From Candidatus Promineifilum breve (GTDB lineage Bacteria; Chloroflexota; Anaerolineae; Promineifilales; Promineifilaceae): a stretch of DNA of 64,000 nt. This document shows, piece by piece, positions 1 through 64,000 of this stretch. The notes below the pieces were generated by a model. The model made no database searches. It was given only the letters and a program-made list of their open reading frames with translations, and was not told the DNA's origin. Positions within the stretch are counted from its first letter, which is position 1. Every line of letters starts with the position of its first letter. Made by a program: the position numbers and the translations under genes. The stretch is taken from NCBI RefSeq assembly GCF_900066015.1, contig NZ_LN890655.1, forward strand, positions 3,450,726 through 3,514,725, written 5' to 3'.

Positions 1-1163
1 TCCATCTCCAGCGCCTCGGCCAGCTTGTTCATCTGGCATTCGGCGGCAAAAGCCCCCTGTGGCCCGCCAAAGCCGCGAAACGCGCCGCCGGGGATGTTGT
101 TGGTGGTCACGGCGTAGCTATCGACGTGGGCATTGGGGATGACGTAGGGGCCGGTGACCATCAGGTTGGCGTTGCCGAGTACCTTGGGGCTGGTGTAGGC
201 GTAAGCCCCGCTGTCGAGGATGAGTTCGGCCTCGACGGCGGTCAGTTTGCCGTCGCGCGTCGCGCCCCATTTGGTCTTCACCCACGCCTCGTGCCGCTTG
301 TGGTGGCCGATGATGCTTTCCTCGCGCGACCAGATGATGCGCACCGGCCGGTTGATGCCCCGTTCCTGCAGGCGCATGGCCGCCAGTCCCAGAACGATCT
401 GCAACGACATATCCTCGCGCCCGCCGAATGCCCCGCCGATGGCCGGATAGATAATGCGCACCTGATCGACCAGCAGCCCCAGCGCGTGGGCCACCTGCTC
501 CTGATCTTTGTGCGTCCATTGGCCGGCGATCTCGACCGTGACCCGGCCTTCCTTGTCGATATAGCCGACGCCGGCTTCGGGCTGCAAGTAGGCGTGCTCC
601 TGATGGGGCAGGTGGTATTCGCCCTCGACAATGACCTCGGCCTCGTTCCAGCCGGCGGCCATGTCACCCTTGCGGATCAGGTAATGCTTCAGGATATTGC
701 TGCCGTGCCACGGATGGAGCACCAGCTCGTCCTTCATCGCCTCGCGCACGTCGGTGACGACCGGCCGCTGTTCCCACTCCATGCGGATCAGGCTGCACGC
801 CTCGGCGGCGATGATTTCGCTTTCGGCGATCACCACGGCCACGTGATCCCCTTCCCACAGGCTGATGTCGGCGTGGGGGTTGCTGCTGCCGGGGCCGACG
901 AAGACCGGCTGGTCATAGATGCCCAGCCCGTACTCGTTGCGGGGCACGTCCCGCGCGGTCATGACGGCCACGACGCCGGGCAGAGCCTCGGCGGCGCTGG
1001 TGTCCAGCGACAGCAGGCGGGCATGGGGTTGGCCGCTGAAGAGGACGCGGCCGTGCAGCAGGTTCGGCGGTGTCAGGTCGCCGGGATAGTTGGCGCTGCC
1101 GGTTACCTTGTCGCGGGCATCAACGCGTTCCGTGACGCGCGCCCGAAAAATTTGGTCGGTCAT
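1..1163 (-). CDS. Xanthine dehydrogenase-family molybdopterin-binding subunit (partial, C-terminus off the window)
   Basis: Large molybdenum-cofactor subunit of a xanthine dehydrogenase/CO dehydrogenase-type hydroxylase, which oxidises purines, aldehydes or related substrates. About 387 residues are visible from the ATG at 1163. The N-terminus has the usual a/b hammerhead domain (VTGSANYPGDL, then EGDHVAVVIAES). Molybdopterin-domain motifs GGAFGGRED and GGAFRGFGGPQG are clear. The gene continues beyond the left edge, so the catalytic glutamate region cannot be seen. It follows the FAD/2Fe-2S subunit on the same strand with a 94-base gap that holds a perfect hairpin. The exact substrate cannot be told from sequence. 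Confidence 0.93.
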   Translation of the reverse strand, partial: MTDQIFRARVTERVDARDKVTGSANYPGDLTPPNLLHGRVLFSGQPHARLLSLDTSAAEALPGVVAVMTARDVPRNEYGLGIYDQPVFVGPGSSNPHADISLWEGDHVAVVIAESEIIAAEACSLIRMEWEQRPVVTDVREAMKDELVLHPWHGSNILKHYLIRKGDMAAGWNEAEVIVEGEYHLPHQEHAYLQPEAGVGYIDKEGRVTVEIAGQWTHKDQEQVAHALGLLVDQVRIIYPAIGGAFGGREDMSLQIVLGLAAMRLQERGINRPVRIIWSREESIIGHHKRHEAWVKTKWGATRDGKLTAVEAELILDSGAYAYTSPKVLGNANLMVTGPYVIPNAHVDSYAVTTNNIPGGAFRGFGGPQGAFAAECQMNKLAEALEM

Positions 1164-1180
1164 GGTACTTCCTTAAGAAG

Positions 1181-1245
1181 AGAATCCACAGATTTCACAG
1201 ATTACGCAGATTTCCAGAGAGCGATCTGTGAAATCTGTGGATTCT
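1181..1245. repeat. Intergenic palindrome, 22-bp perfect stem
   Basis: Bases 1181-1202 and 1224-1245 are perfect reverse complements around a 21-base loop. Each arm contains the degenerate 9-10 base motif CACAGATTT repeated. The element lies between two co-oriented subunit genes of one enzyme, so it may lower expression of the downstream gene or stabilise mRNA. There is no T-tract of a classical terminator. Similar elements lie at 25985-26054 and 62977-63061. Confidence 0.8.
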
Positions 1246-1257
1246 TCTATCTTTGTA

Positions 1258-2700
1258 TTAAACCATCTCGGCCGCCGCTTCGTGAACGGCCTCAATAATC
1301 TTGTAATACCCCGTACAACGGCACAGATTGCCGGAGAAAGCCTGCTCGATGTGGCTCAGTTCCGGCGCGGGCTGCTCTTCCAGCAGCTTGGCCCCGGACA
1401 TCAGGAAGCCGGGGATGCAGTAGCCGCACTGCACCGCGCCGGTGTTGATGAAGGCGCGCTGGATGGGATGCAACGCGCCGTTGTCGGCCAACCCCTCGAT
1501 GGTGACGATCGCCGCGCCATGCGCCCGCGCCGCCGGGACGAGGCAGGCCATCACGGCCATGCCGTCGAGATAGACGGTACAGGCCCCGCACTCCCCCTCG
1601 GCGCAGCCCTCTTTCGTGCCCGTCAGCAGCCCTTCCTCGCGCAGCCAGCGCAGCAGCGTCTTCCGCATACCCGGCGCGCTGATCGGCCGGCCGTTGACCG
1701 TGGCCGCGATGGGCGTGTCGGCGTCGAAGCCGGCGGCGTAATCGGCCCCGGTGGGGATGATACCGCCGGTGTCGCCCCACAGCATGGTCGGGTCGGGCCG
1801 CCAATTCTCGCGCTCGCGGCCGTCGCGCAGCGCTAACAGGGCGCGGCGGGTCATCACCTCGACCATCTCCGTGCGGTAGGCGGCCGGGCCGCGGATGTCG
1901 TCAATGGGCCGGGCGGCCGACGCGGCCAGCCCGGCGGCGACGGTGATCTCGTCGTCGGTCAGCGTTTTGCCCAGCAGATAGGACTCGGCCGCCTCGGCGT
2001 CGATGATCGTCGGGGCCACGGAGCCGAGGGCCAGCCGGACGCGGCTCACCGTGCGGTCGCCGGCGAAGTCGATGACGGCGGTGAGGTGGACGGTGGAAAT
2101 GGCCTGCGCCCGCCGCAAGCCCAGTTTAACGAAGATACCACGGGCCGTGGTGGGCAGGGGGGCAAAGACGATCTCGACCAGCATCTCGTCGGGGGCCATG
2201 ACCGTTTGGCGCACCCCGGTGTAAAAATCCTTCAGGGCTACCATGCGCCAGCCGCGCGTCGAGGCCAGGATCACCTGAGCGTCGAGGGCGCGCAACGCGG
2301 AGATGGTGTCGTTGGCCGGGCTGGCCGTCACCAGATTGCCGGCCACCGTGCCACGATTGCGCAACTGGGGCGAGGCGATCTCGACGCAGGCCTGGGCCAG
2401 CGGCAGGGCGTGGGCCACGATGAGCGGCGCGGCGACGACCTGGTTGTGCGTGACGAGCGCGCCGAGGTGAAGCTGGCCTTCGTCGTCCTGGGTGATGGCG
2501 TTGAGGTCGGGGATGCGCGTCACGTCGATGAGCACGCTAATATCTTTTCGTTGGCCGCGCTCCAGTTCGATCAGCAAATCGCTGCCGCCGGCGATGATGC
2601 GCGCGGCCTGGCCATGTTTCGCCAGCAGGGCCAGCGCCGTCGGCAGATCGCCGGGTATTTCGTAGCGTTCGATCTTGTGGGGAACCTGTGTTGAAAACAT
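1258..2700 (-). CDS. Fused FAD-binding and 2Fe-2S subunit of a xanthine dehydrogenase-type enzyme
   Basis: A 480-residue protein joining two subunits that are often separate. Residues 1 to about 290 are the FAD-binding domain ([33 protein letters not shown]), followed by its CO-dehydrogenase flavoprotein C-terminal domain. Residues from about 320 are the 2Fe-2S protein: CAEGECGAC for the plant-type cluster, then QCGYCIPGF and GNLCRCTGY for the second cluster. It passes electrons from the molybdenum subunit encoded next to it. I chose the ATG at 2700 because GGGAAGG precedes it; an upstream ATG at 2730 would add ten residues without a better ribosome site. Unlike XdhA-type proteins, the FAD part comes first and the iron-sulphur part last. 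Confidence 0.92.
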
Positions 2701-2735
2701 ACGACCTTCCCAAGTAATAATTACGACCACCCCGC

Positions 2736-2776
2736 ACTGGTCAGTGGTCTGCGGTCAGTGGTCAGTGGTCAGCAGT
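2736..2776. repeat. Heptanucleotide tandem repeat (GGTCAGT type)
   Basis: The 7-base word GGTCAGT and close variants are repeated about five times. The repeat overlaps the 3' end of the XdhC-like gene, so the last residues of that protein (RRLLTTDH) are encoded by it. Compare the 7-base repeats at 29076-29162 and 30971-31037, which have a different word. Confidence 0.75.
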
Positions 2777-3582
2777 CGTCTGTCCGCCATCTCCTCGCCC
2801 GTGCCGCCCCGCTTGGCCATGATGATTTGGGCCATGATGCTGACGGCGATCTCCTGCGGCGATTCGGCGTTCAGTTCCAGGCCGATAGGCGAGGTGACGC
2901 GGGCCAATTTGTCGGCCGGCAGGCCATCGGCCAGCAGTTGGCGCTTCGTCTCTTGCCAGCGGCGGCGGCTGCCCATCACGCCGATGGTGGCCGCCGGGGT
3001 GTCGAGCAGGGTCGGCAGCAATTGCCGATCCAGCCCGACGTTGCGCGTGACCAACGCCAGATGGGCGCGGCCGTCGATGGGCTGGGCGGCGAGTAGTTCT
3101 TCCAAAGGGCCGCTTAACAGCACGTCGGCGTCGGGTACGTTTTCCCGCGTGGCTAACTCCGCCCGGTCATCCCAGGCGACGACGCGAAAGCCCAGCCATT
3201 TGCCCAACGCGGCAAGGGCGCGGCCGACGTGGCCGCAGCCGAGGACGTAGAGCGTATCGGGCGCGAGGTGCGGCTCGACGTAGATTTCGACGCTGCCGCC
3301 GCACACGCCGGGATCGCCACGCTGCGGATCGACCAGGGCGTAGGGCACGAGGCGCGTCTGGCCGTCGCGCAACGCTTCCAGGGCGGCGGCCACGACGCGC
3401 GACTCCATCTCCCCCCCGCCGATTGTGCCCAGGGTGCGGCCGTCGCCATAGACCAGCATCTTCGTCCCCGCGTGGCGCGGCACCGACCCCTGGTCGCGGA
3501 TGATGACGGCCAGGGCGACCGGTTCACGCCGCTTCTGGGCGGCGAGGAGTTCTGCGAGTACGGACTGATCTTCGCCGTTCAT
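2755..3582 (-). CDS. XdhC/CoxI-family molybdenum cofactor maturation factor
   Basis: A 275-residue XdhC-family protein. Family members bind the molybdenum cofactor and help sulphurate and insert it into xanthine dehydrogenase. The N-terminal XdhC/CoxI domain has GSVPRHAGTKMLV and GTIGGGEMESRVV; the C-terminal Rossmann domain has VLGCGHVGRALA and VTRNVGLDRQLL. It lies directly upstream of the FAD/2Fe-2S fusion on the same strand, which fits a maturation role for this enzyme. The C-terminal tail runs into a 7-base tandem repeat and is probably not conserved. Confidence 0.93.
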   Translation of the reverse strand: MNGEDQSVLAELLAAQKRREPVALAVIIRDQGSVPRHAGTKMLVYGDGRTLGTIGGGEMESRVVAAALEALRDGQTRLVPYALVDPQRGDPGVCGGSVEIYVEPHLAPDTLYVLGCGHVGRALAALGKWLGFRVVAWDDRAELATRENVPDADVLLSGPLEELLAAQPIDGRAHLALVTRNVGLDRQLLPTLLDTPAATIGVMGSRRRWQETKRQLLADGLPADKLARVTSPIGLELNAESPQEIAVSIMAQIIMAKRGGTGEEMADRRLLTTDH

Positions 3583-3592
3583 TGATTACAAA

Positions 3593-3660
3593 AGACCTGA
3601 CAGGTCGGCGGGCAAAGGTGCAGGTCAATCGAAAGACGCTTCCGCCGACCTGTCAGGTCT
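3593..3660. repeat. Intergenic palindrome, 19-bp perfect stem
   Basis: Bases 3593-3611 and 3642-3660 are perfect reverse complements (AGACCTGACAGGTCGGCGG and its complement), with a 30-base loop. Each arm itself contains the small palindrome GACCTGACAGGTC. It lies between the lipoprotein gene and the XdhC gene, both read leftwards, and has no T-tract. Confidence 0.85.
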
Positions 3661-3669
3661 GGAAATGCG

Positions 3670-4077
3670 CTAGGGTCGCTCCAGACACCATTCCGACACC
3701 CAGCCGATCTTGCCCTGATCGTTGACGCGATAGAAGAGGTGCGGGAATTCGGTCGCCACGCCGATGAGCGGCTGGCCGTTGACCGCGCCGATCAGGGAGC
3801 GCTGGCTCAACTCCTGCACGGTCACCAGGTTACCTTCCAGAAAAAAGCGGTCGTGGAGGGTGACGACCGGGGCGACGGAGCCGGCTAATACGGCGCGCTG
3901 CTCATCGGGCAACGTACCGCATTGCCCGTGGAGCGCGCACGTTTCGGTGCAAGCAATCTTCGCCTGTTCTTCCACGGCAAAGGGCACGTTCTCGTCGCCG
4001 CCGCCGCGACAGGCCGCCAACAGCCACAGCAGGGCGCAACAGGCGACGGCAAGGGTGATGGGACGCAGGCGGGACAT
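3670..4077 (-). CDS. Small secreted lipoprotein of unknown function
   Basis: A 135-residue protein with a lipoprotein signal peptide: a basic start, a hydrophobic stretch, then the lipobox LLAAC at about residues 19-23. The mature part is small and has four more cysteines. The C-terminal section (FPHLFYRVNDQGKIGWVSEW) resembles the end of a bacterial SH3-like fold, but this is weak. It is transcribed in the same direction as the molybdenum hydroxylase genes but separated by a long palindrome, so a shared function is not supported. Confidence 0.75.
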   Translation of the reverse strand: MSRLRPITLAVACCALLWLLAACRGGGDENVPFAVEEQAKIACTETCALHGQCGTLPDEQRAVLAGSVAPVVTLHDRFFLEGNLVTVQELSQRSLIGAVNGQPLIGVATEFPHLFYRVNDQGKIGWVSEWCLERP

Positions 4078-4180
4078 CGTCTACGTAGTTTAACAAATCC
4101 ACTCGTAGTAGGCGATTGATTGTCATATGGTTTGGAGCGGCGGGTTGGATGATGTTTAACAAACAAATGGACATATTCAC

Positions 4181-4294
4181 CCGATGGATGAATCCATCGG
4201 CTGCGACACAAAACCGCGTTAAAACGCGTTGCCGGCGCCTCTGCAACCGGCTTCAGCCGGGTTTTGTGTAACAGGCGCGGGTTTGAACCCGCGC
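4181..4294. repeat. Cluster of four short hairpins between genes
   Basis: This 339-base gap (4078-4416) contains four inverted repeats: 4181-4200 (9-bp arms), 4215-4228 (CGCGTT/AACGCG), 4247-4260 (CCGGC-TTCA-GCCGG) and 4275-4294 (8-bp arms around TTGA). An outer 10-bp pairing, 4206-4215 with 4260-4269, can enclose the middle two. The rest of the gap is AT-rich with no ORF I would support. The element at 53953-54023 has a similar build. Confidence 0.75.
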
Positions 4295-4354
4295 TGAGAA
4301 TACGTTGATTATTTATATTAACGTCAACATCCCGCGCTGTTACGCACAATATAG

Positions 4355-4392
4355 AAAAAAGCCGCGGTGGCCGGCCATCCAGCCACCTCGGC
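4355..4392 (-). terminator. Rho-independent terminator of the macroglobulin gene
   Basis: Read on the minus strand, an 11-bp GC-rich stem (4382-4392 with 4361-4371, one mismatch) and a 10-base loop are followed by six T residues (A6 at 4355-4360 on the plus strand). It begins about 25 bases after the stop codon of the large gene at 4417. Confidence 0.85.
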
Positions 4393-4416
4393 TTTATCAA
4401 ATGATCAGGTGCTTAT

Positions 4417-7400
4417 CTACTCAGTAATCGTAAAGATCGCCCCCTCCGAGCGGCCGAAGACCTCCGGGAAGTAATCCTCGCGGGCCGTGGCCGGCATCAC
4501 CTGATACGTGCCGGGGATGTTGGGTTGCAGGAAGTAGGTGTACTGGTAGGTTCCGGCCGGCAGGAACTGGCTCAGGAACACGACCTTCTCGTCGCGATAC
4601 TGGATGTGGTCGAAGTACCACCAGCCCCAGAAGCCGTCAGCGAACTCGTTCTCGGCCGGGACGATGCTGCCGCCGCGGCCCGATTCGCTGGTCAGCAAAT
4701 TGGGGTCGATGGCGTCGGTGCCGGCCGGGATGGGGTCTTCCACCAGGACGTAGACGCGGTCGTTGGGCACGATGACCGTCAACTCGACGCGCACCCGTTC
4801 GCCGGCGGCGATGCCGGCGATCGGCTCGCATGTTTCCGTGGCTGGATCGCAGGCCGCGTCAAAGTAGCGCCGCGCCACCGTGAAGCCGCGGCTGATGGGA
4901 TCGAGCTGCTCCACGGCGATGGCGCTGTTGAGGCGCAACGTGTAGTAGAGCCGGCCGTCCCCCTCGCCGCGCTGGAAGTCGAAGAAGTTGGTGTCATCGG
5001 TCAGTAGCTCGCTGAGCGGAATCTCGACGGTCTCCGCCGCGGTGGGGTCATCGGGCGTGAAGCTGCCCGCCGCCCGCGACTGGAGATTGACCAGCAGTTC
5101 GTAGGCGTAATCGGGTTCCAATTCGCCCGAGGCGGCCATCCACTTGCTGAGGGCTGACACGCTCCAGGCGGTCGTGTGGAGCGTCGACCACGTTTCCGCC
5201 TGGCGCGCGACCATCAGCCAACGCACGGCCGGCGGCAACAATGGGCTGTCCGGTTGCAGTTGGGCCAGCGCCTCGACGACCATCGCCGTGCCGCGGATGT
5301 CGCTGCTCAGATTCAGGAAGTCGGTCTCGTCGTCTTCCCAATGCGCGCCGGTGGCGCTCATGATGACCTCGTCGTTCAGGTCGGTCAGTAGCGCGTCCTG
5401 ATTGTCGCCGGTCGCGCCTGCCGCGTCGTAGGCCAGCGCCAGCAGCGCCTTGGCATACGGATCGAGCAGCGCGCGATGCTCGGCCACCAGTTCGTCGGCG
5501 TCCTCCAGAATATCCTCGCCCGCCTGGGCCACGACGTAGAGGAAGAAAGCCTGGCGGTTAGCCTCGCTGGCGTCGCCCAATTGATTGACCGGGGCCAGCC
5601 GGCCGCTGACATACTCGGCGCCGCTGTCGATGACTGTAGCATCGACCTCATAGCCGAGTTCGGCCGCCCGCGTCAGGGCCAGCAAGGATTGGGCGCTGAT
5701 CCACGGGTCGCTCTCGGCGCTGAAGCACCAGCCCCAGCCGCCGCCGGCCATTTGCAGGGCGGCCAGCTTGGCGGCGTCGGCGGCGTTGCGTTCGGCCAGC
5801 GTCGTCGCCATGTCGGCCATGTCAAGATCGAGATCGCGGATGGCCATCTCGACGGCCGTATTGTGCAGCAGCCGGTCGGCCAGCGATCCGGCGCACTCGA
5901 TGAAGGGCACCACCGGATCGTTGATGACCTCGAACGATTCGACGATGGCTGCGGCCAGCGACGGCTGGAGCCGCACCAGCACTTCGCCCTGGGTCTGGTT
6001 GACCCCCTGCGGCAGCACCACGGCCTCCACGCGCCGCCCGGCCTCGTCCAGTTCGCCGGCCGTCGCCACGAAGTCGCGGCCGTCGTAGCGATAGATGGGC
6101 AGCAGCGCGTCGGGGCCGATGCCCAGCGTGGGCTTGCTGGCGTCGCTGTAGTCACCGCCGGCCACGCGGAAGGTCAGATCGGCCGAGGCCACGTCCTCGA
6201 CCGTGACCGGCCAGGTGACCAGCACGCGGCCGTCGGCCGGCACGGTGACGGTCTGCTCGGTCGGGCCGTCAATGGCCAGGCCGCTCGCTTCCAGCGTGAC
6301 CGTGGCCTCGATGGCGGCGTCGGTGTTGTTATTGACGTTGGCCCCCAGCGACAGCGTGTCGCCCACGGTGAAGAAGCGCGGCGTCACCGGCCGGATGATG
6401 AGCGGCAGGCGGGCCAGGATGTCGGCGCTGGCCTGCCCCACACGGGTATCGGTGGTGGCCGCCTTGCTGTGCATCCGCCAGGTGGTCACGTTGTCGGGCA
6501 GCGGCACTTCGACCGAAACGCGGCCGTCGGCGTCGGTCAACACCTTGGCTTCCCAATAGGCGGTGTCGCGGAAGTCGCGGCGCACGTCGTCCTCGCCCGG
6601 CAGGCGCAGCGATTCCAGCCCCTCGTCGGCCCCGCCGCCGCCACCACCGCCGCCGCCGGGCAGCGGTTCTTCGATCTCCAGCCCTTCGCCGGTGACCAGC
6701 AGGCCGGAGCCGATGGTGCTCCGCAGCGGTTGCGGCGAGTAGAACGCTTCCAGGATGTGGGGGGCGTTGTCTTCTTTCAGAAGGAGCACGGCCAGATCGA
6801 CCAGCGACAGCGAGACCTCGGCCTGCACCGGCGCGCCCGCCTGATCGGTCACGACCACGTCGAACGTCGCCGTGTCGCCTGGGGCGTATTCTTCGGCCCC
6901 CGGCGTGATGGTGACGTTGAGATCGAACTGATCCGGCGGCACGGTCAATTCGGCGAAGCCGATGCGGATGTCGGCGTAGGGGAAGTCGGCGTCGGCCGGA
7001 TCGACCGGCTTGATGGCGACGACCGTGATGTGGACGTTGGGCGCATACGCCTCGGTGATGGGTATCTCCAACACCTGGCTACCACTGACGGTCACGACCT
7101 GTTGATCGATGATGTTGCCGCGCTCGATGACCAGCCAGGCATTGACCGGCTGGGCAAAAGGCGACTGCACCAGGACGCGGGCCGTTTCGCCGGCGCGGTA
7201 TTCGTTGCGGTCGGGCGTCACTTCCATCGTGCGCATGTTGGGGTCGGTGCGCCAGCCGGCGAAGGTCTCATCGACCGACCACAGCCCCAGGCTGCTGAGT
7301 TGTTGCCGGCCGCCGCCGTCGGTCAGCGTGGCCACGGCCAGATACATGCCGCCCGATTCGGGCGTGAAGGTGGCCGTGGCCTCGCCGCCGGCGTCGGTCG

Positions 7401-10400
7401 TCACGGATTGGCGGCCGACCTCGGTATCGACCGGCGTCCAGCGCGTCGTCCTCATGCCAAATTCGGCCACGCGCTCGCTCTCCCACTCGCGCTCGTAGAA
7501 GACCACCTCGACCGCCTGATTGCCCAGCGGCTCGCCGGCCCAATCAACAGACAGCAGGTCGATGGTCACCTCGTCGCCGGCGTCAACCAGCGTATTGGCC
7601 GCGCGCAGCCCGACGTAGGCGTCGGCACTGTGGAAGGTAACGGTGGCCCGGCCAGTGACCGGGAACTCGCCCAGCCCGCCGACGGTCGCCTCGACGGTGA
7701 CCTGCCGGCTGCCGGCTTCGAGTTCATCCAGCATTTCGGCCGGCAGGGGGATGGTCACGTTGCCGGCGGCGTCGGTCTCGCCGTTGCCGCTGCCGACGTT
7801 TTCCTCCAGTCCGCCGCCACCGAAGACGAATGGATCCACCACGTAGTTGAAATCGGCGCTATCGCCAAAGGTGAAGGGTGGGTTGACCTCGAAGGTCGGC
7901 ACGAACTCGACGGCGGTGATATTCCAGGTGACCGGCAGCCCGGCGGCCGAGCCGCCGAACAGGTAGGTGGCGTTGACGGTGACGTTGGTCGCCGCGCCGC
8001 GCAGCAGTTCCGGTTGCTCCGGCGTCACCAGCACCTCGAATTCCGGCGCGCGATATTCGGCCACGGTAAACGTGCGGCTCGATAGCCAGAAATCGCCGGT
8101 GATGTTGAAGGAGTACGTGCCCAGCGGCATGTCATCCGGCAGGGCGAACTCGCCTGCGAAAACGCCATCCTCGTCGAGCGTGACGGTGAAGGTTTCGCTG
8201 AAGCCTTCCTCGCCCATGAAGAAGTTGGGGTTGACCGACAGTTCCAACTCGGTCACGTCGGGCAGTTCGTAGCGGCCGAACTGGGGATGGCGCACGATGC
8301 CCTTGAAGAACACGGTGTCGCCCGGCCGGTAGATGGGCCGGTCGGTGTAGATGTAGGCGAAGAGGGCTTGCTCCGGGCCGGTGTCAACGGTGAGGCCCAG
8401 GTTCCAGACGCTGATATTGCCCGTCCACAGCGTGGAGGCCAGCCCGAAGCCCGGCGCGCCAGGTTCGTTGGCGACGACGGCCACGCCTTCCAGATAGCTC
8501 TCCGCCGGATCATAGTCGAAGCGAGCGAAGCCATTGGCGTCGGTGACGGCCGTGCCGGCCTCCTCGCCACTGCGGCGGTAGAGGGTCAGGTCAAGACCGC
8601 CCACCGGCTCGCCCGTCGCCAGGTCGGTGGCCCACACGTTGACCTCGCCATACATCTCCTTGATGACCAGATTGGTATCGCCCACGACCAGCAGCACGTT
8701 GCGGTTTTGCCACCAGTTCGTGTCGCTGCTGAGTTCGGGGGACGTCACGCGCAACCGGTAGAGGCCGGTCGGCAGCACGCCGCCCGCGGCCAATTGCACC
8801 GGGGACACGCTTAGCTCGTCGGCCGGGCCGGTGGGCGTGATCGTCGTCCGGAAAATCGGCTCGCCCGTCGGCTCCTGTTCGTACATCAGGTAGGTGTTGA
8901 AGACCAAATTGGTATCGACGCCGATGTCGTAGAGTTCGACGGTCACTTCGCCGATGTTGCGCGACAGCACCTGCACATCACTGGGGAAGCTGGTGCTCAG
9001 TTGGGCCACCTCGCGCGGCAGGTTGAACGAGGCCATGGGCGGGATGGGCGCGGCCGTGAAGGTGAAGGTGAAATCTTCGCCCAGGGTATTGCCATAGGGG
9101 TCGGCGGCCGAGGCCGGCACGGTGACGGTGTATTCGGTGTCGGGCGTCAAGGTGAATTGAACGTAGACCGAATAGCCCTCATCCCACTGGCTGATGAAAT
9201 AGTCCACGTCTTCGGGCGTGGGGGTGATGATGAGCTGATCTTCAATCGTCTCGTCGTTCATCGGCGAGGCGAACTCGATGGAAAAGCCGTTGCCGAACAT
9301 ATCGGCCACCGCGCCGTCGGCCGGGTAGGTGTTCAGAATGGCCGGCAGCGGGATGGTGCTGAAGGTGCTGACGTGATCGTCTTCCATCGTGGCCGCGCCG
9401 TTGATATCGGTCGCCGCGGCGGCAACGGTCAGGGTGTATTCGTCGCCCAACGGCAGCGGATCGACCGGCGTGATGTCGACCGAGCGGTTATCGCGCCAGG
9501 CGAACGTGACCGGCACGGCCGCGCCATCGCTATTCGCCAGGCTGGTGGCGGCCTCGACGCCGCCCATGTCCATCGGCATGTTGAAGATGACCAGGATCGA
9601 CGCATCCGGCGCCACGCGTGCTTTCTCGTTCTCCGGCTCCGTCAGCACCACGTCGGGCGGCAGGGTGGTGAAGCTCCAGGTAGGGGCGTCGGCCAGCGGG
9701 CTGCCGGTGAGGTCGGTCAGCGCCGGATCGACACTGACGGTGTAGGTCGTGGCCCCGGCCAGCGGCGGGTCGGGCATGAAGCGATAGATGCTGGTGGCCG
9801 TCCATTCGCCCGTGCCCGTGGCGGGCGGGTCAAAGGTCAATGGTTGGGGCAAGCCGCTCTGTTCGCCGCTGCTCAGCAGAGGCACGACCGGCTTGTCGAA
9901 GACGACGGTGATAATGGCATCGGTCTGCACGGTGCCGGCGTTATCGGCCGGGATGACCTGGGTAACTTGCAGCGGGCCGGTGGCCTGGATGGCGAACTCG
10001 ACCGGCTGCGACAGCGTCTGGCCGTTGGCCGCGCCGGCGCTGTCGGCGATGCGCACGTTGTAGGTCTGGCCCAGCTCCAGCGGTTCGGCGGGGGTGAAGA
10101 CGGCCGTATCCGGCTCCGGCCAGCTCAATTCGCCGGCCACCGGCGGATCGAGCGTGAAGGCCGCCTCGACCGAACTCTGATCCATCGGCTGGTCGAAGCG
10201 CACGGTGATGGGCGTCTCCAGGCCGACTTCCTGGCCGGGCCGCGGATCGCTGGCGATGACTTGCGGCGGCCAGTCGATGTCCTCGACCGGCACGGGGCGG
10301 GCGACGATGGGGGCGGCCGTCGGTTCCGCTTCGGCCGCCGGTTCCGCGGTCGGTTCGGCCGGGGCGGCGGCTTCGGTCGGCTCGATTTCGGCCGGCGACG

Positions 10401-10503
10401 CCAGTGTGGGCACGGCTTCCGGCTGGCCGCGGCGGCAGGCCGCCAGCAGCAGCAGGAAAGCCACCAAAATCAATAAGCTGCGCGTGATATGACGTGATGA
10501 CAT
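4417..10503 (-). CDS. Alpha-2-macroglobulin-like lipoprotein lacking the thioester glutamine
   Basis: A 2028-residue protein with a lipoprotein signal (LLLLAAC) and then an Ala/Pro/Glu/Thr linker. Next come several Big_5-type Ig-like repeats (VIASDPRPGQEV, VIPADNAGTVQTD), then MG2-type domains (AYIYTDRPIYRPGDTVFFKG), a glycine run, the A2M domain (YWEAKVLTDADGRVSVEVPL), the alpha-toroid thioester domain and a receptor-binding domain. Bacterial relatives are periplasmic or surface protease traps. At the thioester site the usual C-x-E-Q reads CAGS (Cys at about 1537), so the cysteine remains but the glutamine is gone. The start at 10503 is chosen over 10533 because AGAGGG lies upstream and the signal peptide is better placed. 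A strong terminator follows. Confidence 0.92.
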   Translation of the reverse strand: MSSRHITRSLLILVAFLLLLAACRRGQPEAVPTLASPAEIEPTEAAAPAEPTAEPAAEAEPTAAPIVARPVPVEDIDWPPQVIASDPRPGQEVGLETPITVRFDQPMDQSSVEAAFTLDPPVAGELSWPEPDTAVFTPAEPLELGQTYNVRIADSAGAANGQTLSQPVEFAIQATGPLQVTQVIPADNAGTVQTDAIITVVFDKPVVPLLSSGEQSGLPQPLTFDPPATGTGEWTATSIYRFMPDPPLAGATTYTVSVDPALTDLTGSPLADAPTWSFTTLPPDVVLTEPENEKARVAPDASILVIFNMPMDMGGVEAATSLANSDGAAVPVTFAWRDNRSVDITPVDPLPLGDEYTLTVAAAATDINGAATMEDDHVSTFSTIPLPAILNTYPADGAVADMFGNGFSIEFASPMNDETIEDQLIITPTPEDVDYFISQWDEGYSVYVQFTLTPDTEYTVTVPASAADPYGNTLGEDFTFTFTAAPIPPMASFNLPREVAQLSTSFPSDVQVLSRNIGEVTVELYDIGVDTNLVFNTYLMYEQEPTGEPIFRTTITPTGPADELSVSPVQLAAGGVLPTGLYRLRVTSPELSSDTNWWQNRNVLLVVGDTNLVIKEMYGEVNVWATDLATGEPVGGLDLTLYRRSGEEAGTAVTDANGFARFDYDPAESYLEGVAVVANEPGAPGFGLASTLWTGNISVWNLGLTVDTGPEQALFAYIYTDRPIYRPGDTVFFKGIVRHPQFGRYELPDVTELELSVNPNFFMGEEGFSETFTVTLDEDGVFAGEFALPDDMPLGTYSFNITGDFWLSSRTFTVAEYRAPEFEVLVTPEQPELLRGAATNVTVNATYLFGGSAAGLPVTWNITAVEFVPTFEVNPPFTFGDSADFNYVVDPFVFGGGGLEENVGSGNGETDAAGNVTIPLPAEMLDELEAGSRQVTVEATVGGLGEFPVTGRATVTFHSADAYVGLRAANTLVDAGDEVTIDLLSVDWAGEPLGNQAVEVVFYEREWESERVAEFGMRTTRWTPVDTEVGRQSVTTDAGGEATATFTPESGGMYLAVATLTDGGGRQQLSSLGLWSVDETFAGWRTDPNMRTMEVTPDRNEYRAGETARVLVQSPFAQPVNAWLVIERGNIIDQQVVTVSGSQVLEIPITEAYAPNVHITVVAIKPVDPADADFPYADIRIGFAELTVPPDQFDLNVTITPGAEEYAPGDTATFDVVVTDQAGAPVQAEVSLSLVDLAVLLLKEDNAPHILEAFYSPQPLRSTIGSGLLVTGEGLEIEEPLPGGGGGGGGGADEGLESLRLPGEDDVRRDFRDTAYWEAKVLTDADGRVSVEVPLPDNVTTWRMHSKAATTDTRVGQASADILARLPLIIRPVTPRFFTVGDTLSLGANVNNNTDAAIEATVTLEASGLAIDGPTEQTVTVPADGRVLVTWPVTVEDVASADLTFRVAGGDYSDASKPTLGIGPDALLPIYRYDGRDFVATAGELDEAGRRVEAVVLPQGVNQTQGEVLVRLQPSLAAAIVESFEVINDPVVPFIECAGSLADRLLHNTAVEMAIRDLDLDMADMATTLAERNAADAAKLAALQMAGGGWGWCFSAESDPWISAQSLLALTRAAELGYEVDATVIDSGAEYVSGRLAPVNQLGDASEANRQAFFLYVVAQAGEDILEDADELVAEHRALLDPYAKALLALAYDAAGATGDNQDALLTDLNDEVIMSATGAHWEDDETDFLNLSSDIRGTAMVVEALAQLQPDSPLLPPAVRWLMVARQAETWSTLHTTAWSVSALSKWMAASGELEPDYAYELLVNLQSRAAGSFTPDDPTAAETVEIPLSELLTDDTNFFDFQRGEGDGRLYYTLRLNSAIAVEQLDPISRGFTVARRYFDAACDPATETCEPIAGIAAGERVRVELTVIVPNDRVYVLVEDPIPAGTDAIDPNLLTSESGRGGSIVPAENEFADGFWGWWYFDHIQYRDEKVVFLSQFLPAGTYQYTYFLQPNIPGTYQVMPATAREDYFPEVFGRSEGAIFTITE

Positions 10504-11311
10504 GGAAATTACCCTCTGTATGCTAATGGGCAATGGGCGTGATGGAACGACGTGACAGTGATAACCGGCGCGAAGATGCCGGGTCAGCCGCGTACCCTTT
10601 GGTATTAGGACGAAATGAAGGGCGTGACGGTTCCACAGGACGAAAAATTAGTCAAGGCGCCCAGCCCCAGGTCGTCGGATTGGGCAGCATGCATGATAGA
10701 GGACGGAGAATGCCGAACGGCCAAAGAGATTATAGCATAGATTTTAAGAGAGTGGTGCGATTACCGGTTGCAGCCCGACTATTCCAATTTGGCCTTCGCC
10801 CGATGCCGTTTCAATGCCCAAATCGCTGCCTGGTTGCACGCCGCTTAAGTATTGAAAAGTCTTGGGCAACGGGGTCGAAATAGTTGTCATTAATCCATGG
10901 TGAATGTACCATCGCGGCATCGGCGAGTCGCCTGTTCGTCGCCTGGAAAACACGTTCAAACGACACTCATCCGCCGCCGCCCACCGCCGTCAACGAGTGT
11001 CGAGGTGTCGAGCGCCGGGGAGTGACGCCCCAGGAGATCGGAGATAGGTTTGGGGCCGTCCCTGATGTACGGCAGTCACGGCGCATTAAAATGGAGGATG
11101 GGCCTGACGGTGTGGGGGACATTTCTCGCTGATGGCCCCGGTGTCTTTTTCGCGTCGCCCGCACGTATGAGGGAGAACGATGGGTGATTCGCCCCGGTTG
11201 GCAATGAAAGGATAAATGAGCGCTTGGACAAATCGGCCACGCGCTCATCCTCGGGTGGGGGGTGCGTGCCGCGGTTGCCTGCCCAGGCGCCGACAGTAGG
11301 AGGTAGATCCC
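10504..11311. other. 808-base gap between the macroglobulin gene and the CRISPR operon
   Basis: This divergent gap must hold promoters for both directions. I see no clean consensus promoter. It has an AT-rich patch near 10725-10760 (TTATAGCATAGATTTTAA). Open frames inside it are short and not gene-like. A 47-residue minus-strand frame, 10744-10887 (begins MTTISTPLP), has protein-like composition and could be a gene remnant. The last bases carry a very good ribosome site, AGGAGGT, for cas10. Confidence 0.5.
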
Positions 11312-13150
11312 ATGGATTACACCTTGACGGTACTCGATACGGCCGGCATTCAACAATACATCTTCGACAGCAATGAGCTACGCGAAAACATTGGAGCGTC
11401 GGAGTTACTGCTGCGGGCCACAACGTTACTGGCCTTTGATCACCTTGACCATCTTGACATCAAACACAACATCGGCCGACGCAGCCCCGACGATTATGAG
11501 TGGGACTATCTGGACGTTAAACCGTTCGAGGTATTTCCCGGTCGGGAAGCGGCCGAAGTCATCTATGCCGGCGGCGGCAATACAGTCATCCTCTTCGGCG
11601 GCGATAATCATCGACAACTTGCCCACCGCTTCGTCTACTCCCTAAGCAAGGAGTTGCTGACGATTGCGCCGGGCCTGGCTCTCTACGCGGCCCACCAACC
11701 CTATAACGCCGACACCGGTGAGAGCCTGCCCGCGGTCGTCAAAAAGGCCATGGAGCAGTTGGCTCAACTGAAGGGGGAGCTGCCGCCGCCGACACCGCTA
11801 CTGGGTCTGGGCGTGACCGCCGCCTGCACTTCAACAGGGCTGCCGGCCGTCGGTCGCCATCCGTCGCCCGACAAATCCGGCCTGGCCAGCGCGGCTAGCC
11901 GTGAGGTGCGCGCCAAGTGGCGCTACTCCGGGTGGCAGCCTGTTGAAGAGCGGCCGCCAGGCCCAGAAGTAGAGCGATATGCCAAGAAACGGTTGCACGA
12001 CTATTTTGACAATATCGGCGATTACAGGTGGTCCGACGATCTGGACTATATCGGTGGCGTGCCTGGGCGCGAGGAGAGCTTTATCGCCGTTGTCCATGCC
12101 GATGGTAACGGCATGGGCCGACGTATCCAGCAGATGAACAATTTCTTCGACACCGAGTTGCCCAGGGAGCCGCGAGCCTATATCAAGGCCATGCGCACGC
12201 TCTCCCGCGCTTTACAGATAACAGCGCACAAGGCACTCAACGCGATGGTCACGGAATTGAGGGATACGCTGGCCGAACGAGAGACCCCCGCCGCTGATCG
12301 GCCGCCCGAGCGCCTGACCGCGACCAAAGACCGCCGGTCTATCTTCCCCTTCCGCCCCATCGTCTTCGGCGGCGACGACGTGACCTGGGTATGCGCCGGT
12401 ATCTGGGGCATTGACCTGGCCCGGCGCTATCTCCTGGAATTAGAAAAGCAAGAACTACCTGACTTCGTCCAATTGTTGATCGAAGCGGGAATAGAAGAAG
12501 AAAAAGCCGCCCGCCTCGTCGCTGAATATCAAGCAAATGGTGATCTTCCCCGATCCAATATCCCCTACGCCTGCGCGGGCGTCTGCATCGTCAAGACTCA
12601 TTACCCCTTCTCGCAAGCTTATGCCGTCGCTGAGGCTTTGGCCAAATCAGCCAAGGAGCGGGTACGTGACCTAAAACCGGACAAGTCAGCCTCGGCTATC
12701 GACTGGCACTTCACAACTACCGGCCTCTCCGGCTCATTGGAAGACATTCGCCGGCGCGAATACCAGGTGGAGGGCCATAACCTAACCGCCAGACCTCTCG
12801 TTCTCGACCACGAGTTGCCCACCTGGCGCAATTGGAAGAATTTTTACGACGTCTGGCGACAACTCGACTTGTTCTGGTTCGACAGCCGCAACAAGGTGGT
12901 GGCGTTGCGAGAAGCATTGCGGCAAGGCCCCGCGGCCGTTCGCCAGTTCGAGCAAATCGATCGCCAGGGAGTCCATTTGCCCGTTCTCGACCTGGGCGGC
13001 ACGGGGTTCGAGTTGAACGGGGGGTGGGTAATGTCCATGACCGAAGCCGACAATGATGCGACGAGGGCCGAAAACCGTTGCGCCTACTTCGATGCCATCG
13101 AGGTATTCCAGATGTTAGAGCAACTGCCCGAGAAACAGGAGGAATCGTGA
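11312..13150 (+). CDS. cas10: Type III CRISPR large subunit Cas10, cyclase-competent, no HD domain
   Basis: A 612-residue Cas10. It starts straight into the first palm domain (TAGIQQYIFDSNELRENIGAS), so the N-terminal HD nuclease domain of many Cas10 proteins is absent. The second palm domain has AVVHADGNGMG and the catalytic loop FGGDDVTWV, with GGDD at residues 353-356, the motif that makes cyclic oligoadenylate. The C-terminal part is less conserved. An excellent AGGAGGT site precedes the ATG. The gene heads the operon, and its stop overlaps the next start (GTGA). With no HD domain, immunity should depend on RNA cleavage by the Cas7 subunits and on cyclic-oligoadenylate signalling. Confidence 0.93.
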   Translation: MDYTLTVLDTAGIQQYIFDSNELRENIGASELLLRATTLLAFDHLDHLDIKHNIGRRSPDDYEWDYLDVKPFEVFPGREAAEVIYAGGGNTVILFGGDNHRQLAHRFVYSLSKELLTIAPGLALYAAHQPYNADTGESLPAVVKKAMEQLAQLKGELPPPTPLLGLGVTAACTSTGLPAVGRHPSPDKSGLASAASREVRAKWRYSGWQPVEERPPGPEVERYAKKRLHDYFDNIGDYRWSDDLDYIGGVPGREESFIAVVHADGNGMGRRIQQMNNFFDTELPREPRAYIKAMRTLSRALQITAHKALNAMVTELRDTLAERETPAADRPPERLTATKDRRSIFPFRPIVFGGDDVTWVCAGIWGIDLARRYLLELEKQELPDFVQLLIEAGIEEEKAARLVAEYQANGDLPRSNIPYACAGVCIVKTHYPFSQAYAVAEALAKSAKERVRDLKPDKSASAIDWHFTTTGLSGSLEDIRRREYQVEGHNLTARPLVLDHELPTWRNWKNFYDVWRQLDLFWFDSRNKVVALREALRQGPAAVRQFEQIDRQGVHLPVLDLGGTGFELNGGWVMSMTEADNDATRAENRCAYFDAIEVFQMLEQLPEKQEES

Positions 13151-13797
13151 GCGCCTACACCATCACCTTTACCCTGGAGCGCGATGCTACCTTCGCCCGC
13201 GGCGAGGGCGTGGCCGGCTTTCTGGATCGAGAGGTCGCCCACGACGCGTTTGGTCTACCTTATCTTCATGGCCGCACCCTCAAAGGATTGCTGGCCGAGG
13301 AGGCAGACAATGTAATCGACGCCTTGGGGTACCTTAGCGCCGATCTCGCTCCCTGGCAGGCGGCCCGCGATGCTCTATTTGGTCGGCCGGGAAGCAGTCT
13401 GGACGGTCAGGGTATCTTGCATATCGGTCATGCCCAGCTCCCTGAAAACGTCCGTCGCACCGTGGCCTCCAGCCAAGTGCAACCGGCTGATGTGCTAGGC
13501 GCGCTGACGGCCGTCCGTCGCCAGTCGGCTGTCGATCCCACCGGGCTGCCACGAGACAACGCGCTGCGGGCCATGCGAGTGATCATGCGCCGAACACCAT
13601 TCGCGGCTGAAATAGCAACCAGACGGACGCTCAGTGAGGTCGAGGAGGGGTTGTTGGCCGCGGCCGTGCTCGCGTTCCGACGTGCCGGCACGGGGCGCAA
13701 CCGCGGTCGGGGCGAGTTGTCGGCCGATCTGTTGCGCGATGGCCGGTCGATCTTATTCGAGCGCTGGACGTGGTTTGCCCAGGAGGCGGGGCTATGA
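13147..13797 (+). CDS. Single Cas7-like RAMP subunit of the type III-D complex
   Basis: A 216-residue RAMP-fold protein from GTG 13147, which overlaps the cas10 stop and has AGGAGG just upstream; longer starts would run back into cas10. Cas7-type features are an N-terminal strand (YTITFTLERDA), LDREVAHDAFGLPYLHGRTL at residues 26-45 with aspartates in the region where Csm3 carries its RNA-cutting aspartate, and a C-terminal glycine/arginine loop (GTGRNRGRGEL). The next gene starts inside its stop codon (ATGA), so the two are translationally coupled. In type III-Dv systems this Cas7 is fused to the following Cas5-Cas11 part. Confidence 0.88.
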   Translation: MSAYTITFTLERDATFARGEGVAGFLDREVAHDAFGLPYLHGRTLKGLLAEEADNVIDALGYLSADLAPWQAARDALFGRPGSSLDGQGILHIGHAQLPENVRRTVASSQVQPADVLGALTAVRRQSAVDPTGLPRDNALRAMRVIMRRTPFAAEIATRRTLSEVEEGLLAAAVLAFRRAGTGRNRGRGELSADLLRDGRSILFERWTWFAQEAGL

Positions 13798-15467
13798 AGG
13801 CATTCGAAGTCACCTATGAATTGCTGGAGCCGGTGCTCGTCACCAAACCCGGCGGCGACCCCAACACCGATTCAAGTCAGGATTACTTGCCGGGCAGCGT
13901 GGTGCGTGGGGCGCTGGTTGCCCGCTACCTGGCCGGCAGCCCGCCGGGTGAGGAGTTCACCCGCCTTTTTCTCGATGGACGGACGCGCTTCCTGAACGCC
14001 TATCCGCTAGACGGCGCCCGGCGCGCCGGCCCAATCCCCGCTTCGTGGCGGCGGAAGAAAGATGACCAGGACGTTTCGATCTATGATTTCCGGCATCAAT
14101 CCGATCGCCAGGCAGTTAAACTGGACCAGAAGATCCGTGAGCTGTTCTTCCGGCTGGGCGAACCCCGCGACGGACGCACGCCGGTTTTGATGCCTAGCGT
14201 GCGCTATACCGAGACGCTGCATACGACGCGCGACCGGAAAGCGGGGCGGGCGCTGCGCGAGGCCGGCAACGTCTATCGCTATCGAGCCTTAGCCTCCGGG
14301 CAACGATTCGCCGGGCTAATTCTGACGCAAACCATAGCTGACGCGACGAAGCTGAAAGCCTTACTAGTTAGCGGCGATCTTCTCCTGGGCGGCGCGCAGA
14401 CGGCGGGTTATGGTCGGGTTCACGTGTTCTTGCCGGACTCAGCCGTTCATGAGGATCAAGCGACGAATTGGAATGGGTATGCCGGCAGTGACATCCCTGC
14501 CGGCCGGCAGTTTACCCTCTACTTCGCCGCCGACGCCGTGCTACGCCACCCAGCCACGGGCCACACTGGGCCATACGTGGCCGAGACGCTGGGCAGGTTG
14601 TGGCCCAATGCCGGCGTGCGCTATGCCGGCCCTCAGTTCGGCCGGGTGCGCTGGGTTGGCGGCTTTAATCGCACGTGGGGCCTGCCCCTACCCCAGGCGT
14701 GGGCCGTGGCCGCGGGCAGTGTTTATACCCTGGTGGCAGACGAACTCATCTCTTCCGCCGACCTGACCGCCGTCGTCGAACGTGGCCTGGGAGAGCGCGC
14801 GGCCGAGGGCTTCGGCGAGGTCGCCTTTAACCCTGATTGGGCCGCGCAGTCAGCCCTGGCCGTCGTTAAAGATGAGATAGCGATTTCTGAGCCGGCCTCA
14901 CCCTTCCCAACATTGTCGGCCAATGAACGCGAATTGATCGCCCGGATGAACCGACGGCTGGCCGAGGCGCAATTGGATCGGCTGGTGTTGGCTCGGGCGC
15001 AAGAGATCGCGAGCCTGCATCGAGGCAGGTTGCTCAGCAAGAGCCAGTACGGTCGCCTGCAATTACGACTGCGTCGGGAAATGGGCAACGAGAGTGGTGG
15101 ATTCGCCGATTTACGAGCCTATCTGCGCGATGTGGCCGCGAGAAAATCGGTTCGCGACCAGTTCCGGAAGAGCCGCATCGATGGCCGGCCGCTGCTCGAT
15201 TGGTTGGCTTCTTTCGTTGACAAGCAGGGAATGAAAGAAAACCCCGCGAGCGACGCCGGCGAGAACGAGCGGGAGCGTTGGTCGCCCGATGCTGTTTGGC
15301 GGGAATTAAATATGCCGGCTAACGGCTGGACCCTCGTTGACCATCGCTGGCAACGACCATTCCTCGGTGAGGTACCCTACCAATTGGATAACGCCACAGC
15401 CCATCGGTTGACCGTTCGCCTGCTAATCGCTGTCTTTGAGTTGTTGGCCAAGCAGGCGCGGAGGTGA
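13794..15467 (+). CDS. csx10: Csx10-like Cas5 subunit with a helical, possibly Cas11-like, C-terminal region
   Basis: A 557-residue protein. Residues 1 to about 350 are RAMP/Cas5-like and match Csx10: YLPGSVVRGALVARYL at 31-46, with glycine loops GGAQTAGYGRV near 199-209 and GLGERAAEGFGEV near 331-343. Residues about 374-475 are predicted helical, charged and glycine-poor (NERELIARMNRRLAEAQLDR and onward), like the small helical subunit Cas11. No separate Cas11 gene is present in the operon. The assignment of the helical part to Cas11 is inference from position and composition. Start by ATGA overlap with the previous gene. Confidence 0.85.
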   Translation: MKAFEVTYELLEPVLVTKPGGDPNTDSSQDYLPGSVVRGALVARYLAGSPPGEEFTRLFLDGRTRFLNAYPLDGARRAGPIPASWRRKKDDQDVSIYDFRHQSDRQAVKLDQKIRELFFRLGEPRDGRTPVLMPSVRYTETLHTTRDRKAGRALREAGNVYRYRALASGQRFAGLILTQTIADATKLKALLVSGDLLLGGAQTAGYGRVHVFLPDSAVHEDQATNWNGYAGSDIPAGRQFTLYFAADAVLRHPATGHTGPYVAETLGRLWPNAGVRYAGPQFGRVRWVGGFNRTWGLPLPQAWAVAAGSVYTLVADELISSADLTAVVERGLGERAAEGFGEVAFNPDWAAQSALAVVKDEIAISEPASPFPTLSANERELIARMNRRLAEAQLDRLVLARAQEIASLHRGRLLSKSQYGRLQLRLRREMGNESGGFADLRAYLRDVAARKSVRDQFRKSRIDGRPLLDWLASFVDKQGMKENPASDAGENERERWSPDAVWRELNMPANGWTLVDHRWQRPFLGEVPYQLDNATAHRLTVRLLIAVFELLAKQARR

Positions 15468-15470
15468 GAC

Positions 15471-17078
15471 ATGCCCGAAGCAGATATGCCTCGTGATCAA
15501 GAACCCAAAACCCGCCGGATCGTGGAGCGTTGGATCGTGGAAGGTACACTGGAGTTGGTCACGCCGACCCACTTGGGCAACGGCGACACCGACCCCAGCA
15601 TCGACCTGCCACTGGTGACCGACGCTTACGATGGTCGGGCGACGCTGAGCGGATCGTCCCTGGCCGGGGCGCTGCGCCATTACCTAAACGAGCAACTGGA
15701 CGGTTATGAGCCTCACTATGATCCTCACACCGACCGCGCTTCCCACCGCGAGAAGAGATCGGGGAGAAATGGGCCGGGCAGCCCGGCGGCCCTCCTCTTC
15801 GGCGAGCCGCCCGGTTTCGACCTGAGGCGACAAGAACGCGAGAACCAGGACGGACAACAGAGCCGCCTGCTCGTCGGCGACGCGCTGGGGGGAGAAGATA
15901 GGCCGCGCATTGAGGTACGCCACGGTGTGCGCATCGACCCGCGCACACGCACGGCGGCCGAGAAGGCGCTTTTCGATTTGCAGCTCTTGGCCGCCGGATC
16001 GACCTTTGGCTTGCGCATGGAACTCCTCGTAGCCGACGGCGCCGATTCCCGCCAACTGCGTGACCTGTTGGCAATAGCCTTGAGTGGGTTGCAAAATGGC
16101 GAGATACCCCTGGGCGCCCGTAAGGGGCGTGGCTTGGGAGAATGCCGCGTGACGGGGTGGCGCGTGTGGCATTTTGACCTGGCTACCAAAGAGGGGCTGA
16201 AGGGGTGGTTGGCCCACGGCCGCCAGGGCGCAGATTGGCGCCCCTATCAACTTGACCCACAGGCGGGTAGTGACATCGGAATCTTGTTGGCGGCCGACCC
16301 GACCGAACTGACGCACATTCACGCCGGCCGGGAGCGATTCACCATTACCGCCCAATTTGAGGTGGCCGGTTCGTTGCTGGTGCGTTCCGGCTTCGAAGAG
16401 AAGGGCCCCGACGTAATTCACATGGGCGGCGCGGCGCGGCCGGTGTTGCCCGGCACGTCTCTGGCCGGCGTGATGCGCGGTCAGGCATTGCGCATCGCTC
16501 GCACACTGGCCGCCAACCCGGCATTGGCCGGGACGTTGATCGATGACCTGTTTGGCATCATGCCCGAGGGTAACCCCGCCGGCCGACGGGCCGGCCGCGT
16601 TCGTGTGCGCGAACGCCGGATTGCCGACAGTCGGGCATTGGTGCAAAGCCGGGTGAAAATCGACCGCTTTACCGGCGGCGCGTCAGAGACGGCGCTTTTC
16701 GAGGAGCAACCGGCGTTTGGTGGTCGGGTAGAGATTGTGTGGGTGGCGCGCCGGATGCTACCCGCTCAGGACGAAGAGAATCCGGAACAACAAGCGGCGG
16801 CCGACAGGCGTTTCCGGGCCGAGATTGGTTTGCTATTGCTTACGTTGAAGGATTTGTGGACTGGCTTCCTGCCCGTCGGGGGCGAGGCGAGTGTGGGCCG
16901 GGGGCGGCTGCGTGGCCTGGGGGCCACCTTGCGCCACACCGGCGCCGGCGAACCGCGGGAATGGATGTTGACGTCCATTACAGACGACCCAGCCCAGGTG
17001 GTGGTGGACGGACCGGAGGGGCTGAACGATTACGTCGCGACATTGGGCGACTATCTGCGCCAGGGAGAACAGACATGA
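15471..17078 (+). CDS. Double Cas7 (Csm3-like) fusion protein
   Basis: A 535-residue protein made of two Cas7/Csm3-type RAMP domains. Domain 1 (about 20-265) has GDTDPSIDLPLV, similar to the Csm3 segment that holds the catalytic aspartate, then LSGSSLAGALR and the glycine loop GARKGRGLGECRV. Domain 2 (about 285-535) has GPDVIHMGG, LPGTSLAGVMRG, KIDRFTGGAS and GRGRLRGLGATL. It should occupy two neighbouring backbone positions along the crRNA, as Cas7-2x does in type III-Dv. A GGAGGTGA ribosome site sits four bases before the ATG; the gap to csx10 is three bases. Confidence 0.9.
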   Translation: MPEADMPRDQEPKTRRIVERWIVEGTLELVTPTHLGNGDTDPSIDLPLVTDAYDGRATLSGSSLAGALRHYLNEQLDGYEPHYDPHTDRASHREKRSGRNGPGSPAALLFGEPPGFDLRRQERENQDGQQSRLLVGDALGGEDRPRIEVRHGVRIDPRTRTAAEKALFDLQLLAAGSTFGLRMELLVADGADSRQLRDLLAIALSGLQNGEIPLGARKGRGLGECRVTGWRVWHFDLATKEGLKGWLAHGRQGADWRPYQLDPQAGSDIGILLAADPTELTHIHAGRERFTITAQFEVAGSLLVRSGFEEKGPDVIHMGGAARPVLPGTSLAGVMRGQALRIARTLAANPALAGTLIDDLFGIMPEGNPAGRRAGRVRVRERRIADSRALVQSRVKIDRFTGGASETALFEEQPAFGGRVEIVWVARRMLPAQDEENPEQQAAADRRFRAEIGLLLLTLKDLWTGFLPVGGEASVGRGRLRGLGATLRHTGAGEPREWMLTSITDDPAQVVVDGPEGLNDYVATLGDYLRQGEQT

Positions 17079-17713
17079 TCGGTCCAGACGAATTGATAGG
17101 TCAAATTGGCCGGGTTGTAGAGCCGCCGGGCGATGATGTGCATTCCTGGCTGGGCGATCAGGCCGGCGATCTGCCGTGGCTCCTGGCCCATACCTATACC
17201 GGCGTGGTTTGGGGCAAACGAGAACCGGCTGGCTGGGAGCTGTCGAGCCAGTTCGCCGGCCAACCGGCGCTGACCACGGCTACGCTGTTGGAGCTACGCA
17301 TCTTTGGCCCGCCGGGAGAGGTGTTCGTCTGGCGTGACGGCGACCACTTGGTGGCGCGGGCGCTGTTCGATGGTGATGCTGCCGGGCTGGACGTGGTGGA
17401 AGAAGAGCAGATGCTGTGGGGTAGCGCCGGCGAATCGCTTAGCGGCCCGTTTACTCGCGTATGGGACGGTAGCCAGGGAATGGAAATGATCGTGCCCCTG
17501 CGGCCGGAGACGGATGATTTCACCCTCGACGTCAAGGACGAGGACGGTCGTTGGACAGAGCAGGAGTGGCGGCCGATCCGGCTTGTCGTTCGCAACTATG
17601 TGGTTGCCAACCCCGCTACCGGCGTGGCTCAGATCGCCGCCGCCCGGCTAGTCGGCCTGACGATAGACTCCCCCACTAGAAAACAGGAGATGCGCCATGT
17701 TGCCGAAGCATAA
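17075..17713 (+). CDS. csx19: Csx19-type accessory subunit (TIGR03984-like)
   Basis: A 212-residue protein; the ATG at 17075 overlaps the stop of the double Cas7 (ATGA). The stretch WLLAHTYTGVVWGKREPAGW and the following LLELRIFGPPGEVFVWRDGD match my recollection of the TIGR03984/Csx19 family, found almost only in type III-D loci. Csx19 is a structural subunit in III-Dv complexes; its exact role is less clear elsewhere. No nuclease motif is visible. The next gene overlaps it by 17 bases. Confidence 0.75.
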   Translation: MIGPDELIGQIGRVVEPPGDDVHSWLGDQAGDLPWLLAHTYTGVVWGKREPAGWELSSQFAGQPALTTATLLELRIFGPPGEVFVWRDGDHLVARALFDGDAAGLDVVEEEQMLWGSAGESLSGPFTRVWDGSQGMEMIVPLRPETDDFTLDVKDEDGRWTEQEWRPIRLVVRNYVVANPATGVAQIAAARLVGLTIDSPTRKQEMRHVAEA

Positions 17714-19730
17714 CAATCCGACGAGCAAAGAGCGCACAGCGTGGGCGCCCTATAACTTCGTACCTTTGCCCGATCGACCATTTACCGCCGCCGACGATGG
17801 CCGGTCGATCCTGAACCCCGATCAGGGCGTTTACGACGTTGAACGGCGACTTACCGGTTGGTTGGACATACGGCTGGAGACGCGAGCGCCGGTCTACGTT
17901 CGCGGTCCGTTGACGCCGGCCGAGCACGAAACGAAAGAACGGCAGGAAGCCGAATCCAATGAGGGGACGGCCCACCTGCAAAAGATGCGCAACAAGCCCG
18001 AATTCTTCCACACCGGCGACCCCAACGCGCCGGTCATTCCCGGCAGCAGCTTACGGGGGATGATTCGCACCATCTGCGAAATCCTGGGGCACGGCAAGTT
18101 CGGCCCCGCGCCGGAGCGCCCGCTGGTTTATCGGGCAGTGGGCGACATATCGAGCCACGGTGAAGCGTATCGCAAGCTGCTGATGGATGAGCAACCCGGC
18201 CAGAAGAACTGGTTCATTCCAAAATATCAGGGTGGTTTCATCCGCAAGGGCACTGACGGGTGGTATATTCAGCCTGCGGAAGTTCATAATGGCGCGACCT
18301 GGGCGCGGGTAGAGCATTCTCTGCTGTCCGATGTGGCTATTACCGGGGAAAATCAACTCACGAAGCCCAAAGGCCACGTCGCTGCCTGGCACAAATGTAA
18401 AAATGCTCGGGAAGTTTATGTGAAGCTGGGGTTGAAAGCGTTTAAGCCCGCCCGTGTTGCTAAAATCGAACGGGTCGAGGTGAGTGCTCCCGTCTCGGCT
18501 GTGGCAGGCGCCGGCCTTCAGAAAGCGGTGCTGACGATCAGCGGGCGCATCCCCCGAAAGCATTCGGAAGCCGTAATCTTCTTGCCGGATGTGACTAAGA
18601 CGCAAGGCGATGGCTGGATCCCGATCTCCGAAGACCCGGGAGACAGGCTCTATGGTGACATTGTCTCAGCCTATCGCGATCAGGGGACACCTGATCAGAA
18701 GGCGCTGCTGGGCAAGGACAGCGAGTTACGGGACGAATGGCAGTATCAGCCGGTTTTCTATTTGCTGGATCAGGCCGGCAACTTGATCTTCTTCGGCCAC
18801 ACGCAGATGTTCCGTTTGCCCTACCGGCGTCCGCCCACAGGATTTCTGCCCGCGTCGTTCACCGATGAGGGGCGGATTGATTTGGCCGAGGCGATGTTCG
18901 GCAAAGTGCGCGGCGAGAACAGCGGCCAGGCGGGGCGGGTTTTCGTGGGCGACGCGCGACTGGAGCCGGGCCAGAGCGATCCATGGTTACCAGGGGGCGA
19001 GATCGTTCCCAAAATCTTGAGTTCGCCCAAGCCGACCACGTTCCAGCACTATTTGACTCAGCCTCGTCCCGACGTGTCCGACGGCAAGGGACTGGAGACG
19101 TATAACAGCGACCCACGGTCTACAACGTTGCGCGGCTATAAACTCTATTGGCATAAGCGAACCGCGCGGCGCGAGGATATCGAAGAGAAGCCTGGGAATC
19201 TCAAAAACCCGGACCTGTATACCCGGATGAAGCCGGTACGGTCAGGCCTGTCGTTCACCTTTCGCGTGTGGTTCGAGAATTTGCTGCTGCAAGAGTTGGG
19301 ACTGTTGTGGTGGGCATTGGCGTTGTCGCCCGACGGAGATTATTGTCACAGCCTCGGCATGGGTAAGCCCTATGGATTAGGCGCGGTCAAGCTAACACCG
19401 ACCTTGCATCTGGTAGACCCGCAGCGACGGTACGGCGCGCTATTGGATGGCACGGGCTGGGTGGCGGGCGAAGTGGACGCCGCGACGGCGCAACGCCAAT
19501 TGGAGCTATCGAAGCAGCAGTTTGAACAGTTTATTACCAAGAGCCAACAACAGCAGGGTGTGTCCTTCGCCCAACTGGAGCGGGTACGTATGTTACTGGA
19601 GATGCTTCGCTGGCCAGGCCCAAACCCGCAAAACACTGGCTACATGGAAATCGAGCGGTGGGAGAACGGCCGGAAGACGAACGAGTATCGCGGACGGCCG
19701 GTATTGCCGGATCCGTTGCGGGTGAAATAA
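17697..19730 (+). CDS. Large RAMP protein, TIGR03986-like (Cas7 with insertion)
   Basis: A 677-residue CRISPR RAMP. The N-terminal PYNFVPLPDRPF (18-29) and PVIPGSSLRGMIRTICE (about 112-128) fit the TIGR03986 family, and the C-terminal GMGKPYGLGAVKL (about 545-557) is the RAMP glycine loop. The length and the long middle section correspond to the 'Cas7-insertion' subunit at the 3' end of the crRNA in type III-Dv and to the last Cas7 domain of III-E effectors. The start at 17697 is preceded by AGGAGATG inside csx19. The C-terminal glutamine-rich helix (SKQQFEQFITKSQQQQ) is unusual. Confidence 0.85.
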   Translation: MLPKHNNPTSKERTAWAPYNFVPLPDRPFTAADDGRSILNPDQGVYDVERRLTGWLDIRLETRAPVYVRGPLTPAEHETKERQEAESNEGTAHLQKMRNKPEFFHTGDPNAPVIPGSSLRGMIRTICEILGHGKFGPAPERPLVYRAVGDISSHGEAYRKLLMDEQPGQKNWFIPKYQGGFIRKGTDGWYIQPAEVHNGATWARVEHSLLSDVAITGENQLTKPKGHVAAWHKCKNAREVYVKLGLKAFKPARVAKIERVEVSAPVSAVAGAGLQKAVLTISGRIPRKHSEAVIFLPDVTKTQGDGWIPISEDPGDRLYGDIVSAYRDQGTPDQKALLGKDSELRDEWQYQPVFYLLDQAGNLIFFGHTQMFRLPYRRPPTGFLPASFTDEGRIDLAEAMFGKVRGENSGQAGRVFVGDARLEPGQSDPWLPGGEIVPKILSSPKPTTFQHYLTQPRPDVSDGKGLETYNSDPRSTTLRGYKLYWHKRTARREDIEEKPGNLKNPDLYTRMKPVRSGLSFTFRVWFENLLLQELGLLWWALALSPDGDYCHSLGMGKPYGLGAVKLTPTLHLVDPQRRYGALLDGTGWVAGEVDAATAQRQLELSKQQFEQFITKSQQQQGVSFAQLERVRMLLEMLRWPGPNPQNTGYMEIERWENGRKTNEYRGRPVLPDPLRVK

Positions 19731-19737
19731 ATCCGCC

Positions 19738-20028
19738 ATGTCGAAAGGAAAGGCCGAAACCGGTCGTGCTCGGCTAGAGGGATCGATATTCATTGGCGCC
19801 AATTTGACTGGAGCCAACCTGACCGCGGCCAAGTGCCAAAAGGCTGATTTTTCGAAGGCAATCCTGCATGGAGCAGTGTTAACTGCCGCCGATCTGGAAG
19901 GGGCGGTTTTGAGCGAAGCCGATTTCACCGGCGCAGATCTGGGAGGAGTAGAGGTTTCTCGCACAATGTGGGAATCCGTTAAGGGCACAGACGTGAAGGT
20001 CCTGCCCACGATCATTGAGGACACGTGA
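19738..20028 (+). CDS. Pentapeptide-repeat protein inside the CRISPR operon
   Basis: A 96-residue protein with about nine pentapeptide units (FIGANLTGANLTAAKCQKAD, then LEGAVLSEADFTGADLGG), enough for roughly two turns of a right-handed quadrilateral beta-helix. There is no signal peptide or membrane segment. It begins seven bases after the large RAMP gene, so it is co-transcribed with the effector. Pentapeptide proteins can mimic DNA or act as structural partners; no function is shown for this one. The short C-terminal tail (VEVSRTMWESVKGTDVKVLP) is outside the repeat. Confidence 0.8.
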   Translation: MSKGKAETGRARLEGSIFIGANLTGANLTAAKCQKADFSKAILHGAVLTAADLEGAVLSEADFTGADLGGVEVSRTMWESVKGTDVKVLPTIIEDT

Positions 20029-20066
20029 GGCGATAGCAGAGAGGGTAGATGAGGAGGAACAGAACG

Positions 20067-20432
20067 ATGGGTATCTACCATTTTGCCGGACTAGGGATTT
20101 CGCCCGGCGCTGTCACGGCTGGACTTAGTTACATTAAGAAACAATATGGCAATTACCACCCGCAATACGGTCAAATGGTGGAGGCGGTTATTCTATTCAC
20201 TTCATCGGCCGTTGCTGAAGGTAAGCTGGATATCCCCCCCACAGCCGAGTATGTCTATAATGAATACGGTAAGTTAACCGAACGGAAGAAGTGGCTGGCG
20301 AAGGATACCACTGAATTAGCGAAAATTGAGAAGCACAAGCCCGGTTCTTATCTGTCGGCAGAACAACTTCTGAGACGCTTGAAAGGTCTACCGGAACCGC
20401 TCTTTCAAGACATTGAGCTGAGAATGTTTTAA
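20067..20432 (+). CDS. Short CARF-like protein (possible truncated ring nuclease or sensor)
   Basis: A 121-residue protein from ATG 20067 (an in-frame ATG at 20049 would add six residues). The N-terminal YHFAGLGISPGAVTAGLSYIK followed by VEAVILFTSSAVAEG has the strand-loop-helix-strand pattern of the CARF fold, like Crn1-type ring nucleases (TLGTSPGGV, then VRVVTTSNAE). The second half, which in such proteins carries a (D)xTGG(R/T)K motif, is missing. It may be a truncated CARF protein or a small stand-alone domain that binds cyclic oligoadenylate. The 229 bases after it hold no clear continuation in any plus frame. Confidence 0.55.
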   Translation: MGIYHFAGLGISPGAVTAGLSYIKKQYGNYHPQYGQMVEAVILFTSSAVAEGKLDIPPTAEYVYNEYGKLTERKKWLAKDTTELAKIEKHKPGSYLSAEQLLRRLKGLPEPLFQDIELRMF

Positions 20433-20441
20433 ACCGACTTT

Positions 20442-20600
20442 CTAAACGTAATGGTTGGTCGAAGCATCGAACAACTTGGTGACCGCCAGACCGGACAGCA
20501 GAATCAAGTGCGTATTAGCCCCCAGGGCCTTCGCCAGATTGCCCAACTTCAAGAGCCACTCTTTCGGGCGGTTGTAGGGCGCGAGGAGCTGCCGGCGCAT
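20442..20600 (-). pseudogene. Possible gene remnant on the minus strand
   Basis: A 52-residue minus-strand frame (begins MRRQLLAPYNRPKEW, ends in a stop at 20442) has more protein-like composition than the plus-strand frames of this gap. A stop lies a few codons upstream of its ATG, so any original gene would have been longer. It sits between the CARF-like gene and csx15, against the direction of the operon. I do not recognise the family; it could be chance or the scar of an insertion. Confidence 0.3.
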
Positions 20601-20661
20601 GAACGAGAAGCGGCACTAAACGGCCTTAATTTACAGCGCCTCAGAGGTTAAATCGACAGGT

Positions 20662-21048
20662 ATGGTCCTCCTCAATTTTTCCCATCCTCTTACCGACCCG
20701 CAGCGCGTCAAACTGACGGCGATGCTTGACGTGCCGATTGATGACGTTCACAACCATCCCGCGCATTTCGATGTGGCCCGCTCCTTCGCCGACCAGGCGG
20801 CCGCGCTCGTTGACGCCGTGGGCCTTACTCCGGAGCAATGGCAAACCGAAGCTATCGTCGTCAATCCCCCCTCGCTGGCCGTTATTGCCGTCACCGTGCT
20901 GGCCGAACTCCACGGCCGCATGGGCTACTTTCCGGCCGTCGTCCGCATTCGTCCCATCGCCGGCAGCACCCCGCCGGTCTATGAGGTGGCCGAGATCATC
21001 AACTTGCAAGCCGTACGGGACGCTGGTCGTGAAAGGCGCATATCGTAA
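20662..21048 (+). CDS. csx15: Csx15-family protein, predicted ring nuclease
   Basis: A 128-residue protein starting LLNFSHPLTDPQRVKL, the typical opening of the CRISPR-associated Csx15 family, followed by a Rossmann-like core (TEAIVVNPPSLAVIAVTVLAELHGRMG) and FPAVVRIRPIAGSTPPVYEV. Csx15 has been proposed to degrade cyclic oligoadenylate and switch off the type III response. Its presence suggests that this Cas10 really signals. The start has only a weak ribosome site. Identification rests on recalled family resemblance. Confidence 0.75.
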   Translation: MVLLNFSHPLTDPQRVKLTAMLDVPIDDVHNHPAHFDVARSFADQAAALVDAVGLTPEQWQTEAIVVNPPSLAVIAVTVLAELHGRMGYFPAVVRIRPIAGSTPPVYEVAEIINLQAVRDAGRERRIS

Positions 21049-21075
21049 TATTCTGCAAACTCATAAGGAATCGTC

Positions 21076-21513
21076 ATGGATACTTTTTCGGGGCAATTCT
21101 GGCTGGGCCTTGTCGTCAACATACTCTCTTCGTTCTTAGGTGTTGTGGTTGCCTATCTCATGGGAAAGCTTTACTTTGATCGCTGTTATGCTAACTGGCA
21201 TGTGCGACTCATTCAAAATCAAGAAGAAAAGCTGGATCGCCCCATTAGTCCGCGTAAGGCGCGAGAGATTTGTGATGAGCCGGCCGACTTATCGGTTTTT
21301 CTTAAGGGCATTGCCAGCCCCTACGGTTTTTTCACCTGTGACATTATTCAGGATGGAGAAGCTTCGGGATTGCTGAATGTAGAAGAGGTACGAAAGGATT
21401 TTCGCTTGTTCAAACGGAATATAATTAGGCGTTATATAAGACGAATTTATACCATCGATATGGACAAAAATCCCAAACCCGCTGATAGATCGACGATTCA
21501 CCCGGCTCTTTAG
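21076..21513 (+). CDS. Small membrane protein in the CRISPR operon, candidate effector
   Basis: A 145-residue protein of unknown family. Residues about 8-34 form one long hydrophobic segment (FWLGLVVNILSSFLGVVVAY and on), followed by basic and aromatic residues (KLYFDRCYANWHVRLI) and a soluble domain of about 100 residues with GFFTCDIIQDGEASG near the middle. The positive side after the helix suggests the soluble part is cytosolic. It lies between csx15 and cas6. Known type III membrane effectors such as Csx23 and Cam1 pair a membrane segment with a cyclic-oligoadenylate-binding domain; this protein has the same layout, but I cannot show homology. Confidence 0.75.
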   Translation: MDTFSGQFWLGLVVNILSSFLGVVVAYLMGKLYFDRCYANWHVRLIQNQEEKLDRPISPRKAREICDEPADLSVFLKGIASPYGFFTCDIIQDGEASGLLNVEEVRKDFRLFKRNIIRRYIRRIYTIDMDKNPKPADRSTIHPAL

Positions 21514-21527
21514 TTTGACGAGCGACC

Positions 21528-22280
21528 ATGCACCACCTCACCCTCACCTTCCGCGGCCTCAACCACCGGCTGCGCGGCCACGCCGTCACGGCCAAGGGGC
21601 TGCACGGGATGGTCTTCGCCGCCCTGGCCGCGGCCGACCCGCGCGAGACAGACTGGCTCCACGACCACCCCACGCCCAAGCCGTATTCGTTGGCGCCGCT
21701 CTATGACGGCGAGGGGGTGCTGGCCGGGTTGCGCCTGGGGCTGATGAGCGGCCGCGCGGCCGACTTATTCACCCGCGCCTGGTGCTGGCATCGCGATGAG
21801 CGCCACCCTCTTCGACTGGGTGTCCAGGAGTTCGCCGTCATCGGCGTGGTCGAGACGGAAGGCCCCGGTTGGGACCGGCTGGCCCAGGCGCGTCCGGCCC
21901 GGCGGCTGGGGCTGCGCTTCCTCTCGCCCACCTCGTTCCGGCAAGGGCCGGGCGATCTGCCTTTACCATTACCCGGTAACGTTTTTAGCTGGCCGTGGCG
22001 CGTCTGGGCTGTCAACTCGACGGCGCCACTACCTGACGGTTGGCTCGATTGGTGTCGCGAGTCCGTTTTCGTTGTCGAGCACCGGATTGAGACGGTTTCT
22101 GTGCCCATCGACAAGGACGATCGATTCACCGGCTTTGTGGGCGACGTGCTTTTCGAGGCCCGCCACTGCAGCGATGAGCAACTGCGCGTTTTCCAGGCCC
22201 TCGGCCAGCTTGCTCCCTATTCTGGAGTGGGGCGCAAGACGACGATGGGGATGGGCGCTGTGGAGCGACTGGACGGTTGA
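21528..22280 (+). CDS. cas6: Cas6 crRNA-processing endoribonuclease
   Basis: A 250-residue Cas6-type RAMP. The glycine-rich loop near the C-terminus reads YSGVGRKTTMGMGAV (about residues 232-246), the hallmark of the family; the ferredoxin-like N-terminal half starts HHLTLTFRGLNHRLRG. Early histidines (H2, H3, H12, H18, H26) include possible catalytic residues. It would cut the precursor from the array at 35 kb and leave the 8-base ATTGAAAC handle. It is the last gene of the effector operon, 14 bases after the membrane protein gene. Confidence 0.9.
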   Translation: MHHLTLTFRGLNHRLRGHAVTAKGLHGMVFAALAAADPRETDWLHDHPTPKPYSLAPLYDGEGVLAGLRLGLMSGRAADLFTRAWCWHRDERHPLRLGVQEFAVIGVVETEGPGWDRLAQARPARRLGLRFLSPTSFRQGPGDLPLPLPGNVFSWPWRVWAVNSTAPLPDGWLDWCRESVFVVEHRIETVSVPIDKDDRFTGFVGDVLFEARHCSDEQLRVFQALGQLAPYSGVGRKTTMGMGAVERLDG

Positions 22281-22346
22281 ACAAAACCGCTCGCTTTGGA
22301 ACCTGCCGCATGGAAGGGTAGAATTACCCGGGCAAGGTGATGAGCG

Positions 22347-22667
22347 ATGTCTGCAAGTGACGTGTGGCATGAAACCGACACCGGACGGGAAACCGGAACG
22401 GACTTCGATGAGGCGATCGAGCCGCGAGTCAAAGTCTTTATCCACAACGATGACGTAACCCCCTACGACTTTGTCGTCATCATCCTGCAACGATTTTTTG
22501 GGTTGAACCTCTTACAAGCCGAGCACGTCACCTACATCGCCCACGTCTCGGGCCGCGCTTACGTAACGACTTTACCGAAGAGTGAGGCTGAGAAGCGGGT
22601 GGGCCAGGCACATTTTGCCGCCGGTCTGGAGGGTTATCCCCTGACATTTACAATTGAGCCGGAATAG
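22347..22667 (+). CDS. clpS: ATP-dependent Clp protease adaptor ClpS
   Basis: A 106-residue ClpS-family adaptor, which hands N-degron substrates to the ClpA/C unfoldase. The core starts at VFIHNDDVTPYDFVVIILQR, with the NDD...T motif for binding the N-terminal residue, then AEHVTYIAHVSGRAYV and SEAEKRVGQAHFAAG. The first 25 or so residues are an acidic, poorly conserved extension. No Clp ATPase lies in the window. The gap to cas6 is 66 bases, and it probably does not belong to the CRISPR operon. Confidence 0.88.
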   Translation: MSASDVWHETDTGRETGTDFDEAIEPRVKVFIHNDDVTPYDFVVIILQRFFGLNLLQAEHVTYIAHVSGRAYVTTLPKSEAEKRVGQAHFAAGLEGYPLTFTIEPE

Positions 22668-22695
22668 AACACCCCGGCCCAGGAGAAGAATTACT

Positions 22696-24036
22696 ATGCA
22701 TTTCAGCCTCGAGGGCGCCGGCCCCGCCGGACTAAGCTGGATCGAACGCGACACGGCCAGCCTCTCACCATCTTATAGCCGCGAATATGCCCTGGTCGTC
22801 GACCGCGCCCAGGGTTCGGAAGTGTGGGATATGGACGGCCGCCGTTATCTCGACTTCATGGCCGGGGTCGCCGTGCTCAACGTCGGCCACCGCCATCCCG
22901 CCGTGCAGGCGGCGGTCGAGGAGCAGGTCGGCAAGTTCTGGCACATTTGCCTGTCCGACTTCTTCTATCCCCAGGCCATCACCCTGGCCGAGAAGCTCCA
23001 GGCCATCGCCCCCATGAGCGAGCCGTCGAAGGTCTACTTCGGCAACTCCGGCACCGAGGCGGTGGAGGCGGCCATCAAGCTGGCGATGTACACCACCGGC
23101 CGCACCCGCTTCATCGGCTTCATGGGCGCGTTCCACGGCCGCACGCTCGGCTCGCTGTCCTTCACGGCCAGCAAAGCCGTGCAGCGGGCCAACTATCTTT
23201 CCGGCGTCAAGGTCTATCACGTCCCCTACCCCAACCCGTATCGCCCCGTGTTGGTCTCCCAACCCGGCGAGGATTATGGCGACACGGTCGTCGATTTTCT
23301 GGAGGAAGAGGTCTTCCGCACCATGCTCTCGCCGACCGACGTGGCCGGCATCCTCGTCGAGCCGATTCAGGGTGAAGGCGGCTACATCGTCCCCGCGCCC
23401 GGCTTCTTTCCGCGCCTGCGCGAGATGTGCGACAAGTACGGCATCCTGCTGATGGTCGATGAGATTCAGAGCGGGGCCGGCCGCACCGGCAAGTGGTGGG
23501 CCGTCGAGCACGAGCAGGTCGAGCCGGACATCGTTTGCTTTGCCAAGGGCATCGGCAGCGGGATGCCCATCGGCGGCATCATCGCCCGCGACAGCCTGAT
23601 GACCTGGGGGCGCGGCTCCCACGGCAGCACCTTCGGCGGCAATCCGGTGGCGGCCACGGCGGCCCTGGCGACGCTGGAAGTCATCGAGCGCGAGGGCCTC
23701 ATGGCCAAGGCGGCCGAAACCGGCGAATTCATCATGGATTGTCTGACCGAGATGGAAGGCCGTCATCCCAGCCTGGGCGAGGTGCGCGGGCGGGGCCTGA
23801 TGGTCGGCATGGAGTTGGTGGCCGACCGCCAGACCAAGGAACGCGCCGTCGATCTGCGCAATCACGTCATCCAACGCGCCTTCGAGATGGGTCTGCTGCT
23901 CATCCCCTGCGGCACGAACTCCATCCGCATGACCCCGGCGCTCAACATCGACCGCGGGCTGGTGGAGGAAGGGCTGAATATCTTCGAGCGGGCGCTGACC
24001 GAGGCCGAGGCTGTTCACCTGAAGAATGGAGCGTAA
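22696..24036 (+). CDS. Class III PLP-dependent aminotransferase
   Basis: A 446-residue fold-type I aminotransferase of the acetylornithine/4-aminobutyrate group. Visible motifs: YFGNSGTEAVEAAIKLA (phosphate binding), MGAFHGRTLGSLS, LVEPIQGEGGY, VDEIQSGAGRTGKWWA (aspartate contacting the pyridine nitrogen) and CFAKGIGSGMPIGG with the PLP lysine. The start at 22696 follows AGGAGAAG; the upstream ATG at 22654 lies inside clpS and is less likely. It is coupled to the aldolase that follows one base later. The amine substrate cannot be set from sequence. Confidence 0.93.
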   Translation: MHFSLEGAGPAGLSWIERDTASLSPSYSREYALVVDRAQGSEVWDMDGRRYLDFMAGVAVLNVGHRHPAVQAAVEEQVGKFWHICLSDFFYPQAITLAEKLQAIAPMSEPSKVYFGNSGTEAVEAAIKLAMYTTGRTRFIGFMGAFHGRTLGSLSFTASKAVQRANYLSGVKVYHVPYPNPYRPVLVSQPGEDYGDTVVDFLEEEVFRTMLSPTDVAGILVEPIQGEGGYIVPAPGFFPRLREMCDKYGILLMVDEIQSGAGRTGKWWAVEHEQVEPDIVCFAKGIGSGMPIGGIIARDSLMTWGRGSHGSTFGGNPVAATAALATLEVIEREGLMAKAAETGEFIMDCLTEMEGRHPSLGEVRGRGLMVGMELVADRQTKERAVDLRNHVIQRAFEMGLLLIPCGTNSIRMTPALNIDRGLVEEGLNIFERALTEAEAVHLKNGA

Positions 24037-24037
24037 C

Positions 24038-24952
24038 ATGGCCGTCGCCGAACAGATCGCCGCCCTGAAATCTCAATTACGCGATGGCGTGTCGCCGGCC
24101 ATGGCCACGCCGCTGCTGGCCGGAACCCACACCGTCAATACGGCCGTCGTGCCCCAACTGGTCGATTTTCTGATCGACAAAGGGGTGAAGGGGCTGTTCG
24201 TCGGCGGCACGACCGGCGAAGGGACGCAGCTCGACCCCGACCAGCGCCAGGCGTTGCACGAGGCGGCCGTGGCCGCCGCCGCCGGGCGCGCGCCGGTGCT
24301 GCTCCACGTCGGCGCGCAACGGACGGAGGCGGCCGTCGAACTGGCCCGCCACGCCACGGGCTTGCGGCCGGCGGCCATCGTCGCCATGACGCCCACGTTC
24401 TACGGCATGAGCGACACCGCCCTGGCCTGCTACTTTCAGGCCATCGCCGACGCCGCGCCCGACGTGCCCCTCTTTCTCTATGACATCCCCCAATTCGCGG
24501 TCAACGGCATCGGCCCGGCCCTGCTGACCAGGCTGGCCGGCGATATGCCGTCGCTGGCCGGGCTGAAGAGCAGCCGGGTGGACGTGCAGATCGTGCGCCA
24601 ATTGATCGACGCCTTGCCCCGCGACCGCATCCTGTTGGCCGGCAACGAGAGCGCGGCCCTGGGTTCGCTGGCCCTGGGAGCCGACGGGCTGATCAGTGGC
24701 CTGAGCACGGCCATCCCCGAGCCGTTCGTGGCGATGACCCGCGCCTTTGCCGAGGGCAATATCGACGAAGCCCGGGCGTGGCAACGGTGCATCAACCGGC
24801 TGTTGGGCGTATTGGGCGGGCTGCGCATCGGCGGCATCAAGGCCATCTTGCAGCAGCGCGGCGTGCCCGTCGGCCCGCCCGTGCCCACGCTGGACGCCAG
24901 CGACGAACCGCTGTGGCCGCGCGCGGCCGAGATATTGGGCGTGGCCGGGTAG
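24038..24952 (+). CDS. Dihydrodipicolinate synthase/N-acetylneuraminate lyase-family aldolase
   Basis: A 304-residue Schiff-base aldolase of the DapA family, TIM-barrel fold. GGTTGEGTQLD carries the double threonine of the active site, FLYDIPQ the tyrosine, and SLAGLKSS the Schiff-base lysine. The DapA signature is otherwise diverged, so it may be a keto-acid aldolase rather than the lysine-pathway enzyme. The start at 24038 has GGAG seven bases upstream. It follows the aminotransferase and precedes a HAD phosphatase by three bases, so the three are likely one operon. Confidence 0.9.
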   Translation: MAVAEQIAALKSQLRDGVSPAMATPLLAGTHTVNTAVVPQLVDFLIDKGVKGLFVGGTTGEGTQLDPDQRQALHEAAVAAAAGRAPVLLHVGAQRTEAAVELARHATGLRPAAIVAMTPTFYGMSDTALACYFQAIADAAPDVPLFLYDIPQFAVNGIGPALLTRLAGDMPSLAGLKSSRVDVQIVRQLIDALPRDRILLAGNESAALGSLALGADGLISGLSTAIPEPFVAMTRAFAEGNIDEARAWQRCINRLLGVLGGLRIGGIKAILQQRGVPVGPPVPTLDASDEPLWPRAAEILGVAG

Positions 24953-24955
24953 CTT

Positions 24956-25660
24956 ATGCGCCTGATCCTGTTCGACATCGACGGCACGCTGATCAACAGT
25001 AGCCGCGTTGGTCGCGCCGTCCTGGGCCAGGCTTTGCTGGACGTGTATGGCACCGCCGGCGACCTGGAGACCTTTGTGTTTGCCGGCAAAACCGACCGGC
25101 GCATCGTGCGCGAGGTGATGACCGCTGCGGGCTGGCCGGCGGCCGACATCGAGGCGCGTCTGCCGGAACTGGACGAGCGCATGGCCGCCGCCGGGCGGGC
25201 GCTATTCACGCCGCAGACGGTGTGGCCCTGCGCCGGGGTGATCGATCTGCTCGAAGCGCTGGCCCAACGCGACGACGTCGTTCCGGCCTTGTTGACCGGC
25301 AATATCCGGCAAACGGCCCCGCTCAAGCTGGCCGCGGCGGGCATCGACCCCGGCCGGTTCGTGGCCGGGGCCTATGGCTCGGATAGTCTGGAGCGCGACG
25401 ATCTGTTCGCCATCGCCAGGCAACGGGCCGCGGCGGCCACCGGGCAGGCGTTCAGCGGCGGCGACGTGACCGTCGTAGGGGATACGCCGGCCGACATTCG
25501 TTGCGCCCGCAGCGGCGGCGGGCAGGCCATCGCCGTGGCGACCGGCCCCTATTCAAGCGAGATACTTCTGGCTCACCGGCCGGATCATCTTTTCAGCGAC
25601 CTGGCGCGGACGGAAGAAGTTTTGCGCGTCCTGTTCCCATTGGCCGTGACCCCGGTATAA
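24956..25660 (+). CDS. HAD-superfamily phosphatase
   Basis: A 234-residue HAD hydrolase of the phosphoglycolate phosphatase-like group. Motif I is LFDIDGTLINS with the nucleophile and acid/base aspartates, motif II LLTGN, and motif IV VVGDTPADIRCA. The alpha-helical cap follows motif I (residues about 15-85). It is encoded three bases after the aldolase. Substrate unknown. Confidence 0.9.
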   Translation: MRLILFDIDGTLINSSRVGRAVLGQALLDVYGTAGDLETFVFAGKTDRRIVREVMTAAGWPAADIEARLPELDERMAAAGRALFTPQTVWPCAGVIDLLEALAQRDDVVPALLTGNIRQTAPLKLAAAGIDPGRFVAGAYGSDSLERDDLFAIARQRAAAATGQAFSGGDVTVVGDTPADIRCARSGGGQAIAVATGPYSSEILLAHRPDHLFSDLARTEEVLRVLFPLAVTPV

Positions 25661-25687
25661 TGGGCAGGAGGAAGGAGGCGTTACGTT

Positions 25688-25966
25688 ATGCCGACTCGCA
25701 AAAAGCCGGTCATTGATGGCATCAAATTTGAACTCGGCCAGCCGACGGCCGTGCCGATGGAGCGGTTGTTCGGTTGGGTGATCTGGCAATTCCCCCGCCC
25801 GCGTGACGGCGGCTTCAGCGGCGCGGTTCACCCCCCGGAGGCGGAGCATGGCTGGTATCCGGCCATCATCGATGCCGACGGCGGGCGAGTGCTCGTCTAT
25901 GGTCACGTCGAGGAGCGCTTCCCCAGCCCCGAGGCGGCGGCCAAGCACCTCGACCGCCCACAGTAG
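25688..25966 (+). CDS. Conserved-looking small protein of unknown function
   Basis: A 92-residue soluble protein with tryptophans and prolines (MERLFGWVIWQFPRPRDGG; EHGWYPAIIDADGGRVLVYG) and an FPSPEAAAKHLDR end that resembles small DUF proteins. It has no signal peptide. GTATAAT at 25655-25661 and AGGAGGAAGGAGG follow the HAD gene, so it may have its own promoter as well as reading through. I do not recognise the family. Confidence 0.7.
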   Translation: MPTRKKPVIDGIKFELGQPTAVPMERLFGWVIWQFPRPRDGGFSGAVHPPEAEHGWYPAIIDADGGRVLVYGHVEERFPSPEAAAKHLDRPQ

Positions 25967-25984
25967 GGTCGATGGAGATCAAGG

Positions 25985-26054
25985 AATGGGACACGGATTT
26001 GACGGATAAACAAGATAGTTCAATCTGTTTCATCCGTTCAATCCGTGTCCCATT
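25985..26054. terminator. Palindrome between convergent genes, likely bidirectional terminator
   Basis: Arms 25985-26007 and 26032-26054 pair over 23 bases with two mismatches (AATGGGACACGGATT at the outer end). It lies between convergent genes, the usual place for a two-way terminator, but has no strong T-tracts. It has the same style as the palindromes at 1181-1245 and 62977-63061. Confidence 0.65.
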
Positions 26055-26095
26055 CGTGTTTAATCAATTAACCCGCAATTGACCTGCCTGCTATC

Positions 26096-27355
26096 TCAGA
26101 TGACCGTATTGTCGGGCACAATGGCATTCTTGGGCACGATGACGATGCCGTCGCGCGCCACCCAGCTTTCCGTTTCCTCTTCCGGCCGGTCGGGGATATA
26201 GCGGATCGTCACGTCGCGGCCGATGCGGGCATTCTTGTCCACAATCGCGCCCTTGATCACCGCGTTTTCGCCAATGCCAATGTCGGGCCGCGCCAGGCGG
26301 CGATTCTCGGCCTTCTCGGCGTCGGTCTCGTAGTAGTCGGCGCCCATGAGGATCGACGATTGGATGTTGGCCTCGGAGCCGATGATGCTGCGTAGCCCCA
26401 CCACCGATTCGCGCACGGTGGAGTCGTAGATGCGGCAGCCGTCGGCCAGCAAGACCTCGTCCAGGCGGGAGTTCTGAACCTCCGAGCCGGGCAGGAAGCG
26501 GGCATGGGTGAAGATGGGGGCATGGGCGGCGTAGAAGTCGAAGGGCGCGTTAGCCTTGGCCATGCGTAAATTCACCTCAAAGAAGCGGCGAATCGTCCCG
26601 ATGTCCTCCCAGAAGCCATCGAAGGTGTAGCCGCACACCCGCCGTTTGTCGATCGACTGCGGCAGGATGTCGCGGCCGAAATCGACCAATTTTTCCTCAA
26701 GCACTTCCTGCAAAACGTCGGTGTTGAAGACGTAGATGCCCATCGAGGCCAGGAACGGCTTATCGGGGTTGGCCCCGCTCTCGAACTGCTTCAAAATCTC
26801 CGGGTCCTTGGGCTTTTCGGTGAAGTTGGTGATGCGGCTGTCGCTGCCCATCTTCAGAATGCCCAGACCGGATACCGTCTCGCGGCTGACCGGCTGGACG
26901 GCGACGCTGATGTGGGCCTCGGAGTCGATGTGGCGCTGGACGAACTTGCGGTAGTCCATGCGATAGAGATGGTCGCCGGCCAGGATGAGGACGTAGCGTG
27001 TGCCCGCCTCCTTGATCTCCACCCATTGCTTGCGCACCGCGTCGGCCGTGCCCTGATACCAGTCGCGGTTGTGGGGCGTTTGCTCGGCGGCCAAAATCTG
27101 GATCCAGCCGGGCGAGAACTGATCGCGCGTGTAGGTGCTCCAGATATGCCGGTGTAGAGACGCTGAATTGAACTGGGTCAGGATGGCGATCTTCTCGATG
27201 TCGGCGTGGAAGCAATTGCTCATCGGGATGTCGATCAACCGATACTTGCCCGCCAGCGGGACGGCCGGTTTGGAGCGCTCCTTCGTGAGAGGATAGAGGC
27301 GCGCACCCTGACCGCCGCCCAGAATAAGACCGAGGACACTCTTCATGTAGGGCAT
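26096..27355 (-). CDS. glgC: Glucose-1-phosphate adenylyltransferase GlgC
   Basis: A 419-residue ADP-glucose pyrophosphorylase, making ADP-glucose for glycogen. The N-terminal nucleotidyltransferase domain has ILGGGQGARLYPLTKERSKPAVP, KYRLIDIPMSNC and LAGDHLYRMDY; the C-terminal left-handed beta-helix carries hexapeptide-type repeats (RIYDSTVRESVVGLRSIIG). The start at 27355 follows GGAGAG at six bases; an ATG three codons later is the alternative. No other glycogen gene is nearby. Confidence 0.95.
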   Translation of the reverse strand: MPYMKSVLGLILGGGQGARLYPLTKERSKPAVPLAGKYRLIDIPMSNCFHADIEKIAILTQFNSASLHRHIWSTYTRDQFSPGWIQILAAEQTPHNRDWYQGTADAVRKQWVEIKEAGTRYVLILAGDHLYRMDYRKFVQRHIDSEAHISVAVQPVSRETVSGLGILKMGSDSRITNFTEKPKDPEILKQFESGANPDKPFLASMGIYVFNTDVLQEVLEEKLVDFGRDILPQSIDKRRVCGYTFDGFWEDIGTIRRFFEVNLRMAKANAPFDFYAAHAPIFTHARFLPGSEVQNSRLDEVLLADGCRIYDSTVRESVVGLRSIIGSEANIQSSILMGADYYETDAEKAENRRLARPDIGIGENAVIKGAIVDKNARIGRDVTIRYIPDRPEEETESWVARDGIVIVPKNAIVPDNTVI

Positions 27356-27459
27356 AGGCTCTCCATTGTCAACTTCAGTTAGGATGGTTCAGTCGCCAGC
27401 GATAGCGGCAGTTAACTATAACGCTACCTGCGCGAATTGGCACACAACTTTGTCCATTA

Positions 27460-27517
27460 TTGTAGGGCGGGTTGGTAACCCGCCTGCTCTGCGGCGGGTT
27501 ACCAACCCGCCCTACAA
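27460..27517. repeat. Intergenic palindrome, 25-bp perfect stem
   Basis: Bases 27460-27484 and 27493-27517 are perfect reverse complements with an eight-base loop. Each arm contains GGGCGGGTTGGTAACCCGCC, itself partly palindromic. It lies in the divergent gap between glgC and the next plus-strand gene, so it cannot be a terminator for either, and is more likely a dispersed repeat element. Confidence 0.85.
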
Positions 27518-27611
27518 CTAGCCCACTTCCGGCGGCCGTGCTATGATTCGGCGGCGCTCCCGGTCCAACATCATGGCCGTGGGCGACAATTTTTTATCGA
27601 TAGGAGTATCC

Positions 27612-28046
27612 ATGAGTCGTGTGATTCATGTTGACAATCCGGGCAAGCGGCGCAACCAGGCGCGGCGCTCCATCGCCGAAATATTGCGTTTGCTCGGCCG
27701 CAAGGCGCAGATCGACGACGAGGCGCGTGACATGGCGGCCATGCTGGTCTATCTGTTGCGCGAGATCAAGGCGACGGTCGATGAGTCGGCCGCGGCCTGG
27801 GAAAAGCGGGGCTACTGGATGAAGGTCGAGCGTTTCGTGCGCGACTACGAATGGATCCCCGAACTGGCGGCCAACATCGACGACGTGATCCGCCACGGCG
27901 CGTGGGATTTGTTGCCGGAACTGCTGGCCGATCTCATGCCCCGTTTCGACGACATCCACATCAAGACGATGACCCGCAAGCCGTCCGATTGGCGCGGGGC
28001 TTATCGCAAGCTGCTGGCCGAGCCGCCGGTGTCGGTGCTGCGCTAG
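27612..28046 (+). CDS. Conserved-looking helical protein of unknown function
   Basis: A 144-residue soluble, mainly helical protein rich in charged residues (GKRRNQARRSIAEILRLLGR; DEARDMAAMLVYLLREIKAT; WIPELAANIDDVIRHGAWDL). No motif is recognised. The ATG at 27612 is preceded by TAGGAG; an upstream ATG at 27543 would add a stretch unlike a protein. The lipoprotein esterase gene follows after 20 bases. Confidence 0.75.
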   Translation: MSRVIHVDNPGKRRNQARRSIAEILRLLGRKAQIDDEARDMAAMLVYLLREIKATVDESAAAWEKRGYWMKVERFVRDYEWIPELAANIDDVIRHGAWDLLPELLADLMPRFDDIHIKTMTRKPSDWRGAYRKLLAEPPVSVLR

Positions 28047-28066
28047 GACGCGGGCGGTTAGGGGCC

Positions 28067-29101
28067 ATGCGCCTGCTTGTCGTTGCTCTGCTCGCGTTGC
28101 TGGCCGGATTGCTGGCGGCGGGCTGCGGCGCGGCAGCCCGCAGCCCGGCCGTGACCGCGCTCGATCCGCCCACGCCGGTGATCGTCGTCCCGTCGCCGAC
28201 GCTGGCCGTCCCCTCGCCCACGACCGCGCCAACGGCGACTGCCACCGCTACTACTGCACCTTCGCCCTCGCCATCCGCATCTCCACTGCCGGAAAGCGAA
28301 GAGCAACCGCCCGGTGAGGCTTCACCGCCCACACCAGCCGTAACGCCATCTGTCATCCCCTTGCCCACGCCCTGCGCCCAACCGGGCCGCGTCGAGCAGG
28401 GGACGCTGGAGAGCGCCGTGGCCGGGGAGCCGATGCGCTACCGCGTCTACTTGCCGCCGTGCTATGGCGTGGACGACCGCTTCTATCCCACCCTCTACAT
28501 GTTCGGCGGCAATATCCACGATGACGCCATCTGGGACAATCTGGGGCTGGATGAGGCGGCCGAGGCGATGATCACGCGCGGCGACATCCCGCCGCTGCTC
28601 ATCGTCATGCCCGATAACGGCTGGTTGGCGAACACGACGACCAGCGGGCCGAACTCCTACGAGGGCTTCGTCCTCAACGAACTGATCCCCCACATCGAGG
28701 CCACCTATCGCGCTAGGGCCGAGGCCGACGGCCGCGCCGTGGGCGGGCTGTCGCGCGGCGGCTACTGGTCGTTGATGATGGCCTTTCGCCGCCCTGACCT
28801 GTTCCAAAGTGTCGGCGCGCACAGCCCGGCGCTCATCGACAGCCACGCCGGCCCGGCCGAAGACCCGCGCGTCACCGGCACGACCAACGACCTGGGCGAT
28901 CTGCGTATCTGGGTCGACATCGGCGAGCGCGACCCGTATCTGATCGAGGCGTTGCCCCTGCACGAGGCGCTGACGGCCGCGGGGGTAGCCCACGAGTGGC
29001 GCGTGGAGCCGGGGACGCACGAAGAGGCTTTTTGGCGGGCGCGCCTGGAGCAGTACTTGATGTGGTATAGCGGGGGGTGGCGGGTGGCGAGTGGCGGGTA
29101 G
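28067..29101 (+). CDS. Secreted lipoprotein esterase (alpha/beta hydrolase, esterase D/Fes type)
   Basis: A 344-residue lipoprotein with a clear lipobox (LLAAGC), then a 75-residue Pro/Thr/Ser linker and an alpha/beta hydrolase domain. YRVYLPPCYGVDDRFYPTLYM is typical of the putative esterase (D/Fes/IroE) family. The nucleophile elbow is GGLSRGGYW, and the C-terminal GTHEEAFWRARLEQYL holds the catalytic histidine. It probably acts at the cell surface on esters of unknown type. The last ten residues (GGWRVASGG) are encoded by the start of a 7-base tandem repeat and look acquired. Confidence 0.88.
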   Translation: MRLLVVALLALLAGLLAAGCGAAARSPAVTALDPPTPVIVVPSPTLAVPSPTTAPTATATATTAPSPSPSASPLPESEEQPPGEASPPTPAVTPSVIPLPTPCAQPGRVEQGTLESAVAGEPMRYRVYLPPCYGVDDRFYPTLYMFGGNIHDDAIWDNLGLDEAAEAMITRGDIPPLLIVMPDNGWLANTTTSGPNSYEGFVLNELIPHIEATYRARAEADGRAVGGLSRGGYWSLMMAFRRPDLFQSVGAHSPALIDSHAGPAEDPRVTGTTNDLGDLRIWVDIGERDPYLIEALPLHEALTAAGVAHEWRVEPGTHEEAFWRARLEQYLMWYSGGWRVASGG

Positions 29102-29162
29102 CGAGTGGCGGGTAGCGAGTGGCGAGTGGCGGGTGGCGAGTGGCGGGTGGCGAGTGGCGGGT
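29076..29162. repeat. Heptanucleotide tandem repeat (GGCGAGT/GGCGGGT)
   Basis: About twelve copies of the 7-base word RGCGRGT in direct order. The first copies lie inside the end of the esterase gene. A C-rich tract follows (29178-29222) up to the stop of the convergent membrane transferase. The same word, in inverted orientation, is at 30971-31037. Confidence 0.85.
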
Positions 29163-29218
29163 CATTATCTCTCTTTCTCCCCTGCACCCCCGCTCCCCTG
29201 CTCCCCTGCCCTCTTCTC

Positions 29219-30289
29219 TCACCCTTCACTATTAAGCCGCAGCAGCAAGGCAAACACCGCCGCCGAGAGGCCGATCAGGATGGCCACTTTCAAAATGGGC
29301 GAGGCGGCCAGGACGGCCACCAACCCGAACAGGATCGCCACACCGTAATAGCCGAGCACAATGCGGCGCGTGGGCAGGCCCCGGTCGGACAGGCGAAAAT
29401 GCAGATGGCCGCGGTCGCCGCGCATGGGGTGCTGGCCGCGGCGGATGCGCGCGACGATCTGCCAGGCCACGTCGATGATGGGCACGGCCATGACCAGCAG
29501 CGCCGTCGATAGCTTGGCCGGGGCCAGGATCGACAGGGTCGCCATCTGGTAGCCCAGCAGATAGGCCCCGGTGGAGCCGAGAAAGATGCGCGCCGGCGAA
29601 AAGTTGAACGGTAGAAAGCCCAGTAGCGCCCCGGCCAATGCCAGCGGGAAGAGCGGCATTGACGCCTGGCCCGTCTGCAAGCCCAGCCGGTAGCTGTGGT
29701 AGGCGAAGAAAGCGGCGGCGATCAGGCATACCCCGGCCGCCAGCCCATCCAACCCATCCAGAAAATTGATGGCGTTGATCATGCCCAGGATCCAGAACGT
29801 CGTGAAGAGCAGGGCCATCGGCCGCCAGATCCATACCCAATTGCCATCGACGCGAAAGAACGGCAGCGCCTCCCATAGCGCCGTGGTCGGCAACGGGTTG
29901 GTGAACAGTTCGATGAAGATGATGTGGAGGATGGCGACGAGCGCGCCGGCAAGCTGAATGAGGAATTGGGCCAACGGCGGCAGGTCGTAGCGGTCATCCA
30001 GCAGCCCGCCGACGACGACGATGAGGCTGCCCAACACCAGCCCGCGCAGGCGCAAAGCGTCGTTGGCATCGGCCGGCGGCAGCAGCCAGTAGATCAGGGC
30101 CACGCCGACCAGCCAGGCGGCGAAGATCGCCAGCCCGCCCAGCTTGGGGATGCGCCCGGTGTGGCGGCGGCGGCCGCCCGGCTCGGCCACGAGGCCCAGG
30201 CGAAAGGAGAGCCGCCGCGCCAACGGTGTGGCCACCAGCGCGGCGGCAAATGAGGCCAAGGCTACGACCAAATAGACCATCTTGTCCAA
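29219..30289 (-). CDS. Undecaprenyl-phosphate sugar-1-phosphate transferase (MraY/WecA family)
   Basis: A 356-residue polytopic membrane protein with about 10-11 helices. It transfers a sugar-1-phosphate to a lipid carrier. Family motifs: GLLDDRYDLPPLAQF (Mg-binding aspartates), NAINFLDGLDGLAAG (catalytic aspartates) and RGDRGHLHFRL (the histidine loop of the WecA/TagO type). The HLHFRL motif favours the GlcNAc-1-phosphate transferase branch rather than MraY. A WecG/TagA transferase and a sugar epimerase are 3 kb away. The start lies directly against the stop of upp. Confidence 0.92.
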   Translation of the reverse strand: MDKMVYLVVALASFAAALVATPLARRLSFRLGLVAEPGGRRRHTGRIPKLGGLAIFAAWLVGVALIYWLLPPADANDALRLRGLVLGSLIVVVGGLLDDRYDLPPLAQFLIQLAGALVAILHIIFIELFTNPLPTTALWEALPFFRVDGNWVWIWRPMALLFTTFWILGMINAINFLDGLDGLAAGVCLIAAAFFAYHSYRLGLQTGQASMPLFPLALAGALLGFLPFNFSPARIFLGSTGAYLLGYQMATLSILAPAKLSTALLVMAVPIIDVAWQIVARIRRGQHPMRGDRGHLHFRLSDRGLPTRRIVLGYYGVAILFGLVAVLAASPILKVAILIGLSAAVFALLLRLNSEG

Positions 30290-30910
30290 TTAGCCCGTGC
30301 CGAACTGGCGGTCGCCCGCGTCGCCCAGGCCGGGGACGATGTAGCCGATCTCGTTCAGGTGGGAATCGATGTGGGCGATGTGGATGGGCACGTCGGGGTG
30401 GGCTGCCTCCAGCCGGGCGATGCCCTCCGGCGCGGCCAGGATGCCGACAAACTTGATCCGTTGCGCCCCCCACTTCTTGAGCAAGTCCACCGTCGCCACG
30501 GCCGAGCCGCCCGTCGCCAGCATGGGGTCGAGCACCAGGCAGACCTGCACCGTGGGCATCGTCGGCAGCTTGTTATAGTACGACACCGGCTTCAGCGTTT
30601 GCTCGTCGCGATACAGCCCGATGTGCCACACCTCCGCGCCGGGCATCATCTCCCACACGCCCTCGACCATGCCCAGCCCGGCGCGCAGGATAGGCACCAG
30701 GCCGACCTTATCGACCAGCTCGCGCCCCTCGGCCAGCCCCATCGGCGACTCGACCGCCAACGGCTTGGTAATCAGATCGAGCGTGGCTTCATAGCACAGC
30801 AGCAGCGAAATCTCGCGGATCAATTGGCGAAATTTCTTCGGTTTCGTCTCCCTGTCGCGCATCAGGGTCAGCTTGTGTTTGACCAGTGGGTGTTGTGACT
30901 CAAAAACCAT
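30290..30910 (-). CDS. upp: Uracil phosphoribosyltransferase
   Basis: A 206-residue salvage enzyme converting uracil and PRPP to UMP. The PRPP-binding site is [20 protein letters not shown], and the uracil-binding C-terminus is [17 protein letters not shown]. The ATG at 30910 has GGGAGA upstream and gives the family's normal length; the ATG at 30970 would add 20 residues from a repeat region. The stop meets the start of the membrane transferase without a gap. Confidence 0.96.
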
Positions 30911-30970
30911 CCTGTGTCTCCCTTGTGTAGGTTGCTTCATTGTAGCCAACCTGCGGCGGGAGGCGAACAA

Positions 30971-31037
30971 GTGGTGGGTGGCGGGTGGCGAGTAGCGCTA
31001 CCCGCCACTCGCCACTCGCCACTCGCCACCCGCTACC
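30971..31037. repeat. Heptanucleotide repeat in inverted arrangement
   Basis: The left side (30971-31004) carries GGCGGGT/GGCGAGT copies and the right side (31010-31037) the reverse complements (ACTCGCC), so the region can fold into a hairpin around AGCGCT. It lies between the divergent upp and ruvB genes. The word is the same as at 29076-29162. Confidence 0.8.
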
Positions 31038-31056
31038 CCAAACCCCCAACATCGCG

Positions 31057-31062
31057 TATAAT
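31057..31062 (+). promoter_or_regulatory. Probable -10 box of ruvB
   Basis: TATAAT ends 12 bases before the ruvB ATG. The transcript would start about 6 bases before the ATG, leaving no room for a ribosome site, and none is seen. No good -35 box is visible upstream in the C-rich tract. Confidence 0.55.
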
Positions 31063-31074
31063 CCCGCCCCAGCC

Positions 31075-32139
31075 ATGACCACGCAAAACCCGCCGCCCGA
31101 CCGGCCGATTGCCCCCCAACAGAAAGCCGAAGATGTCGGCCTGGACACGATGCTCCGGCCGCAGCGCCTGGCCCAATTCACCGGCCAGGAGCGGCTGAAG
31201 GACAATCTGCGCATCCTCATCGAGGCCGCCCGCGGCCGGAGCGAGCCGCTCGATCACGTCCTGTTCCACGGCCCGCCAGGGCTGGGCAAGACCACGCTGG
31301 CCCAGGTCGTCGCCAACGAGATGCGAGCCAACATTCGCCACACCGCCGGCCCGGCCATCGAACACTCCGGCGATCTGGCGGCCATCCTGTCCAACATGCG
31401 CAGCGGCGATATCCTGTTCATCGACGAGGTGCACCGCCTCAGCCGCCCGGTGGAGGAAATCCTCTACCCGGCGATGGAAGATTTCGTACTCGACCTGATC
31501 GTGGGCAAGGGGCCGGGGGCCAAGAACGTGCGCCTCAAGCTGCCGCGCTTCACGGTCATCGGCGCGACGACCCGGCTGGCGCTGATGACCGCGCCATTAC
31601 GCGCCCGCTTCGGCGCGGTCTACCGCATGGACTTCTACGATCAGGCGGCGATGGAGGAGATCGTCGGCCGCGGCGCGCGCATTCTGGAAGTGCCCATCGA
31701 GGCGCACGGCACATCGGAGATCGCTCGCCGGGCGCGAGGCACACCGCGTGTCGCCCTGCGCCTGTTACGCCGGGTGCGCGACTACGCCCAGGTGCGCGCC
31801 GACGGGGCTATCACCCACGAGACGGCCGTGGCCGCGCTCGACCTGATGGAGATCGACCAGTTGGGTCTGGACGACCTCGACCGGCGCGTGTTGCGGGCCA
31901 TCATCGAGAAGTTCGGCGGCGGGCCGGTCGGCCTGGAGACCATCGCCGCCAGCATCAGCGAGGAATCCGACACCATCATGGATGTGGTCGAGCCGTACCT
32001 GCTGCAACTGGGCTTTTTGGAGCGCACCTCGCGCGGCCGCATGGCTTCCGTCCACGCCTACCGCCATCTGGGCTTAGCCGCGCCGGAGAACGGGCCGCGT
32101 GGCGGGCAGCGCACCCTGTTTGACACCCCTCCCGGATAG
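31075..32139 (+). CDS. ruvB: Holliday junction branch-migration helicase RuvB
   Basis: A 354-residue AAA+ motor that drives branch migration with RuvA. Walker A is [13 protein letters not shown], Walker [10 protein letters not shown], sensor 1 TVIGATTR, and the arginine-finger region [11 protein letters not shown]; the winged-helix C-terminal domain has [15 protein letters not shown]. The start at 31075 lies just after the -10 box, suggesting a nearly leaderless message. RuvA and RuvC are not in the window. Confidence 0.97.
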
Positions 32140-32145
32140 TAAGCT

Positions 32146-32373
32146 ATGGGTGAGATGGGTCGCCTGCTCGTCGTTATCGGTTTGGCGGTCGCCTTCTGTG
32201 GGGTGATCATCCTGATCGCCATCCGTTTTTTCCCCTGGCTGGGCAACCTGCCGGGCGACATGCGCTTCGAGGGCCAGAACTACAAGGTCTACTTCCCGCT
32301 GGCGACAATGATCCTGGTCAGCATCCTGGCGACCATCCTGCTCAACGTGCTCCTGCGCATCTTCCGCCGCTGA
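32146..32373 (+). CDS. DUF2905 small membrane protein
   Basis: A 75-residue protein with two membrane helices (LLVVIGLAVAFCGVIILIAI and the LATMILVSILATILLNVLLR section) joined by FFPWLGNLPGDMRFEGQNYKVYFP, whose LPGD section is the mark of DUF2905. It lies six bases after ruvB, a frequent neighbourhood for this family. Function unknown. Met4 (32155) is an alternative start. Confidence 0.9.
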   Translation: MGEMGRLLVVIGLAVAFCGVIILIAIRFFPWLGNLPGDMRFEGQNYKVYFPLATMILVSILATILLNVLLRIFRR

Positions 32374-32416
32374 GCCCTTTCTCCCTTGCACCCCTGCTCC
32401 CCTGCCCACAAACGCC

Positions 32417-33250
32417 ATGCCCTCACCCACCGCCATCCCCATCCTCGGCATTCCCGTCCACGCCGTCACGATGGTCGAAGCGCTGGCCGTCGTCGAGGGC
32501 TACATGGCCGAGCCGCGCCTGCACCAGATCGCCACGGTCAACCCCGAATTCGTCATGGCCGCGCAGAGCGACGCCGCCTTTCGCCACGCGCTGCGCACGG
32601 CCGACCTGTGCCTGCCCGATGGCGTCGGCTTGCTCTACGCGGCCCGACGTCACGGACAAACGCTGCCGGAGCGCGTGCCCGGTTCGGAGTTCGTCTATGC
32701 CCTGGCCGAGCGGGCGGCGGCCTGTGGTTGGCCGCTCTTTCTGCTGGGCGCGGCCCCCGGCGTGGCCGAGGAAGCGGCGCGGATTCTTGAGCAACGCTAT
32801 CCGGGATTGCCCATCGCCGGCACTTATGCGGGATCGCCCGACCCAGCTGAGAACGACGCCATCGTCCGCCTAATCAATGACAGCGGGGCCAGCCTGCTCT
32901 ACGTCGCCTACGGCGCGCCCAAGCAGGACAAGTGGATCGAGCGCAATCGCCACACACTAACGACGGTGCGGGTGGCAATGGGCGTTGGCGGCTCGCTCGA
33001 TTTTGTCACCGGCCGCGCCGTTCGCGCGCCGAGATGGGCACAGGATAGGGGGTTGGAGTGGCTCTACCGGCTTTATAAGGAGCCGTGGCGTTGGCGGCGG
33101 ATGTTAGCCTTGCCAAAGTTTGCCATGCGTGTACTCTTATCTCGTGAGCTTGAGTTGCGGGCCGCGCGGGGCAGCCGCGAACAACTCCTGGCGATCCTGG
33201 CGAAAGCGCCGGACGTGGAGCCGGAAGAATATGACCGGCTCGATGATTAA
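32417..33250 (+). CDS. WecG/TagA/CpsF-family glycosyltransferase
   Basis: A 277-residue GT26 enzyme. It opens with ILGIPVHAVTMVEALAVVEG; TVNPEFVMAA, LPDGVGLLYAARRHG and ERVPGSEFVYALAERAA carry the conserved active-site region, and AYGAPKQDKWIERNR and VGGSLDFVTGRAVRAPRW are further family marks. Such enzymes add a second sugar to the lipid-linked GlcNAc made by WecA/TagO-type enzymes, one of which is encoded at 29219-30289. No ribosome site is evident before the ATG. Confidence 0.93.
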   Translation: MPSPTAIPILGIPVHAVTMVEALAVVEGYMAEPRLHQIATVNPEFVMAAQSDAAFRHALRTADLCLPDGVGLLYAARRHGQTLPERVPGSEFVYALAERAAACGWPLFLLGAAPGVAEEAARILEQRYPGLPIAGTYAGSPDPAENDAIVRLINDSGASLLYVAYGAPKQDKWIERNRHTLTTVRVAMGVGGSLDFVTGRAVRAPRWAQDRGLEWLYRLYKEPWRWRRMLALPKFAMRVLLSRELELRAARGSREQLLAILAKAPDVEPEEYDRLDD

Positions 33251-33320
33251 TGAGTTTCACCAATAGGTCAATTGTAACCGCCGTTCGCCAGCCTTAGGTT
33301 TCATTTTTACTGGCCAGATC

Positions 33321-34289
33321 ATGCGCATCCTCATCACCGGCTCCAGCGGTCAAATCGGCACGAATCTGGGCCTCTACCTGCTGGAGCGCGGTCACGAGGT
33401 GTTCGGCGTGGACGTGCGGCCGAACACGTGGACCGACGCCATCCCCACCCTGCTGCAAGACCTGGCCGGGTCGTTCGCCGATTTCCGTGGCGGCCTGGGC
33501 CACGTGCCCTATCCGCCCAATCTGGACGTGGTCGTCCATCTGGCCGCCCACGCCAAGGTGCACGAACTGGTGGAACAGCCGGCCCGCGCGCTGGAAAACG
33601 TCGTGATGACCTTCAACGTGCTGGAGTTCTGCCGCCACAACGGGCTGCCGGTTATCTTCAGCAGCTCGCGCGAGGTTTACGGCGACATTCGCCGCTATAT
33701 CACCGAGGAGTCCTACGCCGACTTTGCCTACACCGAAAGCCCCTATTCGGCGGGCAAGATCGCCGGCGAAGCACTGATCTACTCCTATGCCCAGTGCTAC
33801 GGCCTGCGCTATCTCGTCTTTCGCTTCAGCAACGTCTACGGCCGCTACGACGTGGACATCGAACGGATGGAGCGCGTCATCCCCCTGTTCATGCGCAAGA
33901 TCGGCCGCGGCGAACCGATTACCGTCTATGGCGAACAGAAAGTGCTCGATTTCACCTACGTCGATGATTGCGTGGCCGGCGTGGCGCGGGGGATTGAGCT
34001 ACTGGCCGGAGGGCGGGCGGCCAACCAGACGATCAATCTGGCTTACGGCCAGGGCAACAGTCTGGTGACGCTGGCCGAATACATCGCCGCCGAACTGGGT
34101 GTGTCGCCCCAAATCACCGTGGCCCCGTCGCGCGTCGGCGAGGTGACCCACTACGTCGCCAACATCGGTAAGGCCCGCGCCTTGCTCGATTACACGCCGC
34201 AAGTGCCGTTGCGCGAGGGGATTCGCCGGGCCGTGGCCTGGGCCACCGAGTATTGGGCCGGGCAGCCCGCGCCGCAGCCGGAACCATAA
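33321..34289 (+). CDS. NAD-dependent sugar-nucleotide epimerase/dehydratase
   Basis: A 322-residue extended short-chain dehydrogenase. The NAD-binding motif is ITGSSGQIG, the catalytic serine is in FSSSREVYG and the Tyr-Lys pair in SPYSAGKIAGE; RFSNVYGRYD, YGEQKVLDFTYVDD and INLAYGQGNSLVT are typical of UDP-sugar 4-epimerases and dehydratases. The exact sugar is not clear. It is followed without a gap by the convergent tadA. It could serve the same polysaccharide as the WecG-like enzyme. Confidence 0.92.
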   Translation: MRILITGSSGQIGTNLGLYLLERGHEVFGVDVRPNTWTDAIPTLLQDLAGSFADFRGGLGHVPYPPNLDVVVHLAAHAKVHELVEQPARALENVVMTFNVLEFCRHNGLPVIFSSSREVYGDIRRYITEESYADFAYTESPYSAGKIAGEALIYSYAQCYGLRYLVFRFSNVYGRYDVDIERMERVIPLFMRKIGRGEPITVYGEQKVLDFTYVDDCVAGVARGIELLAGGRAANQTINLAYGQGNSLVTLAEYIAAELGVSPQITVAPSRVGEVTHYVANIGKARALLDYTPQVPLREGIRRAVAWATEYWAGQPAPQPEP

Positions 34290-34742
34290 TCAGGTGCGCA
34301 ACAGGCGAAAGAACCGTTGCAGCAACTCCCCGGCCTCGTCGGCCAACACCCCGGCGACAACTTCGACCCGATGGTTAAAGGCCGGCTGCCCCAGCACGTC
34401 GATGATCGTACCGTCGGCCCCGAAGCGCGTATCCTTCGCGCCATAGACCAGCCGCGCCAGCCGCCCCTGAATCATCGCCCCGGCGCACATCGGGCACGGT
34501 TCCAGCGTACAGTAGAGAGTCACGTCGATGAGTCGCCAGTTATTCAGCCGCGCCGCTGCCGCGCGTAGGGCGATCATCTCGGCGTGGGCGGTGGGGTCCT
34601 GGTCGCTCTCCTTGCGGTTATAGCCCGTGCCGATGACCGCGCCGTTCAGCACGGCCACCGCGCCCACCGGCACCTCGCCCAATTTCATAGCTTCTTCGGC
34701 CTGGGCCAACGCCAGCCGCATCCAGATTTCTGTATCATCCAT
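34290..34742 (-). CDS. tadA: tRNA-specific adenosine deaminase TadA
   Basis: A 150-residue zinc deaminase that turns adenosine into inosine at the wobble base of tRNA-Arg. TAHAEMIAL holds the zinc histidine and the catalytic glutamate; EPCPMCAGAMI the two zinc cysteines. Full length for the family. TATAAT on the minus strand (34771-34766) lies about 23 bases before the ATG and probably is its -10 box. Confidence 0.95.
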   Translation of the reverse strand: MDDTEIWMRLALAQAEEAMKLGEVPVGAVAVLNGAVIGTGYNRKESDQDPTAHAEMIALRAAAARLNNWRLIDVTLYCTLEPCPMCAGAMIQGRLARLVYGAKDTRFGADGTIIDVLGQPAFNHRVEVVAGVLADEAGELLQRFFRLLRT

Positions 34743-34913
34743 TGTGTATTCCCACGACGGGCCGGATTATAGCCCGGTGGGCGAGAGCCGGCACACCCAG
34801 TGGGTCAGCGGTTGGGGAGATAATATTCCACCGCGGAGCAACGCGTAAACAGATGAGCGCGAGATGAGGAAAGGGTTTTTTGGAAGTGAGTTTGCAGAAG
34901 GCTTGGCCAGAGA

Positions 34914-34942
34914 TTGACGGTGGGAGAGGGGTCACCTATAAT
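34914..34942 (+). promoter_or_regulatory. Leader promoter of the CRISPR array
   Basis: TTGACG (34914-34919), a 17-base spacer and TATAAT (34937-34942) form a near-consensus sigma-70 promoter reading into the array. Transcription would start near 34949, about 87 bases before the first repeat. The region 34860-35035 is the leader: no ORF, with an AT-rich patch (GGGTTTTTTGG) upstream of the promoter. Confidence 0.85.
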
Positions 34943-35035
34943 GAGGAGGACGAGGCGCGAAATGGGGCGCAACAAGCAAGCGCGAGGGACAGATGGGCGG
35001 CAAGGGCGGTCATTGTCCCACTGTGGATAACCGGA

Positions 35036-37215
35036 CGCGGCCGCAGCCTGTTTGCCTTTGAGGGATTGAAACACATGGTATGCCTCCCACTACTAAGATC
35101 TTGAAGAGTCGCGGCCGCAGCCTGTTTGCCTTTGAGGGATTGAAACCTAACAACAGCCCACACTCTGTCTGCCACGACATCGATCGCGGCCGCAGCCTGT
35201 TTGCCTTTGAGGGATTGAAACTGAATGAATTGGTACGCCAGAAAGAATTCATTGGCCGCGCGGCCGCAGCCTGTTTGCCTTTGAGGGATTGAAACCAAAC
35301 CACTCCCGTGCCATGGTGCGCAGGAAAGCCCAACGCGGCCGCAGCCTGTTTGCCTTTGAGGGATTGAAACGTACACACGGGGCATAGCTTGGGCGCATTT
35401 TTGACGGTCGCGGCCGCAGCCTGTTTGCCTTTGAGGGATTGAAACGTAACGGTAAGCGACGTAGATGATCCCGGCGATGCCGACGCGGCCGCAGCCTGTT
35501 TGCCTTTGAGGGATTGAAACTGCTAGCAGCAGCACTAAAACTCCAATCCAAATGTATTCCGCGGCCGCAGCCTGTTTGCCTTTGAGGGATTGAAACCGGC
35601 GGCCCGAATCGTACGTATACGCTCTTTCAAACGCGGCCGCAGCCTGTTTGCCTTTGAGGGATTGAAACCTCGACCACTGTTGCGGTTGGGGTCGCCGTTG
35701 GGCAATCGCGGCCGCAGCCTGTTTGCCTTTGAGGGATTGAAACCAAACCACTCCCGTGCCATGGTGCGCAGGAAAGCCCAACGCGGCCGCAGCCTGTTTG
35801 CCTTTGAGGTATTGAAACGTATGGATGGCCGTGTCGGTGTAGGCATAGGCGATGCCGCGGCCGCAGCCTGTTTGCCTTTGAGGGATTGAAACTTTCCACC
35901 CGCTTCGTCTAGATTGGGTTTCAAGACCCCGCGGCCGTGGCCTGTTTGCCTTTGAGGGATTGAAACTATACGTCGGGGATCGGAGTCTACTCTGTGGTCA
36001 TCGCGGCCGTGGCCTGTTTGCCTTTGAGGGATTGAAACATCATAAACCAGTTGTTGGTGTCGGTCAGGTACTTCCACGCGGCCGTGGCCTGTTTGCCTTT
36101 GAGGGATTGAAACCATTGCTCCAACGGCTCCAAGACCCAGTTTGGGTCCTCGGCCGTGGCCTGTTTGCCTTCGAGGGATTGAAACTTCTGGTTGGTTCAC
36201 ACAATTCAGAGGTTCAGCCGCGGCCGTGGCCTGTTTGCCTTTGAGGGATTGAAACAATTATAGGTGACATATTTCCTCCGTTGATTTGTTTGCGCGGCCG
36301 TGGCCTGTTTGCCTTTGAGGGATTGAAACGAGGTTGGGGTTAGAAAGCAGTACCTGCCTTCCCTGTCGCGGCCGTGGCCTGTTTGCCTTTGAGGGATTGA
36401 AACATGGGGCTGGCACCCCTAAAAGAGGTTGAGGATGTCGCGCGGCCGTGGCCTGTTTGCCTTTGAGGGATTGAAACACGAGGTCAATAAATGGAACGAA
36501 AGTGAGGAAAGGGCGCGGCCGCAGCCTGTTTGCCTTTGAGGGATTGAAACCAGTTATTGCCACCCTGGTAATCGGGCGTCTGATGGGCCGCGGCCGCAGC
36601 CTGTTTGCCTTTGAGGGATTGAAACAATTCCTAGCCGAAGCTGATTTCTTGCAATGCGGGCAGCGCGGCCGCAGCCTGTTTGCCTTTGAGGGATTGAAAC
36701 AATGAAATAAATAAATGAATGAGTCAAATATCCTGGCACGCGGCCGTGGCCTGTTTGCCTTTGAGGGATTGAAACTCTGTGTTTCTCACGACAGTTCTTC
36801 CTCTTGCGTTTCGCGGCCGTGGCCTGTTTGCCTTTGAGGGATTGAAACTGATACTTCACTTGATACAGTACTCTTGGAACTCAACGCGCGGCCGTGGCCT
36901 GTTTGCCTTTGAGGGATTGAAACAAGACGCTCGAACCATAAGGAGGTCCCCTCATATGTCGCGGCCGTGGCCTGTTTGCCTTTGAGGGATTGAAACACTT
37001 CGTCGTCATTTGCAACCCAACTTTGTCCGTCGCGGCCGTGGCCTGTTTGCCTTTGAGGGATTGAAACCTTACATTGGACCTTTGTAGCTTCATCTATTGC
37101 ACTCCCGCGGCCGTGGCCTGTTTGCCTTTGAGGGATTGAAACGCTTGGTAAGGCATATAACGATCAGTCAAATCTCTCCACGGCCGCGGCCTGCTTACCT
37201 TTGAGGGATGAATAC
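35036..37215 (+). CRISPR. CRISPR array, 30 repeats of 37 bp, 29 spacers
   Basis: Repeats begin CGCGGCCG and end GAGGGATTGAAAC; spacers are 33-39 bases. Transcription is on the plus strand, from the leader at the left; the last repeat (37179-37215) is degenerate, as expected for the distal end. The 3' ATTGAAAC gives the 8-base crRNA handle of type III systems. Two repeat forms differ at bases 9-11: form A has GCAGCC and form B GTGGCC. Order: repeats 1-12 A, 13-20 B, 21-23 A, 24-29 B. Repeat 11 has one further change (GAGGTATTG), and repeat 16 (36149-36185) two. Spacers 4 (35296-35333) and 10 (35744-35781) are identical. No cas gene adjoins the array; the type III-D operon with cas6 ends 12.8 kb upstream. 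Confidence 0.98.
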
Positions 37216-37259
37216 TGTATGGCAGCCCCCACCAACTTCAGGCTCTGGAAACAATAACC

Positions 37260-37287
37260 CGCCGGCAAATCACCACATTTGCCGGCG
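37260..37287 (+). terminator. Hairpin after the array, possible terminator
   Basis: An 11-bp perfect stem (CGCCGGCAAAT, 37260-37270, with 37277-37287) and a six-base loop lie 44 bases after the last repeat. There is no clear T-run, so termination here is only likely by position. Confidence 0.5.
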
Positions 37288-37296
37288 CGCCCCTTA

Positions 37297-37324
37297 TTGT
37301 CAACCAGCCACGACCCGCTACAAT
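37297..37324 (+). promoter_or_regulatory. Promoter of the deoxynucleoside kinase gene
   Basis: TTGTCA (37297-37302), 16 bases, then TACAAT (37319-37324). The ATG follows ten bases after the -10 box, so the message would be almost leaderless; no ribosome site is present. Confidence 0.6.
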
Positions 37325-37334
37325 CTGACCGGCC

Positions 37335-37973
37335 ATGACCAAACGCTTCATCCTCGTTGCCGGCAATATCGGCGTGGGCAAGACCTCTCTAACCGAGCGG
37401 TTGGGTGGCCGGCTGGGCTGGATCACCGGCTTCGAGTCGGTCGTCGATAACCCCTACCTGGCCGAGTTCTACGGTGACATGCGCCAGTGGTCTTTCCATT
37501 TGCAGGTGTTCTTCCTGGGCCATCGCGCCCAGCAGCATCTGGCCCTGGCCGGTCAGGCCCAATCAGCCATCGCCGACCGCAGCATCTATGAAGACGCCCA
37601 CATCTTCGCCCGCGTGCTCCACCACATGGGCAATCTCAACGAGCGTGACTACCAGTCCTACCGCAGCGTCTATGAACTGATCGTTGCCAATTTGCCGCGG
37701 CCCGACCTGCTGCTCTATCTCACCGCCCCCGTGCCCGTCCTGCTGGAGCGCATCCGCCGCCGCGCCCGCCCCATCGAAGCCGGCATCTCCGCCGACTATC
37801 TGAGCCTCCTCGATTCCTTCTATGAGGAGTGGCTCCACAGCTTCGACCTCTGCCCCGTGCTCACCATTCGCACCCAGCAACTCGATTTCGTCCACCAGGC
37901 GCAATCGCTCGATACCGTCATCGACCGCATCGAGGCCACGCTGTCGGGCCGCGACGAAGTCATTTTCGACTGA
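37335..37973 (+). CDS. Deoxynucleoside kinase
   Basis: A 212-residue kinase of the dNK/dGK-dCK family, which phosphorylates salvaged deoxynucleosides. The P-loop is GNIGVGKTSL; IADRSIYEDAHIFA holds the DRS motif and the catalytic residues; RIRRRARPIEAGISADYL is the lid region with basic residues. Full length for the bacterial family. It follows the CRISPR array with its own promoter and is not functionally tied to it. Confidence 0.93.
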   Translation: MTKRFILVAGNIGVGKTSLTERLGGRLGWITGFESVVDNPYLAEFYGDMRQWSFHLQVFFLGHRAQQHLALAGQAQSAIADRSIYEDAHIFARVLHHMGNLNERDYQSYRSVYELIVANLPRPDLLLYLTAPVPVLLERIRRRARPIEAGISADYLSLLDSFYEEWLHSFDLCPVLTIRTQQLDFVHQAQSLDTVIDRIEATLSGRDEVIFD

Positions 37974-38014
37974 TCCCTCTCGCTAATAGCGACTATTTGT
38001 GTTAAGATTCACAA

Positions 38015-38674
38015 GTGTCATCGGAAGCCCCCGCACCAGGCGACGCCACGGAGAAACGGCCGATTAATCGCCTCGTTCTCTTGTTGGCGGCGCTGTTGCT
38101 GAGCGGTGTGCTGGTGCTGGCGGTCTGGCTGATTTGGCGCGACGGGTCATCGCCCGCGCCGGCGACTGCGGTTTCGGCCGCGCCCACCGCGGGCCGGACG
38201 CCGGCCACGGACGCGGCCGAACCGGCTACCGATGTGCCCGGCGACGGCTTCGGCCTCGTGTCCGGCCCGGCCACACCCTGGTCGGTGGCCGGCGGGCCGG
38301 GCGCGGCCACGGCTACCGCGTCGGCCTTAGCGGCGGTTCCAACGGCGACAAGTGCGCCGATAACTTTGCTCGGCCCGCCGGCCGGCAGTGCCTTCATGGC
38401 CGGCGACGTCGTCACGTTCTATTGGCAATCGCCGCAAGTTGCCGCCGCGGGGCAGCAGTTTGTGGTAATGATCGCCGCCGGTGACGAAGCGCTGGCCCTG
38501 GGCCGCATTGCGGCGGCCAATCTGGGGCAGGGCTACCAGCTACAGGGCGCGCCCGGCGCGGCCGTAGGCCAACCGGGTAACTACAGTTGGTTTGTCGTCC
38601 TGGCCGATGAAGAGGATGGGGCCATCATTGCCCAAAGCGAAAGCCGGCCGCTGATGATCCTGGCCGATAATTAA
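38015..38674 (+). CDS. Membrane-anchored extracytoplasmic beta-domain protein
   Basis: A 219-residue protein from GTG 38015. A short cytosolic N-terminus is followed by one membrane helix (about residues 19-42), a 65-residue Ala/Pro/Thr linker and a C-terminal domain of about 100 residues (GPPAGSAFMAGDVVTFYWQS; GQPGNYSWFVVLADEEDG). This last domain resembles the extracytoplasmic domain in the neighbouring kinase-like receptor (PAPNREFTLQDTISFEWYWP), with the same F-x-W and G-Y-x-W pattern. It is the first gene of the surface/signalling block. Function unknown. Confidence 0.75.
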   Translation: MSSEAPAPGDATEKRPINRLVLLLAALLLSGVLVLAVWLIWRDGSSPAPATAVSAAPTAGRTPATDAAEPATDVPGDGFGLVSGPATPWSVAGGPGAATATASALAAVPTATSAPITLLGPPAGSAFMAGDVVTFYWQSPQVAAAGQQFVVMIAAGDEALALGRIAAANLGQGYQLQGAPGAAVGQPGNYSWFVVLADEEDGAIIAQSESRPLMILADN

Positions 38675-38825
38675 CGTAAGAATCACGGCCCATCTGTGCG
38701 ATGGGAATTGCATTTTGTCGTGTATAATAGTACGCTAGATTGACTGTTAACGGTTGTCGGGTAGGGAGCAACACGGTTCTGCGAAACCGCCCACACCCCC
38801 GACAGAGGCGCGAGCAGCAGCAGTT

Positions 38826-40727
38826 ATGGTGGCAAGGGATAAAGAAGACCTGTCTGGTCAACAGATAGGCAACTACGAGATCGAATCTCACATCGCGGCC
38901 CGACCGGCCAGCGATCTGTTCCTCGCGCGTGACGTCAAGCTGGAGCGGCTCGTTTTTCTGGAAGTCTTGCGCGTGACGGAAGAAGAAGACCAGAATCTGG
39001 TCGAGCGCTTCCGCCGCCGCATGGAAACCGTCTCGCAGTTGAAAGACCCCCACGTCGCCGTCGTCAGTGACTTCGACGTGACCGACGACGGCTTCCCCTA
39101 TGCCGTCATCGACTACTTCCCGGGCGAAACGCTGGCCGAAAAGCTGGCCGATCTGCGCCACGACGGGCAGACCCTGCCGGTCATCGAGGCGCTGGAACTG
39201 ACCAAGCAGATCGCCCAGGGCCTGGGCGTGGCCCACACCGCCGGCCTGACCCACCACGATCTGCGGCCGGAAAACGTCATGCTCAGCCAGGACGGCGCGC
39301 CGATCCTGATCGATTTCGGTGTCCCCGTCGTGCCCCATGCCCAGCCGCCCGGCGTCAACGGCGCCGAGGGCGAACTGCTCGATTACACCGCGCCGGAAGT
39401 GGCCGAGGGCAAACCGCTGACCCGCCGCAGCAACATCTACTCGCTGGGCGTCATCCTCTACGAACTGCTGGCCGGCCATCAGCCCAAGCTGCCCAACCTG
39501 CCCTACGACATCTTCCCCCAGGCCAACATGCCCAAGGAAGAGCCGCTGGAAGAAGCCCGCCCCGGTCTGGCCGGCGAAACCTACCGGCTGGTGCGCAATT
39601 GCCTGTGGCGGCAGGAATGGAGCCGCTTCGAGACGACCGACGAGTTGATCACCGCCATCGAGACGGCCATCTTCGCCGAGCAGGAACTGCCCAAGGCCAC
39701 AACCGCCTGGACGCCCCAGCGCGGCCGGTCGATGGCCTTCGTCATCCCCATCGCCCTGGTGCTGGTGGGCATCCTGGCCTTCTTCCTGCTGCGCGGCATT
39801 ATGGGCAACCGCAACGCCCAGGCCGACGAGCCGACGGCCGAGGGCACGCCAGCCGGCACCTTCGTGGCCGGGGCCGACACCGCCGAACCCTCGCCCACGG
39901 AATCGCCAACGGCCGAACTGCCGACCGAGGCGGCGCAGGATTTCTCCATCAACGTCGTGTTTCCCGCGCCCAATCGCGAATTCACCCTTCAGGATACGAT
40001 CAGCTTCGAGTGGTATTGGCCGACGCTGCCCGAGCCGGGTATGCACTTCGCCGTCTATCTGATCGATGGTGAACAGGAGCATCTACTGGGCGCGCTGGAC
40101 GAGCCGAACAACGGCGGCAACTACCTGCTGGCCGTTCCCGGTGCCGATATACCGGCCACGGGCGAAGAGTTGGGCTGGCAGATTCGGCTGGAAAGCGTGG
40201 CCGGCGGCGACGTGTTCGTCGCCAGCGACGTGATCCCGATCATCATCCGCGACGCCCTGCCGACGCCCACGGCGGCCACGACCGACACCGTCGCGCCGAC
40301 TGCCGGAACCCCGACCGTGGGCGCCTCGCCCACCGTCTGCGCCGTCGACCCGCCGCCGGGCTGGATTTACTACACCGTTCGCGCCGGCGATTCGCTGTCC
40401 GACCTGGCCGAAAACGCCAACATCCTGGTCGAGACCCTGTTGCAGGTCAACTGCCTGCCCAACGTCCTGCTCAGCGTGGGCCAGCAGATTTGGGTTCCGC
40501 CGGGGTCTGTGCCGCGCACGCCGACGCCGCCATCGCTAGCGACGCCCACCAACCCGCCGCGACCGACCTCGCCGCCCAGCGCCACCGATCGGCCGACGAC
40601 AATCGCGCCAACGACCGCGCCGACCGATCCGCCAACCACCGCGCCGACCGATCAGCCAACGGAACCGCCGGCTACGGATGCGCCTACAAACACGCCCCCG
40701 TCGCCAGTGACTGAAGTGCCGCCGTAA
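38826..40727 (+). CDS. Kinase-fold receptor with extracytoplasmic LysM domain, probable pseudokinase
   Basis: A 633-residue protein with a PknB-like layout. The kinase fold spans residues 18-285, a membrane helix lies at about 304-323, then a beta domain (about 375-475), a LysM domain (YYTVRAGDSLSDLAENANIL, about 498-545) and a long Pro/Thr tail. The kinase part departs from the active pattern: the glycine loop is lost (IAARPASDLF), and the beta-3 lysine is glutamate (VFLEVL, E46). HRDLKPEN reads HHDLRPEN, while DFG (163-165) and APE remain. It may bind nucleotide weakly or act as a scaffold. An upstream TTG at 38754 could add 24 residues. TATAAT at 38723-38728 may be the -10 box. Confidence 0.85.
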   Translation: MVARDKEDLSGQQIGNYEIESHIAARPASDLFLARDVKLERLVFLEVLRVTEEEDQNLVERFRRRMETVSQLKDPHVAVVSDFDVTDDGFPYAVIDYFPGETLAEKLADLRHDGQTLPVIEALELTKQIAQGLGVAHTAGLTHHDLRPENVMLSQDGAPILIDFGVPVVPHAQPPGVNGAEGELLDYTAPEVAEGKPLTRRSNIYSLGVILYELLAGHQPKLPNLPYDIFPQANMPKEEPLEEARPGLAGETYRLVRNCLWRQEWSRFETTDELITAIETAIFAEQELPKATTAWTPQRGRSMAFVIPIALVLVGILAFFLLRGIMGNRNAQADEPTAEGTPAGTFVAGADTAEPSPTESPTAELPTEAAQDFSINVVFPAPNREFTLQDTISFEWYWPTLPEPGMHFAVYLIDGEQEHLLGALDEPNNGGNYLLAVPGADIPATGEELGWQIRLESVAGGDVFVASDVIPIIIRDALPTPTAATTDTVAPTAGTPTVGASPTVCAVDPPPGWIYYTVRAGDSLSDLAENANILVETLLQVNCLPNVLLSVGQQIWVPPGSVPRTPTPPSLATPTNPPRPTSPPSATDRPTTIAPTTAPTDPPTTAPTDQPTEPPATDAPTNTPPSPVTEVPP

Positions 40728-40750
40728 TCTATCGGCTTTTCCATTTTCGA

Positions 40751-40813
40751 TTGGCAAATTTGTGTGAGAAGCGTTAGTATTCCCGTACTATCTAATAGTA
40801 CCGGAGTACTATT
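40751..40813 (+). promoter_or_regulatory. Candidate promoter and operator before the large surface-protein gene
   Basis: The 319-base gap 40728-41046 holds TTGGCA (40751-40756), 18 bases, then TAGTAT (40775-40780), a possible promoter. Just downstream is a perfect 8-base inverted repeat, AATAGTAC at 40794-40801 and GTACTATT at 40806-40813, which could be a repressor site or a 5' hairpin. The remainder is a 230-base leader with no ORF I would support. Confidence 0.45.
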
Positions 40814-41046
40814 GCCGCTTGTATCGTTAAAAATGTGTTCCGTTGTCGAGCCGGGCCGGGAGTGGGTCAGGTTGAGCCATATTTTCACCTCTTCTTAACC
40901 GCCGCGCCGGCCGAATGACGGTAACATAGAATTCGGCATCCCGTAACGGTCGGCCGCCTCGCGGTCGGGTAGCAGTTCTTGGGCCTATGGGAGCACGATT
41001 CCGGTTGCGCGCCGACTGTGGCGCGATGAGGAGTACTGGAGCAATC

Positions 41047-44000
41047 ATGAAGACAAAGTCCACCGTTCTCAGCCTGGGTTCCTTGCTGGCCGCCCTGGCA
41101 TTTATCCTATTGGCCGTTTCCCCCGTTCTCGCCCTGCCGCCGGTCATCAACAACCAGACGCTGACCATCCCCGAGAACAGCCCGGATGGGACGTTTACCG
41201 ATCCGAGTTTCATCAAGGCATATGACAAGGAAGACAAGCCGCTGACCTATGATGTCATTGGCGGCGACGGCGAAACCCTGTTCGAGGTTGGTTTCACGAC
41301 CGGACAGGTGACGGTCATCGATGGCAGCCTGCTCGATTATGAAACCAAGAAGAGCTACGTCCTCGTCGTCAAGGTCGAGGACGTGGAAGCGCTGTCGGAT
41401 TCGGCCGAAATCACCATCAACCTCGTCGATGAATCCGACGAGCCGCCGTCGATGGACGACCAGACCTTCAACGTGCCCGAGAACACCGCCAACAGCGGCA
41501 CGGTGGGCCAACTCGCTTTCGATGACGTCGACGTCAACGACACCCACACCTTCACCATCCTGAGCGGCAACGGCACCGGCCTGGGCGCGTTCCAGATCGA
41601 CTCGACCGGCAAGATCGCCGTCAAGGATACGACCCAGCTCAATCGGGAAGCCACCCCCCAGTTTGTCCTGACGGTCAAAATTCAGGACGAAGCCGGCTTC
41701 TCCGACACGGCCCAGATCACCATCAACGTGACCGACATCAACGAGAACCCGGTGGTCAACGATACGACCTTCACCATCAGCGAGGCGGCGGCCAACGGCA
41801 CGGTCGTCGGCACGGTGACGGCCACCGACCCCGAAGGCGGCGCGCTGACCTTCACCCGCTCCGGCACGACGGCCTTCAGCATCAACGCCACCACCGGCCA
41901 GGTCACCGTGGCCGATAACACCCAACTCGACTACGAGACCCATCCGACGATGACCTTCGTCGTCACCGTGACCGACCCCGGTGGCAAGACCGACACGGCG
42001 ACGATCACCGTCACTCTGGACGAATTCAACGACCCGCCGGAAATAGAAGGCGACGGCATCGACGACGTCATCGTCAACGAAGGCACGGCTTCCAAAGTCG
42101 TCAATTTATGGAGCGCCTTCCAGGATGACGAGGACGAAGACGCCGAGCTGACCTTTCTGGTGTGGGACGTCGACAATGACGCGCTCTTCGATGCCGATCC
42201 GGCCATTAGCAATGCTAACGGCACCCTGTTCCTGGATTTCGCCCCCAATGCTGCCGGCGTCGCCAACATCACCGTGCGCGCCTTCGATCAGGGCGGCGAG
42301 CACGTCGACGACACCTTCGAGGTCAACGTCAACGATTCCCCCGTGCCCGCCGGCTATGACAACGTTACCGTCAATGAAGACGCGCCGAACGCGCTGATCG
42401 ATCTCTACGACGGCTTCACCGATGATGAGCAGCCGTCGTCGGCGTTGCTCTACGAAGTCATCGGCAACAGCAACCCCGGCCTGTTCTCGTCGGTCAATAT
42501 CAATTTGCCCAATCTGGTACTCGATTTTGCCGCCGACGCCAACGGCCAGGCTAACATCACCATTCGGGCCACCGACAGCGGCGGTCTCAGCGCGCAGACA
42601 ACCTTCAACGTGAAGGTCAATGCGGTCAATGACCCGCCGACGACGAGCGGCATCGCCGACGTGAGCGTGGGCGAAGACGCGCCCGATACGGTCATCGACC
42701 TGGCCGACGCCTTCGACGATAAGGAAGACGATCCTGAGCAGCTTGTTTTTGAAGTGGAAGACAACTCCAACCCCAATCTCTTCGAGTCAGTGACGGTCAA
42801 TCCGGGGCTGGCGACGCTGACGCTCAACTACAAGCCCAACACGTCGGGCAGCGCCATCCTGACCATTAAGGCCACCGACAAGGGCGTGCCCGGCGTGCCC
42901 AACTCCAGCCAGTCGGTGGAGACAAGCTTCGATGTGACCGTCGGCGGCGTCAACGATGCGCCGACCCTAACCAGCTTCAGCAAGAATACAGAGGAGGACG
43001 TGGCGATCCAGTTCACCCTCAACGACTTCACGTCGAAGTACAGCGATGAGGACGGGGATCCGCTGGTCAACATCCGTATTGATACGCTGCCGGCCAACGG
43101 CACGCTCAAGCTGGGCGACGCCAACGTGACGGCCAACCAGGTCATCCCCGCGGCCGGCGTGGCCGGCCTCATCTTTGTGCCCGCTCCCAACTGGGATCAG
43201 GGCGCGACTACTTTTGAGTGGAACGCGTCCGACGGCGCGGCCTTCGCCGCCGCCCCGGCCACCGTCACCATTAACGTTAGCGCCAAAAACGACGCGCCTA
43301 TCGTGACCAATTTCGAGAAGTTCGGCCAGGAGGGCATCAACGTCCTCTTCACCGAGACCGACTTCACCGGCGCTTTCTCCGACGTCGACGGCGACTCGCT
43401 GGTCAAAATCAAGATCGATTCCCTGCCCGGCCACGGTTCGCTGAAGTTGGTCAACAGTCCGGTCACCGTCAACCAGCAAATCAATAAAGATAGCCTGAAG
43501 GATCTGCGCTACGTGCCCGATCAGTTCTTCTTCGGCGAGGATAGCTTCGGTTGGTCCGGCTCCGACGGCGCGGTCTATTCGTCGCCGGCCACGGTCAAGA
43601 TCACCCTCAGCCCGAAGAATGACCCGCCGGCGCTCGATCTGAACGGCGACGGCGTCGGCACCGGCTTCACCGCCAAGTTTGTCGCCGGCGGCAACCCGGT
43701 GGTCATCGCCGGGCAGGGCCTGGACATCACCGACATCGACAGCACCATGATGCAGAGCGCGACGATCATCATCGTCAATCGCCAGAACGGCAACAAGGAG
43801 CTCCTCGACGCCAACGTGGCCGGCACCAACATCACCAAGGAATTCAGCCCCGGCAGCGGTGTGCTATTCCTGACCGGCCCGGACACCATCGCCAACTTCG
43901 AGAAGGTGCTCAGGACGGTCGACTATGAGATCGCGCCCGACGTGGCTAACCCGAATACCGACACCGTGCGCAACGTGAGCTTCCGTGTCTACGACGGCGA

Positions 44001-45777
44001 ACTGAACAGCAACGACGCCGTCTCCAAGGTTACGGTCATCAACCCGCGCATCGAGATCACGGTGACGCCCCCCTTCCAGACGGTGGCTAAGGGCGAGACG
44101 GCCCTCTTCACCATCGTCGTCAAAAATACCGGCAACGTTGATCTGGAGAACATCATCGTCAGCTCGGCCGCCGTGCCCGATTGCAACCGCCAGTTCGACG
44201 AACTGGCCGCCGGTCAATCGTTGGATGCCTATGCCTGTATCATCTCGCAGGTGCAGGAACGAACCGATAACGAAGTCGTGGTCACGGCGCAGGACAAAGA
44301 GGTGGGCAGCCAGGTGACCGACGAAGACGAGTCCATCGTGCGCGTGCTCCAGGACATCATCGTTGACATTTCCACCGCGCCCAGCGTGGGCGACACGCTG
44401 ATCAAGGGGCAGAACGCCGTCTTCAATGTCACGGTGATCAACCCCAGCGAGGCCAACCTGAAGGCCGTGGAGGTGAAGGCCTTCGTCGATTACGACCTGG
44501 CGGTGGAAGCGGCTGCGCCCAACGCGCCGATCCCGGCCACCGAGTGCGATAAGGTCATCGGCAATCTCGATGCCGGCGACGAAAGCACCTATAGCTGCAC
44601 CATCAACAACGTGCAGTCTTCCTTCCAGATCGAGGTCCGGGCCACGGGCTTGATCGACGGGGTCATCGAGACCGACGACTTCGACATCGACGAGATCGGC
44701 GTGCTCGACCTGACGTTGGAAGCGTTCTCTCTGCCGTTCACCATCCTGGCTGGGCAGCCGACGTTGGTCGAATTCAGCCTGACGCTGAACAACATCAGCA
44801 ACGTACCGCTGACCCTGAGCAGCCTGGAGAGCAATCTGCACGGCAATCTGTTGAACGCCGGCAACGGGGCCATCAGCGCCAACACCTGCCCCGGCCTGAA
44901 CCTGGCTATCCCGGCCGGCGAAGTGCGTAGTTGCTCCTATGAAGTGACGCTCATCCTGCAACCGCCGGCGCTCACCAACGTGATTACCGCCGTGGTCGCC
45001 AACGGCGGCAACAAGCAAATGACTGTGGTCGATGAGGCGCTGGTCAGCGTGGCCGACTTCTCACCGCTGGAAGTGACCCTGTCCGCCGACCCGCCCAGCC
45101 TGGTCGCGCCGGGCGGCATCGTCAACCTGACGGCTCAGGTCACCAATAACACCACGGGCGACCTGACCCTCGATGGACTCACCGACTCGATTGAGGGCAA
45201 CCTGAGTGGTAAGGGCACTTGCCAGACGCCGCGGATGATCCCCGGTAACGGCAGCTACACGTGCACCTATTCGGTGACGGTCAGCGGCCAACAGGCCGGC
45301 AACATCGTCACCCACGTCGTCACGGCCATCGCCGACGCCGAAGAGGCCAGCGACTCCGTGGCTATCTCGATCACGTCGTTGTCACAGACGACGATCCGGC
45401 TGCCCGTTGTCTCGAAAATGGGCGTGGCCGGCGAACCCAATAACAGCGTCTGCTCGGCAATGCCCATCATGCCCAACGTGAACAACTACTATCTGGCCGA
45501 CGATACGACCGACTGGTATCGCGTGACGCTGGACAGCGCGGCCCAGCTGAAGGTTAAGCTCAGTGGGTTCATGGTCGAGGGACAACTCGTGGCCTACGGC
45601 GGTAATTGCGCCGCCCCGGGCAACCCGATCGGCCACAATGGCGATCTCGGCATTGTCCCCAATCGTGAGCTGAACCTGGGACTCCAGCCGGCCGGCACCT
45701 ACTTCATCTGGGTCATCGCCAACACGGTCAGCGCTTCGACCGCACCCTACACGCTGCGCGTGGAATCGACGCCGTAG
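41047..45777 (+). CDS. Large secreted surface protein with cadherin-like and CARDB-like repeats
   Basis: A 1576-residue protein with a signal peptide (LAALAFILLAVSPVLA). Three cadherin-type repeats come first (INNQTLTIPENSPDGTFTD; VNDTTFTISEAAANGTVVGT, with ATDPEGG and QLDYET motifs). Next are Ig/VCBS-type repeats (VNDPPTTSGIADVSVGEDAP), two copies of a roughly 105-residue module (VNDAPTLTSFSKNTEEDVAI) and DUF11-like repeats. The C-terminal domain after RLPVVSK resembles bacterial pre-peptidase C-terminal domains (EPNNSVCSAMP; DDTTDWYRVTLDSAAQLKVK). Acidic D-x-D-x-D stretches suggest calcium binding. The start at 41047 is preceded by GGAG; the upstream start at 40987 lacks a signal-peptide fit. 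Probably an adhesin or matrix protein. Confidence 0.88.
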   Translation: MKTKSTVLSLGSLLAALAFILLAVSPVLALPPVINNQTLTIPENSPDGTFTDPSFIKAYDKEDKPLTYDVIGGDGETLFEVGFTTGQVTVIDGSLLDYETKKSYVLVVKVEDVEALSDSAEITINLVDESDEPPSMDDQTFNVPENTANSGTVGQLAFDDVDVNDTHTFTILSGNGTGLGAFQIDSTGKIAVKDTTQLNREATPQFVLTVKIQDEAGFSDTAQITINVTDINENPVVNDTTFTISEAAANGTVVGTVTATDPEGGALTFTRSGTTAFSINATTGQVTVADNTQLDYETHPTMTFVVTVTDPGGKTDTATITVTLDEFNDPPEIEGDGIDDVIVNEGTASKVVNLWSAFQDDEDEDAELTFLVWDVDNDALFDADPAISNANGTLFLDFAPNAAGVANITVRAFDQGGEHVDDTFEVNVNDSPVPAGYDNVTVNEDAPNALIDLYDGFTDDEQPSSALLYEVIGNSNPGLFSSVNINLPNLVLDFAADANGQANITIRATDSGGLSAQTTFNVKVNAVNDPPTTSGIADVSVGEDAPDTVIDLADAFDDKEDDPEQLVFEVEDNSNPNLFESVTVNPGLATLTLNYKPNTSGSAILTIKATDKGVPGVPNSSQSVETSFDVTVGGVNDAPTLTSFSKNTEEDVAIQFTLNDFTSKYSDEDGDPLVNIRIDTLPANGTLKLGDANVTANQVIPAAGVAGLIFVPAPNWDQGATTFEWNASDGAAFAAAPATVTINVSAKNDAPIVTNFEKFGQEGINVLFTETDFTGAFSDVDGDSLVKIKIDSLPGHGSLKLVNSPVTVNQQINKDSLKDLRYVPDQFFFGEDSFGWSGSDGAVYSSPATVKITLSPKNDPPALDLNGDGVGTGFTAKFVAGGNPVVIAGQGLDITDIDSTMMQSATIIIVNRQNGNKELLDANVAGTNITKEFSPGSGVLFLTGPDTIANFEKVLRTVDYEIAPDVANPNTDTVRNVSFRVYDGELNSNDAVSKVTVINPRIEITVTPPFQTVAKGETALFTIVVKNTGNVDLENIIVSSAAVPDCNRQFDELAAGQSLDAYACIISQVQERTDNEVVVTAQDKEVGSQVTDEDESIVRVLQDIIVDISTAPSVGDTLIKGQNAVFNVTVINPSEANLKAVEVKAFVDYDLAVEAAAPNAPIPATECDKVIGNLDAGDESTYSCTINNVQSSFQIEVRATGLIDGVIETDDFDIDEIGVLDLTLEAFSLPFTILAGQPTLVEFSLTLNNISNVPLTLSSLESNLHGNLLNAGNGAISANTCPGLNLAIPAGEVRSCSYEVTLILQPPALTNVITAVVANGGNKQMTVVDEALVSVADFSPLEVTLSADPPSLVAPGGIVNLTAQVTNNTTGDLTLDGLTDSIEGNLSGKGTCQTPRMIPGNGSYTCTYSVTVSGQQAGNIVTHVVTAIADAEEASDSVAISITSLSQTTIRLPVVSKMGVAGEPNNSVCSAMPIMPNVNNYYLADDTTDWYRVTLDSAAQLKVKLSGFMVEGQLVAYGGNCAAPGNPIGHNGDLGIVPNRELNLGLQPAGTYFIWVIANTVSASTAPYTLRVESTP

Positions 45778-45850
45778 GCCAGGCAACAGAACCGACCGGC
45801 TAGCGCTCGATCTTGCGGCCGGGGTGGCGCGGGTTAACGTGAATGGTAAC

Positions 45851-45887
45851 TGTCCGGCATCCGTCCCCTTGTGGCGGATGCCGGACA
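45851..45887. terminator. Hairpin between surface-protein genes
   Basis: A 13-bp perfect stem (TGTCCGGCATCCG, 45851-45863, with 45875-45887) and an 11-base loop lie 73 bases after the stop of the large gene. There is no T-run. It may be a weak terminator or mRNA-stability element that tunes expression of the next gene, whose ribosome site (AAGGAAG) begins just downstream. Confidence 0.5.
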
Positions 45888-45909
45888 ATCCATTAAGGAA
45901 GTGGGCGAC

Positions 45910-47841
45910 GTGAGTAGTTCAAAACGATCAACCATTGTGCTTCTGGTAATTGGCCTGGCCGTCATCGTCGTGTTGGGCCTGACTGGTGGTCTGCGGATTG
46001 GGGCGGCGGCCGACAATACGACCGGCGTCGCCACGACCGGCGTCGCCACGACCGGCGTCGCCACGACCGGTGTCGCCACGACCGGCGCGCCCCTTATCCT
46101 GTCGGCCCACCAACCGCGCCGGCAAGATTTCTTCGCCGGCGGCGATGCCGAGATCACCGTCAATATCACCAACACCGGCAGCATCCCCTTCCAGACGGTC
46201 ACCGTCAGCGGCGCGACCTTCGCCGATTGTAACCGCGGCAATCTGGGCGCTTTGGCCCCCGGCCAGTCCACGTCGTATACCTGTGGGCAGGATAACGTCA
46301 ACCAAAGCGTCCTGAACGAACTCCAGGTAAACGGCTCCACCGGCGCCACCACCGTCAACCACAAATCCAACTCATTTGTCAAGGTGCTGAAGCCGGAAGT
46401 GCGCATCACCAAAACCCCCCAGGTGCAGACCATCCGCCAGGGAGCGACGGCCTTTTTCACGGTGACCATCTATAACACGTCCGATTTCGTGATGACCCTC
46501 GAGGAGGTGGACGACTCGCTGGCCAATGATTGCGATCGCAATCCGACGATCACCGTCTACCTTCAGCCGGGGGATAGCCTCGATTACGCCTGTTCGATGG
46601 CTAACGTCCAAAGCCCCCAGGCCACCGTGGCTACCGTGCGCGTCCGGAATCCGGTCACCACGACCGAGTATACTGCCAGCGACGTGGCCTGGGTCGAATT
46701 GCTGGATCTGGAAGCGGTGCTGACGCCGCAGCCGGCCACCATTCTGGAACCGGGCGATCTGGTGACCTATACGGTGGAACTGATCAATACGGGCAGTCTG
46801 CCGGTTACGCTGGTCGGCCTGACGACCAACAAATACGGCAACATCCTCGATCCGGGCAATACCCAGCTGGAAGCGGCCGACAACACCTGCCTGCCGCAGC
46901 CCACGCTGCCGACCCTCTCGCCGTTTGGCGGTAGTTATACCTGTAGCTTCATCGCGCCGGTGGAAGGACAACCGTCCGACTTCAGCGTTATCCTGACGGC
47001 AACGGCCCGCAGTCAGGGCTTGCTCGACGTGACGGCGACGACGAACGCCACCGTTCAGATTATCAACGTGCCGGCGTCGATGAAAGTTACGCTCAGCGCC
47101 GATCCGCCGTTTATCAATCCGCCCAGCCAACTGATTACCTTCAGTGTGAGCGTCGAAAACACCAGCGGCGCGGACGCCATCAACATCCTGGCCATGGCTG
47201 ATGAATTTCTGGGCGATCTGAACGGCCGGGGCAATTGCGAGTTGCCGGTCCAGGGGTTGCCGGCCGGCTACTCGTATCAGTGTCACTTCTCGACTGTGGT
47301 GGCCGGCGAAGTGGGGCAAGAAAAATCGCGCACGATCTCGGTCGAGGCCGAGAGCGACGATCTGATCGGCGAACCCCTGTCCGTCAGCGAGATCGTGAAG
47401 GTCGTCATCACCGACCAGCCGACGCGCTATAACTACATGCCCAACGTGAGCGACCATACATTAGATCGGACGAGTTGCGCGCGGCCCTACCCCTTGCGGC
47501 CGGACACCCAATATTTTTTCCGGCCGCCCAACCAGTATGACTCGACCCTGCCTGTGGAACAGCGCGAGCAGGATTACTTCACCTTCACGCTGGCCGAGAG
47601 CGCCGCGGTGCGGGTGGAGTTGACCAACTTCGTGCCGCTCAAGGGACAGTTGATCATCCGGCCGCACGTCGTGGGTGGCTCCACGCCCTGCGGCCCGTCT
47701 TTGGGCCGCAACCCCGACGAGGCGCTGAACAAAATAGTCGACCTGGGCACGATACCGGCCGGCCGCTATTACATCCAGCTGATCAACGACGGGCCGTCCA
47801 ACGTGGCCGATCTCTACGGGCTGTTCGTGCGGGTAGACTAA
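45910..47841 (+). CDS. Membrane-anchored or secreted surface protein with DUF11/CARDB-like repeats
   Basis: A 643-residue protein from GTG 45910, chosen because AAGGAAG precedes it; the GTG at 45871 lies in a hairpin. The N-terminal hydrophobic segment (STIVLLVIGLAVIVVLGLTG) is a signal or anchor. A 5-residue repeat TTGVA (15-bp DNA repeat, 46018-46088) follows. Then come four roughly 110-residue Ig-like repeats, each with NTG or NTS, a GDSLDYACS-type turn and paired cysteines, similar to the repeats in the previous protein. The last part (YNYMPNVSDHTLDRTSCARP; GTIPAGRYYIQLINDG) corresponds to the C-terminal domains of both neighbouring surface proteins. Confidence 0.82.
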   Translation: MSSSKRSTIVLLVIGLAVIVVLGLTGGLRIGAAADNTTGVATTGVATTGVATTGVATTGAPLILSAHQPRRQDFFAGGDAEITVNITNTGSIPFQTVTVSGATFADCNRGNLGALAPGQSTSYTCGQDNVNQSVLNELQVNGSTGATTVNHKSNSFVKVLKPEVRITKTPQVQTIRQGATAFFTVTIYNTSDFVMTLEEVDDSLANDCDRNPTITVYLQPGDSLDYACSMANVQSPQATVATVRVRNPVTTTEYTASDVAWVELLDLEAVLTPQPATILEPGDLVTYTVELINTGSLPVTLVGLTTNKYGNILDPGNTQLEAADNTCLPQPTLPTLSPFGGSYTCSFIAPVEGQPSDFSVILTATARSQGLLDVTATTNATVQIINVPASMKVTLSADPPFINPPSQLITFSVSVENTSGADAINILAMADEFLGDLNGRGNCELPVQGLPAGYSYQCHFSTVVAGEVGQEKSRTISVEAESDDLIGEPLSVSEIVKVVITDQPTRYNYMPNVSDHTLDRTSCARPYPLRPDTQYFFRPPNQYDSTLPVEQREQDYFTFTLAESAAVRVELTNFVPLKGQLIIRPHVVGGSTPCGPSLGRNPDEALNKIVDLGTIPAGRYYIQLINDGPSNVADLYGLFVRVD

Positions 47842-47990
47842 TACCTTAAGCCGGAACTTCATGTCCCGGCGCTAAACTAGGCAAGAACGGAGGCTATGGG
47901 ACACAGTCGAGATGCTCGGTAGGGAGCCGGGTGTATCAAACTAACGGTTACGGAATGATTTCCGGCCGGGAGGCAAATGCACGAATTTAG

Positions 47991-49691
47991 ATGGCAGTAG
48001 CGAGTTTGTTCGAAGATCTACTCGATCAATACAAAATAGAACAACTCATCGCCGCGAAGCGTTATACGGACTTGTTTCAGGCCTATGACGTGGATGATGA
48101 TCGCCTCGTCCGGCTCGACGTGGTGCATGCCGGGTTGGCCGAGGATAGCGCCTTCGCCGGCCAGTTCATTAGCCGCGCCCGCGCCCTGGCCCAGGTGCGC
48201 CATTCCAATATCGCCCCCATCCTCCACGTGGGCAAGACGACCGGCGGCGCGCCCTATGTGACCCAGGCGGCCATCGACGGCTCGCCGCTGTCCCACCGTC
48301 TGGAGCAGCTTGCCCAACGCACCACGCCTGTCAACTCGATCTATGCCCTCAAGCTGATCCGCCAGTTAGCCGACGCGCTGCTGCTGGCCGAGCGCCTGGA
48401 AATCTTTCATTACGACCTGCAACCCGATAACGTCCTGCTGAAAAACGTCACCCGCCCGACCGATGATTCGGTGGTGCTGATCGATCTGTTCATTCCCGCC
48501 GAGCGCCCGACCCGCACCGCCGCGCCGGAGGATACGCCCAACGCGGCCTACCTTTCGCCGGAGCAGCGCGCCGGCCGCGCCGTCACCGCGCCTAGCCACG
48601 TTTATTCGCTGGGGGCGATGTTGTACCGTTTGCTGGCCGGCCACCTGCCGGGCGGTTCGGTCAGCATGGGCGATACCGTCATCAACCGCACCTTTGGCCG
48701 GGCCACGGCCCTGGAGCGCGACCGGGGCGATCTGTCCCCGGCGACCTACGCCCTGATCGACCGCGCGCTGCGCAAAGACCCTCGCGGCCGTTTCCCAACC
48801 ATCGAAGCCTTTGTGGTTGCTCTCGACGACGCCCTGGCCGCCGAGGAGGTGCGCCTGGGGTCGGCCGCCGGCAACCGCGCGCCGGCCGATGCCCGGCCCC
48901 GGCCGTGGATATTCGCGCTGCTCGTGCTGGCCTTGCTCCTGGCCGTGGGCGCGGTGGCGGCGCGTAACCTGGTCGACCGCGCCCCCACCGCCGGGCCGGC
49001 CGCCACGCCGACCGCCGGCCAGACGCTAGTGGCCGTTGTGGCCTCTCTGACGCCGGCTGCGACCGACGAACCGACGGCCATCCCCGCCACCACCAACGCT
49101 GACGAGGCGGCCCCGGCCGTCCAGGATACGACCGTCCCTGAGCCGACCGTCGCTTCCCCCAGCCCGACGCCCACCCCGACCCCCACCGCGCCCCCCACGT
49201 CCGCTCTACCGACGGCGACGCTGGAGCAGCCGCTGGTGCGGGTCATTTTCAATCTAGTCAATCTGCGCCGTGGGCCGGGTGTGGGCTTTGCCACGATGGG
49301 CAGCGTGGCCGGCGGCGAATTGCTGGAGGTCGTGGCCCGCAACGATGACGAGGCCGATCTGTGGTATCTGGTGGTCACCGCCGACCAGCGTGTTGGCTGG
49401 ATCGCCGAGGAAGTGGTGCAGGTCACCTCGGTGGAGGCGCTCCAGGACGTGCCGGTGGCGGCGACGATTCCGCCCGCCCCCATCATCCTGCCCACAGCCA
49501 CGGTGACGCCCACGCCGACCGTCATAGCCCCGTTTACGGTCGTGCCGACGATCGATCCCGACGATGATAACGGCGGCGGCGAAGGCGGCGGAACCAGCGA
49601 GCCGCCCCCACCGCCGACGGCCGAACCGACCGATATACCGGGGGAACCGCCGACACTGACACCGCCGCCCCTTCCGACAGTTGAGTCCTGA
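47991..49691 (+). CDS. Kinase-fold receptor with extracytoplasmic SH3 domain, clear pseudokinase
   Basis: A 566-residue protein: a kinase fold at residues 14-285, a membrane helix at about 303-325, a Pro/Thr linker, a bacterial SH3 domain (FNLVNLRRGPGVGFATMGSV, about 412-480) and a Pro-rich tail. Catalytic residues are lost: the glycine loop is IAAKRYTDLF, the beta-3 lysine is D43 (LVRLDVV), HRDLKPEN reads HYDLQPDN, and DFG reads DLF (165-167). It is a paralogue of the LysM receptor at 38826. It may sense cell-wall or surface changes and signal without phosphorylation. The ATG at 47991 has no close ribosome site; GGGAGG is about 18 bases upstream. Confidence 0.85.
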   Translation: MAVASLFEDLLDQYKIEQLIAAKRYTDLFQAYDVDDDRLVRLDVVHAGLAEDSAFAGQFISRARALAQVRHSNIAPILHVGKTTGGAPYVTQAAIDGSPLSHRLEQLAQRTTPVNSIYALKLIRQLADALLLAERLEIFHYDLQPDNVLLKNVTRPTDDSVVLIDLFIPAERPTRTAAPEDTPNAAYLSPEQRAGRAVTAPSHVYSLGAMLYRLLAGHLPGGSVSMGDTVINRTFGRATALERDRGDLSPATYALIDRALRKDPRGRFPTIEAFVVALDDALAAEEVRLGSAAGNRAPADARPRPWIFALLVLALLLAVGAVAARNLVDRAPTAGPAATPTAGQTLVAVVASLTPAATDEPTAIPATTNADEAAPAVQDTTVPEPTVASPSPTPTPTPTAPPTSALPTATLEQPLVRVIFNLVNLRRGPGVGFATMGSVAGGELLEVVARNDDEADLWYLVVTADQRVGWIAEEVVQVTSVEALQDVPVAATIPPAPIILPTATVTPTPTVIAPFTVVPTIDPDDDNGGGEGGGTSEPPPPPTAEPTDIPGEPPTLTPPPLPTVES

Positions 49692-49765
49692 TTATCCCGG
49701 CCGCCACCGCGCATGACGGCCTGAACATTGTAGCCGATGCCGCTTCGCCAAGCTTTATCGGAATT

Positions 49766-52700
49766 ATGAGCGAATGTAACGTTATGAATACCAACAAACG
49801 ACGATCAAGGGTCTGGTTATGGCTGCTGCCGTTGATCGTTTTGGCCTACCAGGTCGCCATTGTGGCTGCCGCCGCCGTGCCCCCGACCCTTGACCTGAAC
49901 GGCGACGCGCCCGGCGCCGATTTTAGCGCTACCTTCACCGAGGACGAAGGCGCGGAAGCCATCGTCAGCGTGACCGGCCTTACTATCGACAACGGCGAGG
50001 ACACCACCCTGACCGCGGCCAAGGCCACACTGACCAACATGCCCGATACCGTGCATGAATCGCTGGCGGCCAACGCCGGCGCCACCGGCCTCACCGTGCA
50101 ATATGCCGAGGAAAGCGGCCAACTGACCATCAAGGGCAGCGCCTCCGTGGATGCCTATAAGGAAGTCCTGCGCACCCTGACGTATCATAACACCTCCCAA
50201 TCGCCCGACTTCGCCGACCGCATCGTGCTGGTGACGGTCAGCGACGGGCAGATGACCAGCCTGCCGGCCACCAGCACGGTGGCTATCAATGCCGTCAACG
50301 ACGCGCCGGTGCTAGATAATAGCGGCGAGATGACGCTGGTCGCCATCAACGAGGATGAGACGGCGTCCGCCGGCAATTCGGTGATGACCATCATCAAGTC
50401 GGCCGAAACGGGCGGCGAGGATCGCATCACCGACGCCGACGAAGGCAGTCCCGAGGGCATTGCCGTTATCGAGACCGGTTCCGCCAACGGCGTCTGGCAA
50501 TATTCGATCACCGCCGGCGCGTCCTGGCTGCCGTTCGACGCCGTGTCCAACACCTCGGCCGTCTTGCTCGACGGCGCGGCGCGCATTCGCTTCGTGCCCA
50601 ACCCGAACTTCAGCGGCTCGGCCGGTTTCTCGTTTCGCGCCTGGGATCAATCGGGCGGCCGCCCCAACGGTTCGACCGGCATCGACGTCTCCCTCAACGG
50701 AGGTATTACGCCCTTCAGCGCCGAATCGGAGATGGTGACGATCAACATCCTGACGGCCAACGATCTGCCCCTCGTCGATCTGAACGGCCCGGCCGCCGAT
50801 TCCGATTATGCGACGCAGTTCTACGAGAGCGGCGCGCCCGCGCCCATCGCCGACCCGGCGGCCACCGTCAGTGACGAGGATCACGCCTCGCTGGCCTCGC
50901 TGATCGTCACGCTGACCAACCGGCCCGACGGCGCGGCCGAATCGTTGGCGGCCACGACCACCGGCACCAACATCACCGCCGCGCCCTATGATCCCGCCAC
51001 CGGTCGCCTGGTGCTGACCGGCCCGGATACGACGGCCAACTTCCAGCAAGTCGTCCGCCTCATCGCCTATAACAACACCTCGGTCGGGCCGGCCACGGTT
51101 GTCCGTAGTGTGACCGTGGTCGCCAACGATGGCGTGAACGATGGCCCCGTCGCGACCAGTACCATCGCGGTGCATCCGGTCAACAGCGCCCCGGTGCTGG
51201 CCCCGGCGGCGTTGGCGTTGGGCAATGTGGCCGAGGATACGACCCAGCCGGCCGGCGCGATGATCGCCCAACTGTTGGCCGCCGCCGGCGATCCCATCAC
51301 CGATGCCGATACCGGCGCGCAGGAGGGTATCGCCATCATCGGCGCCGATAGCGTCCACGGCCAATGGCAATATGCCACGGCCAACCCGCCCGCCGGCGCG
51401 GCCGATTGGCTGCCGGTGGCCCCCGTCAGCCCGACCGCCGCGCTTCTGCTCACGGATACCTCCTGGTTGCGTTTTGTGCCCGCGCCCAACTACGCCGGGC
51501 AGTCCGGCAATCTGACCTTCCGCGCCTGGGATCGCACCAGCGGCGCCAACGGTCTGCGCGACGTGGACGTGAGCGCCAATGGCGGAACCACCGCCTTCAG
51601 CGTCAACAGCGGCACACTGGCGGCGGTGGTCACCCCGACCAATGACTTGCCTATTGTCGCCGGACTGCCCGCCGCGCCGCTGCTCTACGTGGAGGACGAC
51701 GACCCCATGCTCCTGGCCGGTAGTACGCTCACCATCAGTGACGTGGACAACACGCTGTTGTCGTCGGCCACCGTCCGGCTGACCAACCCGCTCGACGGGG
51801 ATGCCGAGTGGCTGCTGGCCACTACCGACGGCCTGGGCATCACCGCCGCCTATGCCGACGGCGTGCTGCAATTGACCGGCGCGGCCTCGCCCGCCGCCTA
51901 TCAGCAGGTGTTGCGCAGTGTCAGCTATTGGAACGCCTCCCAGGACCCCAGCCCCGACGACCGCCTGATCGAATTCAGTGCGGCCGATAATGTCAGTAGT
52001 GGCCCGACAGCCGGTCTGGTGGTCCAGGTGCAGCCGGTCAACGACCCGCCGGAAATCGATCTGGACGGCGTCGGCCCCGGGCTGGATTTTGTCACGACCT
52101 TCTTCATCAATCGCGGCCCCGTGTTGGTGTCGGCCCAGAGCATGACCGTGACCGACATCGACAACACGACGCTGAAATCGGCCACGGTGCGCATCACCAA
52201 CCCCCAGGACGGGCAGGCCGAAATCCTGGCCGCCGATATCACCGGCGTGAGCAACATCAAGGTTAGCTATGATCTCGCCGGCAATACGCTCACTCTGAAC
52301 GGGGTGGATAGCCTGGCGAACTATCAGCGCGTGTTGCGCACCGTGACCTATAACAATACCTTGCCCCAGCCGGACACCGCGACGCGCCAAATCGAATTCA
52401 TCCTGGCCGATAGCGCCGGCGTCAGCGACGCGCGACGGACGTCCCTGACCTTCGCCGTGGCCCCCAACGCCCGCCTCTTGCTGCCGATGGTGACCTGGGC
52501 CTACCCGCGCAGCGAGGAACCCAACGACACCTGCGCCCAGGCGCTTGGCCTCATGCTCAACAATGATCAATCGTTCCAGGCCGATGATGAGAACGACTGG
52601 TTCTACTTCGATCTGCCGGCGGCGGCCGACGTGGTGGTCGAGATGCACGATTTCACGCCATTGACCGGGCAGATCGTCGTCGCCGCCGAGAGCGAGCCGG

Positions 52701-52876
52701 GCCAGGGCTGCAAGAACCCACGATTTCTAGCCAACAACGGTTCCAGCGACAGCGACAAATTTGTCCCCCTGGGCCAACAACCGGCCGGGCGCTACTACGT
52801 CTGGGTCATCAACGACGGCCTACAGAGCGCCGAGGCCATCTATCGCCTGTATATCCGCGCCGTGCCGCCGGCTTGA
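49766..52876 (+). CDS. Large secreted surface protein with cadherin/VCBS-like repeats
   Basis: A 1036-residue protein with a signal peptide (VWLWLLPLIVLAYQVAIVAA). The body holds at least four repeats of about 130-150 residues that begin LDLNGDAPGADFSATF or similar, carry VTDIDNTTLKSATVRITNP-type motifs and end VLRTVTYNNT. This module also occurs once in the 1576-residue protein (LDLNGDGVGTGFTAKF). Two longer inserts have FVPNPNFSGSAGFSFRAWD. The C-terminus (RLLLPMVTWAYPRSEEPNDT; ENDWFYFDLPAAADVVVEMH) is the same pre-peptidase-like domain as in its neighbours. ATG 49784 is an alternative start. The next gene's promoter overlaps its stop. Confidence 0.87.
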   Translation: MSECNVMNTNKRRSRVWLWLLPLIVLAYQVAIVAAAAVPPTLDLNGDAPGADFSATFTEDEGAEAIVSVTGLTIDNGEDTTLTAAKATLTNMPDTVHESLAANAGATGLTVQYAEESGQLTIKGSASVDAYKEVLRTLTYHNTSQSPDFADRIVLVTVSDGQMTSLPATSTVAINAVNDAPVLDNSGEMTLVAINEDETASAGNSVMTIIKSAETGGEDRITDADEGSPEGIAVIETGSANGVWQYSITAGASWLPFDAVSNTSAVLLDGAARIRFVPNPNFSGSAGFSFRAWDQSGGRPNGSTGIDVSLNGGITPFSAESEMVTINILTANDLPLVDLNGPAADSDYATQFYESGAPAPIADPAATVSDEDHASLASLIVTLTNRPDGAAESLAATTTGTNITAAPYDPATGRLVLTGPDTTANFQQVVRLIAYNNTSVGPATVVRSVTVVANDGVNDGPVATSTIAVHPVNSAPVLAPAALALGNVAEDTTQPAGAMIAQLLAAAGDPITDADTGAQEGIAIIGADSVHGQWQYATANPPAGAADWLPVAPVSPTAALLLTDTSWLRFVPAPNYAGQSGNLTFRAWDRTSGANGLRDVDVSANGGTTAFSVNSGTLAAVVTPTNDLPIVAGLPAAPLLYVEDDDPMLLAGSTLTISDVDNTLLSSATVRLTNPLDGDAEWLLATTDGLGITAAYADGVLQLTGAASPAAYQQVLRSVSYWNASQDPSPDDRLIEFSAADNVSSGPTAGLVVQVQPVNDPPEIDLDGVGPGLDFVTTFFINRGPVLVSAQSMTVTDIDNTTLKSATVRITNPQDGQAEILAADITGVSNIKVSYDLAGNTLTLNGVDSLANYQRVLRTVTYNNTLPQPDTATRQIEFILADSAGVSDARRTSLTFAVAPNARLLLPMVTWAYPRSEEPNDTCAQALGLMLNNDQSFQADDENDWFYFDLPAAADVVVEMHDFTPLTGQIVVAAESEPGQGCKNPRFLANNGSSDSDKFVPLGQQPAGRYYVWVINDGLQSAEAIYRLYIRAVPPA

Positions 52877-52901
52877 CAGCTTCGCCCACCTGTTCTATAA
52901 T
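52873..52901 (+). promoter_or_regulatory. Consensus sigma-70 promoter of the recombinase-like gene
   Basis: TTGACA (52873-52878), exactly 17 bases, then TATAAT (52896-52901): a perfect consensus match. The -35 box overlaps the stop codon of the surface protein. The expected start site is near 52908, 34 bases before the ATG. Confidence 0.9.
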
Positions 52902-52941
52902 TTCGCATAACAGTACATTTTGGATAAATAGAAGGCGCGCT

Positions 52942-53919
52942 ATGGAATCGACAGGGCAACGCGAGTTATTTACGACACCGCCGGACGGGGACGAGAAAGC
53001 GGGCAGGGGATCAACCCTCAGCCGCGAGGCTTCGCTCCAGGCCGCGATGGGCACGTTCGAGCGGCATATGCAGGATGAGGGCTTTTCCATCAATACGGTC
53101 AAGGCCTTCAGCAGCGACATCCGCCTGCTGGGCCGCTATCTGGGCATCGGCACGCCCATTGGCGAGATCGGCACCAAGAATCTGAACGACTTCATGCGCT
53201 GGCTGACCGACGAGCGCGGCGTGCCCTGTAGCCCCAAGTCTTTCGCCCGGCGCGTGACGACGCTGAAGGTGTTCTTCGGCTGGCTCCACGAGACAGGGGT
53301 ACTGCCGCAAGACCCATCGGCGGCCGTCATCCAGACCAGCGTCACCAGCCCGCTGCCCGAAGCGCCCGACGCGCTGGACGTGGGCCGCGCCCTGGCCGTG
53401 GCCGAGGCGTGGCGGGCCGGTGGGCCGGAACGCAAGCCCGACGCGCGCCCCTATCTCCTGTTGACGCTGCTGCTCCAGACGGGCATCAAGAAGGGCGAGG
53501 CGATGGCGATTGTGCCCAACCACATCGACGACAGCGACCGGGAGCACCCGCTCCTCTACGTGCGCTACGCCAACCCGCGCCTGCGCTACAAAGAACGCAA
53601 AGTGCCGCTGGAGCCGGCCTGGCTCGACGTGCTGGCCGAATATCTGGCCCAGTATCAGCCGACCGACACGCTCTTCACCTGCACGGCCCGCAATCTGGAG
53701 TATATCCTCCACGACATCGCCGAAGCGGCCGAACTGCCGCCCGGCGTGCTGTCTTTCGAGAATCTGCGCTGGGCCGCGGCCCTACAGGATTGGCGCGCCG
53801 ACGTGGAGCAGGACGACATCCGCCAGAAGCTCGGCCTGTCGAAAATCGCCTGGCGCGAGACCAAGACCAAGTTGCGCCGGCTGATCGAGCGCGAGCAGAT
53901 CGACGCCCTGCCGGCCTGA
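52942..53919 (+). CDS. Tyrosine-recombinase-fold protein without catalytic residues
   Basis: A 325-residue XerC/D-like protein. The N-terminal SAM-like core-binding domain is at about 28-120 (FERHMQDEGFSINTVKAFSS; FARRVTTLKVFFGWLHE), the catalytic-domain fold at about 140-318. Aligned by eye to XerC/D, the first arginine (TGLRxSE) is lysine (TGIKKGE, K183). The H-x-x-R box reads ENLR (the arginine R276 kept, the histidine lost), LGH reads LGL, and no tyrosine follows where the nucleophile should be. The beta-hairpin lysine (RYKERKVPL, K217) is kept. It may bind DNA without cutting it. It has a consensus promoter. No att site or mobile-element gene is nearby. Confidence 0.85.
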   Translation: MESTGQRELFTTPPDGDEKAGRGSTLSREASLQAAMGTFERHMQDEGFSINTVKAFSSDIRLLGRYLGIGTPIGEIGTKNLNDFMRWLTDERGVPCSPKSFARRVTTLKVFFGWLHETGVLPQDPSAAVIQTSVTSPLPEAPDALDVGRALAVAEAWRAGGPERKPDARPYLLLTLLLQTGIKKGEAMAIVPNHIDDSDREHPLLYVRYANPRLRYKERKVPLEPAWLDVLAEYLAQYQPTDTLFTCTARNLEYILHDIAEAAELPPGVLSFENLRWAAALQDWRADVEQDDIRQKLGLSKIAWRETKTKLRRLIEREQIDALPA

Positions 53920-53952
53920 TTGCACTGCTACCGGGAATATCACAATTTGTTC

Positions 53953-54023
53953 GTAGTCAGGCGCTTCAGCGCCGTCGGTGGACAGGAGTCCGCGCGGGGG
54001 ACGCAACTAAAGTTGCTGACTAC
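53953..54023. repeat. Compound palindrome with two inner hairpins
   Basis: Outer arms GTAGTCAG (53953-53960) and CTGACTAC (54016-54023) enclose two inner hairpins, GCGC-TTCA-GCGC (53961-53972) and GCAACT-AA-AGTTGC (54003-54016). It lies in a 143-base gap between convergent genes and could fold into a cloverleaf-like RNA, but it does not have tRNA features. Confidence 0.7.
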
Positions 54024-54062
54024 AAGCCTCAGAATAATTGCGTCACAGCGGACTGACGCCGG

Positions 54063-54452
54063 TCAATCGTCGAATTTGAATAGCTGCTCGCCCGGTTCGC
54101 TGACCTCGAACGTCACCTCGCGCCGCTCGATCTCGATCTTCTCCCGGTCGGGCCAGGAGTAGTACAGCGTGGCCGTCAGCTGGTAGGGATTGATCGTCTG
54201 TGCGTCGCGCAGGTGCATGGTCAGACTGAAGTTGGGCGTCACCGTCTCGATGACGTGGAGCGAACCGGCCGGCGCGCCCTCGCCATTGGTGATCTGTACC
54301 TCGATCGACGGCCGCTCCACGAACGGCGTCAACTCCACGCCAAAGGCCATCCGTCGCAAGTCAGGGTAGATAAATAGCCCAATCTGGCGGATGCGCACGT
54401 CCTCGCGCGGGCGGGGCGGTTCCAGCGGATCGTCAAAGAAGCGAATGTCCAT
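54063..54452 (-). CDS. Small protein of unknown function downstream of mfd
   Basis: A 129-residue soluble protein predicted to be rich in beta strands (VRIRQIGLFIYPDLRRMAFG; PYQLTATLYYSWPDREKIEI). No signal peptide and no recognised motif. It lies 15 bases after mfd on the same strand and so is probably co-transcribed. The regular strand pattern suggests a single beta-sandwich domain. Confidence 0.75.
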   Translation of the reverse strand: MDIRFFDDPLEPPRPREDVRIRQIGLFIYPDLRRMAFGVELTPFVERPSIEVQITNGEGAPAGSLHVIETVTPNFSLTMHLRDAQTINPYQLTATLYYSWPDREKIEIERREVTFEVSEPGEQLFKFDD

Positions 54453-54467
54453 GATTTGCCCCCTCAG

Positions 54468-57400
54468 CTAGTCGGCCGCCGTGGGTTCGTCGGCCGCTTC
54501 GTCCTGTGGTATGTCCGCGCCGGCCGGCCGGTCGCGCTGGGCCGGCGTCCCGCGCTCGAAGAGGCGGAACTTCTCCAACACCTGCACCAGTTCGATCTGC
54601 CATTCGTGGGTGGCGCGCTCTTTCTTCAGCCAGATGGCGCTCTTGCTGACGCGCACGTCTTCGCCCAGATAGCGTTGCAGGTGATAGCGGTCAACGCCGC
54701 CCAGTTCGGCGATGCGGATACGAATCTGGCCGGCCTCGGTGACCACGGCATTGACCCCCGCCGCCTGGGCCAGGGCCTTGATGCGAATCTGGTACAGCAG
54801 GTTATGCACCGGGTCGGGAATCGGCCCAAAGCGGTCGGCCAGTTCGGCGGCCATCTCGTCGATCTCGGCCAGCGTGTCCAGCGTCGCCATGCGCCGGTAG
54901 AGGCGCAGGCGCAACTGGGTATCGGGCACGTAGTCGGTGGGGATGTAGGTCGCCAGCGGCAGGTCGATGAGCACGTTGTCGGGTAGCTCGGCCGTCACCG
55001 TCTCGCCGCGCAGTTCGGCCTTGCGCCGTTTGACGGCCTTGGTCAGCAGGCGGGTATACATATCGAAGCCGACGGAGGCGATGTGGCCGCTCTGCATCCC
55101 GCCCAGGAAATCGCCTGCGCCGCGTATCTCCATGTCGCGCACGGCGATGTAGTAGCCCGCGCCCAGTTGGGTATGCTCGGCGATGGTCTCCAGGCGGGCC
55201 TGGGCGTCGGCCGTCAGCGAGCGCCATGGGGCGTGGAAGAAGTAGGCATAGGCGCGGCGCGTGGCCCGGCCCACCCGCCCGCGCAACTGGTAGAGTTGCG
55301 ACAGGCCAAACTGCTCCGCCCGGTCAACGATGAGCGTATTGGCATTGGGGAAGTCCAGGCCACTCTCGATGATCGTCGTGGAGAGCAGGATGTCGATGTT
55401 GGCCTCGGCAAAATCGATCATGATCTTCTCCAGTTGGCGCTCGCTCATCTGGCCGTGGGCCACGGTGATGCGCGCCTCGGGCACGAGCTTCTCCAATCGC
55501 TTGCGGACGATGTGGATGCTCTGCACCCGGTTGTGGACGAAGAAGATTTGGCCGCCGCGGTCGAGCTCGCGCAGGATGGCCGTGCGAATGCGCGAATCGT
55601 CCGCCTCGCCGACGTAGGTTTCCACCGGCAGGCGCTCGGCCGGGGCCGTATCGATGATGCTGATGTCGCGCACGCCGGTCAGGGCCATGTGGAGCGTGCG
55701 CGGGATGGGCGTGGCCGTCAGCGTCAGCACGTCGACCTCGGTGCGCCATTGCTTCAGCCGTTCCTTGTCGGCCACGCCGAAGCGCTGCTCCTCGTCGATG
55801 ATGACCAGCCCCAAATCCTTGAACGAGACGTCGTCGGACAGCAGGCGGTGGGTGCCGATGACAATGTCGATTTGCCCTTCGCGCAACTTCTGGACGATCT
55901 GCCGCTGGCGGGTGGGCGTACGGAAGCGCGACAGCATCTCGACCGAGGCCGGGAAGGGGGCCAGCCGGTCGCGGAAGTTGGTGTAATGTTGTTGGGCCAG
56001 AATGGTGGTCGGCACGAGCATGGCGACCTGCTTGCCGTCCATGACCGCCTTGAACGCCGCGCGCAGGGCCACCTCGGTCTTGCCGTAGCCCACGTCGCCG
56101 CAGATGAGGCGATCCATCGGGTTGGGCCGCTCCATGTCGTCCTTCACCTCGCTGATGACCCGCAACTGATCTTCGGTCTCGTGATAGGGGAAGGCGGCTT
56201 CCAGTTCGGCCTGCCAATCGGTGTCACCGGGGAAGGCGTGGCCGGGGATGGTCTCGCGGGCGGCGTAGAGGTCGAGCAGCTCCTGGGCCAGTTCGTCGGC
56301 GGCGCGCTGGGCGGCGGCGCGGGCCTGCGTCCAGGTGCGCTCACCCAGCCGGTTCAGTGTCGGGTCGGCGTCGTCGGGGCCGATCCACTTGCCCAGCCGG
56401 TCGGCGTGATGGACGGGCACGTAGAGCGTATCGCCGTTGGCGTATTTCACCAGCAGGTACTCGCGCTCCATGCCGCCCAGATTGCGCACGACCAGCCCCT
56501 CGAAGCGGCCGATGCCGTAATCCAGATGGACGATGTAGTCGCCCTGCTTGATGTCGGCGAAGAACGTCTCCGGGGCGGTGGGCCGGGCCTTGCGCTGCCG
56601 GCGCGGCGCGGGGCGGCTCCAGCCGAAGATCTCGGCGTCGGTCAGCAGGTGGAGCAGGACGTGATGATCTTCCTGCCGCACCAATATGAAGCCCTCCGGC
56701 AGACTGCCCTGCACAAAGGTGATGCTGCCGCCGGGGGGCACGTCGGGCAGGGCATCGAGCGGCACGACGCCGCTACGGCCGGTGCCGGCGTCGATGGCCG
56801 TCACCACCGCATCGACCATGTCCGATTCGCCGGCGTGGGTCAACGGCTCCAGGGCGCGGATGAGCGTGCCGCCGTCCTCGCCCCATAGCTCGGCCAGCCG
56901 GGTGGCCTGGCGGCTGAAGACCACCACGCGCTCCCCCTCGCGCCGGGCCTGTTTGAGTTGGTTCAGGAACGGCCGCATCTGCCCGCCATAGCGCGGGCCG
57001 GGGTCGAACGCCTCGCCCAGTTCGATGTAGAGCGGCTCTTCGGCGTCGTTCGTCCCGCCCGGCCGTCCCTCGCCCAGCACCAGCGGCTGCCACCAGGCCA
57101 ACTCCGAGCCGATCTCGTCCCAGGTGAAAAGGGGGTTGCGGTAGCCGGGCGGCAGGTCGGTCTGCTCGGCCTCGATCTGCCGCGCGTGGTCGATGAGTTC
57201 CCCGGCCACAACCTGTAGCTCGTCCCAATCATCGACGATGACCAGCGCATCGGGCGTCAGGTAATCGAGCAACGTCACCGGGCGGGGGTAGGCCAGCGGC
57301 AGATAGTACTCCAGATTGCCGAAGGCCACTCCCTCGCGCAGGTTTTTCAGATCGTCGCGCCACGACGGCAGGCTGGCCTCGGTCGGCAACGGTTCGTCGG

Positions 57401-58178
57401 CCCAGACCTCCACGAAGTCGCGGGCGGCGGCGGGCAGCAGTTCGCGCGCCGGGGTGATGATGACGCTGTCGGCCGGACCGAGCGAACGCTGCGTCGTGGG
57501 GTCGAAGGCGCGCATGGTGTCGATTTCGTCGCCGAACAGTTCAATGCGCACTGGCAGCGTGGCCGCGGCGGGGAAGATGTCGATGATGCCGCCGCGCCGG
57601 CTGAATTGACCGGCCGCTTCGACCACACTGACCGGCTCATAGCCAATGTCCTGCCAGCCGACGAGGCTTTTCTCCAGGTCCAGCGCCTGGCCCACGCGCA
57701 GGACGCGCGTGGCGGCGATGAAGCGCCGCTTGGGCAGCGTCTTCTGCAGGAAGGCGCGGATGGAAGTGACAACCAGCGGCGGCGTGTCGCCGGCCGGAAT
57801 TAGCGGGTGTTGCCCGGCGATCAGCCCGGCCAGGACATTGAGACGCCCCTGACGGGTGCGGTCGCTCCACGGGCCGCGGTCGTATGGCAGCGGCGTCGGC
57901 TCCGGCAGGCGCAGCAGCCGGGCGTTCTGCGGCAGCCACGTCTCCAGCGCCTGATGCCAGAGCGTGGCCGCATCGACCCGCGCCGTCAGCAACAGGATGG
58001 GCGTCCGGCGCGGCGCGGCCACCTGCCGGTAGATTTGGGCGGCTACCGGCGGGCGCGTGCCCTTCACCAGTTCCAGCGGCAACAAGCGCCGCTCGCCGTC
58101 CTCCTGGGTGAGGGCGCGCTTTAGCTGGTCGAAGGCCGAGATTTGGTCGAACAGATCGAGCAGGCCGGAGACGTTCAT
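54468..58178 (-). CDS. mfd: Transcription-repair coupling factor Mfd
   Basis: A 1236-residue DNA translocase that removes stalled RNA polymerase and recruits UvrA. The order is standard: UvrB-like N-terminal domains, the CarD-like RNA-polymerase-interaction domain (IKQGDYIVHLDYGIGRFEGL), the helicase core with Walker A GDVGYGKTEVALRAAF, Walker B IIDEEQRFGV, TATPIPRTLHMALTG and QLRGRVGRA, and the C-terminal TRCF domain (TYIPTDYVPDTQLRLRLYRR). The N-terminal section is about 70 residues longer than in E. coli. Five bases separate it from pth. Confidence 0.97.
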   Translation of the reverse strand: MNVSGLLDLFDQISAFDQLKRALTQEDGERRLLPLELVKGTRPPVAAQIYRQVAAPRRTPILLLTARVDAATLWHQALETWLPQNARLLRLPEPTPLPYDRGPWSDRTRQGRLNVLAGLIAGQHPLIPAGDTPPLVVTSIRAFLQKTLPKRRFIAATRVLRVGQALDLEKSLVGWQDIGYEPVSVVEAAGQFSRRGGIIDIFPAAATLPVRIELFGDEIDTMRAFDPTTQRSLGPADSVIITPARELLPAAARDFVEVWADEPLPTEASLPSWRDDLKNLREGVAFGNLEYYLPLAYPRPVTLLDYLTPDALVIVDDWDELQVVAGELIDHARQIEAEQTDLPPGYRNPLFTWDEIGSELAWWQPLVLGEGRPGGTNDAEEPLYIELGEAFDPGPRYGGQMRPFLNQLKQARREGERVVVFSRQATRLAELWGEDGGTLIRALEPLTHAGESDMVDAVVTAIDAGTGRSGVVPLDALPDVPPGGSITFVQGSLPEGFILVRQEDHHVLLHLLTDAEIFGWSRPAPRRQRKARPTAPETFFADIKQGDYIVHLDYGIGRFEGLVVRNLGGMEREYLLVKYANGDTLYVPVHHADRLGKWIGPDDADPTLNRLGERTWTQARAAAQRAADELAQELLDLYAARETIPGHAFPGDTDWQAELEAAFPYHETEDQLRVISEVKDDMERPNPMDRLICGDVGYGKTEVALRAAFKAVMDGKQVAMLVPTTILAQQHYTNFRDRLAPFPASVEMLSRFRTPTRQRQIVQKLREGQIDIVIGTHRLLSDDVSFKDLGLVIIDEEQRFGVADKERLKQWRTEVDVLTLTATPIPRTLHMALTGVRDISIIDTAPAERLPVETYVGEADDSRIRTAILRELDRGGQIFFVHNRVQSIHIVRKRLEKLVPEARITVAHGQMSERQLEKIMIDFAEANIDILLSTTIIESGLDFPNANTLIVDRAEQFGLSQLYQLRGRVGRATRRAYAYFFHAPWRSLTADAQARLETIAEHTQLGAGYYIAVRDMEIRGAGDFLGGMQSGHIASVGFDMYTRLLTKAVKRRKAELRGETVTAELPDNVLIDLPLATYIPTDYVPDTQLRLRLYRRMATLDTLAEIDEMAAELADRFGPIPDPVHNLLYQIRIKALAQAAGVNAVVTEAGQIRIRIAELGGVDRYHLQRYLGEDVRVSKSAIWLKKERATHEWQIELVQVLEKFRLFERGTPAQRDRPAGADIPQDEAADEPTAAD

Positions 58179-58183
58179 GTGCT

Positions 58184-58804
58184 CTAACCCTGGGCCGCCG
58201 GCGAATCGACGGGGCCGTTGTAGCGTGACATCGTTAGCGCGATGCCCTCGCGCACGAAGGTTTCAATGGCGGCGACGGCCGTGTCCAGCATGTCGCTGAC
58301 CACCGGCAATTCGTCGCGCCCGAAATCCTGCAAGACGTAGGCCGCCGGGTCCATGCGCCCCGGCGGGCGGCCGATGCCCAGCCGCAGCCGGGCGAAGTCG
58401 TTGCCCATCTGGGCGATGATCGAGCGCATCCCGTTGTGGCCGCCCGCGCCCCCCTTTTCGCGCAGCCGCAGCACGCCGAAGGGGATGTCCAGCTCGTCGT
58501 AGACCACCAGCAGATTGCTTAACGGCACCCGGTAATAGCCGGCCAGGCTGCCTACCGCCCCGCCGCTCAGGTTCATAAACGTCTGCGGCTTGGCCAGAAT
58601 CACCGCCCGGTCGGCCACGCGCCCGTTGCCGACGATGGCCTTGCTCTGCACACGCTTCAGGTCGATGCCGTGGCGCGCGGCCAGCCGGTCGACGGCCATG
58701 AAGCCGATATTGTGCCGGTTAAAGGCATAGCCCCGGCCGGGATTGCCCAGGCCGACAATCAAATAACGCTCCGCGCCGGGTTGCGCGTCGATGTCGTTCG
58801 TCAT
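58184..58804 (-). CDS. pth: Peptidyl-tRNA hydrolase
   Basis: A 206-residue enzyme that frees tRNA from dropped-off peptidyl-tRNA. YLIVGLGNPGRGYAFNRHNI contains the conserved asparagine and the catalytic histidine region; AKPQTFMNLSGGAV, VYDELDIPFG (with the catalytic aspartate) and GGAGGHNGMRSII complete the family pattern. It lies between the substrate-binding protein gene (3-base gap) and mfd (5-base gap), so the three are co-transcribed. Confidence 0.96.
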   Translation of the reverse strand: MTNDIDAQPGAERYLIVGLGNPGRGYAFNRHNIGFMAVDRLAARHGIDLKRVQSKAIVGNGRVADRAVILAKPQTFMNLSGGAVGSLAGYYRVPLSNLLVVYDELDIPFGVLRLREKGGAGGHNGMRSIIAQMGNDFARLRLGIGRPPGRMDPAAYVLQDFGRDELPVVSDMLDTAVAAIETFVREGIALTMSRYNGPVDSPAAQG

Positions 58805-58807
58805 CGC

Positions 58808-60748
58808 TTACGACCCCGCGACGTTGAGGTCCAGTTCGTGCGGATTCCATAGTTCCGACGGCTGGGTCGGGTCGAGCCGGAAGTTCACCACGTCGGGCGT
58901 TGTGGCCGCCAGACGCAGCCGGGCGAACAGGGGCATGGCCGGCAACTCCTGGGCAAAGATGCGCAGGGCTGCCTGATGGCTCTCCTCGTAGCCGGGCTGG
59001 CCGGGCAAGAGGGAAAGAGCCGCGCCGCAGGCGGCATCATAAGCCTCATCCGACCAGCCGGAGACGTTGATCCCTTCCCAGCCGATGAACCCGTCGGCCA
59101 CCGGGCCGGGGATGTTGGCGGTCACATACAGGTCGCAAATAGGCGCGATGCTGCTGATCCAGGCGAAGGCGGCCATATCGAACTTGCGGCCGAAGACCAC
59201 GCCCTGTGGCCCCGGCGCGAACAAGGCCCCCGCCTCCACTAGAGCCGGCGTGGCCTCGATGCCGCAGGCGGCCAGATCGGCGCTCACCCGCTCGGCGATC
59301 TGTTGGCGCAGCGGGTTATCGACCGTGCCCAGCGTGACCGTGAAGGGCGCGCTGGCCGTCAGGCCGTTGCGGATGCCGTCGCCATCGGTATCCAGAAGAC
59401 CGGCCTCATCGAGTAGGGCATTGCCCGCCGCCGGGTCATAGGCCCACTGGGCGGCATCGTCGGGGTGCAGGGCGTGATCGGCGGGTACGAAGGTGTCGAG
59501 GACGGCCCCGCGGCCATAGGTCAACTCGTCCACCAATGTTTGCCGGTCGGTACAATGCGTGACGGCGCGACGCACACGGGCGTCCTGGAACCAGCTTTGC
59601 TCGGCCGCCGCCGGGTCAACGCCGAAGATGATCTGCTCCACAATACCGGCTGTCGTCGTGTATTCGACCAGTCCACCGGCCGCCGCGGCTTCTGCCACCG
59701 CCGGCAGGGCGTCGAACCAGAGCAGATCGCTGGTCAGGATGTGGCACTCCTCGTAGCCGGCCGGCAAGCTTGTCTCGCCGTCCGACAGGAAGCGGAAGGT
59801 GAGCGAGGTCAGGTGCGGCAGACCCTCGGCGGCGCGGTAATAGTGCGGGTTGGGCACAAGGCGGATCGATTCACCGGCCGTCCACTCGTCCACCACGAAC
59901 GCGCCATAGCTGAGCGGGGCGCGGGCGGCCTCTTCCAGGCCCGGCAACTCCTCCGGGGCAAACTCGGCCAACTGGTGGCTGGGCAGGGGCGTCCAGACGT
60001 TGGTCATGTAGGCCGGGTCCAGATAGCCGGGGCGGCCCGTCCAGCGCACCGTGCGCTCGCCGGTGGCCTCGTAGGCGGCCGTCATGGTGAATTTATTATC
60101 GACGCGCGGCGTGCCGGGCGATCTGGCAACACGGAAGCTGAAGACCGAATCCTCGGCCGTCACCGGCGTGCCGTCGGACCAGACCAGCGGCTGGAAGGTG
60201 AAGTCGGCCGACAACTGCGCCATCCGGATCACGCCGCTGTCATAGAGGAGGCGTTGCCCCTCGGCGTCGATCACCTCGACCCCCTTCACCAGCGTGGTCA
60301 ACTCGCCGCCGGCATCGATGACGAAGTCGCCCGGATTGACCTCCACCGCCTCCAGCCGGGCGTCGCCGTCGGCCAGGTTGGGCAGCTTTTCCAGCGCCAG
60401 GGGCTGGTAGCCATAGCTGAGTGACGTGTAGGGCGATTCATACAGGGCATGGCGCACCGCCGCCGGCTCGACGCTGTTGTCGCCATACAGATACAGCGAC
60501 GCCGGCTCGCCGCCCAGGCAGACGACGAGGTCTTTGGGGGGCAGGGGGGTAGGGGTGAGCGTAGCCGTGGGTTCGGCAGTCGCGGTGGGCGCAACCGTGC
60601 CCCCGGCCACGGCCGCGCCGGGTTCGGGCGTGGCCTCGCTTGGTGTCTCAGGGGTGGCGGCCGGAACAGAAGTTGCCGGCGAATCGTCTTGCGCGCAGCC
60701 CATCAGAATGGCCGCCCCAAGAATGAACAAAAGTAAGACTCTTGTCAC
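58808..60748 (-). CDS. Peptide/nickel-type ABC transporter substrate-binding lipoprotein
   Basis: A 646-residue family-5 solute-binding lipoprotein from GTG 60748, with AGAGGA upstream. Lipobox ILMGC, then a 50-residue Pro/Thr/Ala linker. Family marks are FQPLVWSDGTPVTAEDSVFS, the WFQDARVRRAVTHCTDRQTL segment and AAGNALLDEAGLLDTDGDGI. No permease or ATPase genes are in the window, so it is either an orphan receptor or works with distant components. Its pairing with pth and mfd looks like mere co-transcription. Confidence 0.9.
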   Translation of the reverse strand: MTRVLLLFILGAAILMGCAQDDSPATSVPAATPETPSEATPEPGAAVAGGTVAPTATAEPTATLTPTPLPPKDLVVCLGGEPASLYLYGDNSVEPAAVRHALYESPYTSLSYGYQPLALEKLPNLADGDARLEAVEVNPGDFVIDAGGELTTLVKGVEVIDAEGQRLLYDSGVIRMAQLSADFTFQPLVWSDGTPVTAEDSVFSFRVARSPGTPRVDNKFTMTAAYEATGERTVRWTGRPGYLDPAYMTNVWTPLPSHQLAEFAPEELPGLEEAARAPLSYGAFVVDEWTAGESIRLVPNPHYYRAAEGLPHLTSLTFRFLSDGETSLPAGYEECHILTSDLLWFDALPAVAEAAAAGGLVEYTTTAGIVEQIIFGVDPAAAEQSWFQDARVRRAVTHCTDRQTLVDELTYGRGAVLDTFVPADHALHPDDAAQWAYDPAAGNALLDEAGLLDTDGDGIRNGLTASAPFTVTLGTVDNPLRQQIAERVSADLAACGIEATPALVEAGALFAPGPQGVVFGRKFDMAAFAWISSIAPICDLYVTANIPGPVADGFIGWEGINVSGWSDEAYDAACGAALSLLPGQPGYEESHQAALRIFAQELPAMPLFARLRLAATTPDVVNFRLDPTQPSELWNPHELDLNVAGS

Positions 60749-60995
60749 GGTTCGTTGTCCTCTATAATCGAATGATATTGCGAACGATGAATTGCTGCCG
60801 TGGAGAACTCAATAGGATAGTCTATCACAATTGGCCGGTCGTGGCGACCTTAACCCGCCGGTCGTTGCCAATGTTATATTTACCTAAGAGATTTTCTGCC
60901 GGCCGGTGGAATGGATATACTCTCGTGATTACAATCGTTGTCCATCCTGTCGGCCTGGATGGCATTAGTTTTTAACCCGGTTGCCCGAACGTAAC

Positions 60996-62966
60996 ATGAT
61001 GAAATCAACCACAATTCGCGCCCTCTTTCTTCTTTTATGTCTGTCGCTGCTGGCCGTGGCCTGTAGCGCGCCCACCGCTGTCGGGACGCAGCGCGACTCG
61101 ACTACGCCCGGCGCCTCCTCGCCCGTGGCCGGCGCGTCGACGGCCGAGACAACGGCCCCGGCCGCGGACACGGCCGGCGTCACCTCGACCGAGGTCGATA
61201 GCCAGGGCATCCCCGTCGGCTTCACCGCCGAGGGCCGCCCCTATCGCGGCAACCCCGATGCCCCGGTCACCATGGACACCTTCTCCGACTTCCAGTGCCC
61301 CTATTGCGGGCGCTTTTCGGCCGAAACCCTGCCCGGCCTGCTGGAGAATCAAATCGCCGGCGGCGAAGTCGTCATGGTCTTCTATGACTTCCCGCTCAAC
61401 AGCATCCACCCCCAGGCGGCGGCGGCGGCCAACGCGGCGCGCTGCGCCGGCGAGCGTGGCGCGGCGGCCTATTGGGCCATGCACGACCGCCTGTTCGTGT
61501 CGATTTCCGACTGGTCGAACAGCCAGGCCAACGATGTTTTCGCCGCCTACGCTGAGGAGCTAGGCCTGGGCGACGCGGACTTCACCGCTTGTCTGGCCGA
61601 AAATCGCCATGCCGCCACTGTGGACGCCGATCTGGCCCTGGGCCAAAGCCGCGGTGTCAACAGCACACCCACCTTCTTCCTCAATGAACAACCCTTGATC
61701 GGTGCTTACCCGCTCGATTACTTCAACCAGGCCATCGCCGCCGTCGGCGCGGGTCAGGTCATCGCCACCGAGCCGACGGCCCAACCGCAAGCGCCGTCCG
61801 TGGCCCCGACGCCGGCGACTATCGCCCTGGCCGAAGCCGCCGCCGAACGGGGTGAAGCGGACGCGCCGGTGACCATCGTCGAGTATACCGACTACCAATG
61901 CCCCTACTGCCAGCGCCACGTGGCCGAGACGTTGCCCCGCCTGATCACCGACATGATCGACACCGGGCGCGTGCGCTACGTCGTCAAGGATTTCCCGCTG
62001 GACAGCATCCACCCCGAGGCGCGGGCGGCGTCCGTGGCCGCGCGCTGCGCCGGTGAGCAAGACGCCTATTGGCCGATGCACGATGCCCTCTTCACCCGGC
62101 AGGACGAGTGGGGCGGGCTGGGCGCGGGCGCGAACGCCGTCTTCACGACGCTGGCGACCGATCTGGCGCTGGATGGCGATCTGTTCGCCGCCTGCCTCAG
62201 CAGTGGCCGCCACGACGCCGTGATTCAGGCCAACCAGACCGAGGGCGCGGTCCTCGGCGTGACCGGCACACCGGCCTTCTTCATCAATGGCTTCCCCATC
62301 AATGGCGCGCAGCCCTTTGAACTGTTCGAGTACGCCATCGGCCTGGCCGAGGAAGGCACGCTGGCCGACGCTTACCTCGCGCCCGCCGCCGAAGCCGCGC
62401 CGACCCCGGCCGGCCCGGTCGAGGTCGATACGGAAGGGGCCTATAGTGTCGGCGAGGCCGACGCGCCGGTGGTGCTGGTCGAATTCACCGACTATCAGTG
62501 CCCGTTCTGCAGCCGCCATTTTCTGGAAACCTTCCCGCAACTCATGGCCGACTACGTGGACACGGGCAAGGTGCGCTACGTCTTTCTGGACTTCCCGATC
62601 AGCAGCATCCACCCCCAGGCGCAGGCGGCGGCCGAGGCGGCGCGCTGCGCGGGCGACCAGGACGCCTATCTGCCCATGCACGACATGCTCTTCGCCCGCC
62701 AGAGCGAATGGAGTGGTCGCCAGGACGCGGCCACCATCTTCGCCGGTTTTGCCCAGGAGTTGGGTCTGGATGGCGACGCCTTTACCGCCTGCCAGGAAGC
62801 CCGCACCCACGAGGCGGCCGTGCTGGCCGACTTGCAGCAGGGCGCGGCCCTGGGTGTGGGCGGCACGCCGGCCTTCTTCCTCAACGGCAATGCCCTGTCC
62901 GGCGCCCAACCATTTGAGGTGTTCCAGCAGATGATCGAGGAACTTCTCGCGTCGGCTTCCAGTTGA
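60996..62966 (+). CDS. Lipoprotein with three tandem DsbA-like thioredoxin domains
   Basis: A 656-residue protein with lipobox LLAVAC and a Thr/Ala linker, then three DsbA/thioredoxin_4-like domains spaced about 200 residues apart. Each has an active-site pair: QCPYCGRF (about 101), QCPYCQRH (about 302) and QCPFCSRH (about 502). Each also has the cis-proline loop (NSTPTFF, TGTPAFF, GGTPAFF), the SIHPQA or SIHPEA turn and the ARCAG motif. All three look catalytically intact. It would act outside the membrane as a thiol oxidoreductase. ATG 60999 or an upstream TTG at 60981 are alternative starts. Divergent from the substrate-binding lipoprotein with a 247-base gap. Confidence 0.93.
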   Translation: MMKSTTIRALFLLLCLSLLAVACSAPTAVGTQRDSTTPGASSPVAGASTAETTAPAADTAGVTSTEVDSQGIPVGFTAEGRPYRGNPDAPVTMDTFSDFQCPYCGRFSAETLPGLLENQIAGGEVVMVFYDFPLNSIHPQAAAAANAARCAGERGAAAYWAMHDRLFVSISDWSNSQANDVFAAYAEELGLGDADFTACLAENRHAATVDADLALGQSRGVNSTPTFFLNEQPLIGAYPLDYFNQAIAAVGAGQVIATEPTAQPQAPSVAPTPATIALAEAAAERGEADAPVTIVEYTDYQCPYCQRHVAETLPRLITDMIDTGRVRYVVKDFPLDSIHPEARAASVAARCAGEQDAYWPMHDALFTRQDEWGGLGAGANAVFTTLATDLALDGDLFAACLSSGRHDAVIQANQTEGAVLGVTGTPAFFINGFPINGAQPFELFEYAIGLAEEGTLADAYLAPAAEAAPTPAGPVEVDTEGAYSVGEADAPVVLVEFTDYQCPFCSRHFLETFPQLMADYVDTGKVRYVFLDFPISSIHPQAQAAAEAARCAGDQDAYLPMHDMLFARQSEWSGRQDAATIFAGFAQELGLDGDAFTACQEARTHEAAVLADLQQGAALGVGGTPAFFLNGNALSGAQPFEVFQQMIEELLASASS

Positions 62967-62976
62967 ATGCGTTATA

Positions 62977-63061
62977 GAGGACACGGAGTATTCACCGGGA
63001 TTCACGGAGAAAGCGCTTATGTCGGCGCTCTCTGTGATTTCTCGGTGATCTTCGTGTCCTC
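62977..63061. repeat. Imperfect long palindrome
   Basis: Arms 62977-63016 and 63025-63061 pair imperfectly over about 37 bases; the outer nine bases, GAGGACACG, and the inner GCGC are exact. It is placed ten bases after the stop of the triple-DsbA gene and may terminate it; CTTTTC follows. It has the same style as 25985-26054 and 1181-1245. Confidence 0.65.
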
Positions 63062-63172
63062 TTTTCATTTGAGATTTTACGGTAATTGGTTATAGTTCAT
63101 TTGGGAGTGGCCGAGGAGCCGTCAGATTCGTTCGTTTCTCTGTTTCAATAAGTAATACGCGGGAGTTATCGT

Positions 63173-64000
63173 ATGAGCCGAGACGGGAAGAAACTGGTCG
63201 GGTTTATCATTGGGCGTGAGAGGGAGATGCCCGAGGCGGTCATGGCTATCCTCAACGAACGATATGATTCGATAGTCGCGGAATTGGTCAAGATGGGGGG
63301 GACTTTTCTGGATGAGCCGATGCCCTATGATGTGATCATCGATCGCATGTCCCACGAAATCCCCTATTATCATGCCTACGTCAAGTACGCCGCGCTCATG
63401 GGCTGCTATGTCATCAACAACCCGTTCGTCTGGGCCAACGACACCAAGTTTTTTGCCGGGGCGCTGATGCACAAGTTGGGCATCCGCACCCCGCGCACGG
63501 CCGTCTTGCCCAACAAGGACATCGCCGCCGACACCGTGCCCGACAGCTTCCGCAACCTCTCCTATCCGATGGATTGGCAGGCGGTCATCGACTACATCGG
63601 CAGCCCGGCCATCTTCAAGGATATTCGCAGCGGCGGCCGGCGCTTTGCCCACCGGGTCAATAACGTCGACGAGTTGATCCAGCGCTACGACGAGAGCGGC
63701 ACGCGCACGATGATCCTCCAGCAAGTCATCGAGTCGAGCCATCAATACCATTGCATGGTCATCGGCAGCGAAAAGACCCACCTCATGCCCTACTCGCTGG
63801 AGATGGGCCACTACGTCGAGGATGACGGCAGCCTGCCCGCGGCGGCCACCCGGCAGATGACCGAGATCGCCCTACAGATCGCCCGCTTATATGGCTACGA
63901 CATCAATATGACCGAGTTTGTTCTACAGGGTGACGTGGTTTATCTGATCAACGCGACCAACCCGTCGCCGCTCATCGGCCACGATTTGATGACCGATGGG
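63173..64000 (+). CDS. ATP-grasp-like protein (partial, C-terminus off the window)
   Basis: 276 residues are visible from ATG 63173, with GGGAG upstream. VINNPFVWANDTKFFAGALM followed by LGIRTPRTAVLPN is the usual start of an ATP-grasp domain. SPAIFKDIRSGGRRFAHRVN has the nucleotide-binding lysine region, TMILQQVIESSHQYHCMVIG the central strands, and LYGYDINMTEFVLQGDVVYL then INATNPSPL the metal-binding end (D, E and N of the family). It resembles RimK-type ligases. Substrate unknown; the gene runs off the right edge. Confidence 0.75.
   Translation, partial: MSRDGKKLVGFIIGREREMPEAVMAILNERYDSIVAELVKMGGTFLDEPMPYDVIIDRMSHEIPYYHAYVKYAALMGCYVINNPFVWANDTKFFAGALMHKLGIRTPRTAVLPNKDIAADTVPDSFRNLSYPMDWQAVIDYIGSPAIFKDIRSGGRRFAHRVNNVDELIQRYDESGTRTMILQQVIESSHQYHCMVIGSEKTHLMPYSLEMGHYVEDDGSLPAAATRQMTEIALQIARLYGYDINMTEFVLQGDVVYLINATNPSPLIGHDLMTDG

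Follow-up and report, generated by a model that had tools for sequence, protein, structure and literature searches.

Paired receptor-like pseudokinases with LysM and SH3 ectodomains, encoded among surface repeat proteins in Candidatus Promineifilum breve

In Candidatus Promineifilum breve, a filamentous bacterium of sludge, the genes of two receptor-like proteins with kinase domains, here called KinA and KinB, stand among genes for secreted repeat proteins, and both kinase domains have lost canonical active-site residues. The locus raises the question of whether these proteins still transfer phosphate or, as a sequence-only reading had proposed, act as scaffolds or sensors. Coordinates are positions within the window, i.e., the whole 64,000-nt stretch of NZ_LN890655.1 that was analysed. 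The genes of the conserved cassette are:

38015..38674, + strand: small single-TM protein of 219 aa, first gene of the cassette (ORF)
38826..40727, + strand: KinA, receptor-like pseudokinase with LysM (ORF, profile matches, AF2 model, Foldseek to PknB)
40987..45777, + strand: secreted cadherin-like/Big_9 repeat protein of 1596 aa (PF00028 E 5e-33, PF17963 E 1e-26; syntenic)
45871..47841, + strand: secreted DUF7507/CARDB-like protein of 656 aa (PF24346 E 1e-10; syntenic)
47991..49691, + strand: KinB, receptor-like pseudokinase with bacterial SH3 (ORF, profile matches, AF2 model, Foldseek to PknB/PknA)
49766..52876, + strand: secreted cadherin-like repeat protein of 1036 aa, last gene of the cassette (PF19699, PF17803; syntenic)

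An alternative TTG start of KinA is possible at 38754 (ORF 38754/38826-40727). No internal transcription stop was found with confidence within the cassette, and a perfect sigma70-like promoter of the gene after it begins at 52873. The pair had been described as lying between large adhesin genes, which holds for the secreted cadherin-like/Big/DUF7507 proteins but not upstream of KinA, where the 219-aa protein shares the KinA ectodomain: its extracellular part resembles the Ig-like domain of KinA, and its relatives, which sit before KinA in syntenic loci, match KinA too (29-38% identity).

Both proteins keep the kinase fold, as had been read from the letters. The Pfam Pkinase profile matches KinA (E 1.2e-22, 81 bits) and KinB (E 7.9e-13, 48.8 bits) above the cut-off of 31.7 bits, both domains have the two lobes of the Hanks-type (PknB-like) fold, and Foldseek relates the AF2 model of KinA to PknB (E 6e-20) and that of KinB best to PknB/PknA (E 2e-19 to PknB). 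Each protein has a single TM segment, and the LysM and SH3 assignments were likewise recovered by profile matches:

38868..39710, + strand: KinA pseudokinase domain, aa 15-295 (alignment, AF2 model)
39735..39791, + strand: KinA transmembrane helix (hydropathy; predicted helix 303-327)
39936..40265, + strand: KinA Ig-like all-beta extracellular domain (AF2 model: strands 376-475, high pLDDT)
40371..40499, + strand: KinA LysM domain (PF01476 E 1.3e-8)
48903..48974, + strand: KinB transmembrane helix (hydropathy, AF2 model)
49257..49418, + strand: KinB bacterial SH3 domain (PF08239, SH3_3, E 1e-6)

The active site is altered at several positions in both proteins, including the following codons:

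38961..38963, + strand: KinA E46, beta3 Lys to Glu (in predicted beta3, 41-48)
39018..39020, + strand: KinA R65, alpha-C Glu to Arg (in predicted alpha-C, 56-70)
39432..39434, + strand: KinA N203, invariant alpha-F Asp to Asn (N in 28/28 KinA-type, D in 58/58 active kinases)
48117..48119, + strand: KinB D43, beta3 Lys to Asp (alignment with PknB)
48174..48176, + strand: KinB R62, alpha-C Glu to Arg (alignment)

E46 (VFLEVL) and D43 (VRLDVV) each align without gaps with the beta3 lysine of PknB, and the spacing from D43 to R62, 19 residues, equals that from Lys to Glu in PknB. These beta3 replacements had been noticed before, as had the loss of the glycine loop in both proteins and DLF in place of DFG in KinB, and all were seen again. 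The lysine of the HRD loop, however, had been called missing from the second protein only; it is indeed replaced in KinB (Q144, HYDLQPDN), but KinA lacks it as well (R147, HHDLRPEN). The changes of the alpha-C glutamate and the alpha-F aspartate (Asn203 in KinA, His203 in KinB) are new to this analysis. The residues expected of an active Ser/Thr kinase are thus replaced at E46/D43, R65/R62, R147/Q144 and the DLF of KinB, whereas KinA retains DFG, the catalytic Asp and the catalytic-loop Asn, and KinB keeps the catalytic Asp, the catalytic-loop Asn and the metal Asp.

In a tree built with the motif columns removed, 42 pseudokinase domains of this bacterial family form one clade (support 100/98), nested among active kinases, which splits into KinA-type and KinB-type branches (each 100/99); KinA and KinB are paralogues. 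They were compared with 58 active kinases of the sampled genomes, a set defined by the presence of the beta3 lysine. This lysine occurs in 0/42 pseudokinase domains (28 acidic, 1 gap). The alpha-C residue is Arg or Lys in all 41 readable pseudokinase domains and Glu in 56/58 active kinases, while the alpha-F Asp and the HRD-loop Lys, both present in 58/58 active kinases, are each gone from 42/42. Since the alpha-C glutamate has become arginine (R65/R62) opposite an acidic beta3 residue, the canonical Lys-Glu ion pair appears to be reversed in charge, an arrangement for which no description was found in the open-licence literature. Other positions drift within the clade, i.e., the catalytic Asp (D/N/H/E), the catalytic-loop Asn (N/H/S/A/L) and the DFG residue (D/A/G/N).

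The absence of several catalytic residues might also mark decaying genes heading for loss, or sequencing errors, a reading that we regard as extremely improbable. The same changes recur in independently assembled genomes and are therefore not sequencing errors; open frames, common replacements and synteny extend across eight genomes of the genus and to further genera, and the pN/pS of the kinase domains is 0.2-0.33. Conservation of the changed residues in homologues, named beforehand as a check, was observed in orthologues, and a search among relatives for an intact-site orthologue of KinA or KinB found none.

A second possibility is that KinA and KinB are atypical active kinases, in which the glycine-loop residue R26 (KinA) or K23 (KinB), or the alpha-C arginine, replaces the function of the beta3 lysine. 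It draws on the catalytic Asp, catalytic-loop Asn and metal Asp kept in both Promineifilum proteins, on a basic residue at the second glycine of the loop in 11/15 KinA-type and 10/11 KinB-type sequences of the first set, and on the precedent of POMK, where a glycine-loop lysine takes the beta3 role (PMC12599244). It is nevertheless unlikely, in that some sister proteins, partly from the same locus, lack the catalytic Asp (N, H, E), the catalytic-loop Asn or the metal Asp, an acidic beta3 residue would repel phosphate, and the HRD Arg, also replaced in KinA and KinB, is missing together with the HRD-loop Lys and the alpha-F Asp, to which KinB adds its DLF. As core-genus members retain the catalytic Asp, the catalytic-loop Asn and the metal Asp, nucleotide binding is possible.

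With the beta3 lysine replaced in 41/41 readable domains (one gap), the clade falls under the sequence definition of bacterial pseudokinases, namely, at least one of the beta3 Lys, HRD Asp and DFG Asp replaced and the replacement conserved in orthologues. Pfam, NCBIfam and the open-licence literature yielded no named family for it, and it is a new family within this known kind. KinA and KinB share the fold, the N-in single-TM receptor architecture and a wall-binding ectodomain with the PknB/StkP family; in contrast to these, they replace the beta3 Lys, alpha-C Glu, HRD Arg, HRD-loop Lys and alpha-F Asp, and carry LysM or SH3b instead of PASTA. The PASTA kinase model (NCBIfam NF033483, Stk1 family) accordingly scores 163.6 and 109.4 bits against a threshold of 450. 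The pair is set apart from several pseudokinase groups by the published definitions of these groups. ActPs3 (MviN-like) proteins have all three motifs degraded and an activation-loop deletion (PMC12599244), whereas KinA has the catalytic Asp and DFG, and both proteins have the APE motif. DYD pseudokinases combine beta3 Arg with a DYD motif, and GLW pseudokinases have GLW for HRD and Leu/Trp for the beta3 Lys (PMC12599244); KinA and KinB have beta3 Glu/Asp with DFG/DLG or DLF, and HHD/HYD. CP1 / DLHK pseudokinases are defined by the lack of a TM region and by COG3899, helicase or DNA2 domains, unlike these one-TM proteins with LysM or SH3 ectodomains. Mycobacterium tuberculosis MviN (ActPs3), which recruits a partner and is itself a PknB substrate (PMC12599244), resembles the pair as a membrane protein whose Hanks kinase domain is dead and linked to control of the cell wall; it differs in having beta3 VALT, neither HRD nor DFG, and a deleted activation loop, and it is actinobacterial, its pseudokinase domain being part of a protein that peptidoglycan synthesis requires. 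DYD pseudokinases and POMK also have an altered beta3/alpha-C ion pair, offset by another residue (PMC12599244), namely, beta3 Arg or a Lys from the glycine loop, whereas in KinA and KinB the pair itself seems reversed in charge.

The cytosolic domain is the best-conserved part of the proteins, more so than the ectodomain. Within KinA, constraint peaks at one surface of the C-lobe:

39477..39680, + strand: KinA alpha-G to alpha-I surface, aa 218-285 (DIF ... CLWRQEWSRFET; pN/pS)

This is its slowest-evolving part (pN/pS 0.076, against 0.205 for the whole KinA kinase domain and 0.67 for the linker), while KinB stands at about 0.33 in both lobes, with no comparably constrained surface. F230, W261 and W265 are fixed in 23/23 stand-alone KinA-type proteins, and Y253 is found in 40/42 pseudokinase domains versus 0/58 active kinases. 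An active kinase, a KinA-type pseudokinase, a TM segment and LysM are joined in one chain in four genomes (G016, G021, G252, G321), and an active kinase and a KinA-type pseudokinase in a fifth related genome (G408), where the TM/LysM part of the C-terminus is putative. Since the F/W surface of stand-alone KinA is absent from the fused receptors, the fusion in cis may rely on a different interface. This loss was weighed as evidence that the surface binds the kinase in trans but is not taken as proof, because a later gain by stand-alone KinA would be just as parsimonious.

In five genera (g1, g16, g4, g15, g3) the KinA and KinB genes lie close together, flanked or separated by adhesin genes, and this recurrent association with surface-adhesion genes suggests partner binding rather than phosphate transfer. 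We infer from the comparative evidence that KinA and KinB are probably non-catalytic, wall-anchored receptors or adaptors that bind a partner, most likely an active Hanks-type kinase. The scaffold or sensor role proposed earlier in place of classic phosphorylation fits the conserved replacements, synteny, constraint and fusion alike. The alpha-G to alpha-I surface may, however, bind something other than a kinase, and the pseudokinases could be purely structural, fixing the adhesin layer as membrane or cytoskeletal anchors without a kinase partner or signalling. Such anchors are supported by the three large secreted repeat proteins encoded at the same locus, by the wall-binding LysM and SH3 domains, and by the precedent of EssB/YukC of type VII secretion, a transmembrane pseudokinase that serves as scaffold and structural hub (PMC12599244); EssB/YukC differs from the pair in its catalytic-motif decay and its secretion-system partner, and a LysM/SH3 ectodomain is not described for it in PMC12599244. 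We consider anchoring alone rather unlikely, given the junction of KinA-type modules to active kinases in five genomes and the stronger conservation of the cytosolic domain.

In the preferred reading of partner-binding receptors, the LysM (KinA) and SH3b (KinB) ectodomains would hold the receptors to the cell wall or to surface proteins encoded by neighbouring genes, while inside the cell the kinase fold persists and its chemistry would be lost. The reversed pair (Glu/Asp-Arg/Lys) probably still pins helix C, and KinA would dock its partner via the conserved alpha-G to alpha-I surface. If, as seems likeliest, this partner is an active Hanks-type kinase, the pseudokinase would scaffold it or switch it allosterically on a change of wall or adhesin state. 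A fuller version can be offered tentatively, i.e., a co-receptor system built of two paralogous dead kinases, each with a wall-binding ectodomain of its own, which would signal the state of wall or adhesins allosterically to an active kinase while the reversed pair pins helix C; fused in some relatives, this active kinase would give a tandem receptor with the logic of JAK or EFR/BAK1. Metazoan JAK tandem kinases hold a kinase and a pseudokinase in one chain, with the pseudokinase first; in the fused KinA-type relatives it follows the active kinase. The plant receptor kinase EFR acts on BAK1 without catalysis of its own (PMC11259431). Both likenesses are in logic, and homology is claimed for the kinase fold only.

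Bacterial pseudokinases are mostly uncharacterised (PMC12599244), and this clade provides a tractable natural series, with two receptor types, different ectodomains, a conserved Lys-Glu charge reversal, a sharply conserved candidate docking face and active paralogues in the same genomes. The cis-fused kinase-pseudokinase receptors suggest where the partner may be sought. The locus ties putative signalling to surface repeat proteins in filamentous Chloroflexota, bacteria that serve as a backbone of sludge flocs (PMC10746286).

The two receptor-like pseudokinases are carried by a source genome of 5.03 Mb in three contigs, and are encoded as follows.

KinA, 38826-40727, LysM-bearing receptor (a TTG start at 38754 is an alternative)
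KinB, 47991-49691, SH3b-bearing receptor

In both, a single hydrophobic helix and then a linker rich in Thr and Pro join an N-terminal kinase-like domain to an ectodomain, which consists of SH3b in KinB and of LysM with an Ig-like domain in KinA, in line with the sequence-only reading that had placed LysM and SH3 outside the membrane. The kinase fold is predicted by AlphaFold confidently for KinA and fairly for KinB, and PknB and PknA are the closest solved structures. The beta3 lysine, previously read as replaced, is indeed E46 (KinA) or D43 (KinB) in an ungapped alignment with PknB, and the alpha-C glutamate is arginine in both (R65 and R62), at the 19-residue distance from beta3 that is also found in PknB; the canonical ion pair is therefore charge-reversed. 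The reported loss of the glycine loop in both proteins (where a basic residue takes the place of the second Gly) and the DLF of KinB were also recovered; KinA retains DFG. The HRD-loop lysine, said to be missing from KinB, is Gln there, and its absence extends to KinA (Arg). Furthermore, the HRD arginine is replaced by His (KinA) or Tyr (KinB) and the alpha-F aspartate by Asn or His, respectively. The catalytic Asp and the loop Asn are retained in both, and core-genus members may bind nucleotide, because enough of the metal site is retained. In POMK, the lysine can be supplied by the glycine loop (PMC12599244).

Orthologues of KinA and KinB are present in 7/7 other sampled genomes of the genus, plus another genus, and named records that share the gene, with 90-95% identity in the C-lobe, include several Promineifilum sp. 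MAGs. Conservation of the changed residues in homologues, proposed earlier as a check, was found throughout: the beta3, alpha-C and HRD-loop positions are substituted in every aligned orthologue, ambiguous bases leaving single motif letters unread in a few rows. Sequencing errors or gene decay were rejected as the source of the replacements, as these are common to orthologues and the kinase domains have a pN/pS within the genus of about 0.2 (KinA) and 0.32 (KinB). The linkers reach 0.67-0.76, and the most constrained part of KinA is alpha-G to alpha-I (92% mean identity, pN/pS 0.076).

In a tree of 42 pseudokinase domains and 58 active kinases (defined by a retained beta3 Lys), built with motif columns taken out, the pseudokinase domains form one clade among active kinases (bootstrap/SH-aLRT 100/98), divided into KinB-type (14 domains, 100/99) and KinA-type (28 domains, 100/99) subclades. 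At beta3, 28 of the 42 carry an acidic residue and 13 some other non-Lys residue, the remaining domain having a gap; all 41 readable domains have Arg or Lys at alpha-C, and neither the alpha-F Asp nor the HRD-loop Lys occurs in any (0/42 each). Active kinases have alpha-C Glu in 56/58 (Ser in two), and alpha-F Asp and loop Lys in 58/58. Charge reversal is most simply ancestral to the clade, since a beta3 acid and an alpha-C base are found in both types. In a 396-genome draw of the class, matches of at least 121 bits to the KinA C-lobe profile were confined to the host's family, in which KinA-type profiles reached threshold in 24/52 genomes and 10/22 genera. The source genome also contains a divergent kinase (L081, G000:C1:2353253-2353804) that keeps the beta3 Lys and has HLN (catalytic Asp to Asn) and DSG in place of DFG; its branch is very long and falls outside the KinA/KinB clade. 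Contig 2 carries a cluster of at least eight kinase genes (G000:C2:227169-251076), several of which (e.g., C2:250321) fall within the active-kinase group nearest the pseudokinase clade.

The receptors had been described as set among large adhesin genes, and this arrangement is kept across the genus: ecto protein (in the window 219 aa and single-TM), KinA, cadherin-like, DUF7507 protein, KinB, cadherin-like and, in some cases, an integrase-like gene. The cassette is complete or intact up to contig ends; in G004 it is divided over two contigs, each with the expected half. Genus g16 includes a genome with every gene of the set (G022) and a second (G406) in which the ecto protein and both receptors are accompanied by one adhesin. 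In genera g4, g15 and g3 KinA is followed by a secreted protein and then KinB, and in genomes G252, G321 and G340 a KinA-type gene without detected KinB adjoins adhesin-like genes. Across genera, LysM-like tails go with KinA-type and SH3-like tails, for the most part, with KinB-type (locus L061 lacks SH3 in the part read), tails being assigned by eye except in the window and L139. At locus L100 (G014:C191), a KinA-type pseudokinase with neither TM nor ectodomain detected neighbours a sensor histidine kinase, an active Hanks kinase and FtsH.

Other features were observed in the window. A CRISPR array (35032-37231) has 30 repeats of about 37 nt, CGCGGCCG[CA/TG]GCCTGTTTGCCTTTGAGGGATTGAAAC, with two repeat variants in alternating blocks; spacer sequence is duplicated in at least one stretch (99% over 115 nt). 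A perfect sigma70-type promoter consensus, TTGACA-17-TATAAT (52873-52901), overlaps both the stop codon of the final cassette gene and the TTG listed as start for the integrase-like gene; the latter therefore probably begins further downstream. A 661-aa protein (60981-62966) contains three DsbA/Thioredoxin_4 stretches.

Five genomes encode single-chain proteins in which an active kinase precedes a KinA-type pseudokinase.

L139:5113-7629, active kinase then KinA-type pseudokinase
L140:487-2898, the same order
L033, the same order
L030, the same order
L146, the same order

The five tandem pseudokinase domains group at 100/100 inside KinA-type, kinase and pseudokinase halves give matching clades, and the four fused proteins read have a TM and a LysM-like tail. 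In genus g10 (three genomes), a TgpA-like transglutaminase-domain gene comes next after the fused gene.

No paper on the KinA/KinB clade was found in open-licence literature. Besides the PknB alignment, a comparison with known pseudokinases had been suggested: by published features, neither the ActPs1, ActPs3, GLW, CP1, DYD and DLHK families nor EssB and MviN match the clade.

Across the clade, the catalytic residues vary: Asn, His or Glu can replace the catalytic Asp; His, Ser, Ala or Leu the loop Asn; and Gly, Ala or Asn the metal Asp. Y253 is held in 40/42 domains, and F230, W261 and W265 are fixed in 23/23 stand-alone KinA-type domains; this F/W surface is absent from the fused receptors, and their interface may therefore differ. 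Drifting catalytic residues, held non-catalytic positions and the constrained alpha-G to alpha-I stretch of KinA are the pattern of a binding module. This pattern and the active-kinase fusions fit the earlier proposal of a scaffold or sensor in place of classic phosphorylation, and for both reasons KinA and KinB are favoured to be wall-anchored adaptors. The partner is probably an active kinase, which we infer to act in trans, and the wall-anchored pseudokinase would control it.
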